Below are positions 1-64,000 of a stretch of 64,000 bases of DNA, in pieces (the stretch's first letter is position 1; the number at the start of each line of letters is the position of its first letter). The position numbers were made by a program, and so were the translations under genes. Below the pieces are notes generated by a model, which did not search any database, had not been told where the DNA came from, and worked only from the letters and a program-made list of their open reading frames with translations. Source of the stretch: Ktedonospora formicarum (lineage in GTDB: Bacteria > Chloroflexota > Ktedonobacteria > Ktedonobacterales > Ktedonobacteraceae); assembly GCF_016587355.1 (NCBI RefSeq), contig NZ_BNJF01000008.1, positions 62,001-126,000 of the forward strand. The letters run 5' to 3'.

Positions 1-1
1 T

Positions 2-385
2 CTCCTGTCGCAGGTCTGGCGCGCCTATGTCGCCCGCTTTACCTTGGAGCACACCTTTCGCTTTGTCAAACAATTTCTCAACTGGACTTTGCCACGAGTT
101 CGTCACCCTGAACAGGCGGACCGCTGGACATGGCTGGTCGCACTCGCATACACGCAACTGCGTCTGGCCCGCCCTCTTGTGGCTGATCACCGATTACCCT
201 GGGAAAAGCCCTTGACCGAGGGGAAGTTGACTCCCTATCGCGTGCGTCGCGCGTTTCCGTCACTTCTGAGACATCTCCCAAGGCTTGCAAATGTACCGAA
301 ACCTTGTGGACGATCGCCCGGACGACCAAAAGGCCGCCTTTCTGGGCACGCACCGCGTTATCCTGCCGTCAAAAAGGCTGCTTAA
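2..385 (+). pseudogene. DDE transposase, C-terminal part (gene starts before the window)
   Basis: The reading frame is open from base 2 to the stop at 385 and has no credible start inside the window, so this is the 3' part of a gene that begins upstream. It contains an RFTLEHTFRFVKQ segment followed by an LNWTLPRVRHPEQADRW stretch. This resembles the last catalytic Glu region of IS4/IS701-type DDE transposases, where the Glu is followed by F-R-x-x-K. The basic Pro-rich tail (RSPGRPKGRLSG) is common at the end of such proteins. Whether the complete gene is intact cannot be seen. Family assignment is from motif recognition only. Confidence 0.6.
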
Positions 386-943
386 ATCCTCCGTTTTGCT
401 TTTCTTTTTGGCTTGCGATCACCTTTTTTGGCCTTCGCTTCCCTTGTCGTGGTTAAAACGCAAGCTAAGTGGGAAAACGGAGCATGTCATGCGCCTCATA
501 TTAAAAGCCTCAATCTCTTCACTGCCTTCTCGCGTTGGCGAGACGTACCATGAAGTAGATCGTCTCCAGGTCACCCCAGATCCTGCTAGTGACACACGCG
601 CAAAGCGAAGCCGCCGCAGGTCACGGTAAGGGAGTACTTCAATTACCTTTGCTTCAGTAATGTTGGACGTCTCCAACGAGGAGAAGAAACGAACATCGAC
701 ACACGTGTTCGACATAGCCATTGTCGATTGGCCAGCCAACACAACCCATAGAGAGAACACCGCCTTTTTTGATGTCGAAGAAATAGTGTACTGCTACTCT
801 CATTGGACAAGACGGCGTTTGTCTCGAAGGAAAATACACCAACTCAACAAACCAGGAACGAGTGTATAAAATAGGACAAGTATTCCCACAAAAACATTTC
901 TCTCCACTGGGAAGGGTACAGCCCCACTAACCGGTGAACGTGC
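386..943. other. Intergenic, no gene recognised
   Basis: About 560 bases between two transposase genes. Short open frames exist on both strands, but none has a ribosome binding site or a recognisable motif. It probably holds the 3' end of the first element and the downstream end of the IS1-like element. I could not identify terminal inverted repeats. Confidence 0.4.
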
Positions 944-2155
944 TCAAGCGAGCTTGCGGGGACGCCCTCGCGGTCGCTTGGGCACCGTTGGATCAGGCAA
1001 CGGGCGTGAGCGAGGACGTCCCCGCCGTTTCGGCTCAACCCAAGGTGCTGGAGCAATCTTGAAGGTCAACACCTCGCCAATGCCCCAGATATGATTGGTG
1101 AGGCCTGACGCCATCGCTGGCGTACAAGGAAACCCGAAATGCTTGGCCGAACTCAATTCGTGGTGTGCAAAGCACAAATTGTAGGTGCAGCCGAGCAGAT
1201 ACATGCCCGTTTCCAGCGCGTGTACACGATGGGCCGCATGGCGACATTTACGCGTGAGGCTCGCGAGCCGTTCGCGCATGGTCCCATTGAAGCGCTCGAT
1301 AAAAGCGGTGTTGAGCACCGTTCCGCCTCGTGACTGCTGTAACAGCTTTTCGGCTGAAGACAGCAGACCTTGTGTCATTCTCCGCGTGATTTCCACTACA
1401 CGCTTTTTCTCCGTGCGCTTGATGACCGTTGCAATCACGATGTCAGGCCACGGCATCAAGCATGCTCTTCCTTTGCCTGCGGTCTTTTTCACCTTTTCAC
1501 GGAAAGCTCGACGAATGCTGCCCGGATACGATGCCCATCCATCCGTGCAGACCAGTAGCGTCCGCAACGATTGGCTGCACGCTCGCACCTGCCGCAGAAG
1601 GCAATCAGCGAGCTGGTTATCGCGCCTTCGGCTCACTACCCCAGCCAGCCACAGACGCGTTGAGACCATCATCGCTAACCCCATCCAGGCAACCATTTGA
1701 CGCCCTTTCACCCGGATCTCATCGGCCTGCACATGCACTAGATCAAGCTGTCCTTGCTGCACGATCGCCTCATGGACCTGCTTGCAGTGCTCGCCTGCTC
1801 GATCACGCCAACTGGCGACGGTGCGTTCGTCTAACCCAAACGCCTGCACAATGGCCTGGACCGGACAACCATAGGCCACTAACGTCATCACAATGATCAC
1901 CAGGCTCGCTGGCCTGCGTAGGCCTTCCAGCATCGTCCCTTTGCGGGCACTAAAGGTCTTTCGACACATCTGACATCGATATCGTGGTCGCTTGCGTCCA
2001 TGAATACTGATGTTTCCTGCCCCTTTTTTGCCTCTTGCGCAACACATCTCGTTCGGGCAAAATTGAGAGGATGCGTCCATTGGCTCTGTACTTTTTTGCA
2101 TAAGCGCAGCATCTCTTTGGACGCTGCTTTTTTCAAGCTTTCCTGACCTTTTCAC
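944..2155 (-). CDS. IS1-like zinc-ribbon DDE transposase with AT-hook-like tail
   Basis: Intact frame of 403 codons; the real start may be one of the inner Met codons (Met20 or Met26). The N-terminus carries a four-Cys zinc ribbon (CPNEMCC ... CQMCRKTF) followed by a helix-turn-helix-like segment (AIVQAFGLDERTVASWRDRAG), the arrangement used by IS1-type transposases to bind terminal repeats. Candidate catalytic residues are Asp in VHVQADEIRVKG, Asp in LLVCTDGWASYPGS and Glu in AFIERFNGTMRERL. The C-terminal 35 residues contain RRGRPRSRP and RPRGRPRK, which look like AT-hooks and could add minor-groove binding. It abuts a truncated IS6 transposase at its 5' side. Catalytic activity looks possible; family placement is by motif, not by search. 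Confidence 0.75.
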   Translation of the reverse strand: MKRSGKLEKSSVQRDAALMQKSTEPMDASSQFCPNEMCCARGKKGAGNISIHGRKRPRYRCQMCRKTFSARKGTMLEGLRRPASLVIIVMTLVAYGCPVQAIVQAFGLDERTVASWRDRAGEHCKQVHEAIVQQGQLDLVHVQADEIRVKGRQMVAWMGLAMMVSTRLWLAGVVSRRRDNQLADCLLRQVRACSQSLRTLLVCTDGWASYPGSIRRAFREKVKKTAGKGRACLMPWPDIVIATVIKRTEKKRVVEITRRMTQGLLSSAEKLLQQSRGGTVLNTAFIERFNGTMRERLASLTRKCRHAAHRVHALETGMYLLGCTYNLCFAHHELSSAKHFGFPCTPAMASGLTNHIWGIGEVLTFKIAPAPWVEPKRRGRPRSRPLPDPTVPKRPRGRPRKLA

Positions 2156-2158
2156 CAG

Positions 2159-2635
2159 TTAGCGCAGTGCTACCGAGCGGGGCTTTCTCGCTCGGTTTTT
2201 GTAAGCCGCGTTTTTGTCGACGTTGATGACCCGTGGCGAGCTGGTATGAGAAGCGGCAAGCGTTGTGCGAAAAAAGTACGAGGCAGCTTGCGCGTCTCTC
2301 TTTGGACTGAGCACGAAATCGAGCGTCTTTCCTTGAGAATCGACCGCTCGATAGAGGTAGAGCCACTCCTTTCTGACTTTGATAGACGTTTCATCAACGC
2401 GCCACGAGTCGGTCGTGGGCTTCAAATGGGAACGACAACGTCGTTCAAGCTCTGGAGCGTAATGCTGGACCCATCGGTAAACGGTGGTATGATCGACCTG
2501 GAGGCCACGTTCCTGCATCATTTCTTCGAGGTCCCTCTAACTCAAGGAATAGCGCAGATACCAGCGAACACACAAGAGAATAATGTCAGACTGAAAGTGA
2601 CGCCATTTGAACGGATTTTGACTTGGGTTGCTCAT
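2159..2635 (-). pseudogene. IS6-family transposase, truncated and with an in-frame stop
   Basis: Starting at the ATG at 2635 the frame reads MSNPSQNPFKWRHFQSD, then a TAG at about 2534-2536 replaces the Tyr expected in the family motif S-Y-R-D-L-E-E. The frame resumes with RDLEEMMQERGLQVDHTTVY and continues through the first catalytic Asp (WRVDETSIKV) and second Asp region (VINVDKNAAY). It then ends in foreign sequence at 2159, so the C-terminal half with the catalytic Glu is missing. The outer IS6 end with TTGCAACACAGCC lies at about 2690-2702. The IS1-like gene starts immediately beyond the truncation, suggesting that an insertion or rearrangement removed the rest. Inactive. Confidence 0.85.
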
Positions 2636-2688
2636 GGAGGAAACCTCATTCGCTCGTTTCTCCCCGCTGTAGCCGATCAGTTTTGTCT

Positions 2689-2702
2689 TTGCAACACAGC
2701 CT
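2689..2702 (-). repeat. IS6-type terminal repeat (outer end)
   Basis: The string TTGCAACACAGCC matches the end of the better-preserved IS6 element at 16768-16783. It marks the upstream end of the truncated IS6 copy. The partner end is missing. Confidence 0.7.
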
Positions 2703-2754
2703 ACAATCGTGCCTGAGGCCCCTTTCCTTGTCACTCCCCTTCACTCCCTCTCCT

Positions 2755-3165
2755 CTTGACCCCTTTTCCGTTATCATTCGGAGCCAAATGGCTCCCTTTT
2801 CAGTTATCAACAACACCCAGTGACACCTTCCACTCCTTTCATCTATTGATACCTATCGCTCCTCTAAAGATACCCAACCTCCTTTTCCTTGGCAACTCTT
2901 TCTTATCGCTTTCCATATTTCCATACGTCTCTACGCATCTATTCACTTCCCCCTTGTAGCTCCCCTCTTTCTCAGTTCTCCTCACACTCACAGTGGCATG
3001 ATCCTCCTTCGCTTCTTTCCCCATCTCTCCTACAACCGCATGTCCTTACAAGCGTAGCTGCAACTCCTTTCTTTCTCGCTCGCCTTGGCTTCTCCTCCTC
3101 TTGGCTCCCTTTCTTTCTCATTCGGAACCATTTCGCCCCCTTTTCATTTATCAACAACAAACGAT
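2755..3165. repeat. Dispersed pyrimidine-rich repeat, copy A
   Basis: Bases 2819-3162 align with 13287-13624. Shared blocks include a TTTCATCTATTGA block near 2840, CTCCTCTAAAGATA, CCGCATGTCCTTACA, and a terminal CATTCGGAACCATTT ... TTATCAACAACA block. The terminal block also occurs a third time just upstream (2772-2817), there containing the hairpin GGAGCC-AAAT-GGCTCC. No conserved reading frame explains the similarity, so I treat this as a non-coding dispersed repeat or the end region of a lost element. Confidence 0.7.
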
Positions 3166-3520
3166 CTTTGGCGTAGAAAGCCCTTCAAACTAATCTAAAG
3201 CTGGAACAACTTTTTCTTTTTGCATCACAGTCGGTTACAGTTCCCCTGTGGTAAAATAGGAAGAAAAGCGGTGAAAGATTATCTTTGCTTTTTTATATAC
3301 ATATACTTTCCACCTCCTAATCGCAGCCAAATAGAGAATCACCATTGTCAAGTAGTAATAGGTGCGGAACATGAAATCGTAGGTTCGCTTGCAACGTTTT
3401 CCTGCGCCAAACTACTCGCATTCATGCAGACCAAATAGACAATGACGAGTATACAAGCTATGAGGATTGTTTTGCTCTGCAAACTGAGCTAGACTTAAGA
3501 AAGGTTTTCTGGAGGATCCC
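3166..3520. other. Upstream region of the thioesterase gene
   Basis: AT-richer than its surroundings and without a convincing reading frame. It should hold the promoter of the downstream thioesterase, but I cannot name a reliable -35/-10 pair. The only clear signal is the GGAGG ribosome binding site just before 3521. Confidence 0.4.
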
Positions 3521-3949
3521 ATGAAAAACACACTTAAGGCTGGGATTGTGTATACGTTCCAATTTCGTATCCCCCACTCGAAGACTGTTCCAGCACTCTA
3601 TCCTGAATCGCCAGAATTTCAGGAGATGCCAGAGGTCTTTGCGACAGGATTTCTGGTAGGGCTGCTGGAATGGGCGTGTATCAAAGCCATTCATCCCTAT
3701 CTTGATTGGCCACACGAGCAAACGGTGGGGACTCATATCAATGTCAGTCATCTCGCAGCAACGCCTCCAGGACTAGTTGTCACTGTGAAGGTTACGGTCG
3801 TCAAGGTAGATGGGCGTCATTTGATTTTCGAAGTGGAAGCTCACGACAGTCTCGACATCATTACCAAGGGCACACACGAACGATATCTCATTGACCGTGA
3901 GCGATTTGTCAAGAGGGCAAAGCAGAAGGCGCAATCAACGAACACCTAG
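3521..3949 (+). CDS. Thioesterase of the FlK-like hotdog family
   Basis: A 142-residue protein starting at ATG 3521, preceded by GGAGGATCCC at good spacing. Length and pattern fit single-domain hotdog thioesterases related to fluoroacetyl-CoA thioesterase FlK. It has a Thr/Glu-containing central helix (FATGFLVGLLEWACIKAI), a GTHINVSHLAATPPG strand-turn and a His-containing strand (FEVEAHDSLDIITKGTHERY). These correspond to the Thr, Glu and His used by FlK to hydrolyse acyl-CoA. The protein is expected to be cytoplasmic and dimeric. There are no functional neighbours: the next genes are transposon debris, so the substrate cannot be inferred. Family confidence is good; substrate unknown. Confidence 0.75.
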   Translation: MKNTLKAGIVYTFQFRIPHSKTVPALYPESPEFQEMPEVFATGFLVGLLEWACIKAIHPYLDWPHEQTVGTHINVSHLAATPPGLVVTVKVTVVKVDGRHLIFEVEAHDSLDIITKGTHERYLIDRERFVKRAKQKAQSTNT

Positions 3950-4006
3950 CGGTAGTTTGTTGACTTGGGCTTGCAAAAAGCTTGAGCCAGATGTCATACT
4001 CAAACT

Positions 4007-4213
4007 ATGCGAGCCCATTCTCAAGAACTCCGACAGCACGTCCTTCAAGCTGTGGATGAAGGGATGTCTCATACGGAGATCATCGAACGATTTTATGTTT
4101 CACGCGCGACGATCAAGCGCTACACACAGCAGCCTTGCTATTTGCTAAGAAATTGGATAACCTGCTTATTGAGGGAGGCACTTAGGGCTAGCTACTCTGA
4201 AGGTGGGAGTTGA
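4007..4213 (+). pseudogene. IS630-type transposase, N-terminal helix-turn-helix fragment
   Basis: The first ~43 residues (RAHSQELRQHVLQAVDEG, then ERFYVSRATIKRYTQQ) match the N-terminal helix-turn-helix of IS630/Tc1-type transposases. After the QQ the sequence loses similarity and ends within 25 codons. The DDE catalytic domain is absent, so this is a scrap of an element. Confidence 0.7.
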
Positions 4214-4334
4214 AGAACCCGGCAAGCGCTATGGAGATCAACTCTTTTGAGATAAGTGGGGAATGTGTTACGATCTTTCATGAACCTATGAGGACGCCAG
4301 TGCAGACCTTTTGTGTGTAACTGGGTAAGACACA

Positions 4335-4634
4335 TTCACAGCTCCCGGTTTCACTCACCAGTGGAAGGCGACCAACGAGCAGTATCTTCTACCCGATCTC
4401 GATCGGCTCGGCAACCTCATCATGGCACCGGGGCTCTACAAAACGCGCTTCCTCGCAACCGCCAAGACAGCTCTGGCCGACACACCATTCCAGGTAGAGC
4501 CGGTGCAAGCACTGGTCGCTGAAAGGCCTCGGGCAGCTGCCGTCCTGACCCAGCATGTCAGGATCAGTGGTGGGGATCTTGCAGACGTGGTCAGGAAGTT
4601 GGAATACGTCTTCCGGAAAACGCTGGTCTGTTAA
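4335..4634 (+). other. Unrecognised coding remnant
   Basis: An open frame runs from after a TAA near 4330 to the stop at 4634. Internal text such as TNEQYLLPDLDRLGNLIMAP and GGDLADVVRKLEYVFRKTLV looks protein-like, with Leu-rich helices and balanced charges, but there is no upstream start with a ribosome binding site. I do not recognise the family. It is probably a fragment of a larger gene broken by the surrounding mobile-element activity. Confidence 0.3.
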
Positions 4635-4887
4635 GGCCCACTGCATTACCAACTGAACAAACGGCTTTGAGCGAGAAATATGGACATGACGTTGTGTGCC
4701 TCTTCCCGACAACGCGCTTTATGTTCTACAGAAGAACCTCGTTGTACCAGGAGTATACAGATTGATGGCAATGCGTTATAATGCACGCATCTTTCTAGAG
4801 AAGAAGAGGAATGGGTGGAATAAGATCAAGCGAATCCGTCGTGCTCCCTCTGCCTGTGCACGTCCATGCCAGATGTGAAGCAGCAAC

Positions 4888-4960
4888 CGTTATCCGAAAC
4901 TTCCCCAAAGAGGGACAAGCCATATCTCGCGTTCGGTTCCTGCTTCAACGAACAACGTGC
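4888..4960 (-). repeat. Remnant of a tnpB element right end
   Basis: On the + strand this stretch (ATCCGAAACTTCCCCAAAG through TCGGTTCCTGCTTCAA) aligns over about 70 bases, with most positions identical, to 28102-28160. There the same block lies directly 3' of a tnpB pseudogene. Being conserved without a gene, it probably represents the element end that encodes the guide-RNA scaffold. The tnpB gene itself is gone here. Confidence 0.55.
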
Positions 4961-5139
4961 CTGGATAGACCAGTTCTTACAGGATCTCCACAGGCGTACA
5001 TTCCAGTGTAACTCACCGTACAAGAAGTAATTATAGCAGAAAACGAGATACGAATGCAAGAGCAACAGATGTCAACGGAAAGAACTATTTGTCCACTCTT
5101 CAAGAAACTTGTTTTAACCCTCTTTCCTGAACAATGTAA

Positions 5140-5400
5140 GGTCATCGCGAGCACAATCTGATCGCGCTTCCCCGAACGCTTCAATCATTTCCCGAGTACC
5201 GTTTCAGACTCGCCGCCCTTATGGCCTGGCACCCAGCGCGAATAGACATCCGCCGTATCAATAAAGTTGCCGCCCACCTCCACAAAGGCGTCCAGCACCT
5301 TAAAGGACACCTCCTCGTCGGCGTTCCAGCCAAAGACATTGCCGCTCAGGCACAGCGGCATCACTTTCAGCGAGGAGCCACCCAGGTTGCGCATAAGCAT
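5140..5400 (-). pseudogene. Aldo/keto reductase, N-terminal remnant with in-frame stop
   Basis: From the Met at about 5400 the frame reads MRNLGGSSLKVMPLCLSGN, VLDAFVEVGGNFIDTADVYS and GGESETVLGK. This is the characteristic first beta-alpha units of aldo/keto reductases, with the NADPH-binding Asp and catalytic Tyr in DTADVYS. A TGA then stands where the family has Trp (G-K-W-L-K). The frame resumes with LKRSGKRDQIVLA before similarity is lost. About three quarters of the barrel is missing, so the gene is dead. Confidence 0.8.
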
Positions 5401-5581
5401 CGTTGTATTCAAGAAATAGCCCTCCCTCTCTCTTAGCATTTCTACGGCCTTATACTCACCTTCCCTCCAATTTAGCCACAAATGGGTCATATGCACCATC
5501 AACCTGCCATATCATATGCTCTATATTTGGCGCATGAATTCTAATCCCAGTCTATGGTACTTGTACCTGGAGGGTTTCTCT

Positions 5582-7015
5582 ATGTATCAATACACTGTAT
5601 CTAGCAGGAAAGTAACATTAGCCCTACGTTACACGTATAGTCTTATCGCCCTTTTATTCATGTACCTTCTCGCGGGCTGTGGTTCGCAAGAGGGCGCGTC
5701 CACCAAAGCAACTTCGACGCCATCACCACAGAAACAAGAAGCGAGGTGCTCTATAAACAACAACAACAACCAATCAGCTCATACCCTATACGCCGTCTCA
5801 TGGGATGCCATCGCGAAGGATGCTGATAACAACCAGGGCACCTCTACTCTGCATGTCACGGCCTTCGACACGCAAACTGGTAAACAACTCTGGCAGAAAG
5901 TCCCCACACAGATCACGACAATGTACCAATCGAGCAGGCAGAAAGTCGTTGATGGCGTGCTCTATATCCTTGCGTCTACATACCAGAAGCCAACCCTGCT
6001 CCTGGCCGTCGACACAAAGGATGGGCACTTGCTCTGGCAGCGTGAGTACAAGCAGTCAGACATCCAAATTTTTGAGATCTGTGCAGGGCAAATCTACCTC
6101 GCGATGGCCCCTACAGATACCAATGCCAAACCAACTGTCAGTCTACATGCTCTGAGCGCAAAAGACGGCGAGGAACGCTGGGTCTATGCCAGTGAGGAGA
6201 TGCGCTTCCTTTCGTCTCTAATCGCCACAAAGGAAACCCTCTTCGCGACTGAGCTGCGTATAAACACCGACCAGATTAATGTCATCGCACTCCATCCAGA
6301 GGACGGCAAAGTAAGCTGGCGCAAGGAGTATTACAACAAAGGTGAGGGTGAGAAGTTCAAGCTGCTCGCGACCGAAACGTCCGTCATCATCATCAGGCAG
6401 ATAGATCCGAATCCCACCTATACTGGCATCAGTCACATAACGAGCGTACAGGGGCTTGAGCCATCAAGTGGTAAGGTAACCTGGGAGACACATATGCCTG
6501 TTGATGTTGGCGCTATGAATGCCGTCGCGCTCGGCGTTCAGTTATATCTAAGTGGTTTGAACTTTAATCCCAAAGCGCCAAAGGGACAAGAAGCCATATT
6601 GATGCGCCTGGATGTGAACACGGGTAAGTTACTCTGGCACCGCTTCCACAACTACAACCAACTGACACTGATTTCCAGCCAGGAGATGATCTATGCCTAC
6701 AAGGGATACGGCAACGTCCCGACACCTCAAAAAGAACTCTGCGCACTCGATCCGGCGAGCGGCAAAGAGCACTGGTGTCAGAAGACCTTGCAACCTAGCC
6801 TCTTTAGTCTAAACACCTCTCAAAACACAGTGATCGCCGTCGAGGCTATCCAGCCCGGCCCAATGGAATTGCACCAGAATCTGGTAGCCCTAAGCAAGCA
6901 GGACGGCCATGTTCTCTGGCAGCAGCGCTGGAAGACTGGTTCATCCAAAGATACGACCGTGACGCTCGTTACCACTGCCGAAGGGCAGGACACCCAGACC
7001 ATCGCCGTTTTCTAA
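5582..7015 (+). CDS. Exported lipoprotein with PQQ-like beta-propeller repeats
   Basis: The start at ATG 5582 is chosen because GGAGG lies at 5572 with normal spacing; an in-frame ATG exists at 5516 but lacks a site. Residues 12-33 form a lipoprotein signal peptide ending in LLAGC, so Cys33 would be lipidated and the protein anchored on the outer face of the membrane. A Ser/Thr/Gln-rich linker (34-70) follows. Then come at least six repeats with the motif pattern A-x-D-x-x-[TS]-G-K-x-x-W (for example AFDTQTGKQLWQK, AVDTKDGHLLWQR, ALDPASGKEHWCQ), typical of PQQ-enzyme/BamB-type eight-bladed propellers. The Trp-docking repeats are present but I see no quinoprotein catalytic residues. It is therefore more likely a binding or scaffold protein than a dehydrogenase. 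It is a single gene with no operon partners. Confidence 0.8.
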   Translation: MYQYTVSSRKVTLALRYTYSLIALLFMYLLAGCGSQEGASTKATSTPSPQKQEARCSINNNNNQSAHTLYAVSWDAIAKDADNNQGTSTLHVTAFDTQTGKQLWQKVPTQITTMYQSSRQKVVDGVLYILASTYQKPTLLLAVDTKDGHLLWQREYKQSDIQIFEICAGQIYLAMAPTDTNAKPTVSLHALSAKDGEERWVYASEEMRFLSSLIATKETLFATELRINTDQINVIALHPEDGKVSWRKEYYNKGEGEKFKLLATETSVIIIRQIDPNPTYTGISHITSVQGLEPSSGKVTWETHMPVDVGAMNAVALGVQLYLSGLNFNPKAPKGQEAILMRLDVNTGKLLWHRFHNYNQLTLISSQEMIYAYKGYGNVPTPQKELCALDPASGKEHWCQKTLQPSLFSLNTSQNTVIAVEAIQPGPMELHQNLVALSKQDGHVLWQQRWKTGSSKDTTVTLVTTAEGQDTQTIAVF

Positions 7016-7081
7016 TCCCACCCATTCCTAAGGATATGCAAACATGAAACATCCCAAACTTTGAAGGGATGAGATTGCAGA

Positions 7082-7142
7082 AAGAAACCTCCTGAGAGAA
7101 ACTGAAAGTAGGAACACTCATTTTCTCATCAGGAGGTTTCTT
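7082..7142 (+). promoter_or_regulatory. Hairpin that hides the transposase ribosome binding site
   Basis: Perfect 14-bp inverted repeat: AAGAAACCTCCTGA (7082-7095) pairs with TCAGGAGGTTTCTT (7129-7142), and the ATG starts at 7143. The AGGAGG lies inside the right arm. A transcript entering from outside the element would fold and block translation. A transcript starting between the arms would not. This is the known protection strategy of IS10/IS50-type elements; its operation here is inferred. Confidence 0.7.
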
Positions 7143-8468
7143 ATGTGGTCACAGTATGCCCTCTCTGAGAGAGAAAGGCAAGCTGGAGAGCAACTTTCGC
7201 AAGAAACGACTGGGCACCTTGTTACGCTCTTGACCCCTTTGCTGGAAGTGCTCGATACCTTGCTAGACACCTGCTTGGTCCGAACCCTTTTCGAGACCGT
7301 GCAAGCGCTCATTGTGTGGCGCGACGCTTCTAAGGCCATGCTGCTCAGTGAACTAGGAGCCTTTCTCGCGTCCCCAGCCCATGCTCCTGCTGGTACCAAG
7401 CGCCTGAGCCGCCTATTGCACTCTCCATGCTGGCATGCTCGTGTGATTGAACACTTTCTCTGGACCCAAGCCAGCCAAGCGATTGCATCCCTCAAGAGCC
7501 AAGGGGAAACGCCCCTGCTGGTGTGGGATGAGAGCGTGTTGGAGAAACCTGAGAGCCTTACCTTAGAAGGGCTCGGCTCAGTGCGCTCAAGCCAGGCTTT
7601 TATCAACCCCCTCGAGGCTCCATCTTCGTGCCAGGCATGCAATGGCTCGGGTTGCTGGTCGTAGGCATGAGCAGCCCTCCCGTGCTTGCCGCCTTGCAGT
7701 GGTGGACCAATCGCGGCCGCGTTCGCAGTCAAGCGACGTTGTGAGGAAGGATGGTGGCTGGGCAAATGCATGGCGGCATGGGGTCGTGAGGTGCTCCATG
7801 TTTTTGATCGGGGATTCGCTGGTGAACCCTGGCTCGAAGAGTGCAGGCAAGCAGGCATTCGCTTTGTCATGCGCTGGCCCAAGGACTACCACCTGCGTGA
7901 TGGGCAGTATCGGGAGCGTAGCGCCTGGAAGATCGCCCAGGGGAAGCGGTCCTGGGGGAAGCGAGCGCTGTGGGAGAGCCATCGACAGCAATGGTCTCAA
8001 GGAGGGGTCGTCGCATTGCCAGTGACCCATCCCCACGTTGGTGGACAGTTCTGGTTGGTGGTATCGCGTCCAGGCAAAGGACGGCTTCCCTGGTATCTGC
8101 TGACCAATGAACCCATCGAAACCGAAGATGACGCGTGGAGCATCGTCTTTGCCTATGCACGCAGGTGGCGCATTGAGATGGCGTGGCGCTTCACCAAGAG
8201 CGAATTGGGCTTCGAAAGCCCACGCCTGTGGGCGTGGGAGCCACGCATCAAGCTTTTGATGATCGCCAGCCTTGCCTTTGCCTTTCTGCTCTCCTTGCTT
8301 GAGGTTTCCTCCCAAGGACTTCGACAGGATCTGCTTGACCAATGGTGCCATCGTACAGGAAAGCGGCATCTGTTGGCACAGATGCCGCTCTACCGCTTGA
8401 GGGAGGCTCTCAGCTTTCTCTGGCTGGTCATTCCTCCCTCCATCCCTCCTTTTCAAAATTCGGGATGA
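7143..8468 (+). pseudogene. IS4-family transposase broken by a deletion and a frameshift
   Basis: The first 150 codons are in frame from ATG 7143 and include a first catalytic Asp (LLVWDESVLEKPESL). Near 7590 a short deletion joins VRSS to PGFYQPPRGSIF and shifts the frame. Near 7740 a second shift brings the reading into the frame that ends at 8468. That last part holds the second Asp (VLHVFDRGFAG) and the YREK-type signature of IS4 transposases (YARRWRIEMAWRFTKSELGF). All three catalytic regions survive in sequence, but no continuous product can be made. Confidence 0.85.
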
Positions 8469-8503
8469 TTCATGTCCTTCCTCTTGCACAGTGCCTTGCT
8501 CTG

Positions 8504-9367
8504 CTATGTGGACAGCAGAGCCCTGACGGTTTCCTGCTGCTCCGAGGTCATCTCGCCCAAGATGACCTTTCCCATCTGCTGCGGTGCCGACCGTACGGCC
8601 TCCGCAAGCTGCTCCGGGGTCAACAGTGGGAGCCACCTCTGCCGCTGTTCCCACGACATAGCCAGCGTAAGGTTGGCGACCTGTTGCGGGTTCAACTTCG
8701 GGAGCAGGGCTTCATCAGCCCGCTGGAGCATGGGCCGGAACCGCTCCAGCCCACCCAGCCGTGGGAGGGCATCTGCCAAAGCCAGCAGTACAGCCTGCTG
8801 CTGTTCTTCGGTCATCCACCCCAGCACGGTACCCTGCTCCTCCTCAGAGATGTTGGGCAGTTCACCTACCCACCACTCGGCATTTTGTCGCTCCAGTACG
8901 GCCTGCCGCTGTGATGGGGGAATGCCCTGCAGCCCCTCGACGTTAATGGTGATGACGAGAAACTCGCCAGCCCACCACTGCGTCGGAACCTCAGCGAACA
9001 CGGTCTCCCGGTGTTCGAACGGGATCAGCCGCAGTACGGTTTGCCGTTGGGCCCTGGGGACCTGTAGCAGCGCGTTGCCCCACCACGCGGGAGAAACCCG
9101 CGTGAATACGGCTTGGCGTTGTTGCTCTCCCATCAGTCGCAACAGGTGTTCCAGGTCCTCGAAGTTCTCCAAAGCGCAGAACATGTTTGCGACCTGCTGA
9201 TCCCCCAGCAGGCGCACCGGGTGGTGGGTGCCACAGCAGGCCAGTATTAGCTGGACCTGTTCGCCCGGCTGCAAGGAATGCAGAACGTGCTCCTGCTCGC
9301 CCGGAGGCAGCTTGAGAAAGTCTGCCATCTGGGCCTCGGTGAGCGGCCCGTTCCGGAAAGTACTCAT
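8504..9367 (-). CDS. Protein of degenerate helical repeats, function unknown
   Basis: The start is taken at ATG 9367 (a tandem ATG lies at 9370) because AGGGGAA stands just upstream. The 287-residue product has no signal peptide or membrane segment. It is built of about ten loosely repeated units of 22-30 residues with the pattern hydrophobic-x-x-E-Q-x-x-x-V-L, for example LPPGEQEHVLHSL, MGEQQRQAVFTRV, MTEEQQQAVLLAL, LTPEQLAEAVRSA and MTSEQQETVRALL. The pattern suggests an all-helical solenoid. MgtE-N-like or HEAT-like folds have similar L-x-P-E-Q helices, but the similarity is too weak for a name. It lies directly 3' to the IS4 element, tail to tail with it. Confidence 0.6.
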   Translation of the reverse strand: MSTFRNGPLTEAQMADFLKLPPGEQEHVLHSLQPGEQVQLILACCGTHHPVRLLGDQQVANMFCALENFEDLEHLLRLMGEQQRQAVFTRVSPAWWGNALLQVPRAQRQTVLRLIPFEHRETVFAEVPTQWWAGEFLVITINVEGLQGIPPSQRQAVLERQNAEWWVGELPNISEEEQGTVLGWMTEEQQQAVLLALADALPRLGGLERFRPMLQRADEALLPKLNPQQVANLTLAMSWEQRQRWLPLLTPEQLAEAVRSAPQQMGKVILGEMTSEQQETVRALLST

Positions 9368-9699
9368 CATTTCCCCTAGGAGTCGGAAGCATGACACTAG
9401 TAATCGACATGGTCTCTCCTTCTCAATGCCCTGCAGTAGCGCATCTCAAAGGGGTTCATCTTATAAGAGGCATGACCATTGCGCCTCTTCTGGCTCCACC
9501 AGCGTCCTCCGCGATGTCTCAACGATCAAGACGCGCGGGAATTCCAGCGGGATGAACCAAACCCGGTCACTCGATAGTGACAACCGATATTCACGTAATT
9601 TAGTATAGATCGGTTATTGGTGAAAAACAAGCTTATACTTTCCCTATTGAGGGAAGGTTAAAATCGGGATGACGCATGTTTATAAGACCCAACTACAGA
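9368..9699. other. Intergenic, upstream of the repeat protein
   Basis: Contains the presumed promoter of the leftward repeat-protein gene. No reading frame with a ribosome binding site and no strong palindrome was seen. Confidence 0.35.
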
Positions 9700-9861
9700 G
9701 GTATTGTCAACTTCATCAAAACTGTAGAGCTTACCTACGAGAAAAGGACCCAAAAGTGGGGATTGTGCCCTTTTTCTGGCCTTGATTGGTAGAAAATTAT
9801 AGCCCATTTGATCTCGAGGTGGTGAAAGCTCATCAACAAAATTTTTTAAGTTGACAATACC
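9700..9861. mobile_element. 162-bp miniature element with IS6-type ends
   Basis: The ends GGTATTGTCAACTT (9700-9713) and AAGTTGACAATACC (9848-9861) are perfect inverted repeats. The same end sequence flanks the IS6-type pseudogenes at 45210-46056 and 20157-20728. The interior contains no gene, so this looks like an internally deleted, non-autonomous derivative. No target duplication was recognised. Confidence 0.65.
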
Positions 9862-9985
9862 AACGGGGATGCTACGGCGCAAGACATATGAGCAGACGCA
9901 GATGAGCGGAGTAGATCTAGAGCCCTAGTTGGAGGGCTGGCAATCCAAGACGCTCGCGTCCCCTTCTCACGTATGGACGAGAGAG

Positions 9986-11322
9986 TTACCTCTCCTTCCC
10001 GTAAATAAGGGAGTAGAGGATGTTCCATAGGAGACTGAGGGAACCTATATACAGGTCGATAGTACCATCCTCCGACCCAGAAGAAATGTAATTCCCATTC
10101 CAGCAGACGCTAGCAACGGCCTGATGATGTCGGTGAGTGAACTTGCGTCGTCCAGTCCTTGAGTGCCAAGCCTGGACCGTGTGGTCCCGGGAACCTGAGA
10201 GGATCTGCTCTGATGGAAAGCAATATTCAGAATAATGATGAGGCTTATCCCAACAGACGGCAGTGACAGGATGGGTGTGACCGCGATAGGTCAATGTCCG
10301 ATCTCCAGTCCTGACGTCCCAAACCTGGACCGTGGTATCGTCGGAACCGGAGGCGATTCGGGTACTGTCAGGGGACCAGGCTAGAGCGTTGACCGTCTGT
10401 GGATGTTGCCAATAGGTGCAGGCTTCCACTCCTGTCTGTACCTCCCAGACACGAATCACCCCTTTGTGTTCGTTCGAGTTGTATCCTCCAGCAGCCAGAT
10501 ATTTGAGATCAGGAGACCAGTGCAGACAGGTCACCATCGTTGAGGGAGGAAGAAGATAGGTAGCGATCACTGTACGTTTATACGTTGAGAAGAGCTGGAT
10601 CTGATCGCTCTCTCCCCCAATGGCAATCTCATTGGCCATACTGATAGGAAAGCATTGAGCGTACCCAGCACGTCTTGCCGCTTCCGCAGCGTCGTGGCTC
10701 TCTTTGTGAGGAATGGGCTTGAAGGCTACAGCTTTGAGAGCGTAGGCAGGATAGGTTTGATACTTGATCGGCTCTCTCTCCCTAACAAACCAGGAAGGGT
10801 ATGTCCAGACATGCAAGCTCCCCCTTCATCGACGGAGGCCACAGAAAACATGGTAAAGTGAGAGCTGACCGCATTGACCGGGTGGGTATGCCCTTGGTAG
10901 AGGAAGGAATGTCCTGTGTTGAAACCAGAATGCGCGCAAACGTTCGTTCCATCCGTCACGAAGATGCCGCTGTATCCTGAGCCACTGAGCATCTCGAGAC
11001 TCTTTGGTGGATTCGTCTGGTGGATGGTATCAATCGTCCGCTTGGGGTGGAGCACAATCTGGGTCCTCCAGATCCAACCAATAGTTACCGAGAACAGGTA
11101 ATCCAAAGGGCTAATCTGGGTGCGCATGTCTTTGAGAAGACTACGTAGATACGGCATGTATTCCTCCTCATATCTTTTTACCATCTGCGAGTTGACACAT
11201 ACGGCGCAGTTCAATCCATCCTTCCTATAAGAAGGAATTCCGAGCATATGCGCTGCTTGCTCCGTCACTTTTTGGAATGCTTCAACGGCTCTTCCCTCCT
11301 CCTCGCATCGCTTCCCACGCAC
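9986..11322 (-). pseudogene. WD40-repeat protein, single-base frameshift
   Basis: Two overlapping frames make one protein. The 5' part (11322 to ~10820) has an unrecognised N-terminal region of about 125 residues and the start of a first WD repeat (YQGHTHPVNAVSSH). The 3' part continues from LHVWTYPSW to the stop at 9986. They join if the run of five C at 10820-10824 (five G in the coding strand) had six: the text then reads DEGGSLHVW. The 3' part carries at least five WD units, best seen in VNALAWSPDSTRIASGSDD, TVQVWDVRTG and the RGHTHPVTAVCWD unit. No kinase or other catalytic domain is visible. Because the coding sequence is otherwise clean, a sequencing error or slippage is a serious alternative to true loss. 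Confidence 0.75.
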
Positions 11323-11699
11323 ACTCCTACGCCTCCTCTCTCATCACCCTATCACAATTCCGCCCCTCCCTCGCCAGTTGCGTACCCTGCCCTTGGGAGC
11401 CCTACGCTCGAAAGATACAAGCACTTACGGGCCGCTTTCCCTATGCTAGCACGTGTAGAGATCCTGAAGCAACTCTCCTTTTGTATATGCTTGATCTCCT
11501 TGAGAGGAGCAGCCGCAAATGCAGATGTGCAGCGAAGAAGGCCATGTGTATCATTGTGCAGAACTGAGAAGAGTAGCCTGCTCGGCTCTGCACAGACAAT
11601 GGGACGCTCTGAATGGCAGTGATGCAGGAGGCAGAACCTCTGGAGCGAATTGAAGATGCTGGCGTGCGATCTCTTCCTGGCCAGCGTTGGTCAGTTGGG
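11323..11699. other. Intergenic, no gene recognised
   Basis: Several short open frames occur on the + strand, but none has a ribosome binding site or recognisable motif. The region separates the WD40 gene from the first miniature element. Confidence 0.35.
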
Positions 11700-11818
11700 A
11701 ATTTGGGAATTCAGTGAGCGGGGATTTTGGCAATGAGGTGAGCGGGTCTTCCCCGAGAAAGAGAACAGGTCACTCACCAATGTATCAAAGATTCCACCCA
11801 TGGAATTCCCAAATTCAC
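11700..11818. repeat. Miniature inverted-repeat element, TGTAAATTTGGG family, copy 1
   Basis: Runs from AATTTGGGAATTCAGTGAGC to GGAATTCCCAAATTCACA, so its ends are inverted repeats. The internal text GTGAGCGG occurs twice. It is nearly identical, in opposite orientation, to 12821-12944 on the other side of the secreted-protein gene. Confidence 0.75.
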
Positions 11819-11931
11819 AGATATGCGCCCAATTCGCAGCGATTGTAGCGTTTTTAAGATGGGCATAGGCTAGACTCCTCATTCAAACGAGGGTCATCAT
11901 ACGACGAACACGCTTCGAGCAAGGAGATCTT

Positions 11932-12750
11932 ATGATGCTCCCACACATTTTGACGAAAAGGGCACGTTTTTCGCTTCTTTTGCTTCTTAGTTTCTTTCTT
12001 GCTGTAAATTTCGCTCTTTCTTACTCTACTACTGCACGAGCCTCGGGAGGGGGACGAGATGAGAATATCTGGTACCTGAATGCCAATGGGTATGTCGACT
12101 ATCTGTACCTGACACTTCCCTGGTATGGGGGAGAAAACGATGTTCTTTTTTCTTCAGGTTCAGTGTTTGGGCAATGGGTCCAAAGTCAGGCAGAGAGACA
12201 GTCAGATGGAACGACCCGTATAGACTTTATCATTTTATCCACTCGCGATAGTGGTTACGCCGATTACTTTAATGTGTATCATGGAGTGCAATCGGCTGAT
12301 GGGCAATCGATGCATGGGACATTCAATGTCTATACAGGGAGCAAAACATACTACTTTCCTCTTCGTAAATATATCTATTCGTATGCGATGGCACCGGAAA
12401 CCCATCCCTGGGCTGCTACCTTTGTTGGCATGCAGAATAGTAGTTTCGAAACTGGTCATAGCTGGTCTCTGACAAGTGAGGGGCCAAATGGAACGTTGGA
12501 TGCGGCTCCAGTCGATGCGCTCAGTTTCGGTTGGGCAGTCAATCAACCCATCATCGGTTTTATCCCCTTGCCATCCTCCTGTGATTACTGTCCTATGTAC
12601 TTTATTCGAGCCACTTCAAGGGATTGGACGACGATGGAAATCTATCAGGGATACGGTGGGACAACAACAATGTATGGCTCCTTTGTCGAATTCAGTGGAG
12701 ATCATTCTTTGGGGTATCAGAATGATTGGGAGGCTACCTACCTGAGATAA
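11932..12750 (+). CDS. Secreted protein of unknown function
   Basis: Starts at tandem ATGs at 11932 behind AAGGAGATCTT. Residues 1-38 are a typical Sec signal peptide: basic (LTKRARF), hydrophobic (LLLLLSFFLAVNFALS), then a likely cleavage at TARA-S. The mature part (about 234 residues) is rich in Tyr, Trp, Gly, Ser and Thr, with repeated beta-strand-like patterns (IWYLNANGYVDYLYLTLPWY, FIILSTRDSGYADYFNVYHG). It has one Cys pair (SSCDYCPMYF) that could form a disulfide. It looks like an all-beta extracellular protein; no enzymatic motif is evident. It is a single gene framed by inverted copies of a miniature element. Confidence 0.7.
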   Translation: MMLPHILTKRARFSLLLLLSFFLAVNFALSYSTTARASGGGRDENIWYLNANGYVDYLYLTLPWYGGENDVLFSSGSVFGQWVQSQAERQSDGTTRIDFIILSTRDSGYADYFNVYHGVQSADGQSMHGTFNVYTGSKTYYFPLRKYIYSYAMAPETHPWAATFVGMQNSSFETGHSWSLTSEGPNGTLDAAPVDALSFGWAVNQPIIGFIPLPSSCDYCPMYFIRATSRDWTTMEIYQGYGGTTTMYGSFVEFSGDHSLGYQNDWEATYLR

Positions 12751-12820
12751 AAGTGGTTGTTGGGCTCTGACGCGCTCTTGTTACTTGGTGGCGAAGTCGA
12801 CTTTCACACACACCTATACC

Positions 12821-12944
12821 TGTAAATTTGGGAATTCCATGGGTGGAATCTTTGATACATCGGTGAGTGACCTGCTCTCTTTCTCAGGGAAGACCCGCTC
12901 ACCTCATTGCCATAATTCCCGCTCACTGAATTCCCAAATTTACA
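12821..12944. repeat. Miniature inverted-repeat element, copy 2 (inverted relative to copy 1)
   Basis: A perfect 17-bp terminal inverted repeat: TGTAAATTTGGGAATTC at 12821-12837 and its complement at 12928-12944. Interior text (GGTGGAATCTTTGATACAT, GGTGAGTGACCTG) matches copy 1 read backwards. Confidence 0.8.
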
Positions 12945-13126
12945 CCCTAAATGTGAATGATGATCCAATTTTAGCCAATACGACCAACGTCTCAAGCGTC
13001 CTGGTGAATCCAGGATCGCGACCATCTTGCAAAACAAATGGAAGGGAACATCCGTGAATGCTGCTTTCTGCCCACAAATCTGCTTTCTCCGGTGCCTTGA
13101 TTCCATTCCTCAACCTCGTCAGTTTC

Positions 13127-13285
13127 TCATTGATGGGTTTGTAGGACTTGACATAGAAAGCCTTTCTTTCCCTCTACGATCTGCTTCACCCGCTTTCGAC
13201 TCATTCCTTCCTCTTTCGCAATCTGCCGTTGACTCTCCCGCTCAACATACTATGCTCTTCGGACCACTTCCCACTCTTCTCCTCC
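13127..13285 (-). pseudogene. IS21 IstA-like N-terminal helix-turn-helix remnant
   Basis: The minus strand reads EEWEVVRRA, a TAG stop, then YVERESQRQIAKEEGMSRKR and VKQIVEGKKGF before a TGA at 13127. This matches the N-terminal DNA-binding part of IS21 IstA transposases (W-x-x-[IV]-R-x-x-x-x-V-E-x-x-S-x-R-x-I-A). The rest of istA and istB is absent. Confidence 0.6.
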
Positions 13286-13286
13286 C

Positions 13287-13624
13287 GATGACACTTTACA
13301 CCTCTTTCATCTATTGAAACATATCTCTCCTCTAAAGATACTCAATCTTCTTTTCCTTGGTAACCCTTTCTTATTATTTCCTCTATTTCCATGCATCCCT
13401 ATGCATCTATCCCTTCCACCATCGTGGCTCCCCTCTTTCTCATTTCTCCTCTCGCCCATAGCCCCATATTTCTCCTTCTCTCTTCTCCTACTTACGACCG
13501 CATGTCCTTACAGGTTTGTCTGTGGCTCCTTTTCTTCTCACTCCCATTGGTTCCCTCTCCTCTTGCCTCCTTTTCTTTTCTCATTCGGAACCATTTGCCT
13601 CCCTTTTCATTTATCAACAACAGG
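13287..13624. repeat. Dispersed pyrimidine-rich repeat, copy B
   Basis: Aligns with copy A at 2819-3162 over the whole length, same orientation, with small gaps. Conserved blocks are TTTCATCTATTGA, CTCCTCTAAAGATA, CCGCATGTCCTTACA and a terminal CATTCGGAACCATTT ... TTATCAACAACA. Confidence 0.7.
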
Positions 13625-13663
13625 ACTACGCGCGCAAAGGGAAAGGAGAGCGGAATCCCGCTC

Positions 13664-14293
13664 TTATGCGTTTTCCTCCTTTTTATAAAAGCAACGCTTC
13701 ATTAAATCCAAATACCTATCCCATTCTTTCAACTGCTCCACATTGAAATCTTCAGAAGAATGTACTTGATCACTTTGTTGCTCTGCAAAACCGAGTGCAG
13801 TCCAATTAATGATATTCATTGCTTTTTCAATATCAATATCGTCACGAAATTTTGTGACATCTATATTTCTGCACATTCTTTCAAAACCATTATCGAGGAC
13901 AAATTTCTTCATTCTTTTATCAATTTCAGATTTTACTTCGAGGGCATTCTCTTGGGCAATAGCTTGAAGAAAATCAAATGCCTGCGGAAATCTATTATAC
14001 ATTTTGAATTTAGTAGATGCTATTTCCTTAAATCTTTTAAAAATATCTGTTTCATCCCAATCCAGCTCATCGTAGATTTTCTCAATAAAATCAGCTATAT
14101 AATCAAGCAAAAATAAATACAATTCCTTTTTATTATGAAAATAGTTGAATAACGAACCCTTGGCTATATTCGCTTCTTTAATAATCTCATTGGTAGAAGC
14201 TCTCTCATAACCACTACGCGCAAACTCTTTAATAGCTGCTTTGATAATACGTTCTTTCTTCTCCGGTTCTAAACTAGAAAATTTCGGGTACAT
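13664..14293 (-). CDS. TetR/AcrR-family transcriptional repressor
   Basis: A 209-residue protein with the TetR N-terminal helix-turn-helix at residues ~12-58 (IIKAAIKEFARSGYERASTN, EIIKEANIAKGSLFNYFHNK). A divergent all-helical ligand-binding domain follows. It is markedly richer in A/T and Lys than its neighbours, which suggests acquisition from a lower-GC, perhaps Firmicute, donor. The promoter at 14342-14370 carries two palindromes of the form TGACC-ANNNT-GGTCA. The same double site precedes the next gene downstream in the same direction (14514-15500), so this repressor most likely controls itself and that gene. The inducer is unknown. Confidence 0.88.
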   Translation of the reverse strand: MYPKFSSLEPEKKERIIKAAIKEFARSGYERASTNEIIKEANIAKGSLFNYFHNKKELYLFLLDYIADFIEKIYDELDWDETDIFKRFKEIASTKFKMYNRFPQAFDFLQAIAQENALEVKSEIDKRMKKFVLDNGFERMCRNIDVTKFRDDIDIEKAMNIINWTALGFAEQQSDQVHSSEDFNVEQLKEWDRYLDLMKRCFYKKEENA

Positions 14294-14320
14294 GATAACC
14301 GCCTTATTCCTTTGTTAATA

Positions 14321-14370
14321 TGACCACTTCGGTCATTTCTTATTCTATATGAAGCGATCAAAGTGGTCAA
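14321..14370 (-). promoter_or_regulatory. Promoter and double operator of the tetR-type gene
   Basis: On the minus strand -35 TTGACC (14370-14365) and -10 TAGAAT (14347-14342) are separated by exactly 17 bases. One imperfect operator (14355-14369) overlaps the -35. A perfect TGACCACTTCGGTCA (14321-14335) lies just downstream of the -10, over the start point. Operator centres are about 34 bp apart. The same layout is found at 15524-15572. Confidence 0.8.
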
Positions 14371-14513
14371 GAGCATTGTAGAAACAGTGTTCCTTTCTAA
14401 AAGGTCTGTTTCCATCTCTGAGGAAACTGCAAATAAGGCGGAACTACGGAATGCCCTCCCACTTTTTCGGGCTCGCTCCCGCGTTTCGTCCCACCTGACC
14501 AACCGTCATCCAA

Positions 14514-15500
14514 TCACATCTCTCCGATTCGCGTGCCATCAAACGGGAATGAGCCCACTCCGCTGATCTTGGCTGTGCCTGCAAGGAAGTCGCCCTCGAT
14601 CGTCCCATCCCATGTGATGGTTACTTGATACGGTTTCGTCATGACAGTCGTGAACATCACCTGATGCCCGTGTACCTTCCCCTCTGAGATTGGCACAGTG
14701 ATGCCTGCGGTCTCATTGGTAAGCGAGCCGGATAGTCCTCCCCTCATCACGATCACGAGCTGGAGTTCCTGCGTTGCAGCTGGGTGATAAAATTTCAGGT
14801 GCCACGTCCCGCTTGGTTTCGCCTCTGCTGGTGCTCCGGCCGTGGAGGTGCTGGCCAGCATTTGGGAAGGCACAGGTGCCTTGTAAGACATCCCCTGGCC
14901 GAGTCGGGGACGCCCAGGCTCGGACTGCACCCCTAGCGAATTCAGGAAGCCGGCGTTCATTCGATAGAAGCCAATCAGCACCAGCAATTCGATGATCTCA
15001 CCCTCGTCATACGTCGCGGAAAGTCGCTTCCACGTCTTCTCTGAGGCGCACTCGTCTGCACAGAGGTCATCGACTAAGTCCAGTACCGCCGTTTCAGCTT
15101 CGGGCCATGAGCCCGTACCTTTTGCAAGGAATGCAATCTCGGCGGCGGTTATGCCAACACTGAGGGCTCCGGGAACGTGGTTGGCCCACTCGTACTCGCA
15201 AGAGGAGCGGAGTGCGACCCGCAAGATCAGCAGTTCGCGTGTTCGCATGGATATCCGCCCTCCGGTCGTGAGGTGCGCTCCAAACTCCAGCCAAGCAGTC
15301 ATCAAGTCTCCACGGCGCGCAAGCATCCGAAGGACGTTCGACGCTCCAATACCAGCCACCGCGCGCTGATCTTCCGACAGCGCGGACACATCCACCAGCG
15401 GAATACGGGGCTCCGTTGGTCGCTTAATTCCCCCTCGCCCATGCCCTACATTCGCTGGTGTCGCATCGCCGTCCGCTTTGTTCTTCATTTCATCTTCCAT
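14514..15500 (-). CDS. Carboxymuconolactone-decarboxylase-like protein with C-terminal beta domain
   Basis: The start is taken at ATG 15500, behind GGAAGGAAAACCTC; an upstream in-frame GTG would place operator DNA inside the protein. Residues ~35-200 are an AhpD/CMD-type helical domain. They include RMLARRGDLMTAWLEFGAHL, ISMRTRELLILRVALRSSC and the signature C-E-Y-E-W-A-N-H. The usual AhpD CxxC is replaced by a single Cys with a following His, as in gamma-carboxymuconolactone decarboxylases. After a linker rich in Ala/Ser/Thr, residues ~235-329 form a beta-rich domain (GTWHLKFYHPAATQELQLVI ... FPFDGTRI) that I do not recognise. Its promoter shares operators with the neighbouring TetR gene. 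The reaction is unknown; a peroxide- or aromatic-compound-related role is an inference. Confidence 0.75.
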   Translation of the reverse strand: MEDEMKNKADGDATPANVGHGRGGIKRPTEPRIPLVDVSALSEDQRAVAGIGASNVLRMLARRGDLMTAWLEFGAHLTTGGRISMRTRELLILRVALRSSCEYEWANHVPGALSVGITAAEIAFLAKGTGSWPEAETAVLDLVDDLCADECASEKTWKRLSATYDEGEIIELLVLIGFYRMNAGFLNSLGVQSEPGRPRLGQGMSYKAPVPSQMLASTSTAGAPAEAKPSGTWHLKFYHPAATQELQLVIVMRGGLSGSLTNETAGITVPISEGKVHGHQVMFTTVMTKPYQVTITWDGTIEGDFLAGTAKISGVGSFPFDGTRIGEM

Positions 15501-15523
15501 GAGGTTTTCCTTCCTTCGCAAAA

Positions 15524-15572
15524 TGACCACTTTGGTCATTTTTATTCTACACGAAATGACCACTTTGGTCAA
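15524..15572 (-). promoter_or_regulatory. Promoter and double TetR-type operator of the CMD-fusion gene
   Basis: On the minus strand -35 TTGACC (15572-15567) and -10 TAGAAT (15549-15544) have a 17-base spacer. TGACCACTTTGGTCA occurs perfectly at 15557-15571 (over the -35) and at 15524-15538 (just past the -10). The arrangement matches the tetR promoter at 14321-14370 base for base in design. Confidence 0.85.
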
Positions 15573-15941
15573 GGGCATAGTAGAGAATATGTGTTCTAGT
15601 GTGTTCTAATGCATACCACCCGCCAATGGATTAGCACTTCTAGCTATTACGGCATATTTGAGGAGAATGGGGCGTTTTCTCATGCATATGAAATCTTTCA
15701 GCAAGATCGGAGAAATTTTTTCGAGGCGCGCGAGTAAGCTAGAGGTGTTGCCAGAACCAAGGAGAGCCATGTTCTGGCTCTGACGCACCTAGCGGGGGAG
15801 CTGACCTCTGGCAAACGAAGACAGAGATACTTTGACAAACAGGGGGGGCTATAGTTAGTTTTATATTTTCTAGACTTATATAGTTAAATAGGTACAAATA
15901 TGCCAACTTGCCTCTATCTTCTTGCAAAAATGATGATTTTC
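15573..15941. other. Intergenic, no gene recognised
   Basis: AT-rich sequence between the CMD-fusion promoter and an IS6 element. One open frame of 60 codons on the minus strand lacks a ribosome binding site and similarity. No other structure was seen. Confidence 0.35.
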
Positions 15942-16783
15942 GGCTGTGTTGCAAAAACGGAGAGGGGAACACAAAGGATGGGGCTTCACCATTGTGCTGC
16001 TGTGTTTTAAATGGTCATTCCGAATAATTCCGCAATGAATGTCACTTGCCCTAAGCCGCCTCCTTTGCGCACTCCTTGCATTTGTCCTTTTCTTATCATA
16101 TTCATCACTTCATATCCCTGTAATGTTCTCCATGCTGTTTGAAACGAAAAGAAGCCCAATCCAGGTTTGACCAGCCGTTTGATGAACCGATGATCTTGTT
16201 CAATCAAGTTATTGAGATATTTGCACTGGCGAAGTTCGCACGTCTCTGGTAGACCCCTTGTTGTTTGTATTTCCTGAAGAGCTTTGGGATATGCTGCGTT
16301 TTTGTCCACCGTGATCACGCGAGGAGTCACCGTGTGGGAGGCCCCAAGGGCTTTCAGGAAAAAGCTCTTGGCTGCCTGAGTATCGCGAGTGGCGCTCAGA
16401 TGGAACTCTAGCGTGTTTCCCTGAGAATCCAGTGCGCGGTACAGGTACATCCACACGCCCTTCACCTTGACATAGGTCTCATCGACCCGCCAGGAATCAT
16501 TGGTGCCCGCCAGATGAGGCCGACAGCGCTTCTCCAACTCAGGAGCGTCGCACTGCACCCATCGATAGATCGTGGAGTGATCTACCTGGAGGCTCCGTTC
16601 CCGCATCATCTCCTCCAGATCCTGATAGCTGAGCGCGTAAAGCAACTACCAACGCACGCTCAGTAAAATGATCTCGGCTTGGAAGTGACGCCATTTGAAT
16701 GGGTGCTGCTCCGCCATGATTGGTCCTCTTTTTCTTCTTTTCTCACCATTCTGACAGATCAGCTTTCTTTTTGCAACACAGCC
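15942..16783. mobile_element. IS6-family insertion sequence with both ends
   Basis: The ends GGCTGTGTTGCAAAAA (15942-15957) and TTTTTGCAACACAGCC (16768-16783) are perfect 16-bp inverted repeats. The 842-bp length fits IS6 elements. The flanking 8-mers (TGATTTTC / CAACAGGT) are not duplicated, which is common after IS6 replicon-fusion events or later deletion. The transposase inside carries a stop. Confidence 0.85.
16007..16717 (-). pseudogene. IS6-family transposase with an early amber codon
   Basis: From ATG 16717 the frame reads MAEQHPFKWRHFQAEIILLS and VRW, then TAG, then LLYALSYQDLEEMMRERSLQ to the stop at 16007. The remaining 212 codons are intact and contain the DDE triad: WRVDETYVKV, VITVDKNAAY and the Glu in NNLIEQDHRFIKRL. 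Only the stop at the position of a usual Tyr separates it from a complete transposase. Re-initiation downstream could give a protein lacking about 30 N-terminal residues. Probably inactive. Confidence 0.85.
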
Positions 16784-16889
16784 CAACAGGTGGCCCCCAT
16801 CACCACAAGTTGACAATCCCTCCCATACCTACCGAAAATTGGGTTACAGAAGTTATTTTTCCAATCAAATTCTCATTTTGAGGTGATAT

Positions 16890-16901
16890 ATAGATATCTA
16901 T
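16890..16901. promoter_or_regulatory. Palindrome upstream of the flavin operon
   Basis: ATAGATATCTAT is a perfect 12-bp palindrome in an AT-rich tract about 110 bases before the first gene of the electron-transfer operon. It may be an operator; no regulator gene is adjacent. Confidence 0.35.
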
Positions 16902-17011
16902 CGTATCTCTGTCTCGCTAGTGATAGACTTCTATGCCTGTAGAAGGAGTGGAAGGCTAAGCTTGTGGCAGAGAGAGTTGTGAAAGGAAAATTGTGATAAG
17001 GGTTAGACAGG

Positions 17012-17497
17012 ATGAAAAAATTCACGCTTGCGGCTCTCATTATAGTAGCCTTTATTCTCTATAGCCTCCTTTACAGGCATTCAAATGATGCAGCTATCGT
17101 ACCAAATAGTGTAGCTACTTCAAAATCCTCATCAAGTTCGTCCTCTACTGGCACTGCAACGACGACACCTAATGTGACCACAACACCAGATGCGACAACC
17201 ACACTTGGTGCTCTCTATAAAGATGGCTCCTATACAGGGAGCGTTGCGGATGCCCACTGGGGCAATGTACAGGTCAAAGTCGTGATCCAAAACGGCAAAA
17301 TAACTGATGTATCGTTTTTACAATATCCTAACGAACGGAGTCGATCAGTAATGATCAATGAGTATGCTGATCCCCAACTCTCCAGCGAGGCGATTCAAGC
17401 TCAAAGTGCCAATGTTGATATTGTAACAGGAGCGACTGATACCAGCGAGGCGTTCATGCAATCACTCGCTGACGCTCTCTCCCAAGCAAAAGGATAA
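17012..17497 (+). CDS. Exported FMN-binding-domain protein (covalent flavin carrier)
   Basis: A 161-residue protein. Residues 1-22 are an uncleaved or signal-type membrane segment (KKFTLAALIIVAFILYSLLY). Residues 30-65 are a Ser/Thr-rich spacer. Residues ~66-160 are an FMN_bind domain as in RnfG/NqrC (YKDGSYTGSVADAHWGNVQV ... KITDVSFLQYP). The flavinylation motif DIVTGATDTSEAF is near the C-terminus; in this family FMN is linked by a phosphoester bond to the Thr of the GAT (Thr142 here). The domain would sit outside the membrane. It is followed after two bases by apbE, the enzyme that attaches the FMN, and then by a membrane flavoprotein reductase. Together they should pass electrons across the membrane to an external acceptor. 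Domain assignment is confident; the terminal acceptor is unknown. Confidence 0.88.
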   Translation: MKKFTLAALIIVAFILYSLLYRHSNDAAIVPNSVATSKSSSSSSSTGTATTTPNVTTTPDATTTLGALYKDGSYTGSVADAHWGNVQVKVVIQNGKITDVSFLQYPNERSRSVMINEYADPQLSSEAIQAQSANVDIVTGATDTSEAFMQSLADALSQAKG

Positions 17498-17499
17498 AA

Positions 17500-18243
17500 A
17501 TGAAACAGACACATCTCCTGATGGGCATGCCCATAACCATCGAAGTTGTGGACGCAGGAGTCAGGCAAGACGACCTCGACAGTGTGTTTGCCTATTTTGC
17601 CTCTGTCGATGCCACTTTTAGCACCTATAAGGTGACGAGCGAGATCTCAAAAATCAATAGAGGCGAACTTTACGCAGAACAGTACACCGAAGATATGAAG
17701 ACTATTCTCACGTTAAGCGAGCAAACGAAAAAGGATACGCATGGATACTTCGATATTCGTCGCGACGACATCTATGATCCTTCTGGCATTGTCAAAGGAT
17801 GGGCAATTCAAAATGCCACCAACCTGTTGAAGGCGAGAGGATTTCGTAATTTCTATATTGATGCGGGTGGAGATATTCAGGTCGCTGGAAAGAAAGAAGG
17901 CAATCTCTGGCGAGTTGGCGTACGAAATCCATTTCACCATGCCGAACATGTGAAAGTGCTTGCTCTTACCAATCGAGGAATTGCCACCTCGGGTACCGCT
18001 ATCCGAGGACAACACATTTATGATCCATATAATCCGCATAAGCTTCTTTTGGACATTGTCAGTATCACCATTATTGGCCCTAATGTGTATGAAGCCGACC
18101 GATATGCAACGGCTGCGTTTGCTATGGGAAGAAAAGGCATACTGTTCGTCGAGAAATTGACGGGTTTTGAGGGGTACATGATCGATGCTCAGGGAAGAGC
18201 CACATTTACGAGTGGATTTGAAAGGTTCGTACTGCAAAAATGA
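17500..18243 (+). CDS. apbE: FAD:protein FMN transferase (ApbE)
   Basis: A 247-residue protein, compact compared with the ~300-350 residues of many ApbE proteins. It keeps the family landmarks: MGMPITIEV at the N-terminus, SGIVKGWAIQNA, the FAD/Mg-binding FYIDAGGDIQVAG, SGTAIRGQHIYDP, and the C-terminal EADRYATAAFAMG with the metal-binding Asp. ApbE transfers FMN from FAD to a Thr of target proteins; the obvious target is the FMN-binding protein encoded just upstream. No clear signal peptide is visible, which is unusual because flavinylation of exported domains normally happens outside; it may act before export or be held by another route. It overlaps the next gene by four bases (ATGA), implying translational coupling. 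Confidence 0.92.
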   Translation: MKQTHLLMGMPITIEVVDAGVRQDDLDSVFAYFASVDATFSTYKVTSEISKINRGELYAEQYTEDMKTILTLSEQTKKDTHGYFDIRRDDIYDPSGIVKGWAIQNATNLLKARGFRNFYIDAGGDIQVAGKKEGNLWRVGVRNPFHHAEHVKVLALTNRGIATSGTAIRGQHIYDPYNPHKLLLDIVSITIIGPNVYEADRYATAAFAMGRKGILFVEKLTGFEGYMIDAQGRATFTSGFERFVLQK

Positions 18244-19760
18244 TGAAACCTATAGATGCCGTGCTCAATCATATCACCATGTATAGATTAGTGCTCTATG
18301 CACTTCTTGGCATGATTGGTCTGGCGACAATTCTGGCAGCCTTTCAGTTGCTTCCCTTTTCCCCGTTGTCACTTCTTGCGTCAACGGCTTTTCTCATTGT
18401 TATGTGTTGGGCAATGAATACAGTTTTTGCCCGCATCTTTGAAGTGCCGGCTAATGTTGAATCGTCCGCTATTACTGCCCTCATTTTGGCTCTTATTGTC
18501 GATCCCGCGCAATCACCTGCTGCTTTTCAGTTTCTTGGCTGGGCTGCAATTCTGGCAATGGCTTCAAAGTATATCCTTGCCCTGAACAAAAAGCACTTCT
18601 TCAACCCTGCTGCTATCGCGGTCGTTCTTACCTCTTTTGTGCTTGGCGAATCGGCAAGCTGGTGGATAGGCACCATAAGTATGTTACCAGCCGTGCTACT
18701 TGGAGGGATACTCATTGCTCGCAAGTTACGTCAAGAAGACATGGTATGGAGCTTTGTGGCTTCCACAATTGTGAGTACGTGTGGGATTACCCTTGTCCAA
18801 GGGCAAACTCTCTCTACAGAATTGTATCAAATGCTTGCTCAGTCCCCTCTGTTTTTCTTTGCATTCATTATGCTCACTGAACCACTAACAGCTCCTCCTA
18901 CCAAAAAGTTGAGGAGATTCTATGGTGTGCTGACAGGCATTTTCTTCATCCCCCAGATTCATATCAGCACGCTTTATTCTACGCCAGAATTGGCTCTGGT
19001 CATGGGGAACGTTTTCTCCTATCTGGTGAGTCCCAAGCAGAAAGTCACGCTGACCTTGAGCAGAAAGACGAAAATGGCTCCCGACATAATTGATTTCGTT
19101 TTCAAATCCTCACAGAAATTAGCTTTTACACCTGGACAATATATGGAGTTTACGCTTGCGCATCCTCATTCAGATAGTAGAGGCAATCGAAGGTATTTTA
19201 CGCTTGCCTCATCACCAACTGAGAATTTTGTGCACCTGGGAGTGCGATTTTATGAGCAGGGAAGCAGCTTTAAGAAAGCAATGTATACCATGAATGGGAA
19301 AACACAATTTATTGGAGCGCAGGTTGCCGGAGATTTTACGCTTCCTCCAGACCCAAAACAAAAGCTCGTCTTCATTGCAGGGGGCATAGGTATTACTCCT
19401 TTTAGAAGTATGTTGAAATATCTGCTTGATATACACCAGAGGCGAGATATTACCCTGCTCTATATAAACAAAACCAGGAATGAGATTGTGTATGCCGACA
19501 TTTTAAGCGCAGCACAGGCCAGGCTTGGTCTCAAAATATTCTATACCTTGACTGATAGAACTGCTCTTCCACTAAACTGGACTGGTCTCGTTGGTAGAAT
19601 AAATGAGCAAATGTTGATGAAGATAGTTCCTGATTATAATGAATATATCTTCTATCTCTCAGGGCCGCCGGATATGGTAAAAGCATATGAGCAAGTGTTG
19701 AGAAATATGAAAATCAAGCATAGCCAGATAAAAAAAGACTTTTTCCCAGGGCTGGTCTAA
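18240..19760 (+). CDS. RnfD/NqrB-like membrane domain fused to ferredoxin-NADP reductase
   Basis: A 506-residue fusion. Residues ~1-260 have eight or so membrane segments related to RnfD/NqrB, with the family-like loop FIMLTEPLTAPPTKKLRRFYG near 215-235. Residues ~265-506 are a flavin reductase of the FNR type: FAD-binding RRYFTLASSPTE, phosphate-binding GGIGITPFRSM, and a C-terminal YLSGPPDMVKAYEQVL as in NAD(P)H-oxidising FNR modules. The cytoplasmic FNR part would take electrons from NAD(P)H and pass them through membrane-bound flavin to the exported FMN carrier encoded two genes upstream. Operon membership is clear from the ATGA overlap with apbE. Such FMN-bind/ApbE/RnfD-FNR sets are known among flavinylation-based extracytosolic electron-transfer systems. 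The physiological acceptor here is not known. Confidence 0.85.
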   Translation: MMKPIDAVLNHITMYRLVLYALLGMIGLATILAAFQLLPFSPLSLLASTAFLIVMCWAMNTVFARIFEVPANVESSAITALILALIVDPAQSPAAFQFLGWAAILAMASKYILALNKKHFFNPAAIAVVLTSFVLGESASWWIGTISMLPAVLLGGILIARKLRQEDMVWSFVASTIVSTCGITLVQGQTLSTELYQMLAQSPLFFFAFIMLTEPLTAPPTKKLRRFYGVLTGIFFIPQIHISTLYSTPELALVMGNVFSYLVSPKQKVTLTLSRKTKMAPDIIDFVFKSSQKLAFTPGQYMEFTLAHPHSDSRGNRRYFTLASSPTENFVHLGVRFYEQGSSFKKAMYTMNGKTQFIGAQVAGDFTLPPDPKQKLVFIAGGIGITPFRSMLKYLLDIHQRRDITLLYINKTRNEIVYADILSAAQARLGLKIFYTLTDRTALPLNWTGLVGRINEQMLMKIVPDYNEYIFYLSGPPDMVKAYEQVLRNMKIKHSQIKKDFFPGLV

Positions 19761-19761
19761 T

Positions 19762-20001
19762 ATGGGCAAGCAAACATCTCAAACCGGCCTCTCCTTCTCA
19801 GAAGAAACGCCATCCTGTCAAGACGACCAATCGGGCCAGGACGGCGCTGCAGAAAGGAAAATCCCCTTCCTCCCTACTATAGCGCACTTACGATATCTCA
19901 TGCAAGATGCCTATGAACAGGCAACACGACCATACAAGAACAACGCTGAGACGTTCAACACAAGGCGCATGACATGGGAGGTGTCATGCGCCTTGTGTTG
20001 A
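19762..20001 (+). CDS. Short hydrophilic protein at the end of the flavin operon, unknown
   Basis: Starts one base after the reductase stop, so it is probably translated by coupling. The 79 residues are hydrophilic in the first half (Ser/Gln/Asp-rich) with one amphipathic stretch (IAHLRYLMQDAYEQATRPYK). The last 15 codons lie inside a long perfect hairpin (19954-20002), so the C-terminus may be an accident of a terminator-like structure or of an inserted repeat. No family recognised; it may not be functional. Confidence 0.4.
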   Translation: MGKQTSQTGLSFSEETPSCQDDQSGQDGAAERKIPFLPTIAHLRYLMQDAYEQATRPYKNNAETFNTRRMTWEVSCALC

Positions 20002-20002
20002 A
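19954..20002. terminator. 21-bp perfect hairpin at the end of the flavin operon
   Basis: The arm 19954-19974 (begins TTCAACACAAGGCGC) is exactly complementary to 19982-20002, with a 7-base loop TGGGAGG. There is no following T tract, so it is not a standard intrinsic terminator. It could act as an mRNA-stabilising hairpin or be a repeat-type palindrome. The position argues for a role in ending or protecting the operon transcript. Confidence 0.6.
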
Positions 20003-20150
20003 CATTCGGGCCTAGCCGCTGCTATCCCAACTGGCGGGTCTCAACCTACAAAAAGGCTTACTTCTCGTTCGCGCTCCTCTGCCACCAGAGCAACATGCTC
20101 ACCAGGCTGACTACTCCCTTCTCTCGCTCTCCCAATCGCGCCAGCACCTC

Positions 20151-20634
20151 CCGCACATGGACGAGGTCGTCCTCACGATTCGCGGGCAAAAACACTCTCT
20201 TTGGCGAGCGGTAGACCAGGACGGAAATGTGCTCGATATCTTGGTCCAGAGCCGCCGCCATAAGAAAGTGGCAAAACGATTTTTCCGTAAGCTTCTCAAA
20301 GGGCTGCGCTACATGCCGCGCGTGATCATTACCGACAAGCTAAGGAGCTATGGTGCGGCCAAACGCGAAATCTTGCCAGGTGTGGAGCATCGACAGCACC
20401 CGCGTGTTGAACAATCGAGCGGAAAATTTACACCAACCCACGCGACTGCGCGAGAAGAAAATGCGCAAATTCAAATCAGCATGCCATGCGCAACGCTTTC
20501 TCTCCGCCTTTGGACCCTTCTCGGATCATTTTCGGCCGCGACGACATTGTCTGCGTGCGGCAGAGCATCGCGCCACCATGCAAGATCGGTTCCAGGTGTG
20601 GAACCAGACAATAGAAGCAAAAACACCAGCATGA
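20151..20634 (+). pseudogene. IS6-type transposase, 5'-truncated and frameshifted
   Basis: The text begins abruptly at HMDEVVLTIRGQKHSLWRAV, which corresponds to the first catalytic Asp region, so the N-terminal third is missing. It continues through VLDILVQSRRHKKVAKRFFR and RVIITDKLRSYGAAKREILP. Near 20400 a single-base change moves the reading from HRQH to the frame RVLNNRAENLHQPTRLREKK. That frame contains the catalytic Glu and the family's C-terminal HAQRFLSAFGPFSDHFRPRR. The right end GTTGACAATACCCAC follows at 20714-20728. Inactive. Confidence 0.85.
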
Positions 20635-20713
20635 TATCACATCTTCCTCCCTCCCCTCAGCTTCTTTCCCTCTCCTTGGCTCTTCTTTTCTAAAAAGCTC
20701 TTCTATTACTCCT

Positions 20714-20728
20714 CTAAGTTGACAATAC
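20714..20728 (+). repeat. IS6-type right end
   Basis: AAGTTGACAATACCC matches the ends of the elements at 9700-9861 and 45210-46056. It marks the 3' boundary of the IS6 pseudogene; the left end is lost. Confidence 0.65.
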
Positions 20729-21176
20729 CCACAGGACTCCTCCTCAAGCACTCTCTCAAGCATCTATTCATCGTGCTTTTCACGCGCGTTCACGCCTCTT
20801 TCACCATCCTATTCACTCCTCTTTCCCTTTTCATACACACGCGCATTCCCACCCTGCAAAGATTCGTTCGCCTGCCCTGGCCTCTCCCTTCCATCACATC
20901 ACCAACGTTTTTCATCACTACTCCAGGAACACAGAGGCTATCATTTGCAATTCCCACGAATTGCGCAATGAGCTTCGTTGAAGAGATAATCGCTGGCTGG
21001 ATGAGCAAAAGTCATGTAGCACTGGATGTGGAGTGAGAGGGCAGAACTAGAGGTAGGGAGAGTGAACAGGGTAGAAGATGAGAAAGCAGGGAAATTCGAG
21101 AGAAGAGATTATGAGGTTGTACTCGGAGCAGCAGTCTTTCCGGGGAGAGAGCACGCCGGGGCTACCGAGACGAAGT
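20729..21176. other. Intergenic, no gene recognised
   Basis: Pyrimidine-rich first half, mixed second half. A + strand open frame ends in MSFVEEIIAGWMSKSHVALD but has no plausible start or family match. The last ~100 bases are probably the downstream end of the next transposable element. Confidence 0.35.
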
Positions 21177-23081
21177 TTAAGCCGTCGCCAAGCCGAGCGA
21201 AGTAGCAAAATTCTCTGGGACCCCGAACAGTCTGATTGTCACCCGACCAGACGTTGGAACACGGGCATTGCGAGCCAGTCGCCCTTCCCACGAAAGACGA
21301 TAATGTGCACGTTGGGCACGGAACAGAAGCCTAGGCGAGACTTCCAGGCTAGCGCAGGTGGGAGGCCCGACCTGGACCTCGATGCGTTGGTGGCGCAAAA
21401 GCTGGATGCACGCACGCCGGTAGGGCCGACGGCTCCAGTCACGCCAGAGCAGGGGTGCTGAACCAACGACAAGCGGATGCAGGAGCACGCTGACCTGGCG
21501 TGGCTTCGCAGTAGCGCTGCCATTCCATTGACATTGGTCGCGCAGGGGACAGGGACGACAACTGCGAATGCTAGCCGCGTAGACCACACGCAGGCTTCCA
21601 CTGGCTTCGTTGCGCCGTTCGTGAACCACAAGGGACTGATTGGCAGGACAGCGCAGCGTGCCATCGGGCTGGAGGGCGAAGTCCTGCCCAGAGAAGCGGC
21701 CCGCTTTGAAGGCGGTGGCAACCGAGGGCTTGCCATAGCCACAGGTGTGGGGCTGCTGCTCTTTGGCCTCGGGCACAGCGGGAGCAAACTTGGTGGCGCG
21801 TACTGGATCAGGATGAAGCAGATGCCCCAACTCCAGGCGGACGTTCCAGATCCATTGACTGACGATTTGCCATGCCTCCTGCCCAGCAGGCGAATGGCTA
21901 CACCAGCGATCCGGGTCGATCTCCTGGTCTTCATCAGCAAGCATCGGTTCAAAAGCGCCACGATGCAGGTAGAGTGCTACGACATCGAAGGCAGTGAAGC
22001 CATCTTGTGGAAGATGGGTGAAAAAGAGTTCGTAGACAACGCCCTTGCGAGTGTGACCGATACTGCTCTTTTTCCCGGTAGCTGGGTGGGTAGCCACCAC
22101 GACGCGACAGCGGCAGCCCGTCTTGCCCACAGGAACATCGGGGCAGTCGTAGAGCGTGCGTACCAGAGAGCTTTCTGGGGGACTGAAGGAGGCATCAGGA
22201 GGCAAGTGGAGTCGTGCCTGTATGGTTGGGTGATCCAACACCGTATAGTCTTTGCCCCGCATCACGAAGCAGAGGCCACCTAGATCCGCAATGACGGCCC
22301 CAGTGCCGTAGAGGCCATCTAATCGCAGCAGGGCACGTGTTTGAGGCTGATTGTTGGCCTCCAGATAGCGACGGATAACGAAGAGCGCGCGTGCCAGTTC
22401 CTCTCGGTACTTCCCGTTGCCTCTGTTTCCGAAGCTGCCGAGCCACTGAGAGGTATGGGCTTGCGAAATGGCAGTGCGGGTGCGAACAACCTCTCCTCGC
22501 TTGCGTCCCGTGTAGCCAGCAGCGCAGACCTCATCCAGGCGACGATGGGCAGGAGGCAGCTCCTCCCCCTTCGGTAAGGCACGTTGGCGGGCCGCCTCGC
22601 GGGTGCCATCGATGTCGAAGACCTCCCACTGCCTCCCCACTCGATCAAGCAGTTCGCCTCTCTGCCGCTCTTCGGTGAGCGGGCGAGCGAGCAGATCGTC
22701 GAGAAAGAGGGCGCGCAGGGCTTCGACTGGCTCCATGGTCAGAGCCGCCAAAAAACGCGAGAGGGTCGAGCGGGCTGGAAGCTGGTCACGATCAAACAAG
22801 GCCATGAATGGGACCGCAAAAGGCTGGAGCCTCTCGTAGAAAGCTTCTAGTGTACGTTCACCGCTGATGGCGTACCCGAAGAGGACCGCGAGGAAGTCGA
22901 TCACCTCGTAGTGCCCCATGCGCCGCCGCGCAAAGCGCACGCGTTCATCGATCGTGGTCAGGACACCCTGCCTGCGAAGATGCTCGGCGATCAGAGCGAC
23001 TTCGCCAAACCAGAAGGGCGTCGAGGGGACAGACGCGCAAGAGGCCTGGATGATTACTGATCCATCGGCGATACTGTTCAT
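21177..23081 (-). CDS. Large DDE transposase, apparently intact
   Basis: A 634-codon frame without interruption. The N-terminal ~150 residues contain a transposase-type helical region (MGHYEVIDFLAVLFGYAISG ... LPARSTLSRFLAALTMEPVE). The middle has the first acidic motif (WEVFDIDGTREAAR) and a second candidate (ALLRLDGLYGTGAVIADLGG). A long C-terminal part carries the WNVRLELGHLLHPDP motif with Glu, and a Cys cluster (RSCRPCPLRDQCQWNG) of the kind seen near the end of large IS1182/IS4-like transposases. Terminal repeats were not identified. It is one of the few transposases here without damage. Family is uncertain; transposase nature is likely. Confidence 0.7.
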   Translation of the reverse strand: MNSIADGSVIIQASCASVPSTPFWFGEVALIAEHLRRQGVLTTIDERVRFARRRMGHYEVIDFLAVLFGYAISGERTLEAFYERLQPFAVPFMALFDRDQLPARSTLSRFLAALTMEPVEALRALFLDDLLARPLTEERQRGELLDRVGRQWEVFDIDGTREAARQRALPKGEELPPAHRRLDEVCAAGYTGRKRGEVVRTRTAISQAHTSQWLGSFGNRGNGKYREELARALFVIRRYLEANNQPQTRALLRLDGLYGTGAVIADLGGLCFVMRGKDYTVLDHPTIQARLHLPPDASFSPPESSLVRTLYDCPDVPVGKTGCRCRVVVATHPATGKKSSIGHTRKGVVYELFFTHLPQDGFTAFDVVALYLHRGAFEPMLADEDQEIDPDRWCSHSPAGQEAWQIVSQWIWNVRLELGHLLHPDPVRATKFAPAVPEAKEQQPHTCGYGKPSVATAFKAGRFSGQDFALQPDGTLRCPANQSLVVHERRNEASGSLRVVYAASIRSCRPCPLRDQCQWNGSATAKPRQVSVLLHPLVVGSAPLLWRDWSRRPYRRACIQLLRHQRIEVQVGPPTCASLEVSPRLLFRAQRAHYRLSWEGRLARNARVPTSGRVTIRLFGVPENFATSLGLATA

Positions 23082-23188
23082 ATGTACCTCGCTTTCAGGA
23101 AAGCGTTGTATTCTTCCTTCTCAAAGAGGTACGTTTTATGCCGACTCGCTCTTGCGCAATTCGTGGGGAGGTGGGTCTAGCAAAAGCA

Positions 23189-23785
23189 TTACTTTGTAGA
23201 AGGTAGAACGTTTGAATGACGAGTGGTTTCCTTCTTCAAGAACTTCCTCATCAGCACCAGGTCAATGAAGCGACCATCATCCATCTTCACCTGTTTCATC
23301 AACCGTCCTTCTTCCTTGAAACCCAGCAAGGTATAGAGATGAATAGCTCCGACGTTGGTTGCGAAAACCTCGAGCCGGAGCTTTTCGAGCAGTGGCTCTC
23401 TTTCACCCCACTCAATAAGTGCTTCAAGCATGGCCTTGCCCACGCCGTATTTTCGCCACGCTTTGTCCACACTCATCCCGAATTCCCCTTGATGGCAGAG
23501 GCGTCTTCGTGTATCCTGAGAAAAATTGAGGAACCCAATCAATCTTCCATCCGCTTCGACGACGATGACCACGTTACGCGCACGCATCTTCTGGTTCCCA
23601 ATCCATTCCCTTGCTTGTTCTACGCTCATCGTGTGCTCTTCGGGAGCCCGAATCATAAACTCACCTTCCTCAAGCATAGAGTGTACCATTCTCAAGAACT
23701 CCTGAGCATCAGAAGGGAATGCCGAACGGATCAGGACAGTTTGGCCCGTTCTCAAACGATTTTCTTTTGCTGTGATCTGACTCAT
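23189..23785 (-). CDS. GNAT-family N-acetyltransferase
   Basis: A 198-residue protein with the GNAT core. It has VVIVVEADGRLIGFLNFS (beta strands 2-4) and the acetyl-CoA pyrophosphate loop in HQGEFGMSVDKAWRKYGVGK, where R-K-Y-G-V-G-K fits Q/R-x-x-G-x-G/A. Next come a helix MLEALIEWGE and KLRLEVFATNVGAIHLYTLL with the conserved N-x-x-A-x-x-L-Y-x-x-x-G-F. The C-terminal KMDDGRFIDLVLMRKFL is typical of the RimJ/RimL/SpeG-like branch. The substrate cannot be predicted. It is monocistronic, with ~130 bases separating it from the next leftward gene. Confidence 0.88.
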   Translation of the reverse strand: MSQITAKENRLRTGQTVLIRSAFPSDAQEFLRMVHSMLEEGEFMIRAPEEHTMSVEQAREWIGNQKMRARNVVIVVEADGRLIGFLNFSQDTRRRLCHQGEFGMSVDKAWRKYGVGKAMLEALIEWGEREPLLEKLRLEVFATNVGAIHLYTLLGFKEEGRLMKQVKMDDGRFIDLVLMRKFLKKETTRHSNVLPSTK

Positions 23786-23921
23786 GGTTTTTCCTTTTCA
23801 TTCCTCGTTTTTTGTGACAGCAACACCTCATCATGTTCCAGCGACTTTGCTCGCAGCTATGCGGTCTTTCATCTGAAAGCTTTTCCCACTGATAGAAATC
23901 ACTTCTCCATATTCAACAGCA

Positions 23922-24815
23922 TCAATCGCCGGTTGGGACAATTCCGGCACGCTCTATCATGAGAATCACCGTGCGTTCAGGTGCCCTTGTTCGATGTATT
24001 ACCCCTTTCGGGATAGTAAACCCTTGCTGTGGGGCAAGTTCAACTGTTCTCCCTTCCAGATCTATGAGAAAACGTCCCTCTATCACAAAAAAGAACTCAT
24101 CTTCCTTCTCATGCTTGTGCCAGTGAAACGCTCCCTGCATGATGCCAAGCCGTACGACGCTCTCGTTCACCTGGCACAATGTCTGGTTATACCAGGCAGC
24201 CTGGCAGGTTGCGACAAGCGTCGGGACGTCAATGAGTTCCAATGGCTTGTACTGCGCATTGAGATGGATCGAATAGGGTATTTGCTGCTCCATCATGCTC
24301 TCCTCTCTCTCAAGCGAAATTTCTTGACGTGCGGCAATGCTCGCGAGGCGTGGCTTTGCTATTGCCACATAGTCGCTCGTTTTGAGTACCAGCGAGCGAT
24401 CCAGTCGCGCCGCGTTGAAGTAGAGTTCGTCGTTCTCCAGCACAGAAGGATCGACAATCAGCTCCAGCTCGGGATGGAAGGAGAACGGTAGGATCGTGCC
24501 TGCAACACTGCCCGCGAGTTGTTCGGCAATGGCCAAGCTGGCAAATGCCACGTACGTTGCCTGCAGGAGCGCCTTCACAGCCTGTAAATCTACTCTGGCA
24601 TCACCTGGCACGACCGCGAGAAGATATTTCGTCACTTTCTTGCCTTGCTTGACCATCAGCACAATGCACTTCGCCGCTTGCGAGAGAGCATTCCCACGCA
24701 TGGCGCTGACAAGCTCCGTCTGCCCCTGGGGTGCATGATCGATGAAGCGATAGGTCGCCTGATGCTGATCAAGCAAGGCGATCAGTTGTGTATAGGTATC
24801 TCTCTGTGTCTCCAC
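23922..24815 (-). CDS. YbaK/ProX-type aminoacyl-tRNA deacylase fused to a cupin
   Basis: The GTG at 24815 is taken as start because AGGAAGGA lies upstream. Residues ~1-170 are a YbaK/aminoacyl-tRNA deacylase-like domain: TYRFIDHAPQGQTELVSAMR, CIVLMVKQGKKVTKYLLAVV, GDARVDLQAVKALL, and a late LELIVDPSVL. Such domains hydrolyse mischarged tRNAs. Residues ~185-298 are a cupin: GAFHWHKHEKEDEFFFVIEG gives the H-x-H-x-(n)-E metal ligands, and the second motif includes PKGVIHRTRAPE. The two domains also exist as separate proteins in other bacteria, and the Met-rich joint (EESMMEQQIPYS) could mark a fusion of two formerly separate genes. It is divergent from a GlxA-type regulator with a palindrome between them. 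The biological role of the combination is unknown. Confidence 0.8.
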   Translation of the reverse strand: METQRDTYTQLIALLDQHQATYRFIDHAPQGQTELVSAMRGNALSQAAKCIVLMVKQGKKVTKYLLAVVPGDARVDLQAVKALLQATYVAFASLAIAEQLAGSVAGTILPFSFHPELELIVDPSVLENDELYFNAARLDRSLVLKTSDYVAIAKPRLASIAARQEISLEREESMMEQQIPYSIHLNAQYKPLELIDVPTLVATCQAAWYNQTLCQVNESVVRLGIMQGAFHWHKHEKEDEFFFVIEGRFLIDLEGRTVELAPQQGFTIPKGVIHRTRAPERTVILMIERAGIVPTGD

Positions 24816-24885
24816 GTGCTCAATATTCCTTCCTCTTGGCAAAAAAGAATCAGTCTGCTAGAATCCTGCCATACATTGCTGACAT

Positions 24886-24898
24886 CTGCCAGTGGCAG
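24886..24898. promoter_or_regulatory. Palindrome between divergent YbaK-cupin and AraC genes
   Basis: CTGCCAGTGGCAG is a perfect interrupted palindrome (6-bp arms, one centre base) in the ~110-bp divergent intergenic region. A related half-site CCTGCCAT lies 20 bases to the left. It is a candidate site for the GlxA-type regulator itself, inferred only from position. Confidence 0.45.
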
Positions 24899-24926
24899 AA
24901 AAGACAACAAGCATCGGAAAACTGCC

Positions 24927-25877
24927 ATGCATACGGTTGCGATTCTTATCTATGATGCCGTCAATCCCTTTGAGCTGGCGGTGGCAACGGAAATCTTTGG
25001 CTTCGAGCGCCCTGAACTGAAGGTGCCCTGGTATCGCTTTCTGGTGTGTGCCTCCGAAGCTCGCCCCATTCGTTCGGTTGCAGGCATCACACTCAGCACG
25101 CCCTATACCCTCCAGCATTTGGCCGAGGCCGATACGGTGATTGTGCCCAGTACGCGGCCCGGCGTCGTGGCCGTACCGGACGCGCTGCTCGATGCACTGC
25201 GCCAGGCATATCTGCGCGGCTCGCGCGTCATCTCATTCTGCACGGGAACCTTTGTGCTTGCGGCGGCAGGATTGCTGGATGGTCGTCGTGCCACGACTCA
25301 CTGGCTTTGGACTGCAGAACTGGCTGCGCGCTATCCTCTGGTGCAGGTTGATCCCCAGGTGCTCTATATCGATGATGGACAGATTCTGACCTCCGCCGGT
25401 ACTGCCGCCTCAATAGATCTTTCGCTGCACGTTGTGCGTCAAGATTACGGAGCCACTATTGCGGCAGCGGTAGCACGGCGCATGGTGGTGCCGCCGTATC
25501 GCGAGGGAGGCCAGGCCCAATATATCGAGATGCCACTGCCTGTTGCCGATGAGGAGCCGTTCAATACCACCTTAACATGGATGGTTCATCATTTGCAGGA
25601 GGATCTGACGGTGGAGCAGATGGCGGGGCGAGCCAGGATGAGCCCGCGAACCTTTGCCCGCCGCTTCCGCGCAGCCTTTGGCACCACTCCCTATCAATGG
25701 CTGCTCCAGCAACGTATCATGCAGGCACAACGCTTGCTTGAAAGCACGAATCTGCCTGTCGAGCAAATTGCCACTCATTGTGGCTTCAGCTCTGCCGCCA
25801 CGCTCCGTCTCCACTTTCAACGCCTCCTTTGCGTTTCACCACAGGCATACCGCGAGACATTTCAACAGAAGAAATAA
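24927..25877 (+). CDS. GlxA-family AraC regulator with DJ-1/PfpI-like domain
   Basis: The ATG at 24927 gives a 316-residue protein. Residues 1-190 form a class I glutamine-amidotransferase/DJ-1-like domain: MHTVAILIYDAVNPFELAVA, the nucleophile-elbow-like FCTGTFVLAAAGLLDGRRAT followed by THW, and QILTSAGTAASIDLSLHVV. Residues ~215-316 are an AraC/XylS pair of helix-turn-helix motifs: DLTVEQMAGRARMSPRTFAR and PVEQIATHCGFSSAATLRLH, ending in SPQAYRETF. This is the architecture of GlxA/FtrA regulators, which sense small metabolites. Divergent orientation to the YbaK-cupin gene suggests that gene as a target. Intact. Confidence 0.92.
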   Translation: MHTVAILIYDAVNPFELAVATEIFGFERPELKVPWYRFLVCASEARPIRSVAGITLSTPYTLQHLAEADTVIVPSTRPGVVAVPDALLDALRQAYLRGSRVISFCTGTFVLAAAGLLDGRRATTHWLWTAELAARYPLVQVDPQVLYIDDGQILTSAGTAASIDLSLHVVRQDYGATIAAAVARRMVVPPYREGGQAQYIEMPLPVADEEPFNTTLTWMVHHLQEDLTVEQMAGRARMSPRTFARRFRAAFGTTPYQWLLQQRIMQAQRLLESTNLPVEQIATHCGFSSAATLRLHFQRLLCVSPQAYRETFQQKK

Positions 25878-26029
25878 TGTGGGGTGTCCATCATTGCTTT
25901 ACGGCTCTGCTTCCCTCGCTGTGCAAAAAATTGATGCGCATCCGGCAGTCACTTCCTTGTTTTCCCGCTTCCAGAGGGTCGAGATCTTCCTTTTCTCTTT
26001 CCCATAGCAGACACACATTGAGTGAGCCT

Positions 26030-26332
26030 ATGAAGTTTTGTCAAATCGATGTGGTCAGCTCGTTGTTAGGATGTTGTCATGAGGTGCGTCGCGTGCTACC
26101 CTACCAGTGTTCACAGGCGGGGACGCCGCTGTGGTGCGTGGTGTCGGGGCTGACCGTCGTATGCGCATGGGACACTGAGCCCGTCTCGTTGTTTGGTCGC
26201 CCGCCCGATTACCTGAGACTTCCGATGACCCCTGGTGGTCAAGCTCGTATTGGTGAGTGATTTCCCACAAGCCCAAATGACGCGCCTCATCCACCCGGAT
26301 TGTTTGCGTAATGTGGAGAGGAGGATCATGCG
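26030..26332 (+). ncRNA. Candidate bridge-RNA region of the IS110 element
   Basis: About 300 non-coding bases directly upstream of an IS110 recombinase. IS110-group elements carry a structured bridge RNA in exactly this left-end position. Local inverted repeats (for example GACCCCTGGTGGTC near 26228) fit a folded RNA. Element ends, and therefore guide loops, were not located. This is inference from family knowledge and position only. Confidence 0.4.
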
Positions 26333-27581
26333 ATGCCTACGCCAGAACTCCCTCATGCGCTCGCCACGCGTTTCGTGGCGCTGGATGTCCATCGTCAGTA
26401 CCTGGTAGTTGGTGCAGTAGATAGCCAGCAACAGGTTGTCCTCACCCCTCGGCGCTTTGGCTTCGCAGCGTTTGCCGAGTGGGCTCAAGTCCATTTCACC
26501 CACGCGGATGTGGTGGTGCTTGAGGCGACAAGCAATGCGTGGCTGTTGTATGATCAATTACAGCCCCTGGTCGCCGAAGTGGTTGTCGCTCATCCGCAAG
26601 CGGTGAAGCTGATCGCCGCTGCACGCGTGAAGACGGATAAGCGGGATACGATTAAATTGGCCAGTTTGCTGGCTGCCAACCTCATTCCCGCCGTATGGGT
26701 GCCACCGCCAGCAGTGCGTGAGCTGCGTGCGCTGGTGACGCACCGCAACCGGCTGGTAAAGCAACGCACCCAGGCTGCGAATCGGTTGCACAGTGTGTTG
26801 CATCGATACAATCTCGATCCCCCCCCAGGCATCCCGTTTGCGGTTCATCAACAGGAGTGGTGGCTGGCGTTGGATCTCCCGCTGGCCGAAAAACTCCGGG
26901 TTCAACAGGATCTGAGATTGTATCAAACCCTTGAAACGCTGGTTCAGGAGAGCGATGCAGAACTCGGTCGGCTTTCGCGCCTTTGACCCGTGGGTCAAAC
27001 AGGTGCCGTTTCTGGTGCAGTTGCCTGGGCTAGGAGTCCTCTCGGCTCTGCGTATCCTGGCCGCCATTGGGGAGATCAGCCGCTTCCCCTCAGCCAAGCA
27101 CCTGGTAGGCTATGCCGGCTTGGGAGCAAGTGTCCATCAGTCAGGGGAAACCGATCGCGGTGGTCGTATCACCAAGGAGGGGCGCAGTGATCTGCGCGGA
27201 GTCATGGTTGAGGCAGCCTGGGTGGCGGTCGAACATCATCCCCACTGGAAAGCCCAGTTTGAGCGCCTGGCCGCGCGCATTGGCAAACAAAAGGCCATTG
27301 TCGCCATTGCGCGGAAATTACTCGTGACCATCTGGCATGTTCTCAGCCAGCAGGAAGCAGATTGCCATGCACAGATCGAGGCCGTCACCCGCAAATTGCT
27401 GCACTGGATGAGTCAGACGGGAACCACTCCGGGCAAGAGACGTGACCGGCTCCTGCTCTTGTACGGCTATCTTGACCAGCTGGGTTTGAGTGAAGAGGTC
27501 GAGCAGGTCACCTACCACGGCTCGACCTATCGGCTGTCTGAGCGGCAGAAGCAACTTCGAGCGGCCCAACAGCAAGAATGA
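26333..27581 (+). pseudogene. IS110-family recombinase with one frameshift
   Basis: From ATG 26333 the RuvC-like DEDD domain is present: ALDVHRQYLVVGAV (Asp), VVLEATSNAWLLYDQL (Glu), VKTDKRDTIKLASLL (two Asp). The frame stops at about 26984 within ELGRLSRL. In the next frame it continues DPWVKQVPFLVQLPGLGVLS through the Tnp_IS110 domain, with the catalytic Ser region HQSGETDRGGRITKEGRSDL, to the stop at 27581. Removing one T from the three at 26982-26984 joins both halves. The break is minimal, so a sequencing error or a very recent mutation is possible. Confidence 0.85.
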
Positions 27582-27741
27582 GCAGGGCGGTTCATCTTGC
27601 TGCTTCTTCTCCGTCAAGGTGAGACGGCGAGGGTAAACCGACAGCTCTCTCCGCCTTAACAGGAGGCAGTTTGTGCTGTTTTTGGCTCTGGGGAGTGGTC
27701 AATCAGCAACACTATGGCATTTCTGTCAGCCAGTCGCGTGG
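27582..27741. other. Downstream end of the IS110 element
   Basis: Non-coding sequence between the recombinase stop and a long palindrome. The right end of the IS110 element should lie here, but IS110 elements lack long inverted repeats and I could not fix the boundary. Confidence 0.35.
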
Positions 27742-27885
27742 GCGATCCCGCCCTTGACTGGGATGGGTGGGCGCTAAGTGCCGAGAGCGAGCGGGGCACT
27801 ACATTGAAGAGCGTTGCCACCTCCCGCTCGCTCTCGCTCTGCCAGTTTTCCCACCCCAGTCAAGGGTCGCTGCTCTCGGGATCGC
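27742..27885. repeat. 144-base nested palindrome
   Basis: Three sets of arms nest around one centre: GCGATCCCG (27742-27750) with 27877-27885; CCCTTGACTGGG (27751-27762) with 27855-27866; and GAGAGCGAGCGGG (27783-27795) with 27823-27835. Each set is perfect. No reading frame explains it. It could fold into a long hairpin as RNA or be a miniature element. Confidence 0.7.
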
Positions 27886-28095
27886 TTGTTCCACGCTCCT
27901 GGCTGGAACGGGCATTTCAGCGACCTCTCCCAAGCCTCAAGCTCGCAAGGATACTTGATGAGCCTGCGGCTCACCCTTCCAAGGCATTTGACAAGTAGAC
28001 ACATTGGTGCGCATCCCGTGGGCAATTGGAACGTGCTCCCTCATGGACACCTCTCAAGAACATGATGCCCTTCCTCTCCATCACAGCCGCACTTT

Positions 28096-28238
28096 CCGTT
28101 CTCCGAAACTTACCCAAACGTGGACAGGCCACATTTCGTGTTCGGTTCCTGCTTCAATGCAGAGAGCAAGCCTTTCGCTCGTCTTACCCCTGCTCCACAG
28201 GCGTCACTTCCCGCAGAACGTGCGGTACGCTGTTTTCA
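28096..28238 (-). ncRNA. Candidate guide-RNA scaffold at the tnpB 3' end
   Basis: Directly 3' of the tnpB pseudogene. The segment 28102-28160 is conserved at 4888-4960 without its gene. On the minus strand it reads TTGAAGCAGGAACCGAACAC and then a small hairpin (ATGTGG-CCTGT-CCACGT). tnpB elements encode their guide (omega) RNA at this end. The exact 5' end of the RNA cannot be set from sequence alone. Confidence 0.5.
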
Positions 28239-29281
28239 TCAGGCCAACGCCACCAAATTTCTGGCGGCGTTAGCGTCTCGATCTAGGGCACTTCCACACT
28301 CCAGGCAGGCAAAGACCCGATCAGAGAGCGTCAGCGCCTCATTGATCCAGCCACAACACGAACAGGTTTTTGAAGAGGGTTCCCAACGGGAAGCCAGCAG
28401 CACCTTGATCCCTGCCTGTTCTGCTTTGTAGAGGATCTGCCGCTTGAACTCGTACATCCCCACATCGGCGATGGCTCGGGCCAACTTGCGGTTCTTGAGC
28501 ATACCTGCAATATGCAAATCCTCGAGGACGATCACACGCGGCCGCTCTTGATCGGGCGCGGATTCTCGCCACGATCTGTGCGGTCGCTTGGTGCAAGGCG
28601 TTTTGGCGAACATGGGCGATACGAGCGTGCATCCGGGCAAGTCGCATGCGCGCTTTCTGGCGATTGGCACTCCCTTTGTGCTTGCGACTGTGACGTCGCG
28701 AGGCTCGCTTGAGGGCGGGAATCTTCTTGCGCAATGCCTTGGGATTCTCGAAGGTCCGTCCATCAGAAAGCGTTGCCAGCATTTTTACCCCCAGGTCAAC
28801 GCCAATGGCTTCGCCTGGGGCTGGTCGTAGACCTTCTTCTTCCTCTCCCAGAAGTGGTAAACCATCTGCATGGGACGCATGGTGCACACAGATCGACACA
28901 GACCATCTGCCAGCTTTCTCGCTGATGGTTGCGCTAGTGATCTTGACAGTGGTGGGCAAATAGCCATGCTCTTTGAGCCGAAGGACTCCCAGGCGAGGGA
29001 CCTGGATAGCATCATGAAAGACCCGAATGGTGCCGGTGAAGCGGCATCCTCCAATGGCTTTCTTCCGGCTTTTGAAGCGGGGATAGCCACACGTGCCTTT
29101 CCATGTGCCCTCTTTCTTGAGCCGGCACTTGCGAAAAAAGTGCTTGAAGGCCTGATCCAGATCGCGTAGCGCCTCCTGGAAGGCGCATTTGCTGACCTCA
29201 TACGCCCAAGGAATCTCACTGTGCTTCAAAGCATTGATCTCGCGATGCAGATCAATGGCGCTTGGGGTGGGCTGACCTGCT
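28239..29281 (-). pseudogene. tnpB: tnpB RNA-guided nuclease gene, 5'-truncated and frameshifted
   Basis: The minus-strand text starts, directly at the boundary with a miniature element, with TKAGQPTPSAIDLHREINAL and runs through SEIPWAYEVSKCAFQEALRD. It covers the beta-barrel/Rec part, the first RuvC motif AIGVDLGVKMLATLSDGRTF and the KHKGSANRQKARMRLARMH helix. Near 28560 a frameshift moves reading to RPRVIVLEDLHIAGMLKNRK (RuvC-II Glu). Then follow the zinc finger (KTCSCCGW ... FACLECGS) and RuvC-III DRDANAARNLVALA, ending at 28239. About 60 N-terminal residues are missing. No tnpA is nearby. Confidence 0.88.
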
Positions 29282-29282
29282 T

Positions 29283-29390
29283 TCGTGAGCGAAAATCGGA
29301 TAAATTGGTGAACGGCTCCTCCCTCAAGAAGAAAGCAGATTGCTCACCGATTTATCCTGATTCCAACCAGAGAATTCCCAAATTTACACC
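29283..29390. repeat. Miniature-element half, TGTAAAT family, truncating tnpB
   Basis: The right end GAATTCCCAAATTTACACC (to 29390) is the same as that of the copies at 11700 and 12821. Its other boundary merges into the tnpB reading frame at about 29282 with CGTGAGCGAAAATCGGATAA. This interior text matches 31105-31122. The left terminal repeat is missing. Confidence 0.65.
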
Positions 29391-29408
29391 CTGGAGGCAA
29401 AAGACACC

Positions 29409-30323
29409 CTAACGGCCAGCGACAGGGATTTTTTCAACCGCTGGAATGATCTCGTGCTCAAACAACTCAAAGGGTTCCGCCTCGTGGACATCTTTCAGGC
29501 TCAGCGTCACCTGGTCGATGCCCAGTTCCGCCAGGTGCGCGCACTGCTCTATGAAGGCCCCAGGGGTGCAGGACTGATCACGCCCATCGCGGGTAAGCTG
29601 GAGCAGCACATGGCTGTAGGCCGTCTTCTCGATCTGCTCATAGGGACGCCCCTCGCTCTGGCAGTGCTCGCGCAACACGTCGAGCTTGTGCCGTAACTCG
29701 GCGTGATCGCCAGAGGTGAACAGGTTGCAGGCATCACCATAACGGGCCACGAGTCGCAGCGTCTTGCGTTCACCACCGCCGCCGATCAGAATCGGCGGGT
29801 GCGGTTTCTGAATGGCCTGCGGGCTGTTGAGTGGCCGGGCCAGTTGATAGTGCTTGCCCTCGTATGGCCGCTCATCGCCCGACCACATCTGGAGCGCAAT
29901 TTGCAACGTCTCCTCCAGCCGCTCGAAACGTTCTTTGACAGGTGGGAAAGGCACCCCCAATCCCCTGTGCTCCTCCTCGTTCCAGGCCGCGCCGATGCCC
30001 AAGTAGGCCCGCCCGTGCGAGAGCACATCCAGCGTCGTCGCCGTCTTCACCAGGATACTGGGATGACGATAGGTAACGCCTGTGACCAGCGTACCCAGTT
30101 TGATGCGGTTCGTGCGAGCCGCCGCGAAGGCCAACGTGCTCCAGCCCTCAAGCATCTCCTGTTCCACCGATCCTATGCCCTCGAGCTGAAAAAAGTGATC
30201 CATGACCCATAGACTGTAGAAACCAGCGCGTTCGGCGTGTTCAGCGATCAGCCCAAAGGTCTCGCCAAGCTGACTCTGCCCGCCTGGCCAGGTAAAGCTA
30301 GGCACCTGTAATCCAAGACGCAT
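29409..30323 (-). CDS. LLM-class F420-dependent oxidoreductase
   Basis: The ATG at 30323 lies behind AAGGAGAAC; the frame extends upstream without a site. The 304-residue product has the luciferase-like TIM-barrel pattern of F420-dependent enzymes. It has MRLGLQVPSFTWPGGQSQLG, FYSLWVMDHFFQLE, IKLGTLVTGVTYRHP, LDVLSHGRAYLGIGAAWNEE, KPHPPILIGGGGERKTLRLV and GDACNLFTSG. The W-N-E-E-E-H and P-I-L-I-G-G-G-G motifs are typical of the LLM F420 family. The substrate is not predictable. The gene lies downstream of, and in the same direction as, a MerR regulator, 185 bases away, so it may be the regulated target. Confidence 0.9.
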   Translation of the reverse strand: MRLGLQVPSFTWPGGQSQLGETFGLIAEHAERAGFYSLWVMDHFFQLEGIGSVEQEMLEGWSTLAFAAARTNRIKLGTLVTGVTYRHPSILVKTATTLDVLSHGRAYLGIGAAWNEEEHRGLGVPFPPVKERFERLEETLQIALQMWSGDERPYEGKHYQLARPLNSPQAIQKPHPPILIGGGGERKTLRLVARYGDACNLFTSGDHAELRHKLDVLREHCQSEGRPYEQIEKTAYSHVLLQLTRDGRDQSCTPGAFIEQCAHLAELGIDQVTLSLKDVHEAEPFELFEHEIIPAVEKIPVAGR

Positions 30324-30392
30324 ACACAAGTTCTCCTTTTGCTCATGTGACGATGGCACTGTTCTGCGCAAAAATTGGGCAAAACGTACCCG

Positions 30393-30413
30393 GACCTAGC
30401 TGTGTGCTAGGTC
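30393..30413. promoter_or_regulatory. Palindrome between merR-type gene and LLM gene
   Basis: GACCTAG and CTAGGTC flank a 7-base centre CTGTGTG. It lies ~70 bases before the LLM start. It could be an operator of the LLM promoter or a weak terminator of the merR-type transcript; no T tract follows on the minus strand. Confidence 0.4.
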
Positions 30414-30508
30414 ACAATTAGTGTGGGGAGGCTCGAAAAAAGACAATCTACCACGCGACCAGCAACCGATCTTGCTGGCCTGGCCGACAATGAGTGGCGT
30501 ACGCTCCT

Positions 30509-30910
30509 TTAACGCGCGCTCTCCTCTACTTTCTCGGTTTCACAAGTCAGCAAAGCACCTTCATAGGTGGTGATTTTGTGATCGATAACCACGAGATATT
30601 CTTGCAATTGCTGAATGTGAAGCTCAACCTGTTCATGATGTGCTTTGAGCAGAGCGACGCGCTCGCGCAGCGTTGATTCGCCCAGGCGCTGCAAACGGGC
30701 ATATGAGAGCATCTGCTGAATGGACATGCCTGTGTCACGCAGCCTGAGCAGAAACTGAATCCACTGGACGTCAGAGTCTGTGTAGCGCCGATGCGTGTTT
30801 GAGAGCCGATCCACCTCGTGGATCAGTCCGATGCGCTCATAGTAGCGCAAGGTGTCGATGCTGAGTCCTGTGAGCCTGGCAACGTCGCTGGTGGTGTATG
30901 TCTTCTCCAT
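30509..30910 (-). CDS. MerR-family transcriptional regulator
   Basis: The ATG at 30910 gives 133 residues starting MEKTYTTSDVARLTGLSIDT and LRYYERIGLIHEVDR, the canonical MerR winged helix. YTDSDVQWIQFLLRLRDTGM SIQQM follows, and then a coiled-coil dimerisation helix. There is no N-terminal metal-binding Cys pattern; the single Cys near the C-terminus (LLTCETEKVEESAR) is not diagnostic. An upstream in-frame start would translate the operator. The promoter has the 19-bp spacer and palindrome expected for autoregulation. The likely target is the downstream LLM oxidoreductase. Confidence 0.9.
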   Translation of the reverse strand: MEKTYTTSDVARLTGLSIDTLRYYERIGLIHEVDRLSNTHRRYTDSDVQWIQFLLRLRDTGMSIQQMLSYARLQRLGESTLRERVALLKAHHEQVELHIQQLQEYLVVIDHKITTYEGALLTCETEKVEESAR

Positions 30911-30916
30911 ATGCTC

Positions 30917-30947
30917 AGCATAAAACATGGAGTGCACTCCATGTCAA
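30917..30947 (-). promoter_or_regulatory. MerR-type promoter with 19-bp spacer and leaderless start
   Basis: Minus strand: -35 TTGACA (30947-30942), 19-base spacer, -10 TATGCT (30922-30917). The perfect palindrome CATGGAGTGCACTCCATG (30926-30943) fills the spacer. A 19-bp spacer needing distortion by the regulator is the hallmark of MerR promoters. The expected start point falls on the ATG at 30910, so the message is probably leaderless. Confidence 0.85.
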
Positions 30948-31085
30948 GCCCTTCTGACACCAGATTTCCGATGCCGCGGGATGAAAGAAATTTGAGCTGG
31001 CATGGGATATGATCATTAAGGCGAAACAGTCCTCCAGTATGTTACCCGTGCTGGAAATTATTCTGACATCATTTTGGCGCTATAT

Positions 31086-31275
31086 GTGTAAATCAGAGAA
31101 TTTTGTGAGTGAAAATCGGATATCTCGGTGGGCAGTAAAACAGGTATGAACTGCAGAGGCCAGTCGGCATGAATTGCAACTCAGAGACGCTAGTTGCAGC
31201 TCTGCTATCTACTCTGGCTGCTTCCTCAACCACGCAATTATCCGATTTTCGCTCACGAAACCCTCTGATTTACAC
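31086..31275. repeat. 190-bp miniature element, TGTAAAT family
   Basis: The ends GTGTAAATCAGAG (31086-31098) and CTCTGATTTACAC (31263-31275) are perfect inverted repeats. Subterminal GTGAGTGAAAATCGGATAT and its near-complement at 31237-31256 extend the pairing. There is no gene inside. The interior motif is shared with 29283-29390. Confidence 0.8.
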
Positions 31276-31490
31276 CTTTGGCTTCGGTCTGGTGACGACT
31301 GCCTGAGTTAGGCAAATCCCTTTGTGCGATGGTTCTTTCCTGATGTCTTCTGTACGGCGAATTTCATTATCGGCATGTTTAGCTCCACACTTGAACCTGT
31401 TTCCTTTTCCGTGGTATCTTCTCTGCAGAGGAAAACGTCGAGTGGTTTGCCCGGCTCGCCTCTATCATTTTTTCTCATGAAGGAGTCTCG
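31276..31490. other. Upstream region of the APH-like gene
   Basis: Non-coding; should contain the promoter for the gene at 31491. The ribosome binding site GAAGGAG is at 31478-31484. No operator-like symmetry was noticed. Confidence 0.4.
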
Positions 31491-32357
31491 ATGATGCCAT
31501 CTGAGCTAGCACCCCTAGAAATTCTCCAGACGCTTGGGATCAACGGAATGCCCATTGCCACTCCAGTGCAGGGTGGGTTTGACATGGCCATGTGGAAGGT
31601 TGAGCACGAGGGTCAGATCTCTGCTCTCCGTGTATTTCGTGTGGGAGCGCATGAGGATTGCGAGCACGAACAAAGCGTGATGGAAGCCGCACGTGCCGCA
31701 GGTCTGCCTGTGCCAGAGGTACAGAAAGCAGGAGTCTGGCAGGATCGCCCGGCGCTGCTTCTCAGCTGGCTTGCCGGACGCACAGTAGAAGACGAGCTAC
31801 GGGCACGACCATGGCGGCTTTGGTCGCTGGGGATCGCATTCGGTCACATGCAGGCCAAGATCCATGCGATACCTGCTCCTGCTCTGCTCCGTCAGCGGCC
31901 AGATGCGTGGATCGCCTGGCAATGCGAAGGAGAACAGGCTCTGCAAGATGGCTTGCGCCATCTACAAGGTGACCAGATAGCCTTGCTGCATCTGGACTAT
32001 CATTTGCGCAATGTCCTAACTGATGGCAAACACATCACTGGAATTGTGGATTGGACGAACGCGCTTGCAGGTGACCCACGGGCTGATGTCGCGCGCACGG
32101 TCTCTATCCTGCGTGTCGATCCCCTGGCACGTAAGCCGTTGCTGGTGTTGCTGGGCTTGCGCATCTTTGAACAAGCCTGGCGCATCGGCTATCAACGCGA
32201 GCGTGGGCGCTTCAAGGATATGTCTCTCTTCTATACCTGGGCGGGGACCGTCATCCAGTACAATCTCGCACCGCGCTACAAACACATCCCGAACGAACTA
32301 GCTCCTGCACGCCGCTGGACCAACAAATGGAAGGCACAAGCTGGATGTGAGCGTTGA
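31491..32357 (+). CDS. Aminoglycoside-phosphotransferase-like kinase (APH family)
   Basis: A 288-residue protein with the APH/choline-kinase fold. The N-lobe has GGFDMAMWKVEHEGQISALR with the ATP-binding Lys/Arg region. The hinge is ALLLSWLAGRTVEDELRA. The catalytic loop is IALLHLDYHLRNVL (H-x-D-x-x-x-x-N) and the Mg-binding strand GIVDWTNALAGDPRADVA. All key residues are present. Homologues phosphorylate aminoglycosides, macrolides, homoserine or other small alcohols; the substrate cannot be assigned. It is monocistronic after a good ribosome binding site. Confidence 0.88.
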   Translation: MMPSELAPLEILQTLGINGMPIATPVQGGFDMAMWKVEHEGQISALRVFRVGAHEDCEHEQSVMEAARAAGLPVPEVQKAGVWQDRPALLLSWLAGRTVEDELRARPWRLWSLGIAFGHMQAKIHAIPAPALLRQRPDAWIAWQCEGEQALQDGLRHLQGDQIALLHLDYHLRNVLTDGKHITGIVDWTNALAGDPRADVARTVSILRVDPLARKPLLVLLGLRIFEQAWRIGYQRERGRFKDMSLFYTWAGTVIQYNLAPRYKHIPNELAPARRWTNKWKAQAGCER

Positions 32358-32424
32358 ACAGGTGAGCTCTCTTCTCTTCGTCTCTTGTTCCGGAAATTGT
32401 TTGGCATTGAGTTTATTCTTCGCT

Positions 32425-32713
32425 TCCTTGCTTTTATCGCGTTGCGCATCCCGTGAGCATTGATTACTCAGGGCAACACAAAATCCTTGAAATCGAAATC
32501 CATGCACATGGAATTCTGCCAGGTGACCGCGTCCTAATTCTAGATGATTGGTTTGAACGCGGAGAGCAAGGCCAAGCTGCTATTCGACTCGTTGAGCGTG
32601 CAGGAGGCGTTGTTGCTGGCATTGGGGTGCTCTTTGACGAGATGATAGCTAAGAAAAGGAACAGCTTCCAGCAGTATCATTTCCATGCCTTAATCCAGAT
32701 TCCCGAAGCCTAG
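32425..32713 (+). pseudogene. Purine phosphoribosyltransferase-like C-terminal fragment
   Basis: The frame lacks a proper start; a GTG at 32453 is the only candidate. It reads HPVSIDYSGQHKILEIEIHA, then the PRPP-binding motif RVLILDDWFERGEQGQAAIR and VERAGGVVAGIGVLFDEM. This is the C-terminal half of adenine-phosphoribosyltransferase-like proteins. The N-terminal half is absent. It is probably a remnant, though it could still encode a small PRPP-binding domain. Confidence 0.65.
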
Positions 32714-32971
32714 TGGCTCTCCAGCGTGAGCGGGGGCAGCCCATTCCTGATGCCATAAGCCCAGGCTCTCCCTGCCGAGGTCGTCTCCCTGCTCCTGCAG
32801 GGCGCCTCACCCATCGACCTCCCGCGCCAGTATCACGATGTCATCTTCCATATCGTGCAGCTGGGACCCTCCGTCCGCTCTCGCTGGCGCGAAGACGCTC
32901 ACACCTCCACCATCAGCCTCGTCCTCCTCAACGACTCTCCCCCCTCCCCTTTCACGCCCCAGGGCTTCTAA
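32713..32971 (+). pseudogene. Recurrent unknown family, copy 1 (C-terminal, frameshifted)
   Basis: Begins with LQRERGQPIPDAIS and then, after a frame change, reads LPAEVVSLLLQG, DLPRQYHDVIFHIVQLGP, RSRWREDAHTSTISLVLLND and FPFTPQGF-like text before TAA at 32969-32971. The same text occurs at 42286 and 52903, where the N-terminal part is present too. Function unknown. Confidence 0.6.
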
Positions 32972-33078
32972 CGCCTGTGCGAGAACTGGCGCGCCAGAGA
33001 CGGGCGCACGCATCCTTCGCCAACATGCACCTTGACGCGGATCTTCCCCTGGTCGCTCCAGCTCCTGCCGAAACATTA

Positions 33079-33149
33079 CACGCGTCAGGCGAAGCAGCCA
33101 CGGCCCACGCGCTACCCAACCACTTACGCACCTGGCTCACAACTTTTCA
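33079..33149. repeat. Direct repeat unit, first copy
   Basis: Text ACACGCGTCAGGCGAAGCAG ... TTACGCACCTGGCTCACAAC recurs at 33377-33447 with scattered differences. There is no gene, so it marks a local duplication or the edge of a repeated element. Confidence 0.6.
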
Positions 33150-33282
33150 TAGTGTTCCTCACACGCAGGTAGCAACCCTCTCCTGTCTCACCGCCAGCCA
33201 GAGCGTCCTATCACCCAAGCAGAACCGAGCATGAGGCATTCCAGGATTCACACCCCAGCCACCTGGCACCACACGGCAAGAC

Positions 33283-33335
33283 CAGGCGTTTCGTGTGCGT
33301 TTTGAAATGCACCAAAAACGCACACGAAACGCCTG
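33283..33335. repeat. 21-bp perfect hairpin
   Basis: The arm 33283-33303 (CAGGCGTTTCGTGTGCGTTT...) is exactly complementary to 33315-33335 around an 11-base centre. It lies in non-coding sequence between the two copies of a direct repeat. It could be a bidirectional terminator (A/T-rich inner stem) or a repeat-type palindrome. Confidence 0.65.
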
Positions 33336-33376
33336 TCCTCCTGTTCCTCTCCCCTGCCCTCTCCTACCAGTGATAC

Positions 33377-33447
33377 ACACACGCCGGGCGAAACAGCCGC
33401 AACTCTCGCACTGCCCAGCCTCTTACGCACCTGGCTCACAACGTTTC
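33377..33447. repeat. Direct repeat unit, second copy
   Basis: Same text as 33079-33149, including TTACGCACCTGGCTCACAAC. The two copies flank the hairpin at 33283-33335. Confidence 0.6.
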
Positions 33448-33774
33448 AAAACATGTTCCCACCACCATACCGGTCTCACACGCATCAACGCGACTGCTCC
33501 AGACTCCCGTCAAGCGCCAACTCACACAAGAGGCTCTCATAGCGCCCAGAGTACTTCGTGTGCACCTTCCTCGATATGAGAAACCCACTCCACTAGACTC
33601 GCCTATAATACAAGTGCACGCCTCCATGACCTCAGATGGATTCTGCTCCCTTGAAGGGAAGAAACGCTCATCGTCATTGAGAGGACTTTTCTCAACTAGC
33701 ATGCACGGTATTGGAATCGTGCTGCTGGCTTGTCTTCCTCACGGAGAAACTGCTCTGCTTCTTTATGAGAGGCG
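33448..33774. other. Intergenic, no gene recognised
   Basis: No frame with a ribosome binding site. It lies between the repeat block and the leftward FMN reductase gene's 3' end. Confidence 0.35.
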
Positions 33775-34305
33775 TTATTCGCCTGCAATTGCTCGCGCCA
33801 GCGCTTCAAGAATCGCTTTGAGGTCTTTTACAGTAGCCTCATCTGCGACGTTTCCATGAGCATCGACTTTCGCACGAGCATTAAAGATACTAAGAGTTCC
33901 CCCCTCTGCCACTTTCGCGTTCAAGGCTTGTAGCGTGAGTAAGAGGGAGGCAAGCGCACGCTCTCCTCCTCCAGGTGAGGCACTGATCGCGACGAGGGGC
34001 TTCCCATGTAAATCACCTGAAGAAACTGTCCAATCGAGAGCGTTTTTCAGAGAGCCAGGCATACCATAGGCATATTCTGGCGTACAGATAAGGACGCCAT
34101 CAGATGATTGAATTTGAGCGCGCAGCTCTTTCACTGACGCAGGTGCATCATCTCCGTCAAGTTCAGGACTAAATGGTGGTAAGGTTCCAAGCTCGGTATA
34201 GATCATGATGTGCATGTTCTCAGGGGCTAGAGTTGTTGCCGCCCGCACGAGAGAGGTGTTCGTTGAAGAGATCCGAAGACTTCCAGAGATTGCCAGGATA
34301 CGCAT
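33775..34305 (-). CDS. NAD(P)H-dependent FMN reductase
   Basis: The start at 34305 gives MRILAISGSLRISSTNTSLV, the flavodoxin-like phosphate-binding loop G-S-L-R-x-x-S-x-N of NADPH-dependent FMN reductases. The 176-residue product continues with YTELGTLPPFSPELD, the signature GVLICTPEYAYGMPGSLKNA followed by LDWTVSS, and KPLVAISASPGGGERALASL. Length and motifs fit the azoreductase/ArsH/SsuE-like superfamily. An upstream Met (34371) has no ribosome binding site. It is a single gene; the role could be quinone, chromate or azo reduction. Cytoplasmic. Confidence 0.9.
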   Translation of the reverse strand: MRILAISGSLRISSTNTSLVRAATTLAPENMHIMIYTELGTLPPFSPELDGDDAPASVKELRAQIQSSDGVLICTPEYAYGMPGSLKNALDWTVSSGDLHGKPLVAISASPGGGERALASLLLTLQALNAKVAEGGTLSIFNARAKVDAHGNVADEATVKDLKAILEALARAIAGE

Positions 34306-34416
34306 ATGTCTCACTCTTTCAGCTTGTAATTGTTTATGTTGGGCAAATAGCATGTGCCATTGCTCTTTCATATCGCCACTCTACCTCTTCAAGTTAGCTT
34401 TAAGTCAAGAGGCGAG

Positions 34417-34668
34417 ATGGTCTTTACCGATAGAGGATTCGCTCGTGCTGGGACGCTGATACCTGGAGCAGGAGGAAACACACGCGCCTGGCTGATCCTC
34501 TCATTTGCTGATTTTGCTCCGCGCCTCGCACTCCGTTGCTTACGAATCCTGCAAGAGAGATTTCCTGTTCATGGAGGAGAAGAGGTATACGACGAGTGGG
34601 GCTTTGAACGTTTGGGCACCTCTCGTCAGCGTGTGCTGGGCTTGCTCCGCCGTGCCATGGATGCCTGA
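34417..34668 (+). CDS. Small hypothetical protein
   Basis: The frame from ATG 34417 encodes 84 residues with a predicted helical C-terminal half (FADFAPRLALRCLRILQERF, FERLGTSRQRVLGLLRRAMD). No ribosome binding site better than GGCGAG is visible and no family was recognised. Codon use looks coding-like. It may be a fragment. Confidence 0.35.
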   Translation: MVFTDRGFARAGTLIPGAGGNTRAWLILSFADFAPRLALRCLRILQERFPVHGGEEVYDEWGFERLGTSRQRVLGLLRRAMDA

Positions 34669-34927
34669 TCTATCTTTCCTCCTGGCAGGAGGCGTGGAGA
34701 ATGAGCACTCTCGATCTAGTCGGTCTGGCAAGGAGTGCGTGGTGGCTGTGGTGAACACCCCGCCACCACCACCACAGCATGTCTCCTCCTCGCACATCCG
34801 TGTGCAGGGCGACCAATACCCCTCAATGACGAGAAGAATTACAGGGGTACAGAGAAGGTACGTCCATCTCGTCTCCACCTCCCTCAAAGCGAGAGAGGAA
34901 AAAAGATGCAAGAGACTCACACAGCAA

Positions 34928-34980
34928 CCATCTTCTCGTCCGGCACGGACGTTCTCTTTCAGTGTCGGACGAGAAGATGG
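34928..34980. repeat. 15-bp inverted repeat downstream of the telomere-resolvase gene
   Basis: CCATCTTCTCGTCCG (34928-34942) is perfectly complementary to 34966-34980. Inside, CGTCCG-GCA-CGGACG forms a second small palindrome, so the core hexamer occurs three times. It lies 50 bases beyond the end of the protelomerase-like gene. It is a possible terminator for that gene or a recognition site. Confidence 0.6.
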
Positions 34981-35029
34981 GCTTCAAGGCGACCTGAGGA
35001 GACGCGTGAGGGAAAGCCTCCTTTGCCTC

Positions 35030-36874
35030 TCAATGTGAGGAAGCTTCCTCTTCTTCAGGCTTCCCCCAGGGGAACGAGGTCGGCTCCTCAGCGATGTGGA
35101 TCATCTCCGTGATGGGTTCGGGCTTGCGGTTGAATGAGGGCTTAATCTCCAGGCGCGCATGATGCGCCTTAATCTCCTCCTCATGCGTTTCGAGATAGGC
35201 ATTGATGGCTTCCTTGCGCCCACCAACCAGCTTCTGGATCGCAAGCGTGGTAATATACCAGCGCTCCAACGGACGGCGCGTCTCATTCCACTGCATGAGT
35301 GTATGCACGGCCCGACGATAGCGCTCATTCCCTGCTTCAGGAGCCTTCATTCCCGCCAGTTTGGACGTAGGCATGGCGCCGTAGCGTTCGCTGTCGTGTC
35401 GCCTCGCCTGGCTGCGCAGATGGCGTGCCTCCCGCTCCCCTGCCGCAACAAGATAGGACAAGAGATCGGACGTTCCCGTCTGGGCCATCCCTTCCCGTAA
35501 GAGGGCAGCCGTCTCTGCTGGGAGATTGAGGTGCTCTAGCGACAATGAGACCTTCCCATCCTGACGCACCACGCTGCCCTGCACTTGCTCCCCCAGGCGC
35601 TCCTGCTGCTCATAGGCCGCAAAGGCGCGGCGCAAGAGTTCATCATCCTTCACCTCACGCTTGACCTGGCGAGCAATCTCTTCCCGTAGATCATCACCCC
35701 AGGCTCGCGTCTGAATCGTCGGCTTGAACGTCGAATATCCTGTCTTGTTCTCTTTGGCCGCCTTCTTTCGCCCTTTCTTGAGCATGATCACAGGGTGAAG
35801 CTGTTCTGGGTGCGTGCTCTCTGCCCATGTCATGTACTCCTTGTGGAACACATCAAGCACCGTGACACCAGGCTGCCCTAACCGTACGCCCTGGCGTCCG
35901 TCAATGTTGCCATCCTTGTCGGCAATCTTATAATCCGCATAGTTGGCATGGCTGGCATAATTGAGGCGGATCTTCTCCACCTCTTCAGGTGGAGTCCCGG
36001 CTTCTACTCGTGGCTCCAAGACAAACCGATGGCCCTGAATTTGTGCCATATACGTGATGTCGGCCACTGGTGGAGGCGCGTACCAGAAGCAGGCAATGCG
36101 GGCATACATCCCTCGGAAGTTATGCACACTCACCTTCTCGCGCGTGGCTCGCACCAGCTCCTCCAGGTCCCCATATCGGCGTTCGACGGCCTCGTTCACC
36201 GCCTTGCCATACTTCTGACTCACCTGCTCGATCTCCAGGTCTGTGGTGTCTACCAGGGCGCGTAACCGCTGTACCGCCTCGACCACCAGGAACGCTCGCA
36301 CCAGGGTTGGGATCTCATAGCGTTCTGGCTCCCGACCACGTCCTTTCACCTGCCCCTCAAACCACACCGTATACGCCTCCTTCACCGTGAAACGTCCCGT
36401 CTTCATGATCTCGGCCAGCCGCCGACCCGTACACACGGCAATCCCCACCACCAGGTCGGCCCACTCCGGCGAAAAGAGCAAGGACAAGGCTCGCTCCACC
36501 AGCGCATCGGGGTCTTTGAGCAACACTTGCTGCGTGAGTCGATCCTGCGTTACGCCCTGCGTACGCGCATTCATCTGCACCCACTCCCCTTCCGAGAGGT
36601 TGAAGACTCGCAGCCCGATATGTTCTGGCTCCCCCGTCCGGGGATTCTCCCAGCTATTCTCCTGCGTCAAAGGCAACAGGCGGATCAAATGGCGCACCTG
36701 CGTGATCGGTTTGCGCAATGAATCACCCGCCAGTCCCCGCTCGCTCTTCCACCAGTTCAGTTCACGCTCCCACACCTCTCGCAATTGCGTCTCCTGCGCC
36801 ACTGTGGCACCGCTCACCACTGGCTCCAAGACCTCACTCCAACGCCGCTGCACCCAGCCTAAAATCGCTGCCAT
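35030..36874 (-). CDS. Telomere resolvase (protelomerase)-like tyrosine recombinase
   Basis: The ATG at 36874 follows AAGGAGGAGAGAGG, giving 614 residues. The central ~200 residues match the catalytic core of hairpin-telomere resolvases (TelN, TelK, ResT). Arg sits in GIAVCTGRRLAEIMKTGRF. Lys sits in VWFEGQVKGRG exactly 25 residues later, the Arg-Lys spacing recalled for TelK and ResT. YEIPTLVRAF follows. Arg is in SVHNFRGMYARIA, His in YMAQIQGHRF, and the nucleophile is one of the Tyr residues in NYASHANYADYKI. Large N- and C-terminal domains surround the core; the C-terminal ~250 residues are charged and helical. These enzymes cut a palindromic site and seal each end as a covalent hairpin, maintaining linear replicons. 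No neighbouring replication genes are visible. The alternative is an unusual integrase; I favour resolvase. Confidence 0.72.
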   Translation of the reverse strand: MAAILGWVQRRWSEVLEPVVSGATVAQETQLREVWERELNWWKSERGLAGDSLRKPITQVRHLIRLLPLTQENSWENPRTGEPEHIGLRVFNLSEGEWVQMNARTQGVTQDRLTQQVLLKDPDALVERALSLLFSPEWADLVVGIAVCTGRRLAEIMKTGRFTVKEAYTVWFEGQVKGRGREPERYEIPTLVRAFLVVEAVQRLRALVDTTDLEIEQVSQKYGKAVNEAVERRYGDLEELVRATREKVSVHNFRGMYARIACFWYAPPPVADITYMAQIQGHRFVLEPRVEAGTPPEEVEKIRLNYASHANYADYKIADKDGNIDGRQGVRLGQPGVTVLDVFHKEYMTWAESTHPEQLHPVIMLKKGRKKAAKENKTGYSTFKPTIQTRAWGDDLREEIARQVKREVKDDELLRRAFAAYEQQERLGEQVQGSVVRQDGKVSLSLEHLNLPAETAALLREGMAQTGTSDLLSYLVAAGEREARHLRSQARRHDSERYGAMPTSKLAGMKAPEAGNERYRRAVHTLMQWNETRRPLERWYITTLAIQKLVGGRKEAINAYLETHEEEIKAHHARLEIKPSFNRKPEPITEMIHIAEEPTSFPWGKPEEEEASSH

Positions 36875-37228
36875 TGCCTCTCTCCTCCTTCTGATGCCCA
36901 CTCGTGTCCTGCCTGCAACATCGCCTGTCACAGTTCCCTGCCTTCGCGTCTTTACACAGTATATCTTGTTCCTTTGTTACTGTCAAGTAGAAACTCTTTA
37001 TGCCACAAAGGGAAAAGTGAGGCATGCCTTCCCCTTCTCCTCGCTCCACGACTCAAGATTGCAAGCTTGGTAGGAAAGAAGTAGAATGGCAGGACCTCGC
37101 TCCACAGTGGCAGGTCACGTTCACAGCAGAATGAAAGGCACGCAAAAGGACATGCGTATTTTTGATGAATATCTTTCACCATCCTGGGAAAATCCAGTAC
37201 CTCTTGCGAAAGAACCACGTATTGGATC
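36875..37228. other. Upstream region of the resolvase gene
   Basis: Holds the resolvase ribosome binding site (36876-36890) and presumably its promoter. No long perfect palindrome that would be an obvious telomere site was seen. It ends at the ISKra4 left terminal repeat. Confidence 0.4.
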
Positions 37229-39089
37229 GGGTGCGGCAAGTTTTTTTGCGTTGAGCGTGATCCAGGGAAGAACGTGGTGCTACAAGAGAACCATCGGCAA
37301 AACGACAGCAAGAGAAGGAGCACCAATGGATGAACAAGCTTGGCAGGCAAAGAGTGTCGAGATCCTGACGGAGATCAAGGAGTGGCGACAAGCGCATCCC
37401 CAAGCCACCTTTGTGGAAATCGAAGAGGAGGTGCATGCTCACCTGATGGAACTGGAAGCTCACATCTTGCAAGATGCGGCTTCGGCGAGCGAGCGCCGAG
37501 CATGGGGCCAATCGACGGGCACACCTGCTCCGTTGTGCCCCACCTGTGCGCTTCCTCTGCAGGCACGAGGCCAGCGAGAGCGAACGCTGCACGGCAATGG
37601 AGGCCAAAGCGTGACCTTGAAGCGAAACTATGGCATCTGCCCCAGATGTGGGGCCGGTCTTTTTCCCCCTCGATGAGGAGCTCGGGCTGCTGCCAGGCCA
37701 TCTGGCGCTCCGGCAACAAGAACACCTGACGCACCTGGCATGCTTCATGCCCTTCGAGAAAGCCGCTCAGATGCTTGAAACGCTCCTCGGAGTGCGAACG
37801 ACCAAGGAGACCGCCCGTTCTCTGACCGAGCGCATGAGTGCCTGCATGGAAGTAGCCTACGCTGCTGACAATGAGGCCCCCTCCTTTCCTCCTCTCACTG
37901 ATCAGCCTGCTCCACAACGGTATGTCCTGAGTGCTGATGGGCCATGATTTCTCTGGTCCACAAGCAGTGGGCCGAAGTACGTACTCTGGCCATTGGAGAA
38001 CCTCACGTAGGACCGGATACTGATGGTGAACCGGAGATCCATGTGGGGCGCCTCTCGTATGTGTCCCGTCTCTGTGATGCCTTCACCTTTCTCCAACATG
38101 TCGCAGGGGAGATCCGACGGCGCAAGGTTCTGGAGGCGAGGGAAGTGTGTAGCGTCACCGACGGAGCCGAGTGGTGTCAAAACGTAACGGCGAGCTATCG
38201 ACCTGATGCCTTGCGCATCTTGGATTTTCCGCATGCAGCAGAACACCTGAGCCAGATGCTCGAAACCTTGGAACATGCTGGCGTGCGTTTTCCTGATCGC
38301 ATGCTGGAGCGCTGTTTACATGTGCTCAAGCACCGAGGACCTGGTGCGTTGCTGCGCATGGCAGGCCGATTGGAGAGCGATCTCATGCAGCAAAAGGGGA
38401 TTGGGGAACATCTGGACTACCTGCGCAAGCGTGAGGCGTTGATGCAGTATCCAGCTTTTCGCGCACAGGGCTGGCCCATCGGCTCAGGCATGGTGGAAAG
38501 TGCTAATAAACTGGTCGTGCATGCCCGTCTGAAAGGATCGGGCATGCATTGGCTGCGTAGCCATGTCAATCCCCTGCTAACCTTACGCATGGCCGTGTGC
38601 AATGACCGCTGGCAGGAGATGTGGCAAAAGGCCATCCGTCAGCAACACATGGGGGACGCATGCCAACGCAGTGCCATTGCTGAGTCTGAGGTCCAAGCTT
38701 CCCTGACAGGAACCTCTTCTCCTTCGGTTTCCGCCCTTCCCCTCGTTGCTCCATCGAGGCCTCGCGCGCTTCCTCCTGAGCCTCCGTCACACGCAAAGGC
38801 TGCCGCTCCTCCTCTCACGCCCCTTCCACCGGTCCATCCCATCCTCCCGTCTCCTTCTCCCCGTCCTCCCGCGCATCTACAGGTCCCTGTTGCCCCTCAA
38901 CAGTCAGATACCTGCCCCTGTGGGATGCCGCTGATCCGCTTCAAGGGACACCGCACCAAGGAGTACTGTTCTCATCGGTGTCGCCAACGGGCGTACTGTC
39001 AGCGGCAAGCGATGAAGCGCTGGGAACAATGGAAATCGATCGTGTCCTTCTGATCAGGAGAGGCTCAGCGCAAAAAAACTTACCTCCCC
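37229..39089. mobile_element. ISKra4-family insertion sequence
   Basis: The left end GGGTGCGGCAAGTTTTTTTG (37229 onward) and right end CAAAAAAACTTACCTCCCC (to 39089) are imperfect inverted repeats sharing AAGTTTTTTTGCG. One broken transposase gene lies between them. The right end abuts the stop codon of the convergent gene at 39089. Another copy of the left end lies inverted at 40119-40142. Confidence 0.8.
37326..39053 (+). pseudogene. ISKra4-family transposase with two single-base frameshifts
   Basis: From ATG 37326 (behind AGAAGGAG): MDEQAWQAKSVEILTEIKEW, then a zinc-ribbon-like CPTCALPLQ ... YGICPRCGAGLFP. One extra C in the five C at 37665-37669 shifts the frame; it continues LDEELGLLPGHLALRQQEHL to VLSADG. 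One G too few at 37939-37941 shifts again; it continues AMISLVHKQWAEVRTLAIGE to 39053. The last part contains the DDE text SVTDGAEWCQNV, RILDFPHAAEHLSQML and SGMVESANKLVVHARLKG. A Pro-rich linker and a second Cys cluster (CPCGMPLIRF ... YCSHRCRQRAYC) follow. All domains survive; only the two indels prevent translation. Confidence 0.88.
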
Positions 39090-39778
39090 TAATCTGTTGA
39101 CCACTCCAGGATATCAACAGCTTCGGCAAGATCATTGCCCCAAGATTCATCGATAAAGCGATCAAAACCTTCTTCAAGTGCCGCCTTCGTGGCAGGTTCA
39201 CGGAACCATTGTTGAATCTGTTGGTGCTTCTGGAACTGCCCCTGCCAGATGTTGCCACAAATAAACCATGCGAGGTGGCGTAACGCGTAGGGTGTGCGTC
39301 TGCTGCGCCAATCATTCAGGAATGGGATGTAATCGTCAAGAATGGGTGACAACTCTCCCAGCAGGACGTCAGGCGAGGAAGGGGATTGCGGTAGGTCGCG
39401 CAAGGAAGCGTCCCAGAGTTGCAATACAAGAACCATGATCGGTTGACGCTCGCCCTCTGGCCATCTTTCAAAATTTGCATAGTTCAATTTGCTACAAATG
39501 TAATCGAGATACGGGAAGCGATGGGAAACGACCAATTCAAGCATGCGTGGCAGAAAATGTTTCAAATCGTTCACATCTCCCCAGGTGGTGAGAGCTTTGA
39601 GTGTGTAGCGCCGAAGATCCTCTTCGGTAAGTTCGCGTAGGGGTTTTGAGGCGATTCGCTCTTGGTCCTCGTGTGAAACGCAATGTGGGCAGCCTTCCAC
39701 AGGATGGTGCAGGAGATAGCTTGCAAAGGTCGTATAGATATGCTCGATTGTTTCTTGCAGTGTTATCGTAGCATTCAT
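39089..39778 (-). CDS. Conserved-looking hypothetical protein
   Basis: The ATG at 39778 follows AGAAGG at good spacing, giving 229 residues. It contains a Cys/His-like HPVEGCPHCVSHEDQERIAS segment that could bind a metal. Helical stretches follow (RRYTLKALTTWGDVNDLKHF, LPRMLELVVSHRFPYLDYI). No signal peptide or membrane segment. I do not recognise a named family. The last codons run to a TAG whose G is the first base of the ISKra4 end, so the natural C-terminus may have been cut off by that insertion. Confidence 0.65.
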   Translation of the reverse strand: MNATITLQETIEHIYTTFASYLLHHPVEGCPHCVSHEDQERIASKPLRELTEEDLRRYTLKALTTWGDVNDLKHFLPRMLELVVSHRFPYLDYICSKLNYANFERWPEGERQPIMVLVLQLWDASLRDLPQSPSSPDVLLGELSPILDDYIPFLNDWRSRRTPYALRHLAWFICGNIWQGQFQKHQQIQQWFREPATKAALEEGFDRFIDESWGNDLAEAVDILEWSTD

Positions 39779-40118
39779 ACTGCTCAACCTTCTGAAATAC
39801 CTTGCCTTTTCCAGTTGGGACGATCATCAGCATCTCTGCTGCACGAGCGGTAGATGAAGCGTTCTTACGGCCAATCAGCTAGCGATAAAGAACGCAATTT
39901 ACAACTCTCACAGGGAGTATACCAGATGGAGAGCGCCATTCCCAGAGACATTCATACCTGAGCTCACGCTTCGCGCCGAGTGCTCGCTCTTTCTTCACCC
40001 TAAAACCTGCTCGCTCTTCTTCGCCTGAATTACCAGTTGGAAACACTAGCGTTGTCATCCGGTCCATGAGTGCTCGAGGATCATTGTAGTACGGTGCTTT
40101 TTCCTGGGCTCTGCCTCA

Positions 40119-40142
40119 CGCAAAAAAACTTGCCGCACCCTA
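40119..40142 (-). repeat. Orphan ISKra4 left end
   Basis: CACGCAAAAAAACTTGCCGC followed by ACCC is the complement of the ISKra4 left terminal repeat at 37229-37250. No transposase is attached. With the element at 37229-39089 it forms an inverted pair around the gene at 39089-39778. Confidence 0.65.
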
Positions 40143-40290
40143 TTGGATCATGGACTGAACTGCTTTCTCCTGCCCAGAAAAAAGCACTTCCTTTAGACAC
40201 ATTTCCCATCATTGATGATTTTGAAGTGGCCCTTTTCCAACACCACAGGTATTCAGAAACTGGGGCGGGCGGAAAGATTGGGGATATCAT

Positions 40291-40635
40291 ATGGGCTTCT
40301 TCAGTCAACAGCGAGGGCTACTCGCCTATTTTGGCCTCATCGGCCATGCTGTCATTGATTACTCTCAAGACACTTTCACCGGCATTCCATTCGACTTTTG
40401 GGATTGGGAGCAAGGGTGAGAGCAAGTCATCTTTGAGCATGGGGAGTATATCTACTCGCTTGAAGGCGATGCCGACGATCATACCTGTGGGTACCATTGT
40501 TGGTTTCGCGTGAGAACAGAACGCTCTCTCGCTGAATGGCTCTTGGCTCTTGAGGCTTCTCGCCAAATCGTTCGTCACAGACAAGAAGAACACGAGCACA
40601 TGCCTTCGTCCCTTCAAAGCACTGAATCTGAGTGA
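40291..40635 (+). pseudogene. Unrecognised gene remnant with one in-frame TGA
   Basis: From ATG 40291 the frame reads MGFFSQQRGLLAYFGLIGHA, VIDYSQDTFTGIPFDFWDWE, then TGA at 40417, then EQVIFEHGEYIYSLEGDADD through LAEWLLALEASRQIV to TGA at 40633. The text is protein-like on both sides of the stop. No family recognised; it may be a recent pseudogene. Confidence 0.45.
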
Positions 40636-40852
40636 GCAATAACGGAGGCGCGATCGGCGTCTATCAGCAGCAGCTCCGTTCCATATGCCATCAGGCTCTG
40701 GCGACGCCGTCGGCTTCGCGGCAAGATGCATGCGCTCGAAGCGTCACTCACACTGACGATGCACCGTCTCGAGGATCTTGAGCACTCCCCTGAAGAATCA
40801 CCCTTCCTCGCCGCGCTCACAGACACAGCAGACCCGTACAGTATCTTAAAAT

Positions 40853-40900
40853 GATGACTTCTCGGCAGAGAAGTCATCCGTTCAGACGGCCAGCCGTCTG
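40853..40900 (-). ncRNA. Twin hairpins at the tnpB 3' end (candidate guide-RNA region)
   Basis: GATGACTTCTC and its complement form an 11-bp stem with loop GGCA (40853-40878). CAGACGGC and its complement form an 8-bp stem (40883-40900) overlapping the tnpB stop. On the minus strand both lie at the end of the gene, where tnpB elements encode the scaffold of the guide RNA and the transposon right end. A terminator role for the first hairpin is an alternative. Confidence 0.5.
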
Positions 40901-42117
40901 GGGAGTACTGCCGCTCCCGCTACTCCTCGCCCCACTTGCAAAGGGTCGGAGCTACTTTTGCGCAAGATGTTGTAGGATCCGTTGAGATCGGCATGGATGA
41001 GGCGTCCATCCCCGGCGCGATACCAACTGCGAGCCACACGCTTGCCTGAGAACACCTGCTTCTCAGCCGCGCTCGCCTCATAGGATGGGATGGGATCGCC
41101 ATCCGGATAACTGGCCTTGCTGGTGTAACTTTCCTCTTGAAGAATGACCCTGATCCCAACCAGCTGCGCCTTGTAGGTCAACTGCTCAAGAAAACGGGCA
41201 TGGGGAAGCTGCACAAACTGCTGGTTGTTCCTGCGCCCCAGGCGCACCTCCTGTTTCCACAAGGGGTTCTTGCCTATTACCAGCGTCCCGATGCCTTCGC
41301 TCACCAGCAGATCAATGATCCGACGGCTGGCCGTGTGCAGATACCCATCCACACGGCGATTGCGCTTCGTCGTCACACGATCCAGGTGCCGCGAGGTCCA
41401 TCGCTTCTCATGCGCGAGGCGTTGCTGCTGCTTGGCACGCTCTTTGTTGTAGCCCTGATTGAGGCTTTTGAGAGGTTTGCCACTCACCAGGCGAGGCACA
41501 AAGCCGGGCTTGTCGCTGGTGATGGCGGCGAGTACATTGACGCCCACATCCACGGCGGCTCGAAGCGCTGGGTTGACCGCAGCCGGTTGGATCTCCCGCT
41601 CATAGACGACCTCCACCATGTAGCCATCAGCGCGTGCAATGATGCGAACCTGGCGGATAACCTCCCAGGGGAGTTGGGTCGCGATCTCGATGGGCAGTCC
41701 CGATGGAACCAGTGTGCCTGTGCGCTTGAAGGCCCTCTTGCCCAGGGCTTTCTTCTCGTAGACGAGCAAGAAGCGGCCCTTGGTTTTGTCGAGATAGCCA
41801 GGGATTTTGGGGCGTCCGATGAAGGCGGTGGGGTCTTGGCGGTATGCCTTCATGCCTTCAAAAAAGCCCCTCCAATTGTGGTGAAGCGCAATGAGGATGG
41901 CGTTACTGACCTTGCGAGGGAGGGCACAATAGGCGTCATGGTGTTTCAAGCGGTGGAAGATGGCAGGGTAAGGGAGATAGGTTCCCTCATGAAGGAAGGC
42001 TTGTCGGACGTGGTAATTGGCCTGGTTATACAGGTTTTTGGAAGCAAAGGCCGCCTGATCGATGAGAGCAAAGCGGGCATCATGCTGGCGAATGAGATGT
42101 CGTTCGACCAACTGCAT
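40882..42117 (-). CDS. tnpB: TnpB-family protein with VIGKN in place of the RuvC-II Glu
   Basis: The ATG at 42117 follows GGAGGCCACCAG; a GTG at 42168 is in frame but has no site. The 411-residue product has the N-terminal OrfB helix-turn-helix part (NLYNQANYHVRQAFLHEG), RuvC-I Asp in RAAVDVGVNVLAAITSDKP, and RuvC-III Asp in GRLIHADLNGSYNILRKSS. RuvC-II reads GTLVIGKNPLWKQE, where most TnpB proteins have V-x-E-D/N. The zinc-finger Cys pairs are absent; instead EESYTSKASYPDGDPIPSY occurs. This variant is recurrent among TnpB proteins, and EESYTSKAS probably supplies a relocated catalytic Glu. There is no tnpA partner. Intact frame. Confidence 0.85.
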   Translation of the reverse strand: MQLVERHLIRQHDARFALIDQAAFASKNLYNQANYHVRQAFLHEGTYLPYPAIFHRLKHHDAYCALPRKVSNAILIALHHNWRGFFEGMKAYRQDPTAFIGRPKIPGYLDKTKGRFLLVYEKKALGKRAFKRTGTLVPSGLPIEIATQLPWEVIRQVRIIARADGYMVEVVYEREIQPAAVNPALRAAVDVGVNVLAAITSDKPGFVPRLVSGKPLKSLNQGYNKERAKQQQRLAHEKRWTSRHLDRVTTKRNRRVDGYLHTASRRIIDLLVSEGIGTLVIGKNPLWKQEVRLGRRNNQQFVQLPHARFLEQLTYKAQLVGIRVILQEESYTSKASYPDGDPIPSYEASAAEKQVFSGKRVARSWYRAGDGRLIHADLNGSYNILRKSSSDPLQVGRGVAGAAVLPRRLAV

Positions 42118-42285
42118 CTGGTGGCCTCCTACCTTTGCAGCACCACATCCTTCAAGTCGATGGGTCACTTGCGTGTCATTTTCTAGAAGAACATGTTTTC
42201 CAATACCACTCTACCAGAGATGTCTCCAAGTGTCAACAGCTGACATGTTTTCTTAAAAACGTTTCTCACACCCCAGAGCGCCTCT

Positions 42286-42571
42286 GTGACCGCGCTCCTG
42301 GGATCGACAGAAGACGCAAAGCATGCCCTGGCCTACTTTGAAGCGCAGTTACCTGAACTCCATGCGCACTTGAGCAACGCCGCGGGCTGGTGTGAGGTCT
42401 TCTTTGTCCCCAAACGAAGCGTCACGCCCGAACTCCATGCCTTCCTCAAAGCCCTGGCAAGCCTGCGTGAACGGGGGCAGCCCATCCCTGATGCCCTGCC
42501 CTTCCTGCCGAGATCGTCTCCCTGCTCCTGCAGGGGACCTCACTCACCAACCTCCCGCGCCAGTATCACGA
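42286..42571 (+). pseudogene. Recurrent unknown family, copy 2 (N-terminal part, truncated)
   Basis: From GTG 42286: VTALLGSTEDAKHALAYFEA, LSNAAGWCEVFFVPKRSVTP, LHAFLKALASLRERGQPIPD. A shift within DALPFLP then moves reading to the frame with the QGTSLTNLPRQYHE text before unrelated sequence. It is about 85 percent identical at base level to 52906-53170. Function unknown; broken. Confidence 0.65.
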
Positions 42572-42998
42572 ACAATCTCTTGCACTATAGAAGTTTGATG
42601 CCCATTTGGGGCTGTGTCTGCCTTGTTGTTGTCCTATCTGGATGCTATAAATATAACATGTACAGCTCCCTGCTCGCTCTCTACCTGTGAGCGCAGATGA
42701 GGAAGAGCGCAAGAATCTAGAAGCCACAAGCTCGATCCCACAACATTCCTCGCAGCGACCACCAGGACACTCCTCAGCTCTAAGCGCGACGCCTGACGAA
42801 GCAGCACATTCACAAACATCTCCTCCTTCTAAAAGGCCACAAGCCTTGAGGGAATCATATTCGCAAAGATGACCACCATCCAAAGCACGTCATTCACCCC
42901 CACAACCAGATGGGAGAGGACTGAGCGCTCAAATAACTCCCGCCATGAGCACGTCGTACTGCTAGGGCTTGCTACTCTCATCGCTCCTGGTCACAAGA
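42572..42998. other. Intergenic, no gene recognised
   Basis: A 61-codon + strand frame at 42687 is Ser/Gln/Pro-rich and lacks a ribosome binding site. Nothing else seen apart from the 3' side of the leftward hydrolase gene. Confidence 0.35.
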
Positions 42999-43934
42999 TT
43001 ATTTGAGGGGTGACGAAAAAAAGCGCGGCAGATGCTCGATTACCCAGTCTGGACGCTCTTCAGGGATAAAATGACCACACGCGGGAACGATAGCACCTTG
43101 AAGGCTTGATGCATAATCCTGTAATTGTGTAGAAAGGATGTCCTTCCAGGGGGAATGCTCTCCCCCAATGGCAAGGATCGGCATTGATAATATGGCAGCG
43201 TGTTGTTCGTTGTACTGTGCGTCAAGCTCGAAGGCGCGGTAATATTCAAAGCCTGCGTGCAGAGAAGACGGCCTGGCATAGCTCGCCGCATACACATGCC
43301 GCTCTTCATCGCTGATGGCGTCCTTCTGATAGGCATTTTGATAGAACCAGCTCAGGTAGGTAAATTCCTTGCCCGCGACCAGTTGCTCGGGAAGGTTGGA
43401 AAGGCTATGGAAGGCAAAGTGCCAGCGCGGCCACTGCTCACGCGCCCTCTCCCACTCCTTTAAGCCTGGCAGAGGATCATCCATGACCACCAGTTTTAGT
43501 ACCTCGTCCGCGAACTGGCGCGCATAGGCATACGCGACGGCCGCACCAATGTCATGCCCAACAAGATATATGTGTTTGTGTCCGAGGGTAGAGAGATGTG
43601 CGTGTATCTCGCGTGCGATGCTTGCTTTCTCGTATCCCGATGGCGACGGATCCGAGCCACCGAGTCCAGGTAGATCGATAGCGATCACATGGTACTGTGT
43701 GGCTAGGTTGGGCAGGACTTTTCTCCACACACGCCATGTTGCCGGCCAACCATGCAGGAGGACAATAATGTCACCATGACCACCTTCTACAGCATGGAGC
43801 GTCATTTCGTTGACCTTTGTGAAACGATGGACAAACCCATCAGGTAAACTCGCGGTGCTGTGCGTCATATGTGCTTGCGAAATGGAAGATACGGAATGGT
43901 CTGGATTGTTGTGATTGATGATAGGTTGCTGCAC
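42999..43934 (-). CDS. Alpha/beta hydrolase (epoxide-hydrolase / haloalkane-dehalogenase type)
   Basis: GTG 43934 is preferred because TCAGGAGATTTCTA precedes it; the 311-residue length is normal. The alpha/beta-hydrolase core shows the oxyanion motif VLLHGWPATWRVWRK and IDLPGLGGSDPSP. The nucleophile elbow is LVGHDIGAAVAYAYA, with Asp as nucleophile rather than Ser, indicating the epoxide-hydrolase/dehalogenase branch. The catalytic His is in VPACGHFIPEERPDWV. The cap domain lies at about residues 150-230. It is divergent from an ArsR-type regulator ~210 bases away, which probably represses it. The substrate cannot be assigned. Confidence 0.88.
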   Translation of the reverse strand: MQQPIINHNNPDHSVSSISQAHMTHSTASLPDGFVHRFTKVNEMTLHAVEGGHGDIIVLLHGWPATWRVWRKVLPNLATQYHVIAIDLPGLGGSDPSPSGYEKASIAREIHAHLSTLGHKHIYLVGHDIGAAVAYAYARQFADEVLKLVVMDDPLPGLKEWERAREQWPRWHFAFHSLSNLPEQLVAGKEFTYLSWFYQNAYQKDAISDEERHVYAASYARPSSLHAGFEYYRAFELDAQYNEQHAAILSMPILAIGGEHSPWKDILSTQLQDYASSLQGAIVPACGHFIPEERPDWVIEHLPRFFSSPLK

Positions 43935-44142
43935 TAGAAATCTCCTGAAAGCGGTAATTTGCAAGATGGAATAAAAGAAACCAGGGGATAGAAATTGCCT
44001 TCTCTAGAGGTAGGCATCCCTTTGAGCGTGAAGTGAGGCATGTAGGTTGCCTCCGGCGCTCTAACGGAGTATAGAGCAAAGATATTTCATGTGGCATCGA
44101 AATGTTCTTCGTATATACTTGAGAGTTGAGGAGGGAAAAGAG

Positions 44143-44829
44143 ATGCCAGGAGATGTGAATATCGCTCCTATTGCCCTGTTATTTGCGGATCAGACAAGAG
44201 CGAGCATCCTGCAAGAGCTAAGCGATGGGCAAGCCTTATCAGCGGGAGAACTAGCGCGGCGCGCGCATGTGACTCCATCAACGGCAAGTACTCACCTCGC
44301 TAAATTGATGGACGCCGGACTGCTGATCGCTGAGAAGCAGGGGAAGCATCGTTACTATCGCATCGCGGACCCCGCCATTGTGCAAGCCATTGAAGCATTG
44401 GCGGCTCTCGCGCCTGTTCGTCAGGTCCATTCTCTACGAGAAGCACAAATCGCGCAAGCGGTGCGTAGCGCGCGAATGTGCTCTACCCACCTGGCGGGCA
44501 AGCTTGGGGTTGATCTCACCCAGGCCCTTGTGAACAAAGGTGTGCTTGCCGCGTCAGAAGAGGGATATTACATGACAAGCTATGGTCAACAATGGCTGTG
44601 TGACTTTGGGATTGAGGGAGAGGCTCTTAAAAGGCGTGGTTTAGAGGTCGTTTCTCATCACATAGACTGGAGTGAACATCGTCCGCATATCGCCGGAGCA
44701 CTAGGTGCCGCCCTGGCGCAACGTCTTTTCGAGCTTCAATGGATTACACGTACACCTTTTAGCCGCGCGGTCCGCTTGACGGCAAGTGGTCAGCTCTCGC
44801 TACGGGACGAGTTTGGTATCCATATCTAA
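44143..44829 (+). CDS. ArsR-family transcriptional regulator with C-terminal extension
   Basis: ATG 44143 follows GAGGAGGGAAAAGAG. The 228-residue product starts with an ArsR winged helix: MPGDVNIAPIALLFADQTRA, ILQELSDGQALSAGELARRA, VTPSTASTHLAKLMDAGLLI, AEKQGKHRYYRIADP. The additional ~125 residues contain a single Cys (RMCSTHLAGKLGVDL) and a second helical domain ending in FGIHI. No classical metal-binding CxC box in the recognition helix is visible, so it may sense an organic ligand. Divergence from the alpha/beta-hydrolase gene suggests that gene as target. An IS6 end begins at the very next base after its stop. Confidence 0.88.
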   Translation: MPGDVNIAPIALLFADQTRASILQELSDGQALSAGELARRAHVTPSTASTHLAKLMDAGLLIAEKQGKHRYYRIADPAIVQAIEALAALAPVRQVHSLREAQIAQAVRSARMCSTHLAGKLGVDLTQALVNKGVLAASEEGYYMTSYGQQWLCDFGIEGEALKRRGLEVVSHHIDWSEHRPHIAGALGAALAQRLFELQWITRTPFSRAVRLTASGQLSLRDEFGIHI

Positions 44830-45117
44830 GGTATTGTCAACTCGGCGAGAAAACTGAACACGCTGCGAGAATGGCTTTCTGCAAACAAACAGTATTGCTC
44901 CTGCGTACAAAGGTTACCGCTTCCCACCCGAAATTATCAGTCACATTGTGTAGGTCTATTTCCGTTTCTCGCTCAATTTTCGTGATGTCGAAGCGCTTTT
45001 GGCGCAACGTGGGATCGTTGTAAGCTATGAAACGGTCCGGCAGTGGTGTTTGACGTTTGGGCAAGCCTTTGCAAATGAGCTGCGACGTCGTCGCCTGGTT
45101 GTGTTGCAAGAATTATG
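44830..45117 (+). pseudogene. IS6-type element, 5' part only
   Basis: Begins with the element end GGTATTGTCAAC at 44830. The + strand then reads YKGYRFPPEIISHIV, a TAG where the family has Trp, VYFRFSLNFRDVEALLAQRG, IVVSYETVRQWCLTFGQAFA, NELRRRRL, and breaks off into other sequence at about 45100. The catalytic part is missing. Confidence 0.8.
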
Positions 45118-45209
45118 AAGAAATCAAAATACTCATGGAGTTTTCTCCTAGTTCAATTTAGGCGAACACTCCAAGGAGCTTGGCAACCAAGGCGACCTGC
45201 CCTCTTACG

Positions 45210-46056
45210 GGTATTGTCAAGTTAATGTTTGAAGTAGCGAGAAAACGCTTGCTGAGAGAACAAGAGGAGGAGGGAACTGGAGAAAAGGCCCATTATGCAG
45301 CTGATTTTTCGATGATAACCTCCTTCCAGATCTCAAATCGTTCCTGTAGAAACGCACGATACTCTGAGGCGTTGAGATGATGCCTTCGGGGTCGGAAATG
45401 ATCGGAAATGGGGCCAAAGGCCGAGAGGAAGCGCTGAGCGTGACCAGGAGATGTGAAACGTCACATGGTTCGTTCTCGTTATCTGGTGGGCTGATGCGAA
45501 TTCTCAGCTCGATTGTTGAGGCCTTTGTGTTGTCGATGCTCGACGCTGGGCAGGATTTCCTTCTTAGCTGCAACAGAGCCGGCCAGCTTGTCAGTGATGA
45601 TGACGCGAGGCGCGTACTTGAGTCCCCTTAAGAGCTTGCAAAAGAACCTCTCGGCAGCTTGTGTGTTGCGTCGACTCTGGACCAGCATATCGAGCACGTT
45701 GCCATGTTGATCAACCGCACGCCATAGATCCTGTCTTTTGCCCTTGACCGTCAAAAAACCTCATCCAGATGCCATGTGTCTCCCGGCTTTGCACGGCGAT
45801 GTCTCAGCTCATTGGCATACAATTGGCCAAAGTTAAGGCACCACTGACGGACGGTTTCGAAGGTGAGCACAACTCCACGCTCTGCCATGAGTTCTTCGAC
45901 ATCACGGAAACTGAGCGAAAAACGAAAATACAACCACACCGTATGGCTGATGATTTCTGGCGGGAAGCGGAAACCCTTGTAATCGGGGCAAGATTCTGTG
46001 TTTTCATGAAGGTATTTTTGCATAGTGTTCAGCAGTATTGCCAAGTTGACAATACT
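45210..46056. mobile_element. IS6-type element with both ends
   Basis: The left end GGTATTGTCAAGTT (45210-45223) and right end AAGTTGACAATAC (46043-46055) are inverted repeats. The length of ~847 bp fits the family. One degraded transposase gene lies inside, on the minus strand. It lies ~90 bases from the fragment at 44830, which has the opposite orientation. Confidence 0.75.
45293..46023 (-). pseudogene. IS6-type transposase with a frameshift and two stops
   Basis: From ATG 46023: MQKYLHENTESCPDYKGFRF, SFRDVEELMAERGVVLTFET, RRAKPGDTWHLDEVF. A run of six T where seven are expected (about 45755) then shifts the frame. It continues LTVKGKRQDLWRAVDQHGNV, RVIITDKLAGSVAAKKEILP, LNNRAENSHQPTR. TAA and TGA then replace Gln/Arg-type codons before HAQRFLSAFGPISDHFRPRR and the stop at 45293. 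Clearly dead. Confidence 0.88.
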
Positions 46057-46084
46057 GCTCCGCCATAGCTGGTCCTGCTCCAAT

Positions 46085-46177
46085 TTTCCTATGCAAACGT
46101 ATGCAAGCATGCGTTTCCACCGAATTTCGTTGTTCCTGTTTCATCCGCAGGTGCCTCCAGGCCGAAGCCTTTTGGTC
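46085..46177 (-). ncRNA. Candidate guide-RNA scaffold 3' of tnpB
   Basis: Minus strand, directly after the tnpB stop: ATGAAACAGGAACAACGAAA, then the hairpin AAACGCATGC-TT-GCATACGTTT. The text GAA-[AG]-CAGGAAC recurs at the other tnpB end (28102-28160), supporting a shared functional scaffold. Boundaries are uncertain. Confidence 0.5.
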
Positions 46178-47341
46178 TTACCCCGCGTCCGCAGGCAAGT
46201 TTGCGTCTTCGTCCGAGCCAGTACCGGAGACGGCTTGATCAACGAGCCCGATCAAGCGAAGGGCTTCCCGTAACACATTCTGACCTGCGTTGTGATCTCG
46301 ATCCTGCTCAAACTGCTCATATGGACAAGCAGGATTCTGACACACAAAAAGGCGATCCTTGAGCGTCATCGCTTCCCACGTCCAACCGCACGAGTGGCAG
46401 GTCTTACTGGAAGGAAAGAAACGGCCCACCTTGATTACCACTCCCCCACGATGTGCCGCTTTTGCCTCGAGCAGCTCTCTGAGGGTGCCCAGCGAAGCAT
46501 CTGCGAACGAGCGAGCGAGACGGCGATTCTTGAGCAGTCCCCTGAGGTGGAGATCTTCCACCCCGATGATCCCGTAACTCTCTGTCAGCCTCGTCGTGAA
46601 CTTCTGCAGGACGTCCTGGCGCAGGCACGTGATACGATAATGCAGACGGGCGACCTGTCGGCACGCTTTCTCCCGATTCTTTGATCCCAGTTTTCGACGA
46701 TGCAGGCGTTTGTTTGCCTGGCGTAATTTCTTGAGGGCGGTTTTGAGGAAGGCTTGGTTCTCGACTTGCTCTCCTGTACTCAAGGTTACCAGTCGGTTCA
46801 GTCCAACATCAATCCCTACGGCAGTTCGCTTCTTCACCGAGATGCAATCAGGCATTTCGACCTGGATGGAAACAAACCACCACTGCGCTGTTTTGGTGAT
46901 CCGCGCGCCCATCACCTTGCCGTGAAAGCGCAGATTCTCAGCCATATTCACCCAGCCGAGCTTGGGCACCCAGAGGCGGTGATCCCTCAGAGCCAACTGA
47001 TCATTGGCTAGGTAGAAGCTTGGCTTACCACGTTTCTTGCTTTTGTATTTGGGAGGGCGAGCCTTGCCTGCGAAAAAGGCCGTAAAAGCTTTGCCTAGGT
47101 CCAGGAAGGGCTGATCAGAAGCGTTCTTGGTGACGTCCCAGGTCCAGGGGAAGTGCTCCCGCCTGATCTGGTTGAATTGCTTTTTGAGTTTCAAGGCAGT
47201 GGGTTTCTCCCCGGCTTCATATTGGCGGTTCCATTCGGCGAGCGCCCAATTCCACACAAAGCGAGCAACGCCTGCGGCACGAGCAAGGGAGTTGGCCTGC
47301 TCAGGTGTAGGATGCAGTCTGATTTTATGGGCGCGAATCAT
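46178..47341 (-). CDS. tnpB: TnpB RNA-guided nuclease, intact
   Basis: ATG 47341 gives 387 residues beginning MIRAHKIRLHPTPEQANSLA, the standard OrfB N-terminus. The RuvC triad is complete: Asp in AVGIDVGLNRLVTLSTGEQV, Glu in GIIGVEDLHLRGLLKNRRLA, Asp in QDRDHNAGQNVLREA. The zinc finger is KTCHSCGWTWEAMTLKDRLF with FVCQNPACPYE. The tail SGTGSDEDANLPADAG overlaps the presumed start of the guide-RNA region. TnpB proteins are programmed by the element's own 3' RNA to cut DNA next to a short adjacent motif. No tnpA is present, as in IS1341-type elements. This is the best candidate for an active nuclease here. Confidence 0.92.
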   Translation of the reverse strand: MIRAHKIRLHPTPEQANSLARAAGVARFVWNWALAEWNRQYEAGEKPTALKLKKQFNQIRREHFPWTWDVTKNASDQPFLDLGKAFTAFFAGKARPPKYKSKKRGKPSFYLANDQLALRDHRLWVPKLGWVNMAENLRFHGKVMGARITKTAQWWFVSIQVEMPDCISVKKRTAVGIDVGLNRLVTLSTGEQVENQAFLKTALKKLRQANKRLHRRKLGSKNREKACRQVARLHYRITCLRQDVLQKFTTRLTESYGIIGVEDLHLRGLLKNRRLARSFADASLGTLRELLEAKAAHRGGVVIKVGRFFPSSKTCHSCGWTWEAMTLKDRLFVCQNPACPYEQFEQDRDHNAGQNVLREALRLIGLVDQAVSGTGSDEDANLPADAG

Positions 47342-47433
47342 GTGGTTCTGCTCTTTCCCTTCCCTCATATTTGCCTGAGTATAGAGCAAATGTTCTCATC
47401 TGTCAAAAAGCCCAAAAGCGTGGCGTCTTGCCC

Positions 47434-47514
47434 ATGATTGATCCCTTTTTCCTATTTTTTCGGAAACAGTTGCTTCCTTTTTTCTGACAGATCAGCTTTC
47501 TTTTTTGCAACACA
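47434..47514 (-). repeat. Remnant of an IS6 5' end
   Basis: CCATGATTGATCCCTTTTTC ... CTGACAGATCAGCTTTCTTT and TTGCAACACAACC align with 16714-16783, the promoter and start-codon end of the IS6 element. No transposase is attached. Confidence 0.65.
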
Positions 47515-47597
47515 ACCTTTCATGCCGAACACTCTACAAAAACGGGGTAAGCCCACCTGATCTTCACCCGAAAAAGTAGAATCTCCAAAGAGAAGAG

Positions 47598-48525
47598 CTA
47601 GCTCATAGATTGTTCGTACATGAGAGGACTCATATACTGGAGCGTGGAATGTCTTCGGATTCGATTGTAAAACGTTTCAATGCAATCAAAGGTCACGCTC
47701 CTGGCTTGCGTTCGTGTCTGAAACGAATGTTCTGCGAGACACTCTCCTTTCAAGCTGTGGAAGAAGCTTTCTATCGCAGCGTTATCGTAGCAATCAGCTG
47801 TCCGACTCATACTTCCAATCATATGCGCTTCTGCTAACATCATCTGATAGCTCTTGCTCGTGTAGGTGCTACCACGGTCAGAGTGATGGAGCAACCTAAA
47901 TGGTGGGCGACGCCGGGTGATTGCCATGTGCAGTGCTTGGACAACCAGGGTGGCGTCCTGAGCGACTGACATTGACCAGCCCACGACCATGCGTGCGCAA
48001 CAGATCGAGCACGACGGCTAGGTACAACCAGCCCTCAGCAGTCCAAATGTAGGTCGTATCAGCGACCCACTTGGTGTTGGGCTGCTCGGCAGTGAAATCC
48101 CGATACAACAGATTCGGCGCCACTCGTGCCTCGGGATCGCTGTGAGTCGTGATCGTGCGATGCCCAGGACGTTTGGCAAACAACTGGTGTTCGTGCATCA
48201 ATCGAGCCACCCGTTTACGCGCACACTTCACCCCTTAATCCCGCAGCTCGGCATGTATCCGTGGGCTACCATACACCTTACGATTGGCTTGGAAAACACT
48301 TTTCACTTGCTCAGCGAGTTCGGCATCTTTCCGGCTGTGCTCGCTCGGCAGGCGCTTGCACCAGGCATAGTACCCGCTGATCGACACATCGAGCACTCGG
48401 CACAAGAGCGTGATGCAATACTCGTGCCGATGTTGCTGAATGAATTGATATCTTACGCTCTTTCGCGCGAAAAGATGCCGACTGCATTCCTCGGAAAATC
48501 TGCGTCGTCGGGGTGGAGGGCAGAA
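47598..48525 (-). pseudogene. IS3-family transposase OrfB, broken
   Basis: The minus strand reads QFIQQHRHEYCITLLCRVLD, VSISGYYAWCKRLPSEHSRK and KVYGSPRIHAELRD. TAA then replaces a Gln/Arg codon near 48234. It continues with [20 protein letters not shown] (first Asp), a frameshift near 47990, [20 protein letters not shown] (second Asp) and CYDNAAIESFFHSLKGE (Glu), ending at 47598. The DDE triad is recognisable but no product can be made. OrfA is not seen. Confidence 0.85.
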
Positions 48526-48536
48526 AACCTCTCCTC

Positions 48537-49591
48537 TCAGGCAATGTGAGCCGGGGCCAGTTCCACATTAAACCCCAGCTGCTCTAAGCGGCGAACGTAA
48601 TAGCGCTGTGTCCTTTCAGTATCGAGCTGATCGAAGTAATCTGGACCCAGTTCCTCATATGGTTTCTTCTCGCGTAAGACGTGATAGATAATGACAAGAA
48701 GGCTGTGCGCGACTGCCATCACGGCACGACGTTTCCCTTTGCGCCGTGCGAGCCGATGATATTGGGCGGCCAGATAGGTGTCAGTACGCGTAATCCCCCA
48801 GACGACTTCTGCAAGCACCGCGCGCAAGTACGGATTTCCTTTGGTGATCCCATTCTTGAGACGCTTGCCAGCACTCTGTTTGTTCCCAGGACACACCCCT
48901 GCCCAGGATGCCAGATGCTTGGCCGAGGGGAGCGGCTCATGTCTGTCCCAATTTCGGCAAGGATGATGGCAGCGGCATTCGCTTTGATGGAGGGAATGGT
49001 TTGAAGCAATTCAGCCTCCTGTGCTTGCTCGCGGAGTTGCTGCTCAATTTCGCCTTGCACCTGGGCAATGGTACCCTCAAGGAAATCAATATGGGTGAGA
49101 ATCTGTCCGATAAGAAAGCGATGATGAGGTTGAGCCAGACCAGTGAGGGCTCATTGCAACTGGGGAATCTTCTTTCGTAAAGAACCACGAGCGAGCGCTG
49201 CCAATTCTTCTGCGTCGCTTTCTCCTACCGAGAGCGCTTGAAGCATTGCTCACCCGCTTTTGCCTAACACATCGGTTACTACTGAGGCAAGTTTGATATT
49301 CGCCCCTTCGAGCAGCTTCTGGAGACGATTGACCTCTTGGGTACGCTCAGAGACTAAGGACTTGCGATACCGCGTCAAATCTCGGAGTTCCCTGATGGGT
49401 TTCGGGGGGATGAAACTGGCTTGGAGCAGACCATGGCGCAAGAGCTCTGCGAGCCACTCACTGTCCTTGATGTCTGTTTTGCGTCCAGGAACCGCCTTCA
49501 TATGTTGTGGATTGACCAAAATCACAGTTCGCCCATCTTCCAAGATGTTGTACACCGGATGCCAATACACGCCCGTGGATTCAAGGGCAAA
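48537..49591 (-). pseudogene. IS110-family recombinase, N-terminally truncated and frameshifted
   Basis: Starts within the DEDD domain at ALESTGVYWHPVYNILEDGR, with VPGRKTDIKDSEWLAELLRH (two Asp). It then breaks at about 49255, resumes with QEAELLQTIPSIKANAAAII and shifts again near 48890. It ends with CPGNKQSAGKRLKNGITKGN (Ser region) through LGFNVELAP. The first ~60 residues are replaced by unrelated sequence at 49588, where an opposite-strand transposase fragment begins. Different lineage from the IS110 copy at 26333. Confidence 0.82.
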
Positions 49592-50020
49592 CCTTATCAA
49601 AATTATATAGAAACAATATTCAATGTGCAGAGGCGTATGGCCGATTGGAGATTTGAAAACGCGCAGACATGGGAAGATCTGCTTGCTGCTCATGAGAAGT
49701 GGCACCAAGATTACAATTTTCAGCAGCATATGGCTCATGAGAAACGTGATGATGGAAGTCACAGCCCAACGGCGGTGCTGGAGTGGATCAAAGGGATGCA
49801 ACCAGCACCGGATCTGGTCTACTGCGCCTTTTCCGCTATCTGTGAGACAAGAACACTCACCAAAGCAGGCTATGCCAAATTCCGCAATTTCCTACTCTAC
49901 GGTGAGCGGGCTTTGGCAGGCCAAAAAGACGCTCATTGATATCTTCCAGGATACACTGACATTGGAGTATGGCGAGCAGCCGCTCTCGCGTTACTCGGTC
50001 GAATGGCAACCTGACTATAC
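49588..50020 (+). pseudogene. Integrase-core (rve) transposase, C-terminal fragment with frameshift
   Basis: The + strand reads GKPYQNYIETIFNVQRRMAD, TWEDLLAAHEKWHQDYNFQQ, HMAHEKRDDGSHSPTAVLEW (the last Glu-containing helix and tail of a retroviral-type integrase core). Then KFRNFLLYGERALAG appears, and after a frame change QAKKTLIDIFQDTLTLEYGE. The front is fused to an IS110 remnant at 49588. The tail loses similarity at about 50020. Confidence 0.65.
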
Positions 50021-50027
50021 TTATCAG

Positions 50028-50297
50028 TTACAGACCAGCGCGCTTCACCGCTGCGCGCCCATCCTCTTCGCTGGGGGTCAGATAGAGTCCTGTCGTCGAA
50101 AGTTGGCTAGGGCCGAGCATGCGCTGCACTTCGGGGAGTTGTGCCTCTGTTTTCAGCATACGCCGCGCCAAGATATGGCGGAGCTGATGCGGTACGGCGG
50201 TTTCTACCTGGCGAGCGCATGCACGTAACTGCTCCGCCCGTGCCAGATCGCGCTCGCGTGCGGCTGCTTCCCCAAACTGGGTGGCTGCAATGCGGGC
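50028..50297 (-). pseudogene. Tyrosine recombinase (phage-type integrase), C-terminal remnant
   Basis: Minus strand: ARIAATQFGEAAARERDLAR, then VPHQLRHILARRMLKTEAQL, PEVQRMLGPSQLSTTGLYLT, PSEEDGRAAVKRAGL, stop at 50028. HQLRH is the His-x-x-Arg box, and LSTTGLYLTPS contains the nucleophilic Tyr. The usual L-G-H has become L-G-P, and a TAG lies at the front (50298-50300). Catalytic His loss plus truncation make it inactive. Confidence 0.7.
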
Positions 50298-50362
50298 CTA
50301 GGTGCGCCATGTGCTGGCGGGCTACCCGTGTTTTGATCCTCGGATAAACCTCTCTCGCGGGC

Positions 50363-51199
50363 TCAAGAGGCCATCAACTGCTGAAGCTTTTCCAATGTGC
50401 CCGTCTGGGGGAGTGGTGTATAGATCATGACTTTGAGTTCGGGCTGAGCCGGCACCTGCAAGGTTGTGTGCTCGAACATCAGGCACCCTACCAATGGATG
50501 CTCTATCGTTTTCTGCGCATCGGCTCTCCCACGTACATTGTGATGGGGCCACCACGCCCGAAACTCAGGACTTACACGCTGCAAATCAGCGATCAAACAT
50601 TTGAACCATTCCTCATCGGCATAACGTACACTCTCAGCACGGAATTCCTCCAGCACTTGCAATGCCACTTGCTCCCAAGTGGGCTCTTTGTTGAGATGAC
50701 GGAGCGTTGGATCAGTAAAAATGCGCCAGATGACGTTATATTCATATGGAGGCGCCAACTTCGGCCGCAAAAAGATCTGCGAAGCCGTCGTATTCCAAGC
50801 GAGATAATTCCAACGACGATCGATGATGTACGCTGGAATAGGGGTAAGCGCGTCAAGCACACGACGTAACGCGGGACTTACCAGCTCATCAGATGCAGAG
50901 GTCTCGACGAGGTAGTGCTGATTGGCAAAGAAGAAAAGGTGTTGCCGTTCGTCAGGCGTGAGATGTAACGCATCGGCAATGCTCTGGAGCACCTCCCGTG
51001 ACGGGTGAACATCGCGCCCTTGCTCCAACAGGGTATACCAGGAAACGCCCACATTCGCACGCTCGGCTACCTCTTCGCGTCGCAATCCTGGGGTGCGTCG
51101 CCTTTCACCACGTATCAGCCCGACCTCTTCAGGCGAAAGGCGCAGACGCCGCGTGCGGAGAAAATCCGCGAAATCACGCCTGCGTTGTTCGTCGCTCAT
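50363..51199 (-). CDS. MmyB-type helix-turn-helix regulator
   Basis: ATG 51199 is preceded by AAGGAGCAAGAAAGCCA. Of 278 residues, ~1-95 form an Xre-like helix-turn-helix (RTPGLRREEVAERANVGVSW, YTLLEQGRDVHPSREVLQSI, ADALHLTPDERQHLF). Residues ~105-270 form the MmyB-like ligand-binding domain (PIPAYIIDRRWNYLAWNTTA, YEYNVIWRIFTDPTLRHL, EFRAWWPHHNVRGRADAQKT, IEHPLVGCLMFEHTTLQVPA), which in relatives binds a fatty-acid-like ligand. Such regulators usually sit divergent to SDR or aldo/keto-reductase genes and control them, as here (51341 remnant, 51618 SDR). Confidence 0.92.
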   Translation of the reverse strand: MSDEQRRRDFADFLRTRRLRLSPEEVGLIRGERRRTPGLRREEVAERANVGVSWYTLLEQGRDVHPSREVLQSIADALHLTPDERQHLFFFANQHYLVETSASDELVSPALRRVLDALTPIPAYIIDRRWNYLAWNTTASQIFLRPKLAPPYEYNVIWRIFTDPTLRHLNKEPTWEQVALQVLEEFRAESVRYADEEWFKCLIADLQRVSPEFRAWWPHHNVRGRADAQKTIEHPLVGCLMFEHTTLQVPAQPELKVMIYTPLPQTGTLEKLQQLMAS

Positions 51200-51340
51200 T
51201 GGCTTTCTTGCTCCTTATCCTACCAGTCTCCATCATACGATAAAGAGACTCTGGTCATCGTAGAACCTTCATGTGATACTGCTATGTGTATCACATATTG
51301 TGATGGTCGTCGTTTCGACAAGAGAAAGAGGAACAGTTCT

Positions 51341-51586
51341 ATGAGATCGCGTTCAGCGAATGACTCTCCTCATCTGTCAGCCACAGTGGCTGGAACCTTC
51401 ACCATGGCCGAGGATCTGACAGTCACGCGTATGGGGTATGGCGCGATGCAGGATGCCATTGATGTTGTGAATCTGCACGTCGGTGGGCTTACCAATCCCA
51501 CCCCTGGTTCGATTGCTGAACCATTCACTTTGTCATCATACAGCACCAGCCCCTGGCTTACAAGGGCTGAAGGACCCCAGTGCTAG
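51341..51586 (+). pseudogene. Aldo/keto reductase with a large internal deletion
   Basis: ATG 51341 behind AGAGAAAGAGGAACAG. The first 34 residues (AGTFTMAEDLTVTRMGYGAM) are the N-terminus of an aldo/keto reductase. They are then joined directly to AIDVVNLHVGGLTNPTPGSI, which in full-length relatives lies about 90 residues later. The frame ends at TAG 51584-51586. The catalytic Tyr/Lys/His region is missing. Together with the SDR it was probably the original target operon of the divergent MmyB-type regulator. Confidence 0.75.
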
Positions 51587-51617
51587 CAAACATTGTCAAA
51601 AGTTAAAAGGAAATCAC

Positions 51618-52355
51618 ATGTCAGAGGGAAAAAAGATCGCACTCGTTACCGGAGCGAACAAAGGGATCGGTTTTGAGATCGCACGTCAGTTGGGTATCCA
51701 GGACATCACCATCCTCGTTGGTGCACGCGACTTGGCCCGAGGAGAGGCCGCCATCCAGAAATTGCGTGCCGAGAAGATAGAAGCTGTCGTCGTTCATCTC
51801 GACGTGACCAATCAAGTCAGCATCGATGCCGCCGCAGCCTTCATTGGTCAGACCTATGGGCGACTGGATATTCTGGTCAACAATGCGGCTATCGCCGTTC
51901 GCGAATGGAGCACGCCACCCAGTCAGCTCTCGTTTGAAGATTTGCAGAAGACCTTTGCCACCAATGTCTTCGGCGTCTTCGCTGTCACCAAAGCCATGCT
52001 CCCCCTGCTGCGCCACTCCCAGGCTGGGCGCATCGTGAACGTATCGAGCGAGATGGGCTCCCTGTCCATCAACAGCGATGCAGGCTCGCCCATCGCAAAG
52101 TTTCCGCCCACCCTGGCCTACAATGCTTCCAAAACAGCCCTGAACGCTCTCACTGTTTTCTTCGCCAAAGAACTACAAGGTACGCCCATTAAAGTCAACT
52201 CGGTCAGCCCTGGCTATGTCGCCACAGACCTGAATGGGCACAGCGGCTATCTCACTGCCGAACAGGGTGCAAAAGCACCCATAGCCTATGCCACCCTGCC
52301 AGCCGATGGACCTACTGGTGGTTTCTTTGGAGTCAATGGACAGATCGCCTGGTAA
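51618..52355 (+). CDS. Short-chain dehydrogenase/reductase
   Basis: ATG 51618 behind AAAAGGAAATCAC; 245 residues. Classical SDR landmarks: cofactor loop ALVTGANKGIGFEIARQLG (T-G-x-x-x-G-I-G), VHLDVTN, RLDILVNNAAI (N-N-A), catalytic Ser in IVNVSSEMGSLS, Y-x-x-x-K in AYNASKTALNAL, and VNSVSPGYVATDLNGHSG. An Arg after the second strand (VGARDLARGEA) favours NADPH. It resembles plant- and bacterial-type carbonyl reductases with GANKGIG. Probably controlled by the divergent MmyB-type regulator upstream. Confidence 0.92.
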   Translation: MSEGKKIALVTGANKGIGFEIARQLGIQDITILVGARDLARGEAAIQKLRAEKIEAVVVHLDVTNQVSIDAAAAFIGQTYGRLDILVNNAAIAVREWSTPPSQLSFEDLQKTFATNVFGVFAVTKAMLPLLRHSQAGRIVNVSSEMGSLSINSDAGSPIAKFPPTLAYNASKTALNALTVFFAKELQGTPIKVNSVSPGYVATDLNGHSGYLTAEQGAKAPIAYATLPADGPTGGFFGVNGQIAW

Positions 52356-52502
52356 CTTTCCGTGCGAGGTTTTCGAGCGTGATTGCAGGTTCACGGGACA
52401 AGAATTGCCGTTCCCATCTTTTGATGATGAAGCGGCAATTGCCTCCTTCAACGCTCCCGTTTTGAGAACAAACCTATTTGGTGGCCTGTCCATGTACTAG
52501 GA

Positions 52503-52772
52503 ACAGGGAAAGAATGGGATCTGATTGAGACGTTTGGGGCGGCATACACCCATCAGATAGCTTTAAGCGAAGAGGAGTTGCTCACGCTCCCTGCGGTGTT
52601 TCGACTTCGTGATGCCGCCTCATTAGTGCATCGGATGGGCCGTTACCTTGCAGGTCTGGAGACAGAGACTCGCATGCAGCGTCGCGTGGAGCACTCTCTC
52701 TGGCGCGAGGCGTGGTTGTCAGTACATCAAAAAACACTTCTTGCTCATGCCCTAGCCTGGAACAGAGAATGA
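52503..52772 (+). pseudogene. APH/homoserine-kinase-like C-terminal fragment
   Basis: The frame reads GKEWDLIETFGAAYTHQIAL, LPAVFRLRDAASLVHRMGRY, RRVEHSLWREAWLSVHQKTL and stops at 52772. This resembles the C-terminal helical part of phosphotransferase-family kinases, after the Mg-binding motif. There is no start codon with a site and no catalytic loop, so it is a remnant. Confidence 0.5.
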
Positions 52773-52902
52773 GGAATGCCTCTCTCTTCGCTCTCTGCTC
52801 CAGCATCAATACAGAGAAGTCGATCTTCGTCTCACACCTACTCAATACATGTCCACTATGGTTCCAGTTCGGCGAGCCTCGCCTCCAGAGCATCGACACA
52901 CC

Positions 52903-53319
52903 CATGACCACGCTCCTGGGATCGACGGACATTCCAAAGCATGCTCTGGCCCACGTCGAAGCGCAACTCCCTGAACTTCATACGCACTTAAGCAATGCCG
53001 CGGGCTGGTGTGAGGTCTTCTTTGTCCCCAAACGACGCGTCACGCCCGAACTCCATGCCTTTCTCAAAGCCCTGGCTCGCCAGCGTGAACGGGGGCAGCC
53101 CATCCCTGATGCCCTGGCCCTGGCGCTCCCTGCCGAGGCCGTCTCCCCGCTCCTGCAGGCGTTGACCTCCCGCGCCAGTCTCACGAGGTGGTCTTCCATA
53201 TCGTGAAGCTGGGACCCTACATCCGCTCTCGCTGGCGCGAAGACGCTCACATCTACACCATCTCACTCGGCCTCCTCAACGACTATCCGCCTTTCCCCTT
53301 CACGCCCCAGGGCTTCTAA
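52903..53319 (+). pseudogene. Recurrent unknown family, copy 3 (nearly full length, one shift)
   Basis: ATG 52903: MTTLLGSTDIPKHALAHVEA, LSNAAGWCEVFFVPKRRVTP, LHAFLKALARQRERGQPIPD, LALPAEAVSPLLQ. A small deletion near 53165 then shifts the frame and the text continues DLPRQSHEVVFHIVKLGPYI, RSRWREDAHIYTISLGLLND, FPFTPQGF to TAA 53319. The full protein would be ~140 residues. This is the most complete of three copies in the window. Function unknown; a hairpin terminator follows at 53340. Confidence 0.7.
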
Positions 53320-53339
53320 CGCCCTACATATGTTCAAGG

Positions 53340-53364
53340 ACAAGCGCGCTAATGCGCTTGTTTT
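53340..53364 (+). terminator. Intrinsic terminator-like hairpin
   Basis: ACAAGCGC (53340-53347) and GCGCTTGT (53354-53361) form an 8-bp stem with loop GCTAAT, followed by TTTC. The T tract is short, so efficiency is uncertain. Confidence 0.6.
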
Positions 53365-53811
53365 CACAGAGATCACCCCCTCAAAGGTTTCCTTTTTTCA
53401 AGGGAGTAACAAAAGTGGTCAAGAGCCAGATTTGCGTCAATTTAGCTTTTATATGAGTAAAACTACATTAAATGATGATGCAATGTAAACATTAGTGATA
53501 TTTATGAATAACGGTTAAAAGTAATTGGGGCAACATGGCCGGTAACTGACCGGTTCCTGTCCTGGGAAAAATACCCATCTACCCGTACAATTATGCAGTA
53601 GAAGACAATGTTTCTAAGCGCAAACTCACGACACCCGATCAAGAATGGCTAGATGTGGTTCATACGAGCATGTTCGGAATATGCCATTGTGGGGTCTGCT
53701 GACAAGTGATGTAAGAACAGGAGGGGCATGTGTAAAGCGCTATTGCTTGAAATATAATCTTATGTTTATAAACTACAAATTGTGTGTATACTAATTGAAA
53801 TGTACGAATAA
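53365..53811. other. AT-rich intergenic region before the secretion-like block
   Basis: No gene recognised. A small hairpin GGCCGGT-AACTG-ACCGGTTC lies near 53540. The change from GC-richer IS debris to AT-richer sequence here marks the left edge of the 53.8-61.5 kb block. Confidence 0.4.
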
Positions 53812-54112
53812 GTAATGTATAGCAGTTTCTATCTGTAATTTCGGTATTCTCTCATCGCCTCTTGGCGGAGAAGAACCTCAAGATAGAACTATCAGACGAA
53901 CATTTGAGCAGGCTGGATGGGAATACATCAACGATGGGTCAGGTATGCCCCCAATAGGTGGCCTCACAGTCATGGATCATGGTATCTATGGTCATATATT
54001 GATTGTCGTCGGTGTTGAACCTCCCCAGAAGGGGAAAAAGGTGCCTGCTGCCTACCTGGCACAAGGAAATATACAACGATATCGCAATAAGATTGGGTTT
54101 GTATTATGCTGA
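53812..54112 (+). pseudogene. CHAP-domain (peptidoglycan amidase-like) remnant
   Basis: An open frame without a start runs to TGA at 54110-54112. Its text ILSSPLGGEEPQDRTIRRTF, AGWEYINDGSGMPPIGGLTV and YGHILIVVGVEPPQKGKK parallels the first CHAP-like domain of the hydrolase at 59835 (GWKYIDNGKGVPSPGDLVIL ... AGHIAMVVGVDAAQGG). The catalytic Cys part is missing. Its stop overlaps the start of the next gene (ATG at 54106), so it was probably the upstream partner in that operon. Confidence 0.6.
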
Positions 54113-55596
54113 TACTCGCAAAATGGATTTCGCGCCAACAATCAGAGCAGCCGAAGAAGCGTCGCTGGCTACGATATATCGATCTCATCATTGTCTTTGT
54201 TGTCTTGCAGGTCGTGTTACTGCTATTGCTTTTGGTGCATTCATCTTCTACGAGCGTGACGACAACCTCTTCATCGCAAACCAGTCAGGTAAGCACCACG
54301 ATAGCCGCGCCTCAGATTCCCACCACACAGAACACAAGCCAGCAGGGGTCCCAATCCCAAGCAGCCAATGTGGACTGCAAGGATACCCAGCATATGGATG
54401 GGAGTTGTCTGGAAGGGGTCTTTAATGATAATGGGGATGCTTATACAAATGATACATCGCCCATCCTGAATCTTCTATACGGCAGTACCGCTTTGTTTTT
54501 CTATACGCCATATCAATATACCGTTGAAAATCCCCAGGTAATAGAATTATGGGGTGGCATCCTTATCATTGTAGATATTTTTATTGCGCTTGTCTTTCTC
54601 CTCAATGGAATCAGGGTGATATTCTCGGGCATGGTTTTTCGTTTTGATAAGGCTGTCGAGGAGTTGCCTGGTATCTTCCTCGCGCTTATTGCGGCTCATG
54701 TCAGCCTGGCATTTATTACTGCCTTCTTAGGCCTCAACAATATCTTGACCTATGAAACGTATCAATGGTCGAGCCAGAATCTCTTTCAAAGTAATGGTAT
54801 AGCAAAGGATGAGGGCAATAATCCACTTACAGTGAACGTGACAATTGGCATAGGTATTAATCAAAAAGCTCCCGTTTACGACAATTTGCCAAAAGAAGTA
54901 AAGGAAAAATATTGCGATCACAAAAGTTTCATAAAAACTATCTGGCATGGAAGAATTTTTGGTGTGTGGCAATGTAACAAGATGCCAGCGGATATACTTA
55001 TCAGATCTCAACTGCTTCAGAAAAATCTGGAATTTACCGACTTCTTCAACAACTTGCAAGACCTGGGCAATGGATTGGGAATGCTGCTCAAGGTCATGGC
55101 CTTGATGCTGATGGTCCAGATGATCATTCGCCTTTTCTTTCTCATCGTGTACATTGTCACGGCGCCACTTGGATTAGCCTGTTGGGCCTTACCAGGAAAA
55201 ATCGGCCAATCAGTGACGGGATTATGGTTGAAAGGGTTTATTTCGACGGCTCTGGTACAGTTCGTGATGGTGCTATCACTGATTGTAATGCAGGTTTTAG
55301 CAGGTGCTATCCTCAAGTTCGTTACCGATGTCAATCCGGCCAAAAATGCGGACGGTATAGCGGTTGGACCAGGGAATCTGGATATGATTACACTGGTTAA
55401 TCTTATGAGCATCTGCTTTCTCTGGTTTATTATTCGTATTCCCTCATTACTGGGAACAGCGCCTATGCGCACAATGGTGGCAGCTGGTCAGTCAATGGCG
55501 CAAGCTGTGCAGACTACCGTTGCTGTACAAATTGCGGAAGCGCAAATGGTCACATCGCTCGCGGTCAGCGGCGTCTCTATGGCTGCTTCTCGCTAA
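54106..55596 (+). CDS. VirB6/TrbL-like polytopic membrane protein 1
   Basis: A 496-residue protein; the start overlaps the preceding frame (ATGCTGA). Basic N-terminus (QPKKRRWLRYID), a first membrane helix (LIIVFVVLQVVLLLLLLVHS) and a Ser/Thr/Gln-rich external stretch. Then comes FFYTPYQYTVENPQVIELWG, two or three helices with VEELPGIFLALIAAHVSLAF, and a ~110-residue soluble loop. The conserved C-terminal block has MLLKVMALMLMVQMIIRLFF, VYIVTAPLGLACWALPGKIG and STALVQFVMVLSLIVMQVLA, plus a tail LWFIIRIPSLLGTAPMRTMV with many Ala/Gln. The arrangement (N-terminal helix, external loop, 5-6 C-terminal helices) is that of VirB6/TrbL channel components of type IV secretion. First of three tandem paralogues. 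Function inferred from topology and context. Confidence 0.68.
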   Translation: MLILAKWISRQQSEQPKKRRWLRYIDLIIVFVVLQVVLLLLLLVHSSSTSVTTTSSSQTSQVSTTIAAPQIPTTQNTSQQGSQSQAANVDCKDTQHMDGSCLEGVFNDNGDAYTNDTSPILNLLYGSTALFFYTPYQYTVENPQVIELWGGILIIVDIFIALVFLLNGIRVIFSGMVFRFDKAVEELPGIFLALIAAHVSLAFITAFLGLNNILTYETYQWSSQNLFQSNGIAKDEGNNPLTVNVTIGIGINQKAPVYDNLPKEVKEKYCDHKSFIKTIWHGRIFGVWQCNKMPADILIRSQLLQKNLEFTDFFNNLQDLGNGLGMLLKVMALMLMVQMIIRLFFLIVYIVTAPLGLACWALPGKIGQSVTGLWLKGFISTALVQFVMVLSLIVMQVLAGAILKFVTDVNPAKNADGIAVGPGNLDMITLVNLMSICFLWFIIRIPSLLGTAPMRTMVAAGQSMAQAVQTTVAVQIAEAQMVTSLAVSGVSMAASR

Positions 55597-55626
55597 TAAC
55601 GCGAAGTTATCGAACTAAAAATTTTA

Positions 55627-57632
55627 ATGGTTATGGCTATGAAGACGAAACAAAAGCTATTATCCTATGACAGACAAGAGCAGAAGCGACGTTGGTGGCG
55701 TTTTCTCGATCTTGTCATCGCGATCCTTGTTGTTACTAGTATTCTAGGCTTTTTGGCATTCTCTTCTCAACAGGTAGCAGTACCAAGTCTCCCACAAAAG
55801 CAAGGGCAACAGACGAATTTTACTGGCTTGGCAACTCTGGCGGCTCCTCTTGAGAGTCTCTTTATACATAGCAATACGCAGGTTTATGCCAATCCTTGTG
55901 GTGGAGTGTTGGATGCGACTCAATATGCTCAATGCGTACAGGAGATCGTGGAACATTGTAAGGGTGACCCGACATCGAGTCAATGTGCAGACCTCGCTCA
56001 GGCATGTAAGACATCAAGTGATCAACTTCAAGAATGCCTGGATGGTATTACTGGTCGAAATACCTATACCCAAAAAGACCCTAAGATTCAGAATCCTATC
56101 TCGAAAGGGAGCCCTCTTTTCTACTTTACCCCTACGAAATCACGATTGCCAATAACCAGGTCAACTTCATTTGGGGAGCGATCCTCAGTATTGTGGATGT
56201 TTTCCTTGTGCTTATCATTATGCTCAATGGACTGCATATCATCCTGGCGGGTAGTGTCTTTCGCTATGCGCAGGCGATCGAGAGTTTACCCGGTGTGCTC
56301 CTGGCGATTATCGCGGCCCATATCAGTTTAACATTTATGATCTCTATGCTCACTATAGGCAATTCGATGACACAGGGAATTTATACCTTTACGCTGAACG
56401 ATCCCAAAATTCATCGTTCAGCCTCGGGTTTTAAGGATGGTGGAAAGACCCAGGATTTGTATTTACATGTGCTTTTCCCCTCCTCTAACGAGCAGGATAA
56501 AACACGATTTAATGGAAATCCAAATAAAACCTATCAAGAAGCAGCCCAACAGTGGAGCGGACCACAAACACAACAGGATCTTAAGCAGTTTCATGATCAG
56601 GTCTGTACCTGGGAGTCGACAACTTTTGATAGCAATATGAGAAGCAGAATATTCGGGCGCAATGGAGATTATCACAATGGAGGGCTCTACCAACTCTTTA
56701 AGCAGCGTAATGATCTCTTAAATCAATATGATGGGGCGAAAGTTCCCGATGGTGTGCAAACACAACTGGACAACATATTGACACAGATCGATAGTGATGT
56801 GCAGAAACTCAGTAGCGGAAGCGATCGGCTGGCCTGGTATAATGACGCTTTTGTCAAACAGGGGTCCTGGGATCAGCAGATGGATGATGCCTGGACAAAA
56901 TACGGTCAGGACATTCCAGAGGCGAAAAAAAACAATCTGAGTAATGATGGGCAGGGCGGGGAAGCGATGCTCAGGGCAAACATACATAAGCTCCTGGCAG
57001 GGACGCCTCCTAATGAAGGCGATCTTATCCGGTATAGCTGCCAGCATGACGCTACTGGAGAGGACTTCCAACTCGTGCCAGATGATTTAGATTTTACAAA
57101 TCTATTTAAGAATATACAGGATCTCACCGATGGCTTACCAATGGTTGTCAAAGTATTGTCTTTGATGCTGTTGGCCCAGATGATCGTCCGCCTCTTCTTT
57201 ATTAACCTCTATATTGTTACTGCACCGATTGGGATCGCGTGTTGGGCCCTGCCAGGGAGGGTAGGGCAACCAGTGACACGGCTATGGCTGCAAGGTTTTC
57301 TCTCGACCGTGCTGGTGCAATTTATTATGGTGGTGGCGCTCATTGTGATCCAGGTCTTACTGGGCAATGTGTTGGCATTTGTGGGCGGTAATCCTAACAA
57401 CCCCATAGGAGGCCTCGATGATGGCACGCTGAAAGATATTATGCGTGTGGCCTGCCTCTGGTTTATCATTCGTATTCCCTCACTTTTTGGCAGCGCTCCC
57501 ATGAGCACCATGGCGGCAGCGGGAGAGATGATGGGACAGGCTGTAGGAACAACGGTGGCATCGCAAGCCGCGCGTGCGCAAATGATAGCCCAGGCGGTAA
57601 CCAGTTTCATTGGGCTGGCAATTGCCCGTTAG
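55627..57632 (+). pseudogene. VirB6/TrbL-like membrane protein 2, one-base frameshift
   Basis: The first part (55627 to ~56130; ATG alternatives at 55633 and 55639) has the same basic motif QKRRWWRFLDLV, a membrane helix, and a Cys-rich external segment (PCGG, YAQCVQEIVEHC, SQCADLAQACKTSSDQLQEC). At the run CCCC (56129-56132) the frame breaks. With five C it reads FTPYEITIANNQVNFIWGAI and continues through FRYAQAIESLPGVLLAIIAA, a ~230-residue external loop, and the conserved VVKVLSLMLLAQMIVRLFFI, VTAPIGIACWALPGRVG and RIPSLFGSAPMSTMAAAGEM to 57632. Apart from the single base the gene is pristine, so it may be functional in reality. Confidence 0.7.
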
Positions 57633-57748
57633 GTCGAAAGGCACTCTCGCTGGTCACACAGATGGTAACCAGTGCGACTTCACCTGGGACTGCATTTGTT
57701 CGTTAGCGTGAGAATAGGGCTTTTTGCTGGAGAAAAGGTGATTTGCAT

Positions 57749-59704
57749 ATGATGAATATCAGACGAGCGCATCTGCTCAAGCATAAACAACAGAAGAAGC
57801 GGCGCTGGTGGCGCTACCTGGATCTGGTGCTTATTGTGCTCGCGGTCAATCTCATGGTGATTATCATTAGAGTCCTTCCTGCCTTCCAGGTCACCATAGC
57901 CTCGCCACATGTAAACCTGGCGGGCAATACTGTGGGGCTCAACGCCATTACCACCCCCCTTGAGCAAGTTATTCACCTCTCGCCGCAGGATGATCCCTGT
58001 AGTGATCCTAACGCCACGTCAGAGCAGATAAAAAAATGCCTGGAGGGGAGCAGCAACAAGAATACCTACACGGGAGATGATAAGATCAAGAACCCCATCG
58101 CGAAGGGAAACGCGCTCTTCTTCTTCACCCCGACCTATATCACCGTCGACAATAGCAGCATCCAAAAGCTCTGGGGGCTGATGCTGGGCTTTGTTGACAC
58201 CTTGCTTGGCGTGATCATTATGCTCAACGGGCTCAAGATTATCCTGACAGGCAGCGTCTTTCGCTATGCGCGAGCGGTCGAGGACTTGCCAGCGGTGCTG
58301 CTGGCGATCATCGCGGCCCACATCAGCCTGACGTTTATCATGATGATCATTGGCCTCAATAACAATATGACCTCTACCATCTATACCTTCGCGCAAACCA
58401 ATCCCAATATTAAGCGTTCGGCCTCGGGATTTGGCGATGGGGAGAAGAAAGAATATACGATGCGCGTCTTTTTCCCAACGATGAGCGCGATTCGCAAAAA
58501 CGAGTTTGAAACGAAGACCAACGTGACCTGGCAACAGGCAAGAGATAACTGGCCCACTCCAGATGGCACGGCCCCCGATGGGAAAGGGAACCAAACAAAA
58601 GAAGACGCGTCAAAGTTCAAGGATGACATGGTGTGTACCCTGGAAAAGATCAATTTTGATAGCCCCGAAAGAACAAAACTCTTCGGCTCGCCACTCACCG
58701 ATCCCAAAACCTCGGAGCTCTATACGAATATCAAGGACCGCTCTGATTACATTATTAATCATAGCGATAAGCTACCCGATAATGTAAAAAATAATCTGCT
58801 GAGTATGCCTGAGACGATGCTAACAGATCTGAATAACTTCAACACTGACGATCAGTTTAAGATAAGAGAAGATCTGTATAATTCCGAACAGGTCGATCGT
58901 CAGTGGTACACAGACTTTATTCGGTTTACTACTGACATGACGAAGATTGAGAATAATACGGACTATCATTTTGATGGCACTCTTGACTATAAGGACGAGT
59001 CCGATGCCTTGATCAGCACCACAAGTCAGCTCTTCAATGGTGCCGGTCAGGCTCACCCTACGAATCCCGGACCAGGCCAGGCAGGGGATGTCGTCATTTT
59101 CAACTGTGAGAATGACGCCACAGGAAGCACCTTTCAACTGGTGCCCGACGACTTGAACTTCTCGGACCTCTTTAAAAACCTACAGGATCTCGGCAATGCT
59201 TTGAAGACAGTAACGAAGGTTCTGGCCTTGATGTTTCTGGCCCAGATGATCATTCGCCTCTTCTTTATTGACCTCTATATTGTCATGGCGCCGATCGGGA
59301 TCGCGTGCTGGGCCTTGCCAGGCAAAGCCGGGCAGCCGGTCGCGCGGCTATGGTTGCAGGGCTTTCTCTCGACCGTGATGGTGCAATTTGTCATGGTGGT
59401 AGCCCTGATTGTGATCCAGGTCTTGCTGGGCAATGTGCTGGCCTTTGTGGGTGGAAATCCGAACCATCCCATCGGCAACCTGAAGGATGGAACATTGTCT
59501 GACCTGATGCGCATCGCCTGTCTGTGGTTTGTCTTCCGCATTCCATCGCTACTTGGTAGCGCGCCCATGCGCACTATGGTGGATGCTGGGCAGATGATGT
59601 CACAGGCTGTAAGCACAACTATCTCGATGCAATTTACCCAATTCCAGATGGTCACGCAGATGGCAACCAGTGGGGCTTCACTTGGGGCTGCGTTTGTTCG
59701 TTAA
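57749..59704 (+). CDS. VirB6/TrbL-like polytopic membrane protein 3
   Basis: ATG 57749 follows AAGGTG at good spacing; 651 residues. The largest of the three paralogues: KHKQQKKRRWWRYLDLVLIV with the first helix, FFFTPTYITVDNSSIQKLWG, LGVIIMLNGLKIILTGSVFR and AVEDLPAVLLAIIAAHISLT. A ~290-residue soluble loop rich in Asp/Asn/Thr (from TIYTFAQTNPNIKRSASGFG to NATGSTFQLVPDDLNF-like text) follows. Then the conserved channel block has KVLALMFLAQMIIRLFFIDL, MAPIGIACWALPGKAG and QGFLSTVMVQFVMVVALIVI, ending in RIPSLLGSAPMRTMVDAGQM. Paralogues 2 and 3 share loop motifs (YTF, RSASGF, VFFP), paralogue 1 less. Intact. Probable membrane channel component of a conjugation-like system. Confidence 0.7.
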   Translation: MMNIRRAHLLKHKQQKKRRWWRYLDLVLIVLAVNLMVIIIRVLPAFQVTIASPHVNLAGNTVGLNAITTPLEQVIHLSPQDDPCSDPNATSEQIKKCLEGSSNKNTYTGDDKIKNPIAKGNALFFFTPTYITVDNSSIQKLWGLMLGFVDTLLGVIIMLNGLKIILTGSVFRYARAVEDLPAVLLAIIAAHISLTFIMMIIGLNNNMTSTIYTFAQTNPNIKRSASGFGDGEKKEYTMRVFFPTMSAIRKNEFETKTNVTWQQARDNWPTPDGTAPDGKGNQTKEDASKFKDDMVCTLEKINFDSPERTKLFGSPLTDPKTSELYTNIKDRSDYIINHSDKLPDNVKNNLLSMPETMLTDLNNFNTDDQFKIREDLYNSEQVDRQWYTDFIRFTTDMTKIENNTDYHFDGTLDYKDESDALISTTSQLFNGAGQAHPTNPGPGQAGDVVIFNCENDATGSTFQLVPDDLNFSDLFKNLQDLGNALKTVTKVLALMFLAQMIIRLFFIDLYIVMAPIGIACWALPGKAGQPVARLWLQGFLSTVMVQFVMVVALIVIQVLLGNVLAFVGGNPNHPIGNLKDGTLSDLMRIACLWFVFRIPSLLGSAPMRTMVDAGQMMSQAVSTTISMQFTQFQMVTQMATSGASLGAAFVR

Positions 59705-59751
59705 GTGTCGCTACTTTTCATTAAGAGAAGGACGTAAAAAGGAAGGAATCT

Positions 59752-59835
59752 ATGAGCCAAGCTGGGGGAAAAGGGTTACTGGGCAATGCGCTGAACCATC
59801 AAGGCTGGGGGCGACGTGGGGAGGAGGCGGGTTAA
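59752..59835 (+). CDS. 27-residue ORF coupled to the wall-hydrolase gene
   Basis: ATG 59752 has a strong site (AAGGAAGG). The product MSQAGGKGLLGNALNHQGWG ends EEAG, and its TAA shares bases with the ATG of the next gene (TAATG at 59833-59837). The coding strand of its end supplies the GGAGG for that gene. It may be a leader peptide for translational coupling or a small Gly-rich membrane-associated peptide. Too short for family recognition. Confidence 0.5.
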   Translation: MSQAGGKGLLGNALNHQGWGRRGEEAG

Positions 59836-61456
59836 TGGGTTCGCTTACAGGCCTGGTATCAACCTTAGGCCTGCAAATGTTATCTCTTATCGTGGGAGGA
59901 ATTTTTCTGCTGGGAGGTATCGGGAGCTGGTGGATGACGACTATGGCGCCCTCCTATTATGCCGCTTTGAATGCTTCTGATGTTTCTAGCGAAGATACGC
60001 TCGATGGCGATCTCTCGCAGATGATCAATTCTCAAAATGCGGTTCTCGTTGGCGTCGCTATGGAGCGGAGTTTTAAAGAAAATATCAATGGCAATTCAAT
60101 CTCGCCTAACTCATTTAATCTCTATGACAGCAATGATCCAGTGTGGCAAGTAGTACTCAAAAAATTGAAGGCGGGAAATAATGGCAGTATACCTGATCCC
60201 GGGAATGCCAATCCAATGCAATGTGCTTACTTTATCCATACCGTCTATGAAGTGGCAGACCATCCTTTGCCAGCTAGCAGTCCTACCGCCATCGGATATT
60301 GGAATAATGAAAATGTCAGGTCAGCATTTCAAAGTCATGGATGGAAGTATATAGATAACGGTAAAGGTGTGCCATCCCCTGGAGATTTAGTCATTCTGGA
60401 TGGCCCTACACCTGGTGCCGCCGGTCACATTGCTATGGTTGTCGGCGTTGATGCCGCCCAGGGTGGCAGTGATGGTTATGTATACATGGTGCAAGCGAAT
60501 GCACCCAACAACTATGTGAAAAACGCAGCGACGCATCTTACATTTATGCGGTGGCCGCTCACATCCGACAAATATATGAAGTCTGGATGGAGTCATTATA
60601 CGGTCATGGGCTTTATCAATAATCAAACCTTAAGCCGGAAGTGGGGCGATCCCTTCCATGCTTCGAGTGGTTCTGATATTCGCGCTAAAATCGTAGCGGC
60701 AGCGCGTAAGGAGTATGCGCGTGGCGTTCACGAGACGGGAGTTAATTGCAACCCCTACGGACCCTGTGAGGAATGGTGTGCCCTTTTCGCAAGCTGGACC
60801 TGGCGCCAGGCCGGTATCAACATTAACATAGCCTACGTTCCTAATTACCAGGACTATGGACAAAAACATGGCACCCTTCATAAGGGATTGTCGAATCCAC
60901 AGCCAGGGGATGCTATTATCTTTCATACACCTGGCCATTCTTATACTCATGTTGGAATTATTGTCGAGGTGCATCCAAACGGTGAAGTCATTAGTATTGA
61001 GGGCAATCATCGCGATAGGGTTGATAAAGTTGGCCCATATCGGCTAAATGGCATGCGGCCAGGTAACGAATATGCAGAAGCGATCGTTTCTCCTCCAATC
61101 CCGTCGGGGGGGCCAAATGCGATAAAAACGCACCAGCACTCTCCGATGTGCAAGCGCGTTCCCTGGCGGCGCAGGCGGGTTTTACAGGACATGGGCTCGA
61201 TGTTATCGTCGCTATCGCACATGCTGAAAGTAGTCTCAATCCCAAGAATTGTAATGTAAATAGCGATTCTCGGCGCACACTAGATAGAGGCATCCTGCAA
61301 ATAAATAATTATTGGCATAGCGAGGTAACCGACGCTTGCGCTTTTGATCCCCAATGTGCGTTTGAACAGGGTTATCGAATCAGTAGCCATGGTACGCACT
61401 TTACGCGTGTCTGGTCCACGTATGACAGCGGTGCCTATCGGCGTTATATGCCCTAA
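59835..61456 (+). pseudogene. Modular cell-wall hydrolase (CHAP + NlpC/P60-like + lysozyme-like), one-base frameshift
   Basis: ATG 59835 behind GAGGAGGCGGGTTA. Domains: membrane helix at ~10-40 (LGLQMLSLIVGGIFLLGGIG). First CHAP-like domain at ~100-255 with Cys in NPMQCAYFIHTVYEV and His in AGHIAMVVGVDAA. Second CHAP/NlpC-like domain at ~280-410 with CEEWCALFASWTWRQAG and His in HSYTHVGIIVEVHPNG. Seven G at 61106-61112 then break the frame. With eight the text continues SGGAKCDKNAPALSDVQARS into a lysozyme-like domain with catalytic-type Glu (VIVAIAHAESSLNP) and GILQINNYWH, ending at 61456. Such multi-hydrolases open peptidoglycan for conjugation (compare CwlT of ICEs). It could be functional if the indel is an error or slippage site. 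Confidence 0.72.
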
Positions 61457-61489
61457 TCGTAAGGATAGGTACGTTGCGCCATCGAACGC

Positions 61490-61606
61490 GATGTGCAAGT
61501 TCACAGCGGAACCTTCGCGCCTACAGCGCACAGGAGTAGGGAGTTTGCAGCGGGCCGAGTCGGTGTGTTCGCACCCAAAGTGAGGCCCTGTATGAACTTG
61601 CACATC
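61490..61606. repeat. Inverted repeat pair with 14-bp arms
   Basis: GATGTGCAAGTTCA (61490-61503) and TGAACTTGCACATC (61593-61606) are exact complements 117 bp end to end. They lie directly after the hydrolase stop. It may be a miniature element adjoining the one at 61610. Confidence 0.6.
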
Positions 61607-61609
61607 AGA

Positions 61610-61742
61610 TTAATACTACTTTGGTAGTTTTGTAGATGTGAGCTTGGAACAAAGGAGCCAAACTGAACGTTATGACAATGTTTTGTGTTCACACCAGCCT
61701 GCTACATAGCTCATCTTTTAGAAACCGCCAAAGTAGTATTAA
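61610..61742. mobile_element. 133-bp miniature inverted-repeat element
   Basis: The ends TTAATACTACTTTGG (61610-61624) and CCAAAGTAGTATTAA (61728-61742) are perfect 15-bp inverted repeats. Imperfect pairing continues inward (GGTAGTTTTGTAGATGTGAG against GGCGGTTTCTAAAAGATGAG). No gene inside. It lies between the secretion-like block and the two-component system. Confidence 0.7.
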
Positions 61743-61841
61743 CTAAGCTCGGATAACATTGTCATAGCATCAACAACTTTCTTCTCACTAAACAGTGGAA
61801 GTCGCCGACGGCTTGCGTCATTCTCAGTTCTGGCACATCCA

Positions 61842-62534
61842 TTAGAAGGGATGAGGAGGAATGAGACCGTGCTGAAGAGCATGGGCAACTGCCTGAGCAC
61901 GGGAGTCCACGTTGAGCTTCATGTAAATAGTGCTCAAATGAGCACGTACTGTGCGTTCGGCGACTCCCAGTCGCAGGGCAATCTCTTTATTGCGTTCCCC
62001 TTGCACAAGACCTGTTAGCACCTCCAACTCTCGCTCTGTCAGATCTGTTTCTTTGCGGGAAGATGGGATCGCCGAGAGAGAAGGTGAAGAGGCGCCATGA
62101 GATGCATAAGAAAGAATACGACTCATCATCTCTGGCTGGACCGTCATCTCGTTGCGCGCTGCGGCACGGATGGCCCGAAACAGGGTTGCTCGATCCGTCT
62201 CTTTGAGCAAGTATCCGCAGGCTCCCAGTTGCAAGCCTCGTATCATGAGATCATCTTCGTTATAGGTCGTCAAAATCAAAACGGCAATATGCGGCCAGTC
62301 GGCACGAATACGTTTGATGGTTTCCAATCCATCCATGCCCGGCATCCGTAAATCCATCAGGACCACATCAGGTTGTTCTCTACCAACCACCTGGAGGGCT
62401 GAGGCACCATCTCCTGCATCACCAACCAGGACAAACCCCTCGTCGGCCTCTTCCAACATAAAACGTAGCCCCTCACGCACAATGAGGTGGTCATCAACGA
62501 CGACAATCCGAATGGTTGGTTGTTCTTCTCTCAT
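61842..62534 (-). CDS. NarL/FixJ-family response regulator
   Basis: A 230-residue protein. Receiver domain 1-125: IRIVVVDDHLIVREGLRFML (acidic pair), phospho-Asp in PDVVLMDLRMPGMDGLETIK, Thr in VLILTTYNEDD, Lys in GYLLKETDRATL. LuxR-type helix-turn-helix at ~160-225: DLTERELEVLTGLVQGERNK, EIALRLGVAERTVRAHLSTI, YMKLNVDSRAQAVAHALQHG. Start ATG 62534 overlaps the stop of the sensor kinase gene by one base (TGATG), so the two are co-translated. Target genes unknown; the nearby secretion-like block is transcribed convergently. Confidence 0.95.
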   Translation of the reverse strand: MREEQPTIRIVVVDDHLIVREGLRFMLEEADEGFVLVGDAGDGASALQVVGREQPDVVLMDLRMPGMDGLETIKRIRADWPHIAVLILTTYNEDDLMIRGLQLGACGYLLKETDRATLFRAIRAAARNEMTVQPEMMSRILSYASHGASSPSLSAIPSSRKETDLTERELEVLTGLVQGERNKEIALRLGVAERTVRAHLSTIYMKLNVDSRAQAVAHALQHGLIPPHPF

Positions 62535-63910
62535 CAGAGAACCCCTCCTCTCGTCTGTGTGGGAAGGTGCAAGCGAAGTACGGTTCCGTGCCCTTCTGCA
62601 CTCTCAATCATCAGGTGGCCCCCACAAAGATGAGCACGCTCACGCAATCCCAGAAGACCATAGTGACCTTGTAGCGTGGCGAGGGCAGCGCTCTCGATGC
62701 CTCTCCCGTCATCACCTATTTCAATGGTCAGGAAGTCCTCTTGGAACCGAGCGCAAATGTTCACCTGTTGTGCCTGGGAATGACGGGCGACATTGGTCAG
62801 TCCTTCCGTGATGGCACGCAGCACATGCTCACAGAGAGCAGAAGGTGTCTGTGCAAGCGCAGCGATATCAGCGACGCATACGATGGATGTGGTCTCTCTA
62901 AAACGATCGATCTCCCTATGTAGCGCTTGGAGTAGATCATGAGGGCCGAGCGCATTGGCACGCAGATCATCGATGGCGGTACGGGCCTCCGCCAGTGTTG
63001 CCCGGGCGCGAGACATGGCCTGCTGAACCAGTTCGCGAGCGCGCTCATACCGCTTTTTCTCCAGATGTTGATCGATACGCTCCAATTGCAATGTCAGACC
63101 CACCAAATCCTGTGCCAGCGTATCGTGTAACTCGCGCGCCAAACGCTGCCGCTCGTTCACCAGGGTCAATTCTTCCATGCGCATCGCAAAGGCTGCCAGT
63201 TGGAGATGAGCTGCTTCCAACCGACTGCGAGCATGGGCCTGTTGAATCAAAAGCAGAATCCACCCGATAAGAAAGACCACCAGAAGCAAAACGGACTCAA
63301 GCGTCATCCAGATGGTCATTTGCAGTATCTGGATGATGGTCGTTGCAAGAAAGAGGGCAAGAAAGCAGGCGACAATGATCACGATGTTCCTGATCTGTTT
63401 GAGCACATTCAGCGCTTCAATGACCAGAACCAAATAGAACCCAAGTGTGATGATCAGGTCGGACCACATGAGGCTCAGAGTAAAAACACATCCGGCCTGG
63501 AAGAGAAAATAGAGCCAGGACCAGCGCTGCGGGAATCTGTCTGAAAGGCACAGATAGTGAAGCAGGAAATGCAAGACCATCAACAGCAAAAAGATCACAT
63601 TCAGAGGAGCAGAGAGATGCTCAAAACGTGGCGGCGGGAGTGGACCTGATGACGGTGGGAGCAATGTACGTTGTAAGGAAGGGATAGAACTGGTCATGAT
63701 GATGGCAAAACTACTGAACGGAAGCTTGATCTGGTCTTCTAGAAGGATCCGCGCACATCCCCAGAAAGAAACAGCGCCCACCCACAAGAGGAGGAACCAG
63801 AGCAGAGAACGCCGATCTGATCCAGATGCAGATAGATCCTTCAGAGAAAGATTCCCAGTGGATGTTCTCTGTTGCTCGCTCTTACCTCGTCTGTGCATCT
63901 CTGTGCCCAT
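62534..63910 (-). CDS. Membrane sensor histidine kinase, NarL/DesK type
   Basis: 458 residues from ATG 63910 (GGGGGC upstream; an ATG at 63898 is also possible). Six to seven membrane helices fill residues ~35-225 (SLLWFLLLWVGAVSFWGCAR, LNVIFLLLMVLHFLLHYLCL, LIITLGFYLVLVIEALNVLK, IVIIVACFLALFLATTII, LESVLLLVVFLIGWILLL), so it has an integral membrane sensor and no large external domain. HisKA_3 at ~245-310: ERQRLARELHDTLAQDLVGL with the phospho-His. HATPase at ~350-450: HVLRAITEGLTNVARHSQAQ (N box), IGDDGRGIE (G1), HYGLLGLRERAHLCGG (G2). Partner regulator overlaps downstream. Confidence 0.95.
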   Translation of the reverse strand: MGTEMHRRGKSEQQRTSTGNLSLKDLSASGSDRRSLLWFLLLWVGAVSFWGCARILLEDQIKLPFSSFAIIMTSSIPSLQRTLLPPSSGPLPPPRFEHLSAPLNVIFLLLMVLHFLLHYLCLSDRFPQRWSWLYFLFQAGCVFTLSLMWSDLIITLGFYLVLVIEALNVLKQIRNIVIIVACFLALFLATTIIQILQMTIWMTLESVLLLVVFLIGWILLLIQQAHARSRLEAAHLQLAAFAMRMEELTLVNERQRLARELHDTLAQDLVGLTLQLERIDQHLEKKRYERARELVQQAMSRARATLAEARTAIDDLRANALGPHDLLQALHREIDRFRETTSIVCVADIAALAQTPSALCEHVLRAITEGLTNVARHSQAQQVNICARFQEDFLTIEIGDDGRGIESAALATLQGHYGLLGLRERAHLCGGHLMIESAEGHGTVLRLHLPTQTRGGVL

Positions 63911-64000
63911 AGCGCCCCCAAGACGTATCTGCGGTGAAAAGTCATGGCTCTAGTATATCACCCTCCGCTCGCTGTTTCATTGTCCTTTTCTCCACCTGCT
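63911..64000. other. Upstream region of the sensor kinase operon
   Basis: Should contain the promoter for the leftward two-component operon. No operator-like symmetry recognised in the 90 bases available. Confidence 0.35.

Follow-up and report, generated by a model that had tools for sequence, protein, structure and literature searches.

A probable telomere resolvase gene in Ktedonospora formicarum and candidate hairpin telomeres of linear replicons in Ktedonobacteria

A stretch of 64,000 nt from Ktedonospora formicarum (hereafter, the window) contains, on the minus strand at positions 35030-36874, a gene that very probably (with a probability of about 0.86, in our estimate) encodes the telomere resolvase of hairpin-ended linear replicons. 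Hairpin telomeres are textbook features of Borrelia, of the Agrobacterium chromid and of a few phages and plasmids; they now also seem to cap the main chromosomes of a class of Chloroflexota whose members have genomes of 7-14 Mb and life cycles like those of actinomycetes. Linear replicons in Ktedonobacteria are described in two genome papers, one of which also reports terminal inverted repeats, and neither mentions the words "telomere" or "hairpin". The window gene would give these linear replicons their missing enzyme, together with a testable target sequence; as far as the accessible literature shows, the enzyme and the telomere sequence behind them are new.

According to the mechanism that we propose, replication would pass through each hairpin of the linear replicon, leaving an inverted-repeat junction to which a resolvase dimer would bind. 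Residue Tyr312 would then cut near the axis, and the strands would be folded back and resealed to give two hairpin ends. Catalysis by the window protein is predicted from its conserved residues, and linear hairpin-ended chromosomes are supported for its relatives in the class.

The window gene and its product

The open reading frame is real and, read from the ATG at 36874, codes for 614 aa. An alternative GTG start at 36931 would add 19 aa (633 aa in total), but we favor the ATG because the ortholog from Ktedonobacter sp. SOSP1-85 (90% identity) begins at the matching codon. The only Pfam match of the product is to the catalytic domain ResT-TelK_cat (PF16684, E=1.5e-34), scoring 119.5 bits where the cut-off is 27, which is far above chance; it covers residues 120-283 (36026-36517, minus strand; 139-302 in the 633-aa reading). 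The Agrobacterium TelA equivalog model (NF052462) gave only 32.4 bits, below its cut-off of 800, and the protein is thus a member of the TelA superfamily and not TelA itself.

A search of the PDB with the single sequence returned protelomerases only, and a profile built from 12 members of the class retrieved TelA (8e-22), TelK (6e-16) and ResT (1e-8), and no others. An AlphaFold model made from the same 12 class sequences had a mean pLDDT of 76.5 and a pTM of 0.45, a value that plausibly fits several loosely placed domains. Foldseek comparisons with this model ranked TelA (1.9e-11), TelK (1.2e-9) and ResT (2e-6) well before Cre (1.2e-3), with modest TM-scores that likely reflect a multidomain protein; the predicted fold thus appears nearer to TelK, TelA and ResT than to Cre or lambda integrase. 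The identification as a telomere resolvase-like gene, made in a preliminary description from the nucleotide sequence, is therefore upheld by the sequence profile and by the searches of solved structures and folds. Judging from its sequence, the gene belongs to the telomere resolvase family. It also appears to be in use and under purifying selection, the dN/dS ratio against the SOSP1-85 ortholog being 0.10 (dS 0.66); a similar value, 0.11, separates the two telomeric copies of the genome brp13.

Catalytic residues

The catalytic set of TelA comprises R255, K286, Y363, R366, H394 and Y405 (PMC3558466), and five of these six positions agree in the window protein (all on the minus strand): Arg152 (36419-36421) corresponds to TelA Arg255, the R255A mutant chains in the PDB aligning at this column; Lys177 (36344-36346) to Lys286; Arg254 (36113-36115) to Arg366; His282 (36029-36031) to His394; and Tyr312 (35939-35941), the predicted nucleophile, to Tyr405. 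These five residues align with their counterparts in TelA, N15 and the cyanobacterial members, Lys177 being invariant in 22 of 22 aligned resolvases, and Arg254 and His282 being found both in the class and in wider resolvase alignments. The sixth position, Tyr363 in TelA, is occupied by His251 (36122-36124), also present in seven cyanobacterial relatives. All six residues, including Arg152, are invariant in the 12 class sequences.

The motifs quoted in the preliminary description are all present (TGRR, with R151 and R152; H251-x-x-R254; GH282; and the tyrosine cluster), and Lys177 lies exactly 25 residues after Arg152, the spacing it had reported. The cluster comprises Y306, Y312 and Y315, of which only Y312 is kept in all 22 aligned resolvases, phage N15 TelN included, where it aligns with the conserved tyrosine of the cyanobacterial and phage proteins. 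It had also been proposed that a long distance between the histidine and the tyrosine might reflect a rearranged active site, a proposal that the sequences do not support: the interval, of 30 residues in the window protein and 20 in brp13, is a loop that varies in length and precedes an invariant tyrosine.

Resolvase genes at the ends of Ktedonobacteria replicons

The resolvase domain was found in nine of 47 genomes of the class, belonging to four genera, and a sample of 400 genomes from the phylum yielded the same nine carriers and no others. Among 14 control genomes, the only match to PF16684 above the cut-off was in Synechococcus elongatus. In the carriers, the resolvase genes are concentrated at the ends of replicons: all eight domain hits of brp13 (AP024096, one 8.88-Mb contig) are within 44 kb of an end, two contigs of D. 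aurantiacus each have a resolvase 7.7 kb in from either end (four ends in all), and several contigs of SOSP1-85 and K. robiniae break off inside a resolvase gene or shortly after it. The same two contigs of D. aurantiacus have been called linear, with 10.9-kb terminal repeats, in the literature. No resolvase domain was detected in the contigs of Tengunoibacter (5,303,167 and 2,396,690 bp), a genus whose replicons are circular according to the literature.

The preliminary description suggested that a resolvase in this background would imply linear replicons in Chloroflexota, and specifically a linear hairpin-ended replicon here. The former is borne out in relatives, by terminal palindromes next to resolvases (see below), by the resolvases at all four ends of the two D. 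aurantiacus contigs and by the lack of the domain in Tengunoibacter; the latter would be a prediction for the window's own contig, where the gene is 97 kb inside and has no telomere beside it.

The resolvase in the terminal repeat of D. aurantiacus (6906-8576 of the end, with matching copies at the other three) has an open frame, reads TGRGIVE and has no GQxK; from these residues, it is probably inactive. Because the D. aurantiacus copies do not possess the equivalents of R152 and K177, some members of the class appear to be dead.

Terminal palindromes with a shared half-site

At the left end of brp13, the first 5598 bp form a palindrome that is perfect (100%); at the left end of Ktedonosporobacter rubrisoli (CP035758), the palindrome spans the first 13.6 kb and is 99.7% perfect. 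Long reads that continue around a hairpin would be expected to give terminal palindromes of this kind, and we infer from this indirect sign that these Ktedonobacteria replicons have hairpin ends. Only kilobase palindromes were accepted as telomeres, because short, nearly perfect ones (40-90 bp) occur frequently close to the ends of contigs. In both genomes a resolvase gene reads toward the replicon end, and the palindrome axis is found 333 bp (brp13) or 402 bp (K. rubrisoli) downstream of its stop codon; the right end of brp13 falls ca. 33 bp short of the equivalent axis point.

Outward from the axis, the telomeres of brp13 and K. rubrisoli read AATTCATAGTATTACGTGATGG and ACACAATAGATACACGTGACGA, respectively, and have in common the half-site ATAG-N4-ACGTGA, with ATAG at positions 6-9 and ACGTGA at positions 14-19 from the axis. 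This match has a P of ca. 2e-4 by shuffling and of 2e-3 by a plain binomial, and concerns two independent telomeres only. Palindromic contig ends can be PacBio missed-adapter artefacts, but such artefacts do not explain a motif shared by two genera 333-402 bp past a resolvase gene. A search of 12 genomes with the palindrome pattern, allowing 0-2 mismatches, gave no site beyond those of brp13 and K. rubrisoli; a site with three mismatches in the Tengunoibacter genome was discarded as due to chance. The half-site was not found in the ends of cyanobacterial plasmids.

Other features of these ends were recorded. The K. rubrisoli axis is TATTGTGT/ACACAATA, and a perfect 28-bp inverted repeat with a 19-nt loop is situated between this axis and the resolvase gene (left-end positions 7000-7074). 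The 10-mer TATTGTGTGC occurs both in the telRL arm of N15 (35-90) and in the telomere arm of brp13 (2824-2833), at different distances from the axis, and this coincidence may be due to chance.

The chromosome record of K. rubrisoli

A second copy of the palindrome is internal to the 11.34-Mb chromosome of K. rubrisoli (3,475,977-3,476,014), within an inverted repeat of more than 11 kb that is nearly identical to the left end. The GC skew, calculated from forty 20-kb samples, is negative to ca. 1.45 Mb and positive to 3.46 Mb, with the exception of one near-zero sample at 3.40 Mb; it is abruptly negative from 3.7 Mb and becomes positive from ca. 8 Mb to the end. There are, therefore, two minus-to-plus switches and one plus-to-minus switch, the latter at the internal palindrome (3.476 Mb), a pattern that fits two linear replicons with internal origins. 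Both strong dnaA genes are in the larger part of the chromosome. Because the internal palindrome coincides with the flip in GC skew, we read this record as two joined replicons, and it probably consists of a 7.86-Mb chromosome and a second linear replicon of 3.47 Mb that were mis-joined at their hairpins. We offer this as a correction to the K. rubrisoli chromosome record.

Genomic context of the window copy

The window lies in C8, a 332-kb contig of an assembly of 10.67 Mb in 15 contigs, from a genome that shares its genus with K. racemifer, K. robiniae and SOSP1-85. Scans of this genome showed that the window gene is the only intact resolvase copy of the assembly, the others being broken or partial. 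One of these, at the extreme end of contig C11 (1-1775), is broken into several frames, either truly or by sequence error at the contig end, and its pieces are 59-86% identical to the telomeric copy of K. rubrisoli; by analogy with that copy, a telomere would lie at a distance of ca. 450 bp from this contig end. At its left end, C8 starts inside the beginning of another resolvase gene, followed by ATPase and transposase genes, and looks subtelomeric there. All the contigs of the genome stop before the telomeres.

No long telomere-like palindrome or half-site was found near the window gene or elsewhere in the window, and no ATPase or transposase partner accompanies the gene there. A perfect 15-bp inverted repeat with a 23-nt loop (34928-34980), read in the sequence 50-100 bp past the resolvase stop codon, is possibly a transcription terminator. 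The gene is surrounded by insertion sequences, including a neighboring ISKra4-type transposase gene (37944-39053, plus strand; NCBIfam NF033572, E=6.1e-39, a match below the model cut-off), which argue for rearranged DNA in its surroundings. Two OrfB_IS605 (TnpB-like) genes, at 28339-29229 and 40882-42168, flank the resolvase region. The neighbors tested within ca. 8 kb code for an FMN reductase, a luciferase-like enzyme, a phosphotransferase, a hydrolase, a regulator and transposases.

The window gene forms a clade with genes of SOSP1-85, T. hazakensis and D. arantiisoli (support 100/100), spanning three genera, and comparison of their surroundings revealed only the gene itself and transposase-like matches in common. 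The simplest reading of these data is that the window copy is a resolvase that was shifted inward by rearrangement and retained for action in trans, in which case it would act on the telomeres of its own genome.

A terminal module and alternative explanations

At the end of K. rubrisoli, the resolvase gene is followed inward by genes for an AAA ATPase and a Mu-type DDE transposase. This module is transcribed toward the replicon end. Either whole or in a decayed state, it recurs with gene order and orientation unchanged in the window genome itself (contigs C11, C8 and C5) and in D. aurantiacus, D. arantiisoli, K. robiniae and SOSP1-85, and two modules are stacked in SOSP1-85 (contig C1) and in D. 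arantiisoli (contig C109). The spans of the module in end segments were 7192-12184 (K. rubrisoli), 1-4586 (C11), 3214-12572 and 11720-17497. Away from the internal palindrome, 38 samples of 20 kb from the interior of K. rubrisoli contained none of the three genes. Although frequent, the module is not obligatory, because the intact outermost resolvases at the brp13 telomeres adjoin unrelated genes, without ATPase or transposase.

One could imagine that the resolvase, the AAA ATPase (TniB/MuB-like) and the Mu-type transposase form a telomeric transposon that adds itself to replicon ends, the window gene being a copy left stranded by an old insertion. We consider this possible but rather doubtful, and in any case as an extension of the resolvase interpretation, not as an alternative enzyme activity. 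The end-directed trio in fixed order in several relatives and in the genome's own contigs, its stacking in SOSP1-85 and D. arantiisoli, its absence from the interior samples of K. rubrisoli and the insertion sequences around the window gene speak for such an element; on the other side are the terminal resolvase of brp13 with its unrelated neighbors, the lack of partners for the window clade, both in the window and next to the gene of T. hazakensis, and the fact that no convincing transposon end repeats or target duplications were identified in the terminal module. In a fuller form, which is tentative and a little more doubtful still, the hairpin telomere would be mobile: the module would carry its own telomere, transpose onto ends and stack while inner copies decay, thereby maintaining main chromosomes with hairpin tips and sizes of up to ca. 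8.9 Mb. To our knowledge, this size exceeds that of any known hairpin-ended replicon. The module would represent, in bacteria, a counterpart to the upkeep of telomeres by transposons. Going by its title and by its citation in PMC12669027, a recent work (Hsieh et al., Science 2025, doi 10.1126/science.adp1973) describes transposition genes at telomeres in bacteria with linear replicons, and to that extent the Ktedonobacteria module resembles the telomeric transposons reported there; its novelty is uncertain.

The two readings that would instead set aside a host telomere resolvase are much less probable. Phage protelomerases are related to the window protein with 28-31% identity, and the gene could accordingly be part of an integrated linear plasmid-prophage of the N15 type. 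We find this very unlikely, since the nearest relatives outside the class are proteins from cyanobacterial plasmids (35-40% identity), no relative was found in IMG/VR, and the neighbors tested include no phage gene. Least probable of all is an ordinary tyrosine recombinase, of the Cre, Xer or phage integrase type, merely resembling a resolvase: it would share the same catalytic fold, and the histidine at the position of TelA Tyr363 is the usual residue in tyrosine recombinases (PMC3558466), but the only family that Pfam recognizes is that of the resolvases, and the best structural matches are resolvases, Cre being ca. eight orders of magnitude weaker. A telomere resolvase thus remains our preferred identity for the window protein.

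Comparison with known telomere resolvases

In the phylogenetic tree, a single branch (support 92/97; recovered in 90% of bootstrap trees) sets the sequences of the class off from the rest, with those from cyanobacteria next and those from phages apart. The closest relatives outside the class are plasmid proteins annotated as "protelomerase family" in the cyanobacteria Leptolyngbya sp. NIES-3755 and Chondrocystis sp. NIES-4102, whose identity to the window protein extends over the catalytic region and which have the same catalytic set, including the equivalent of His251. Some of these plasmid records were deposited as linear; however, the cyanobacterial proteins are plasmid-borne and not located at the ends of multi-megabase chromosomes, and they fall outside the Ktedonobacteria clade.

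Agrobacterium TelA (PDB 4dwp, 4e10 and 4f41) is the best solved structure both by profile and by fold, and its residues R255, K286, R366, H394 and Y405 all have equivalents in the window protein, which differs in having His in place of Tyr363, a longer loop between the catalytic His and Tyr and ca. 170 more residues overall. TelA serves a linear chromid in a host whose main chromosome is circular (PMC13293297). TelK (2v6e), N15 TelN and the proteins of VHML and phiHAP-1 belong to the same family as the window protein. The target palindrome of N15 adjoins the gene, as it does in brp13 and K. rubrisoli, although it is situated 5′ of the gene in N15 whereas the axis is 3′ of the gene in the two Ktedonobacteria. 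Borrelia ResT (8vs5) shares family and fold with the window protein, and is its most distant solved relative by sequence.
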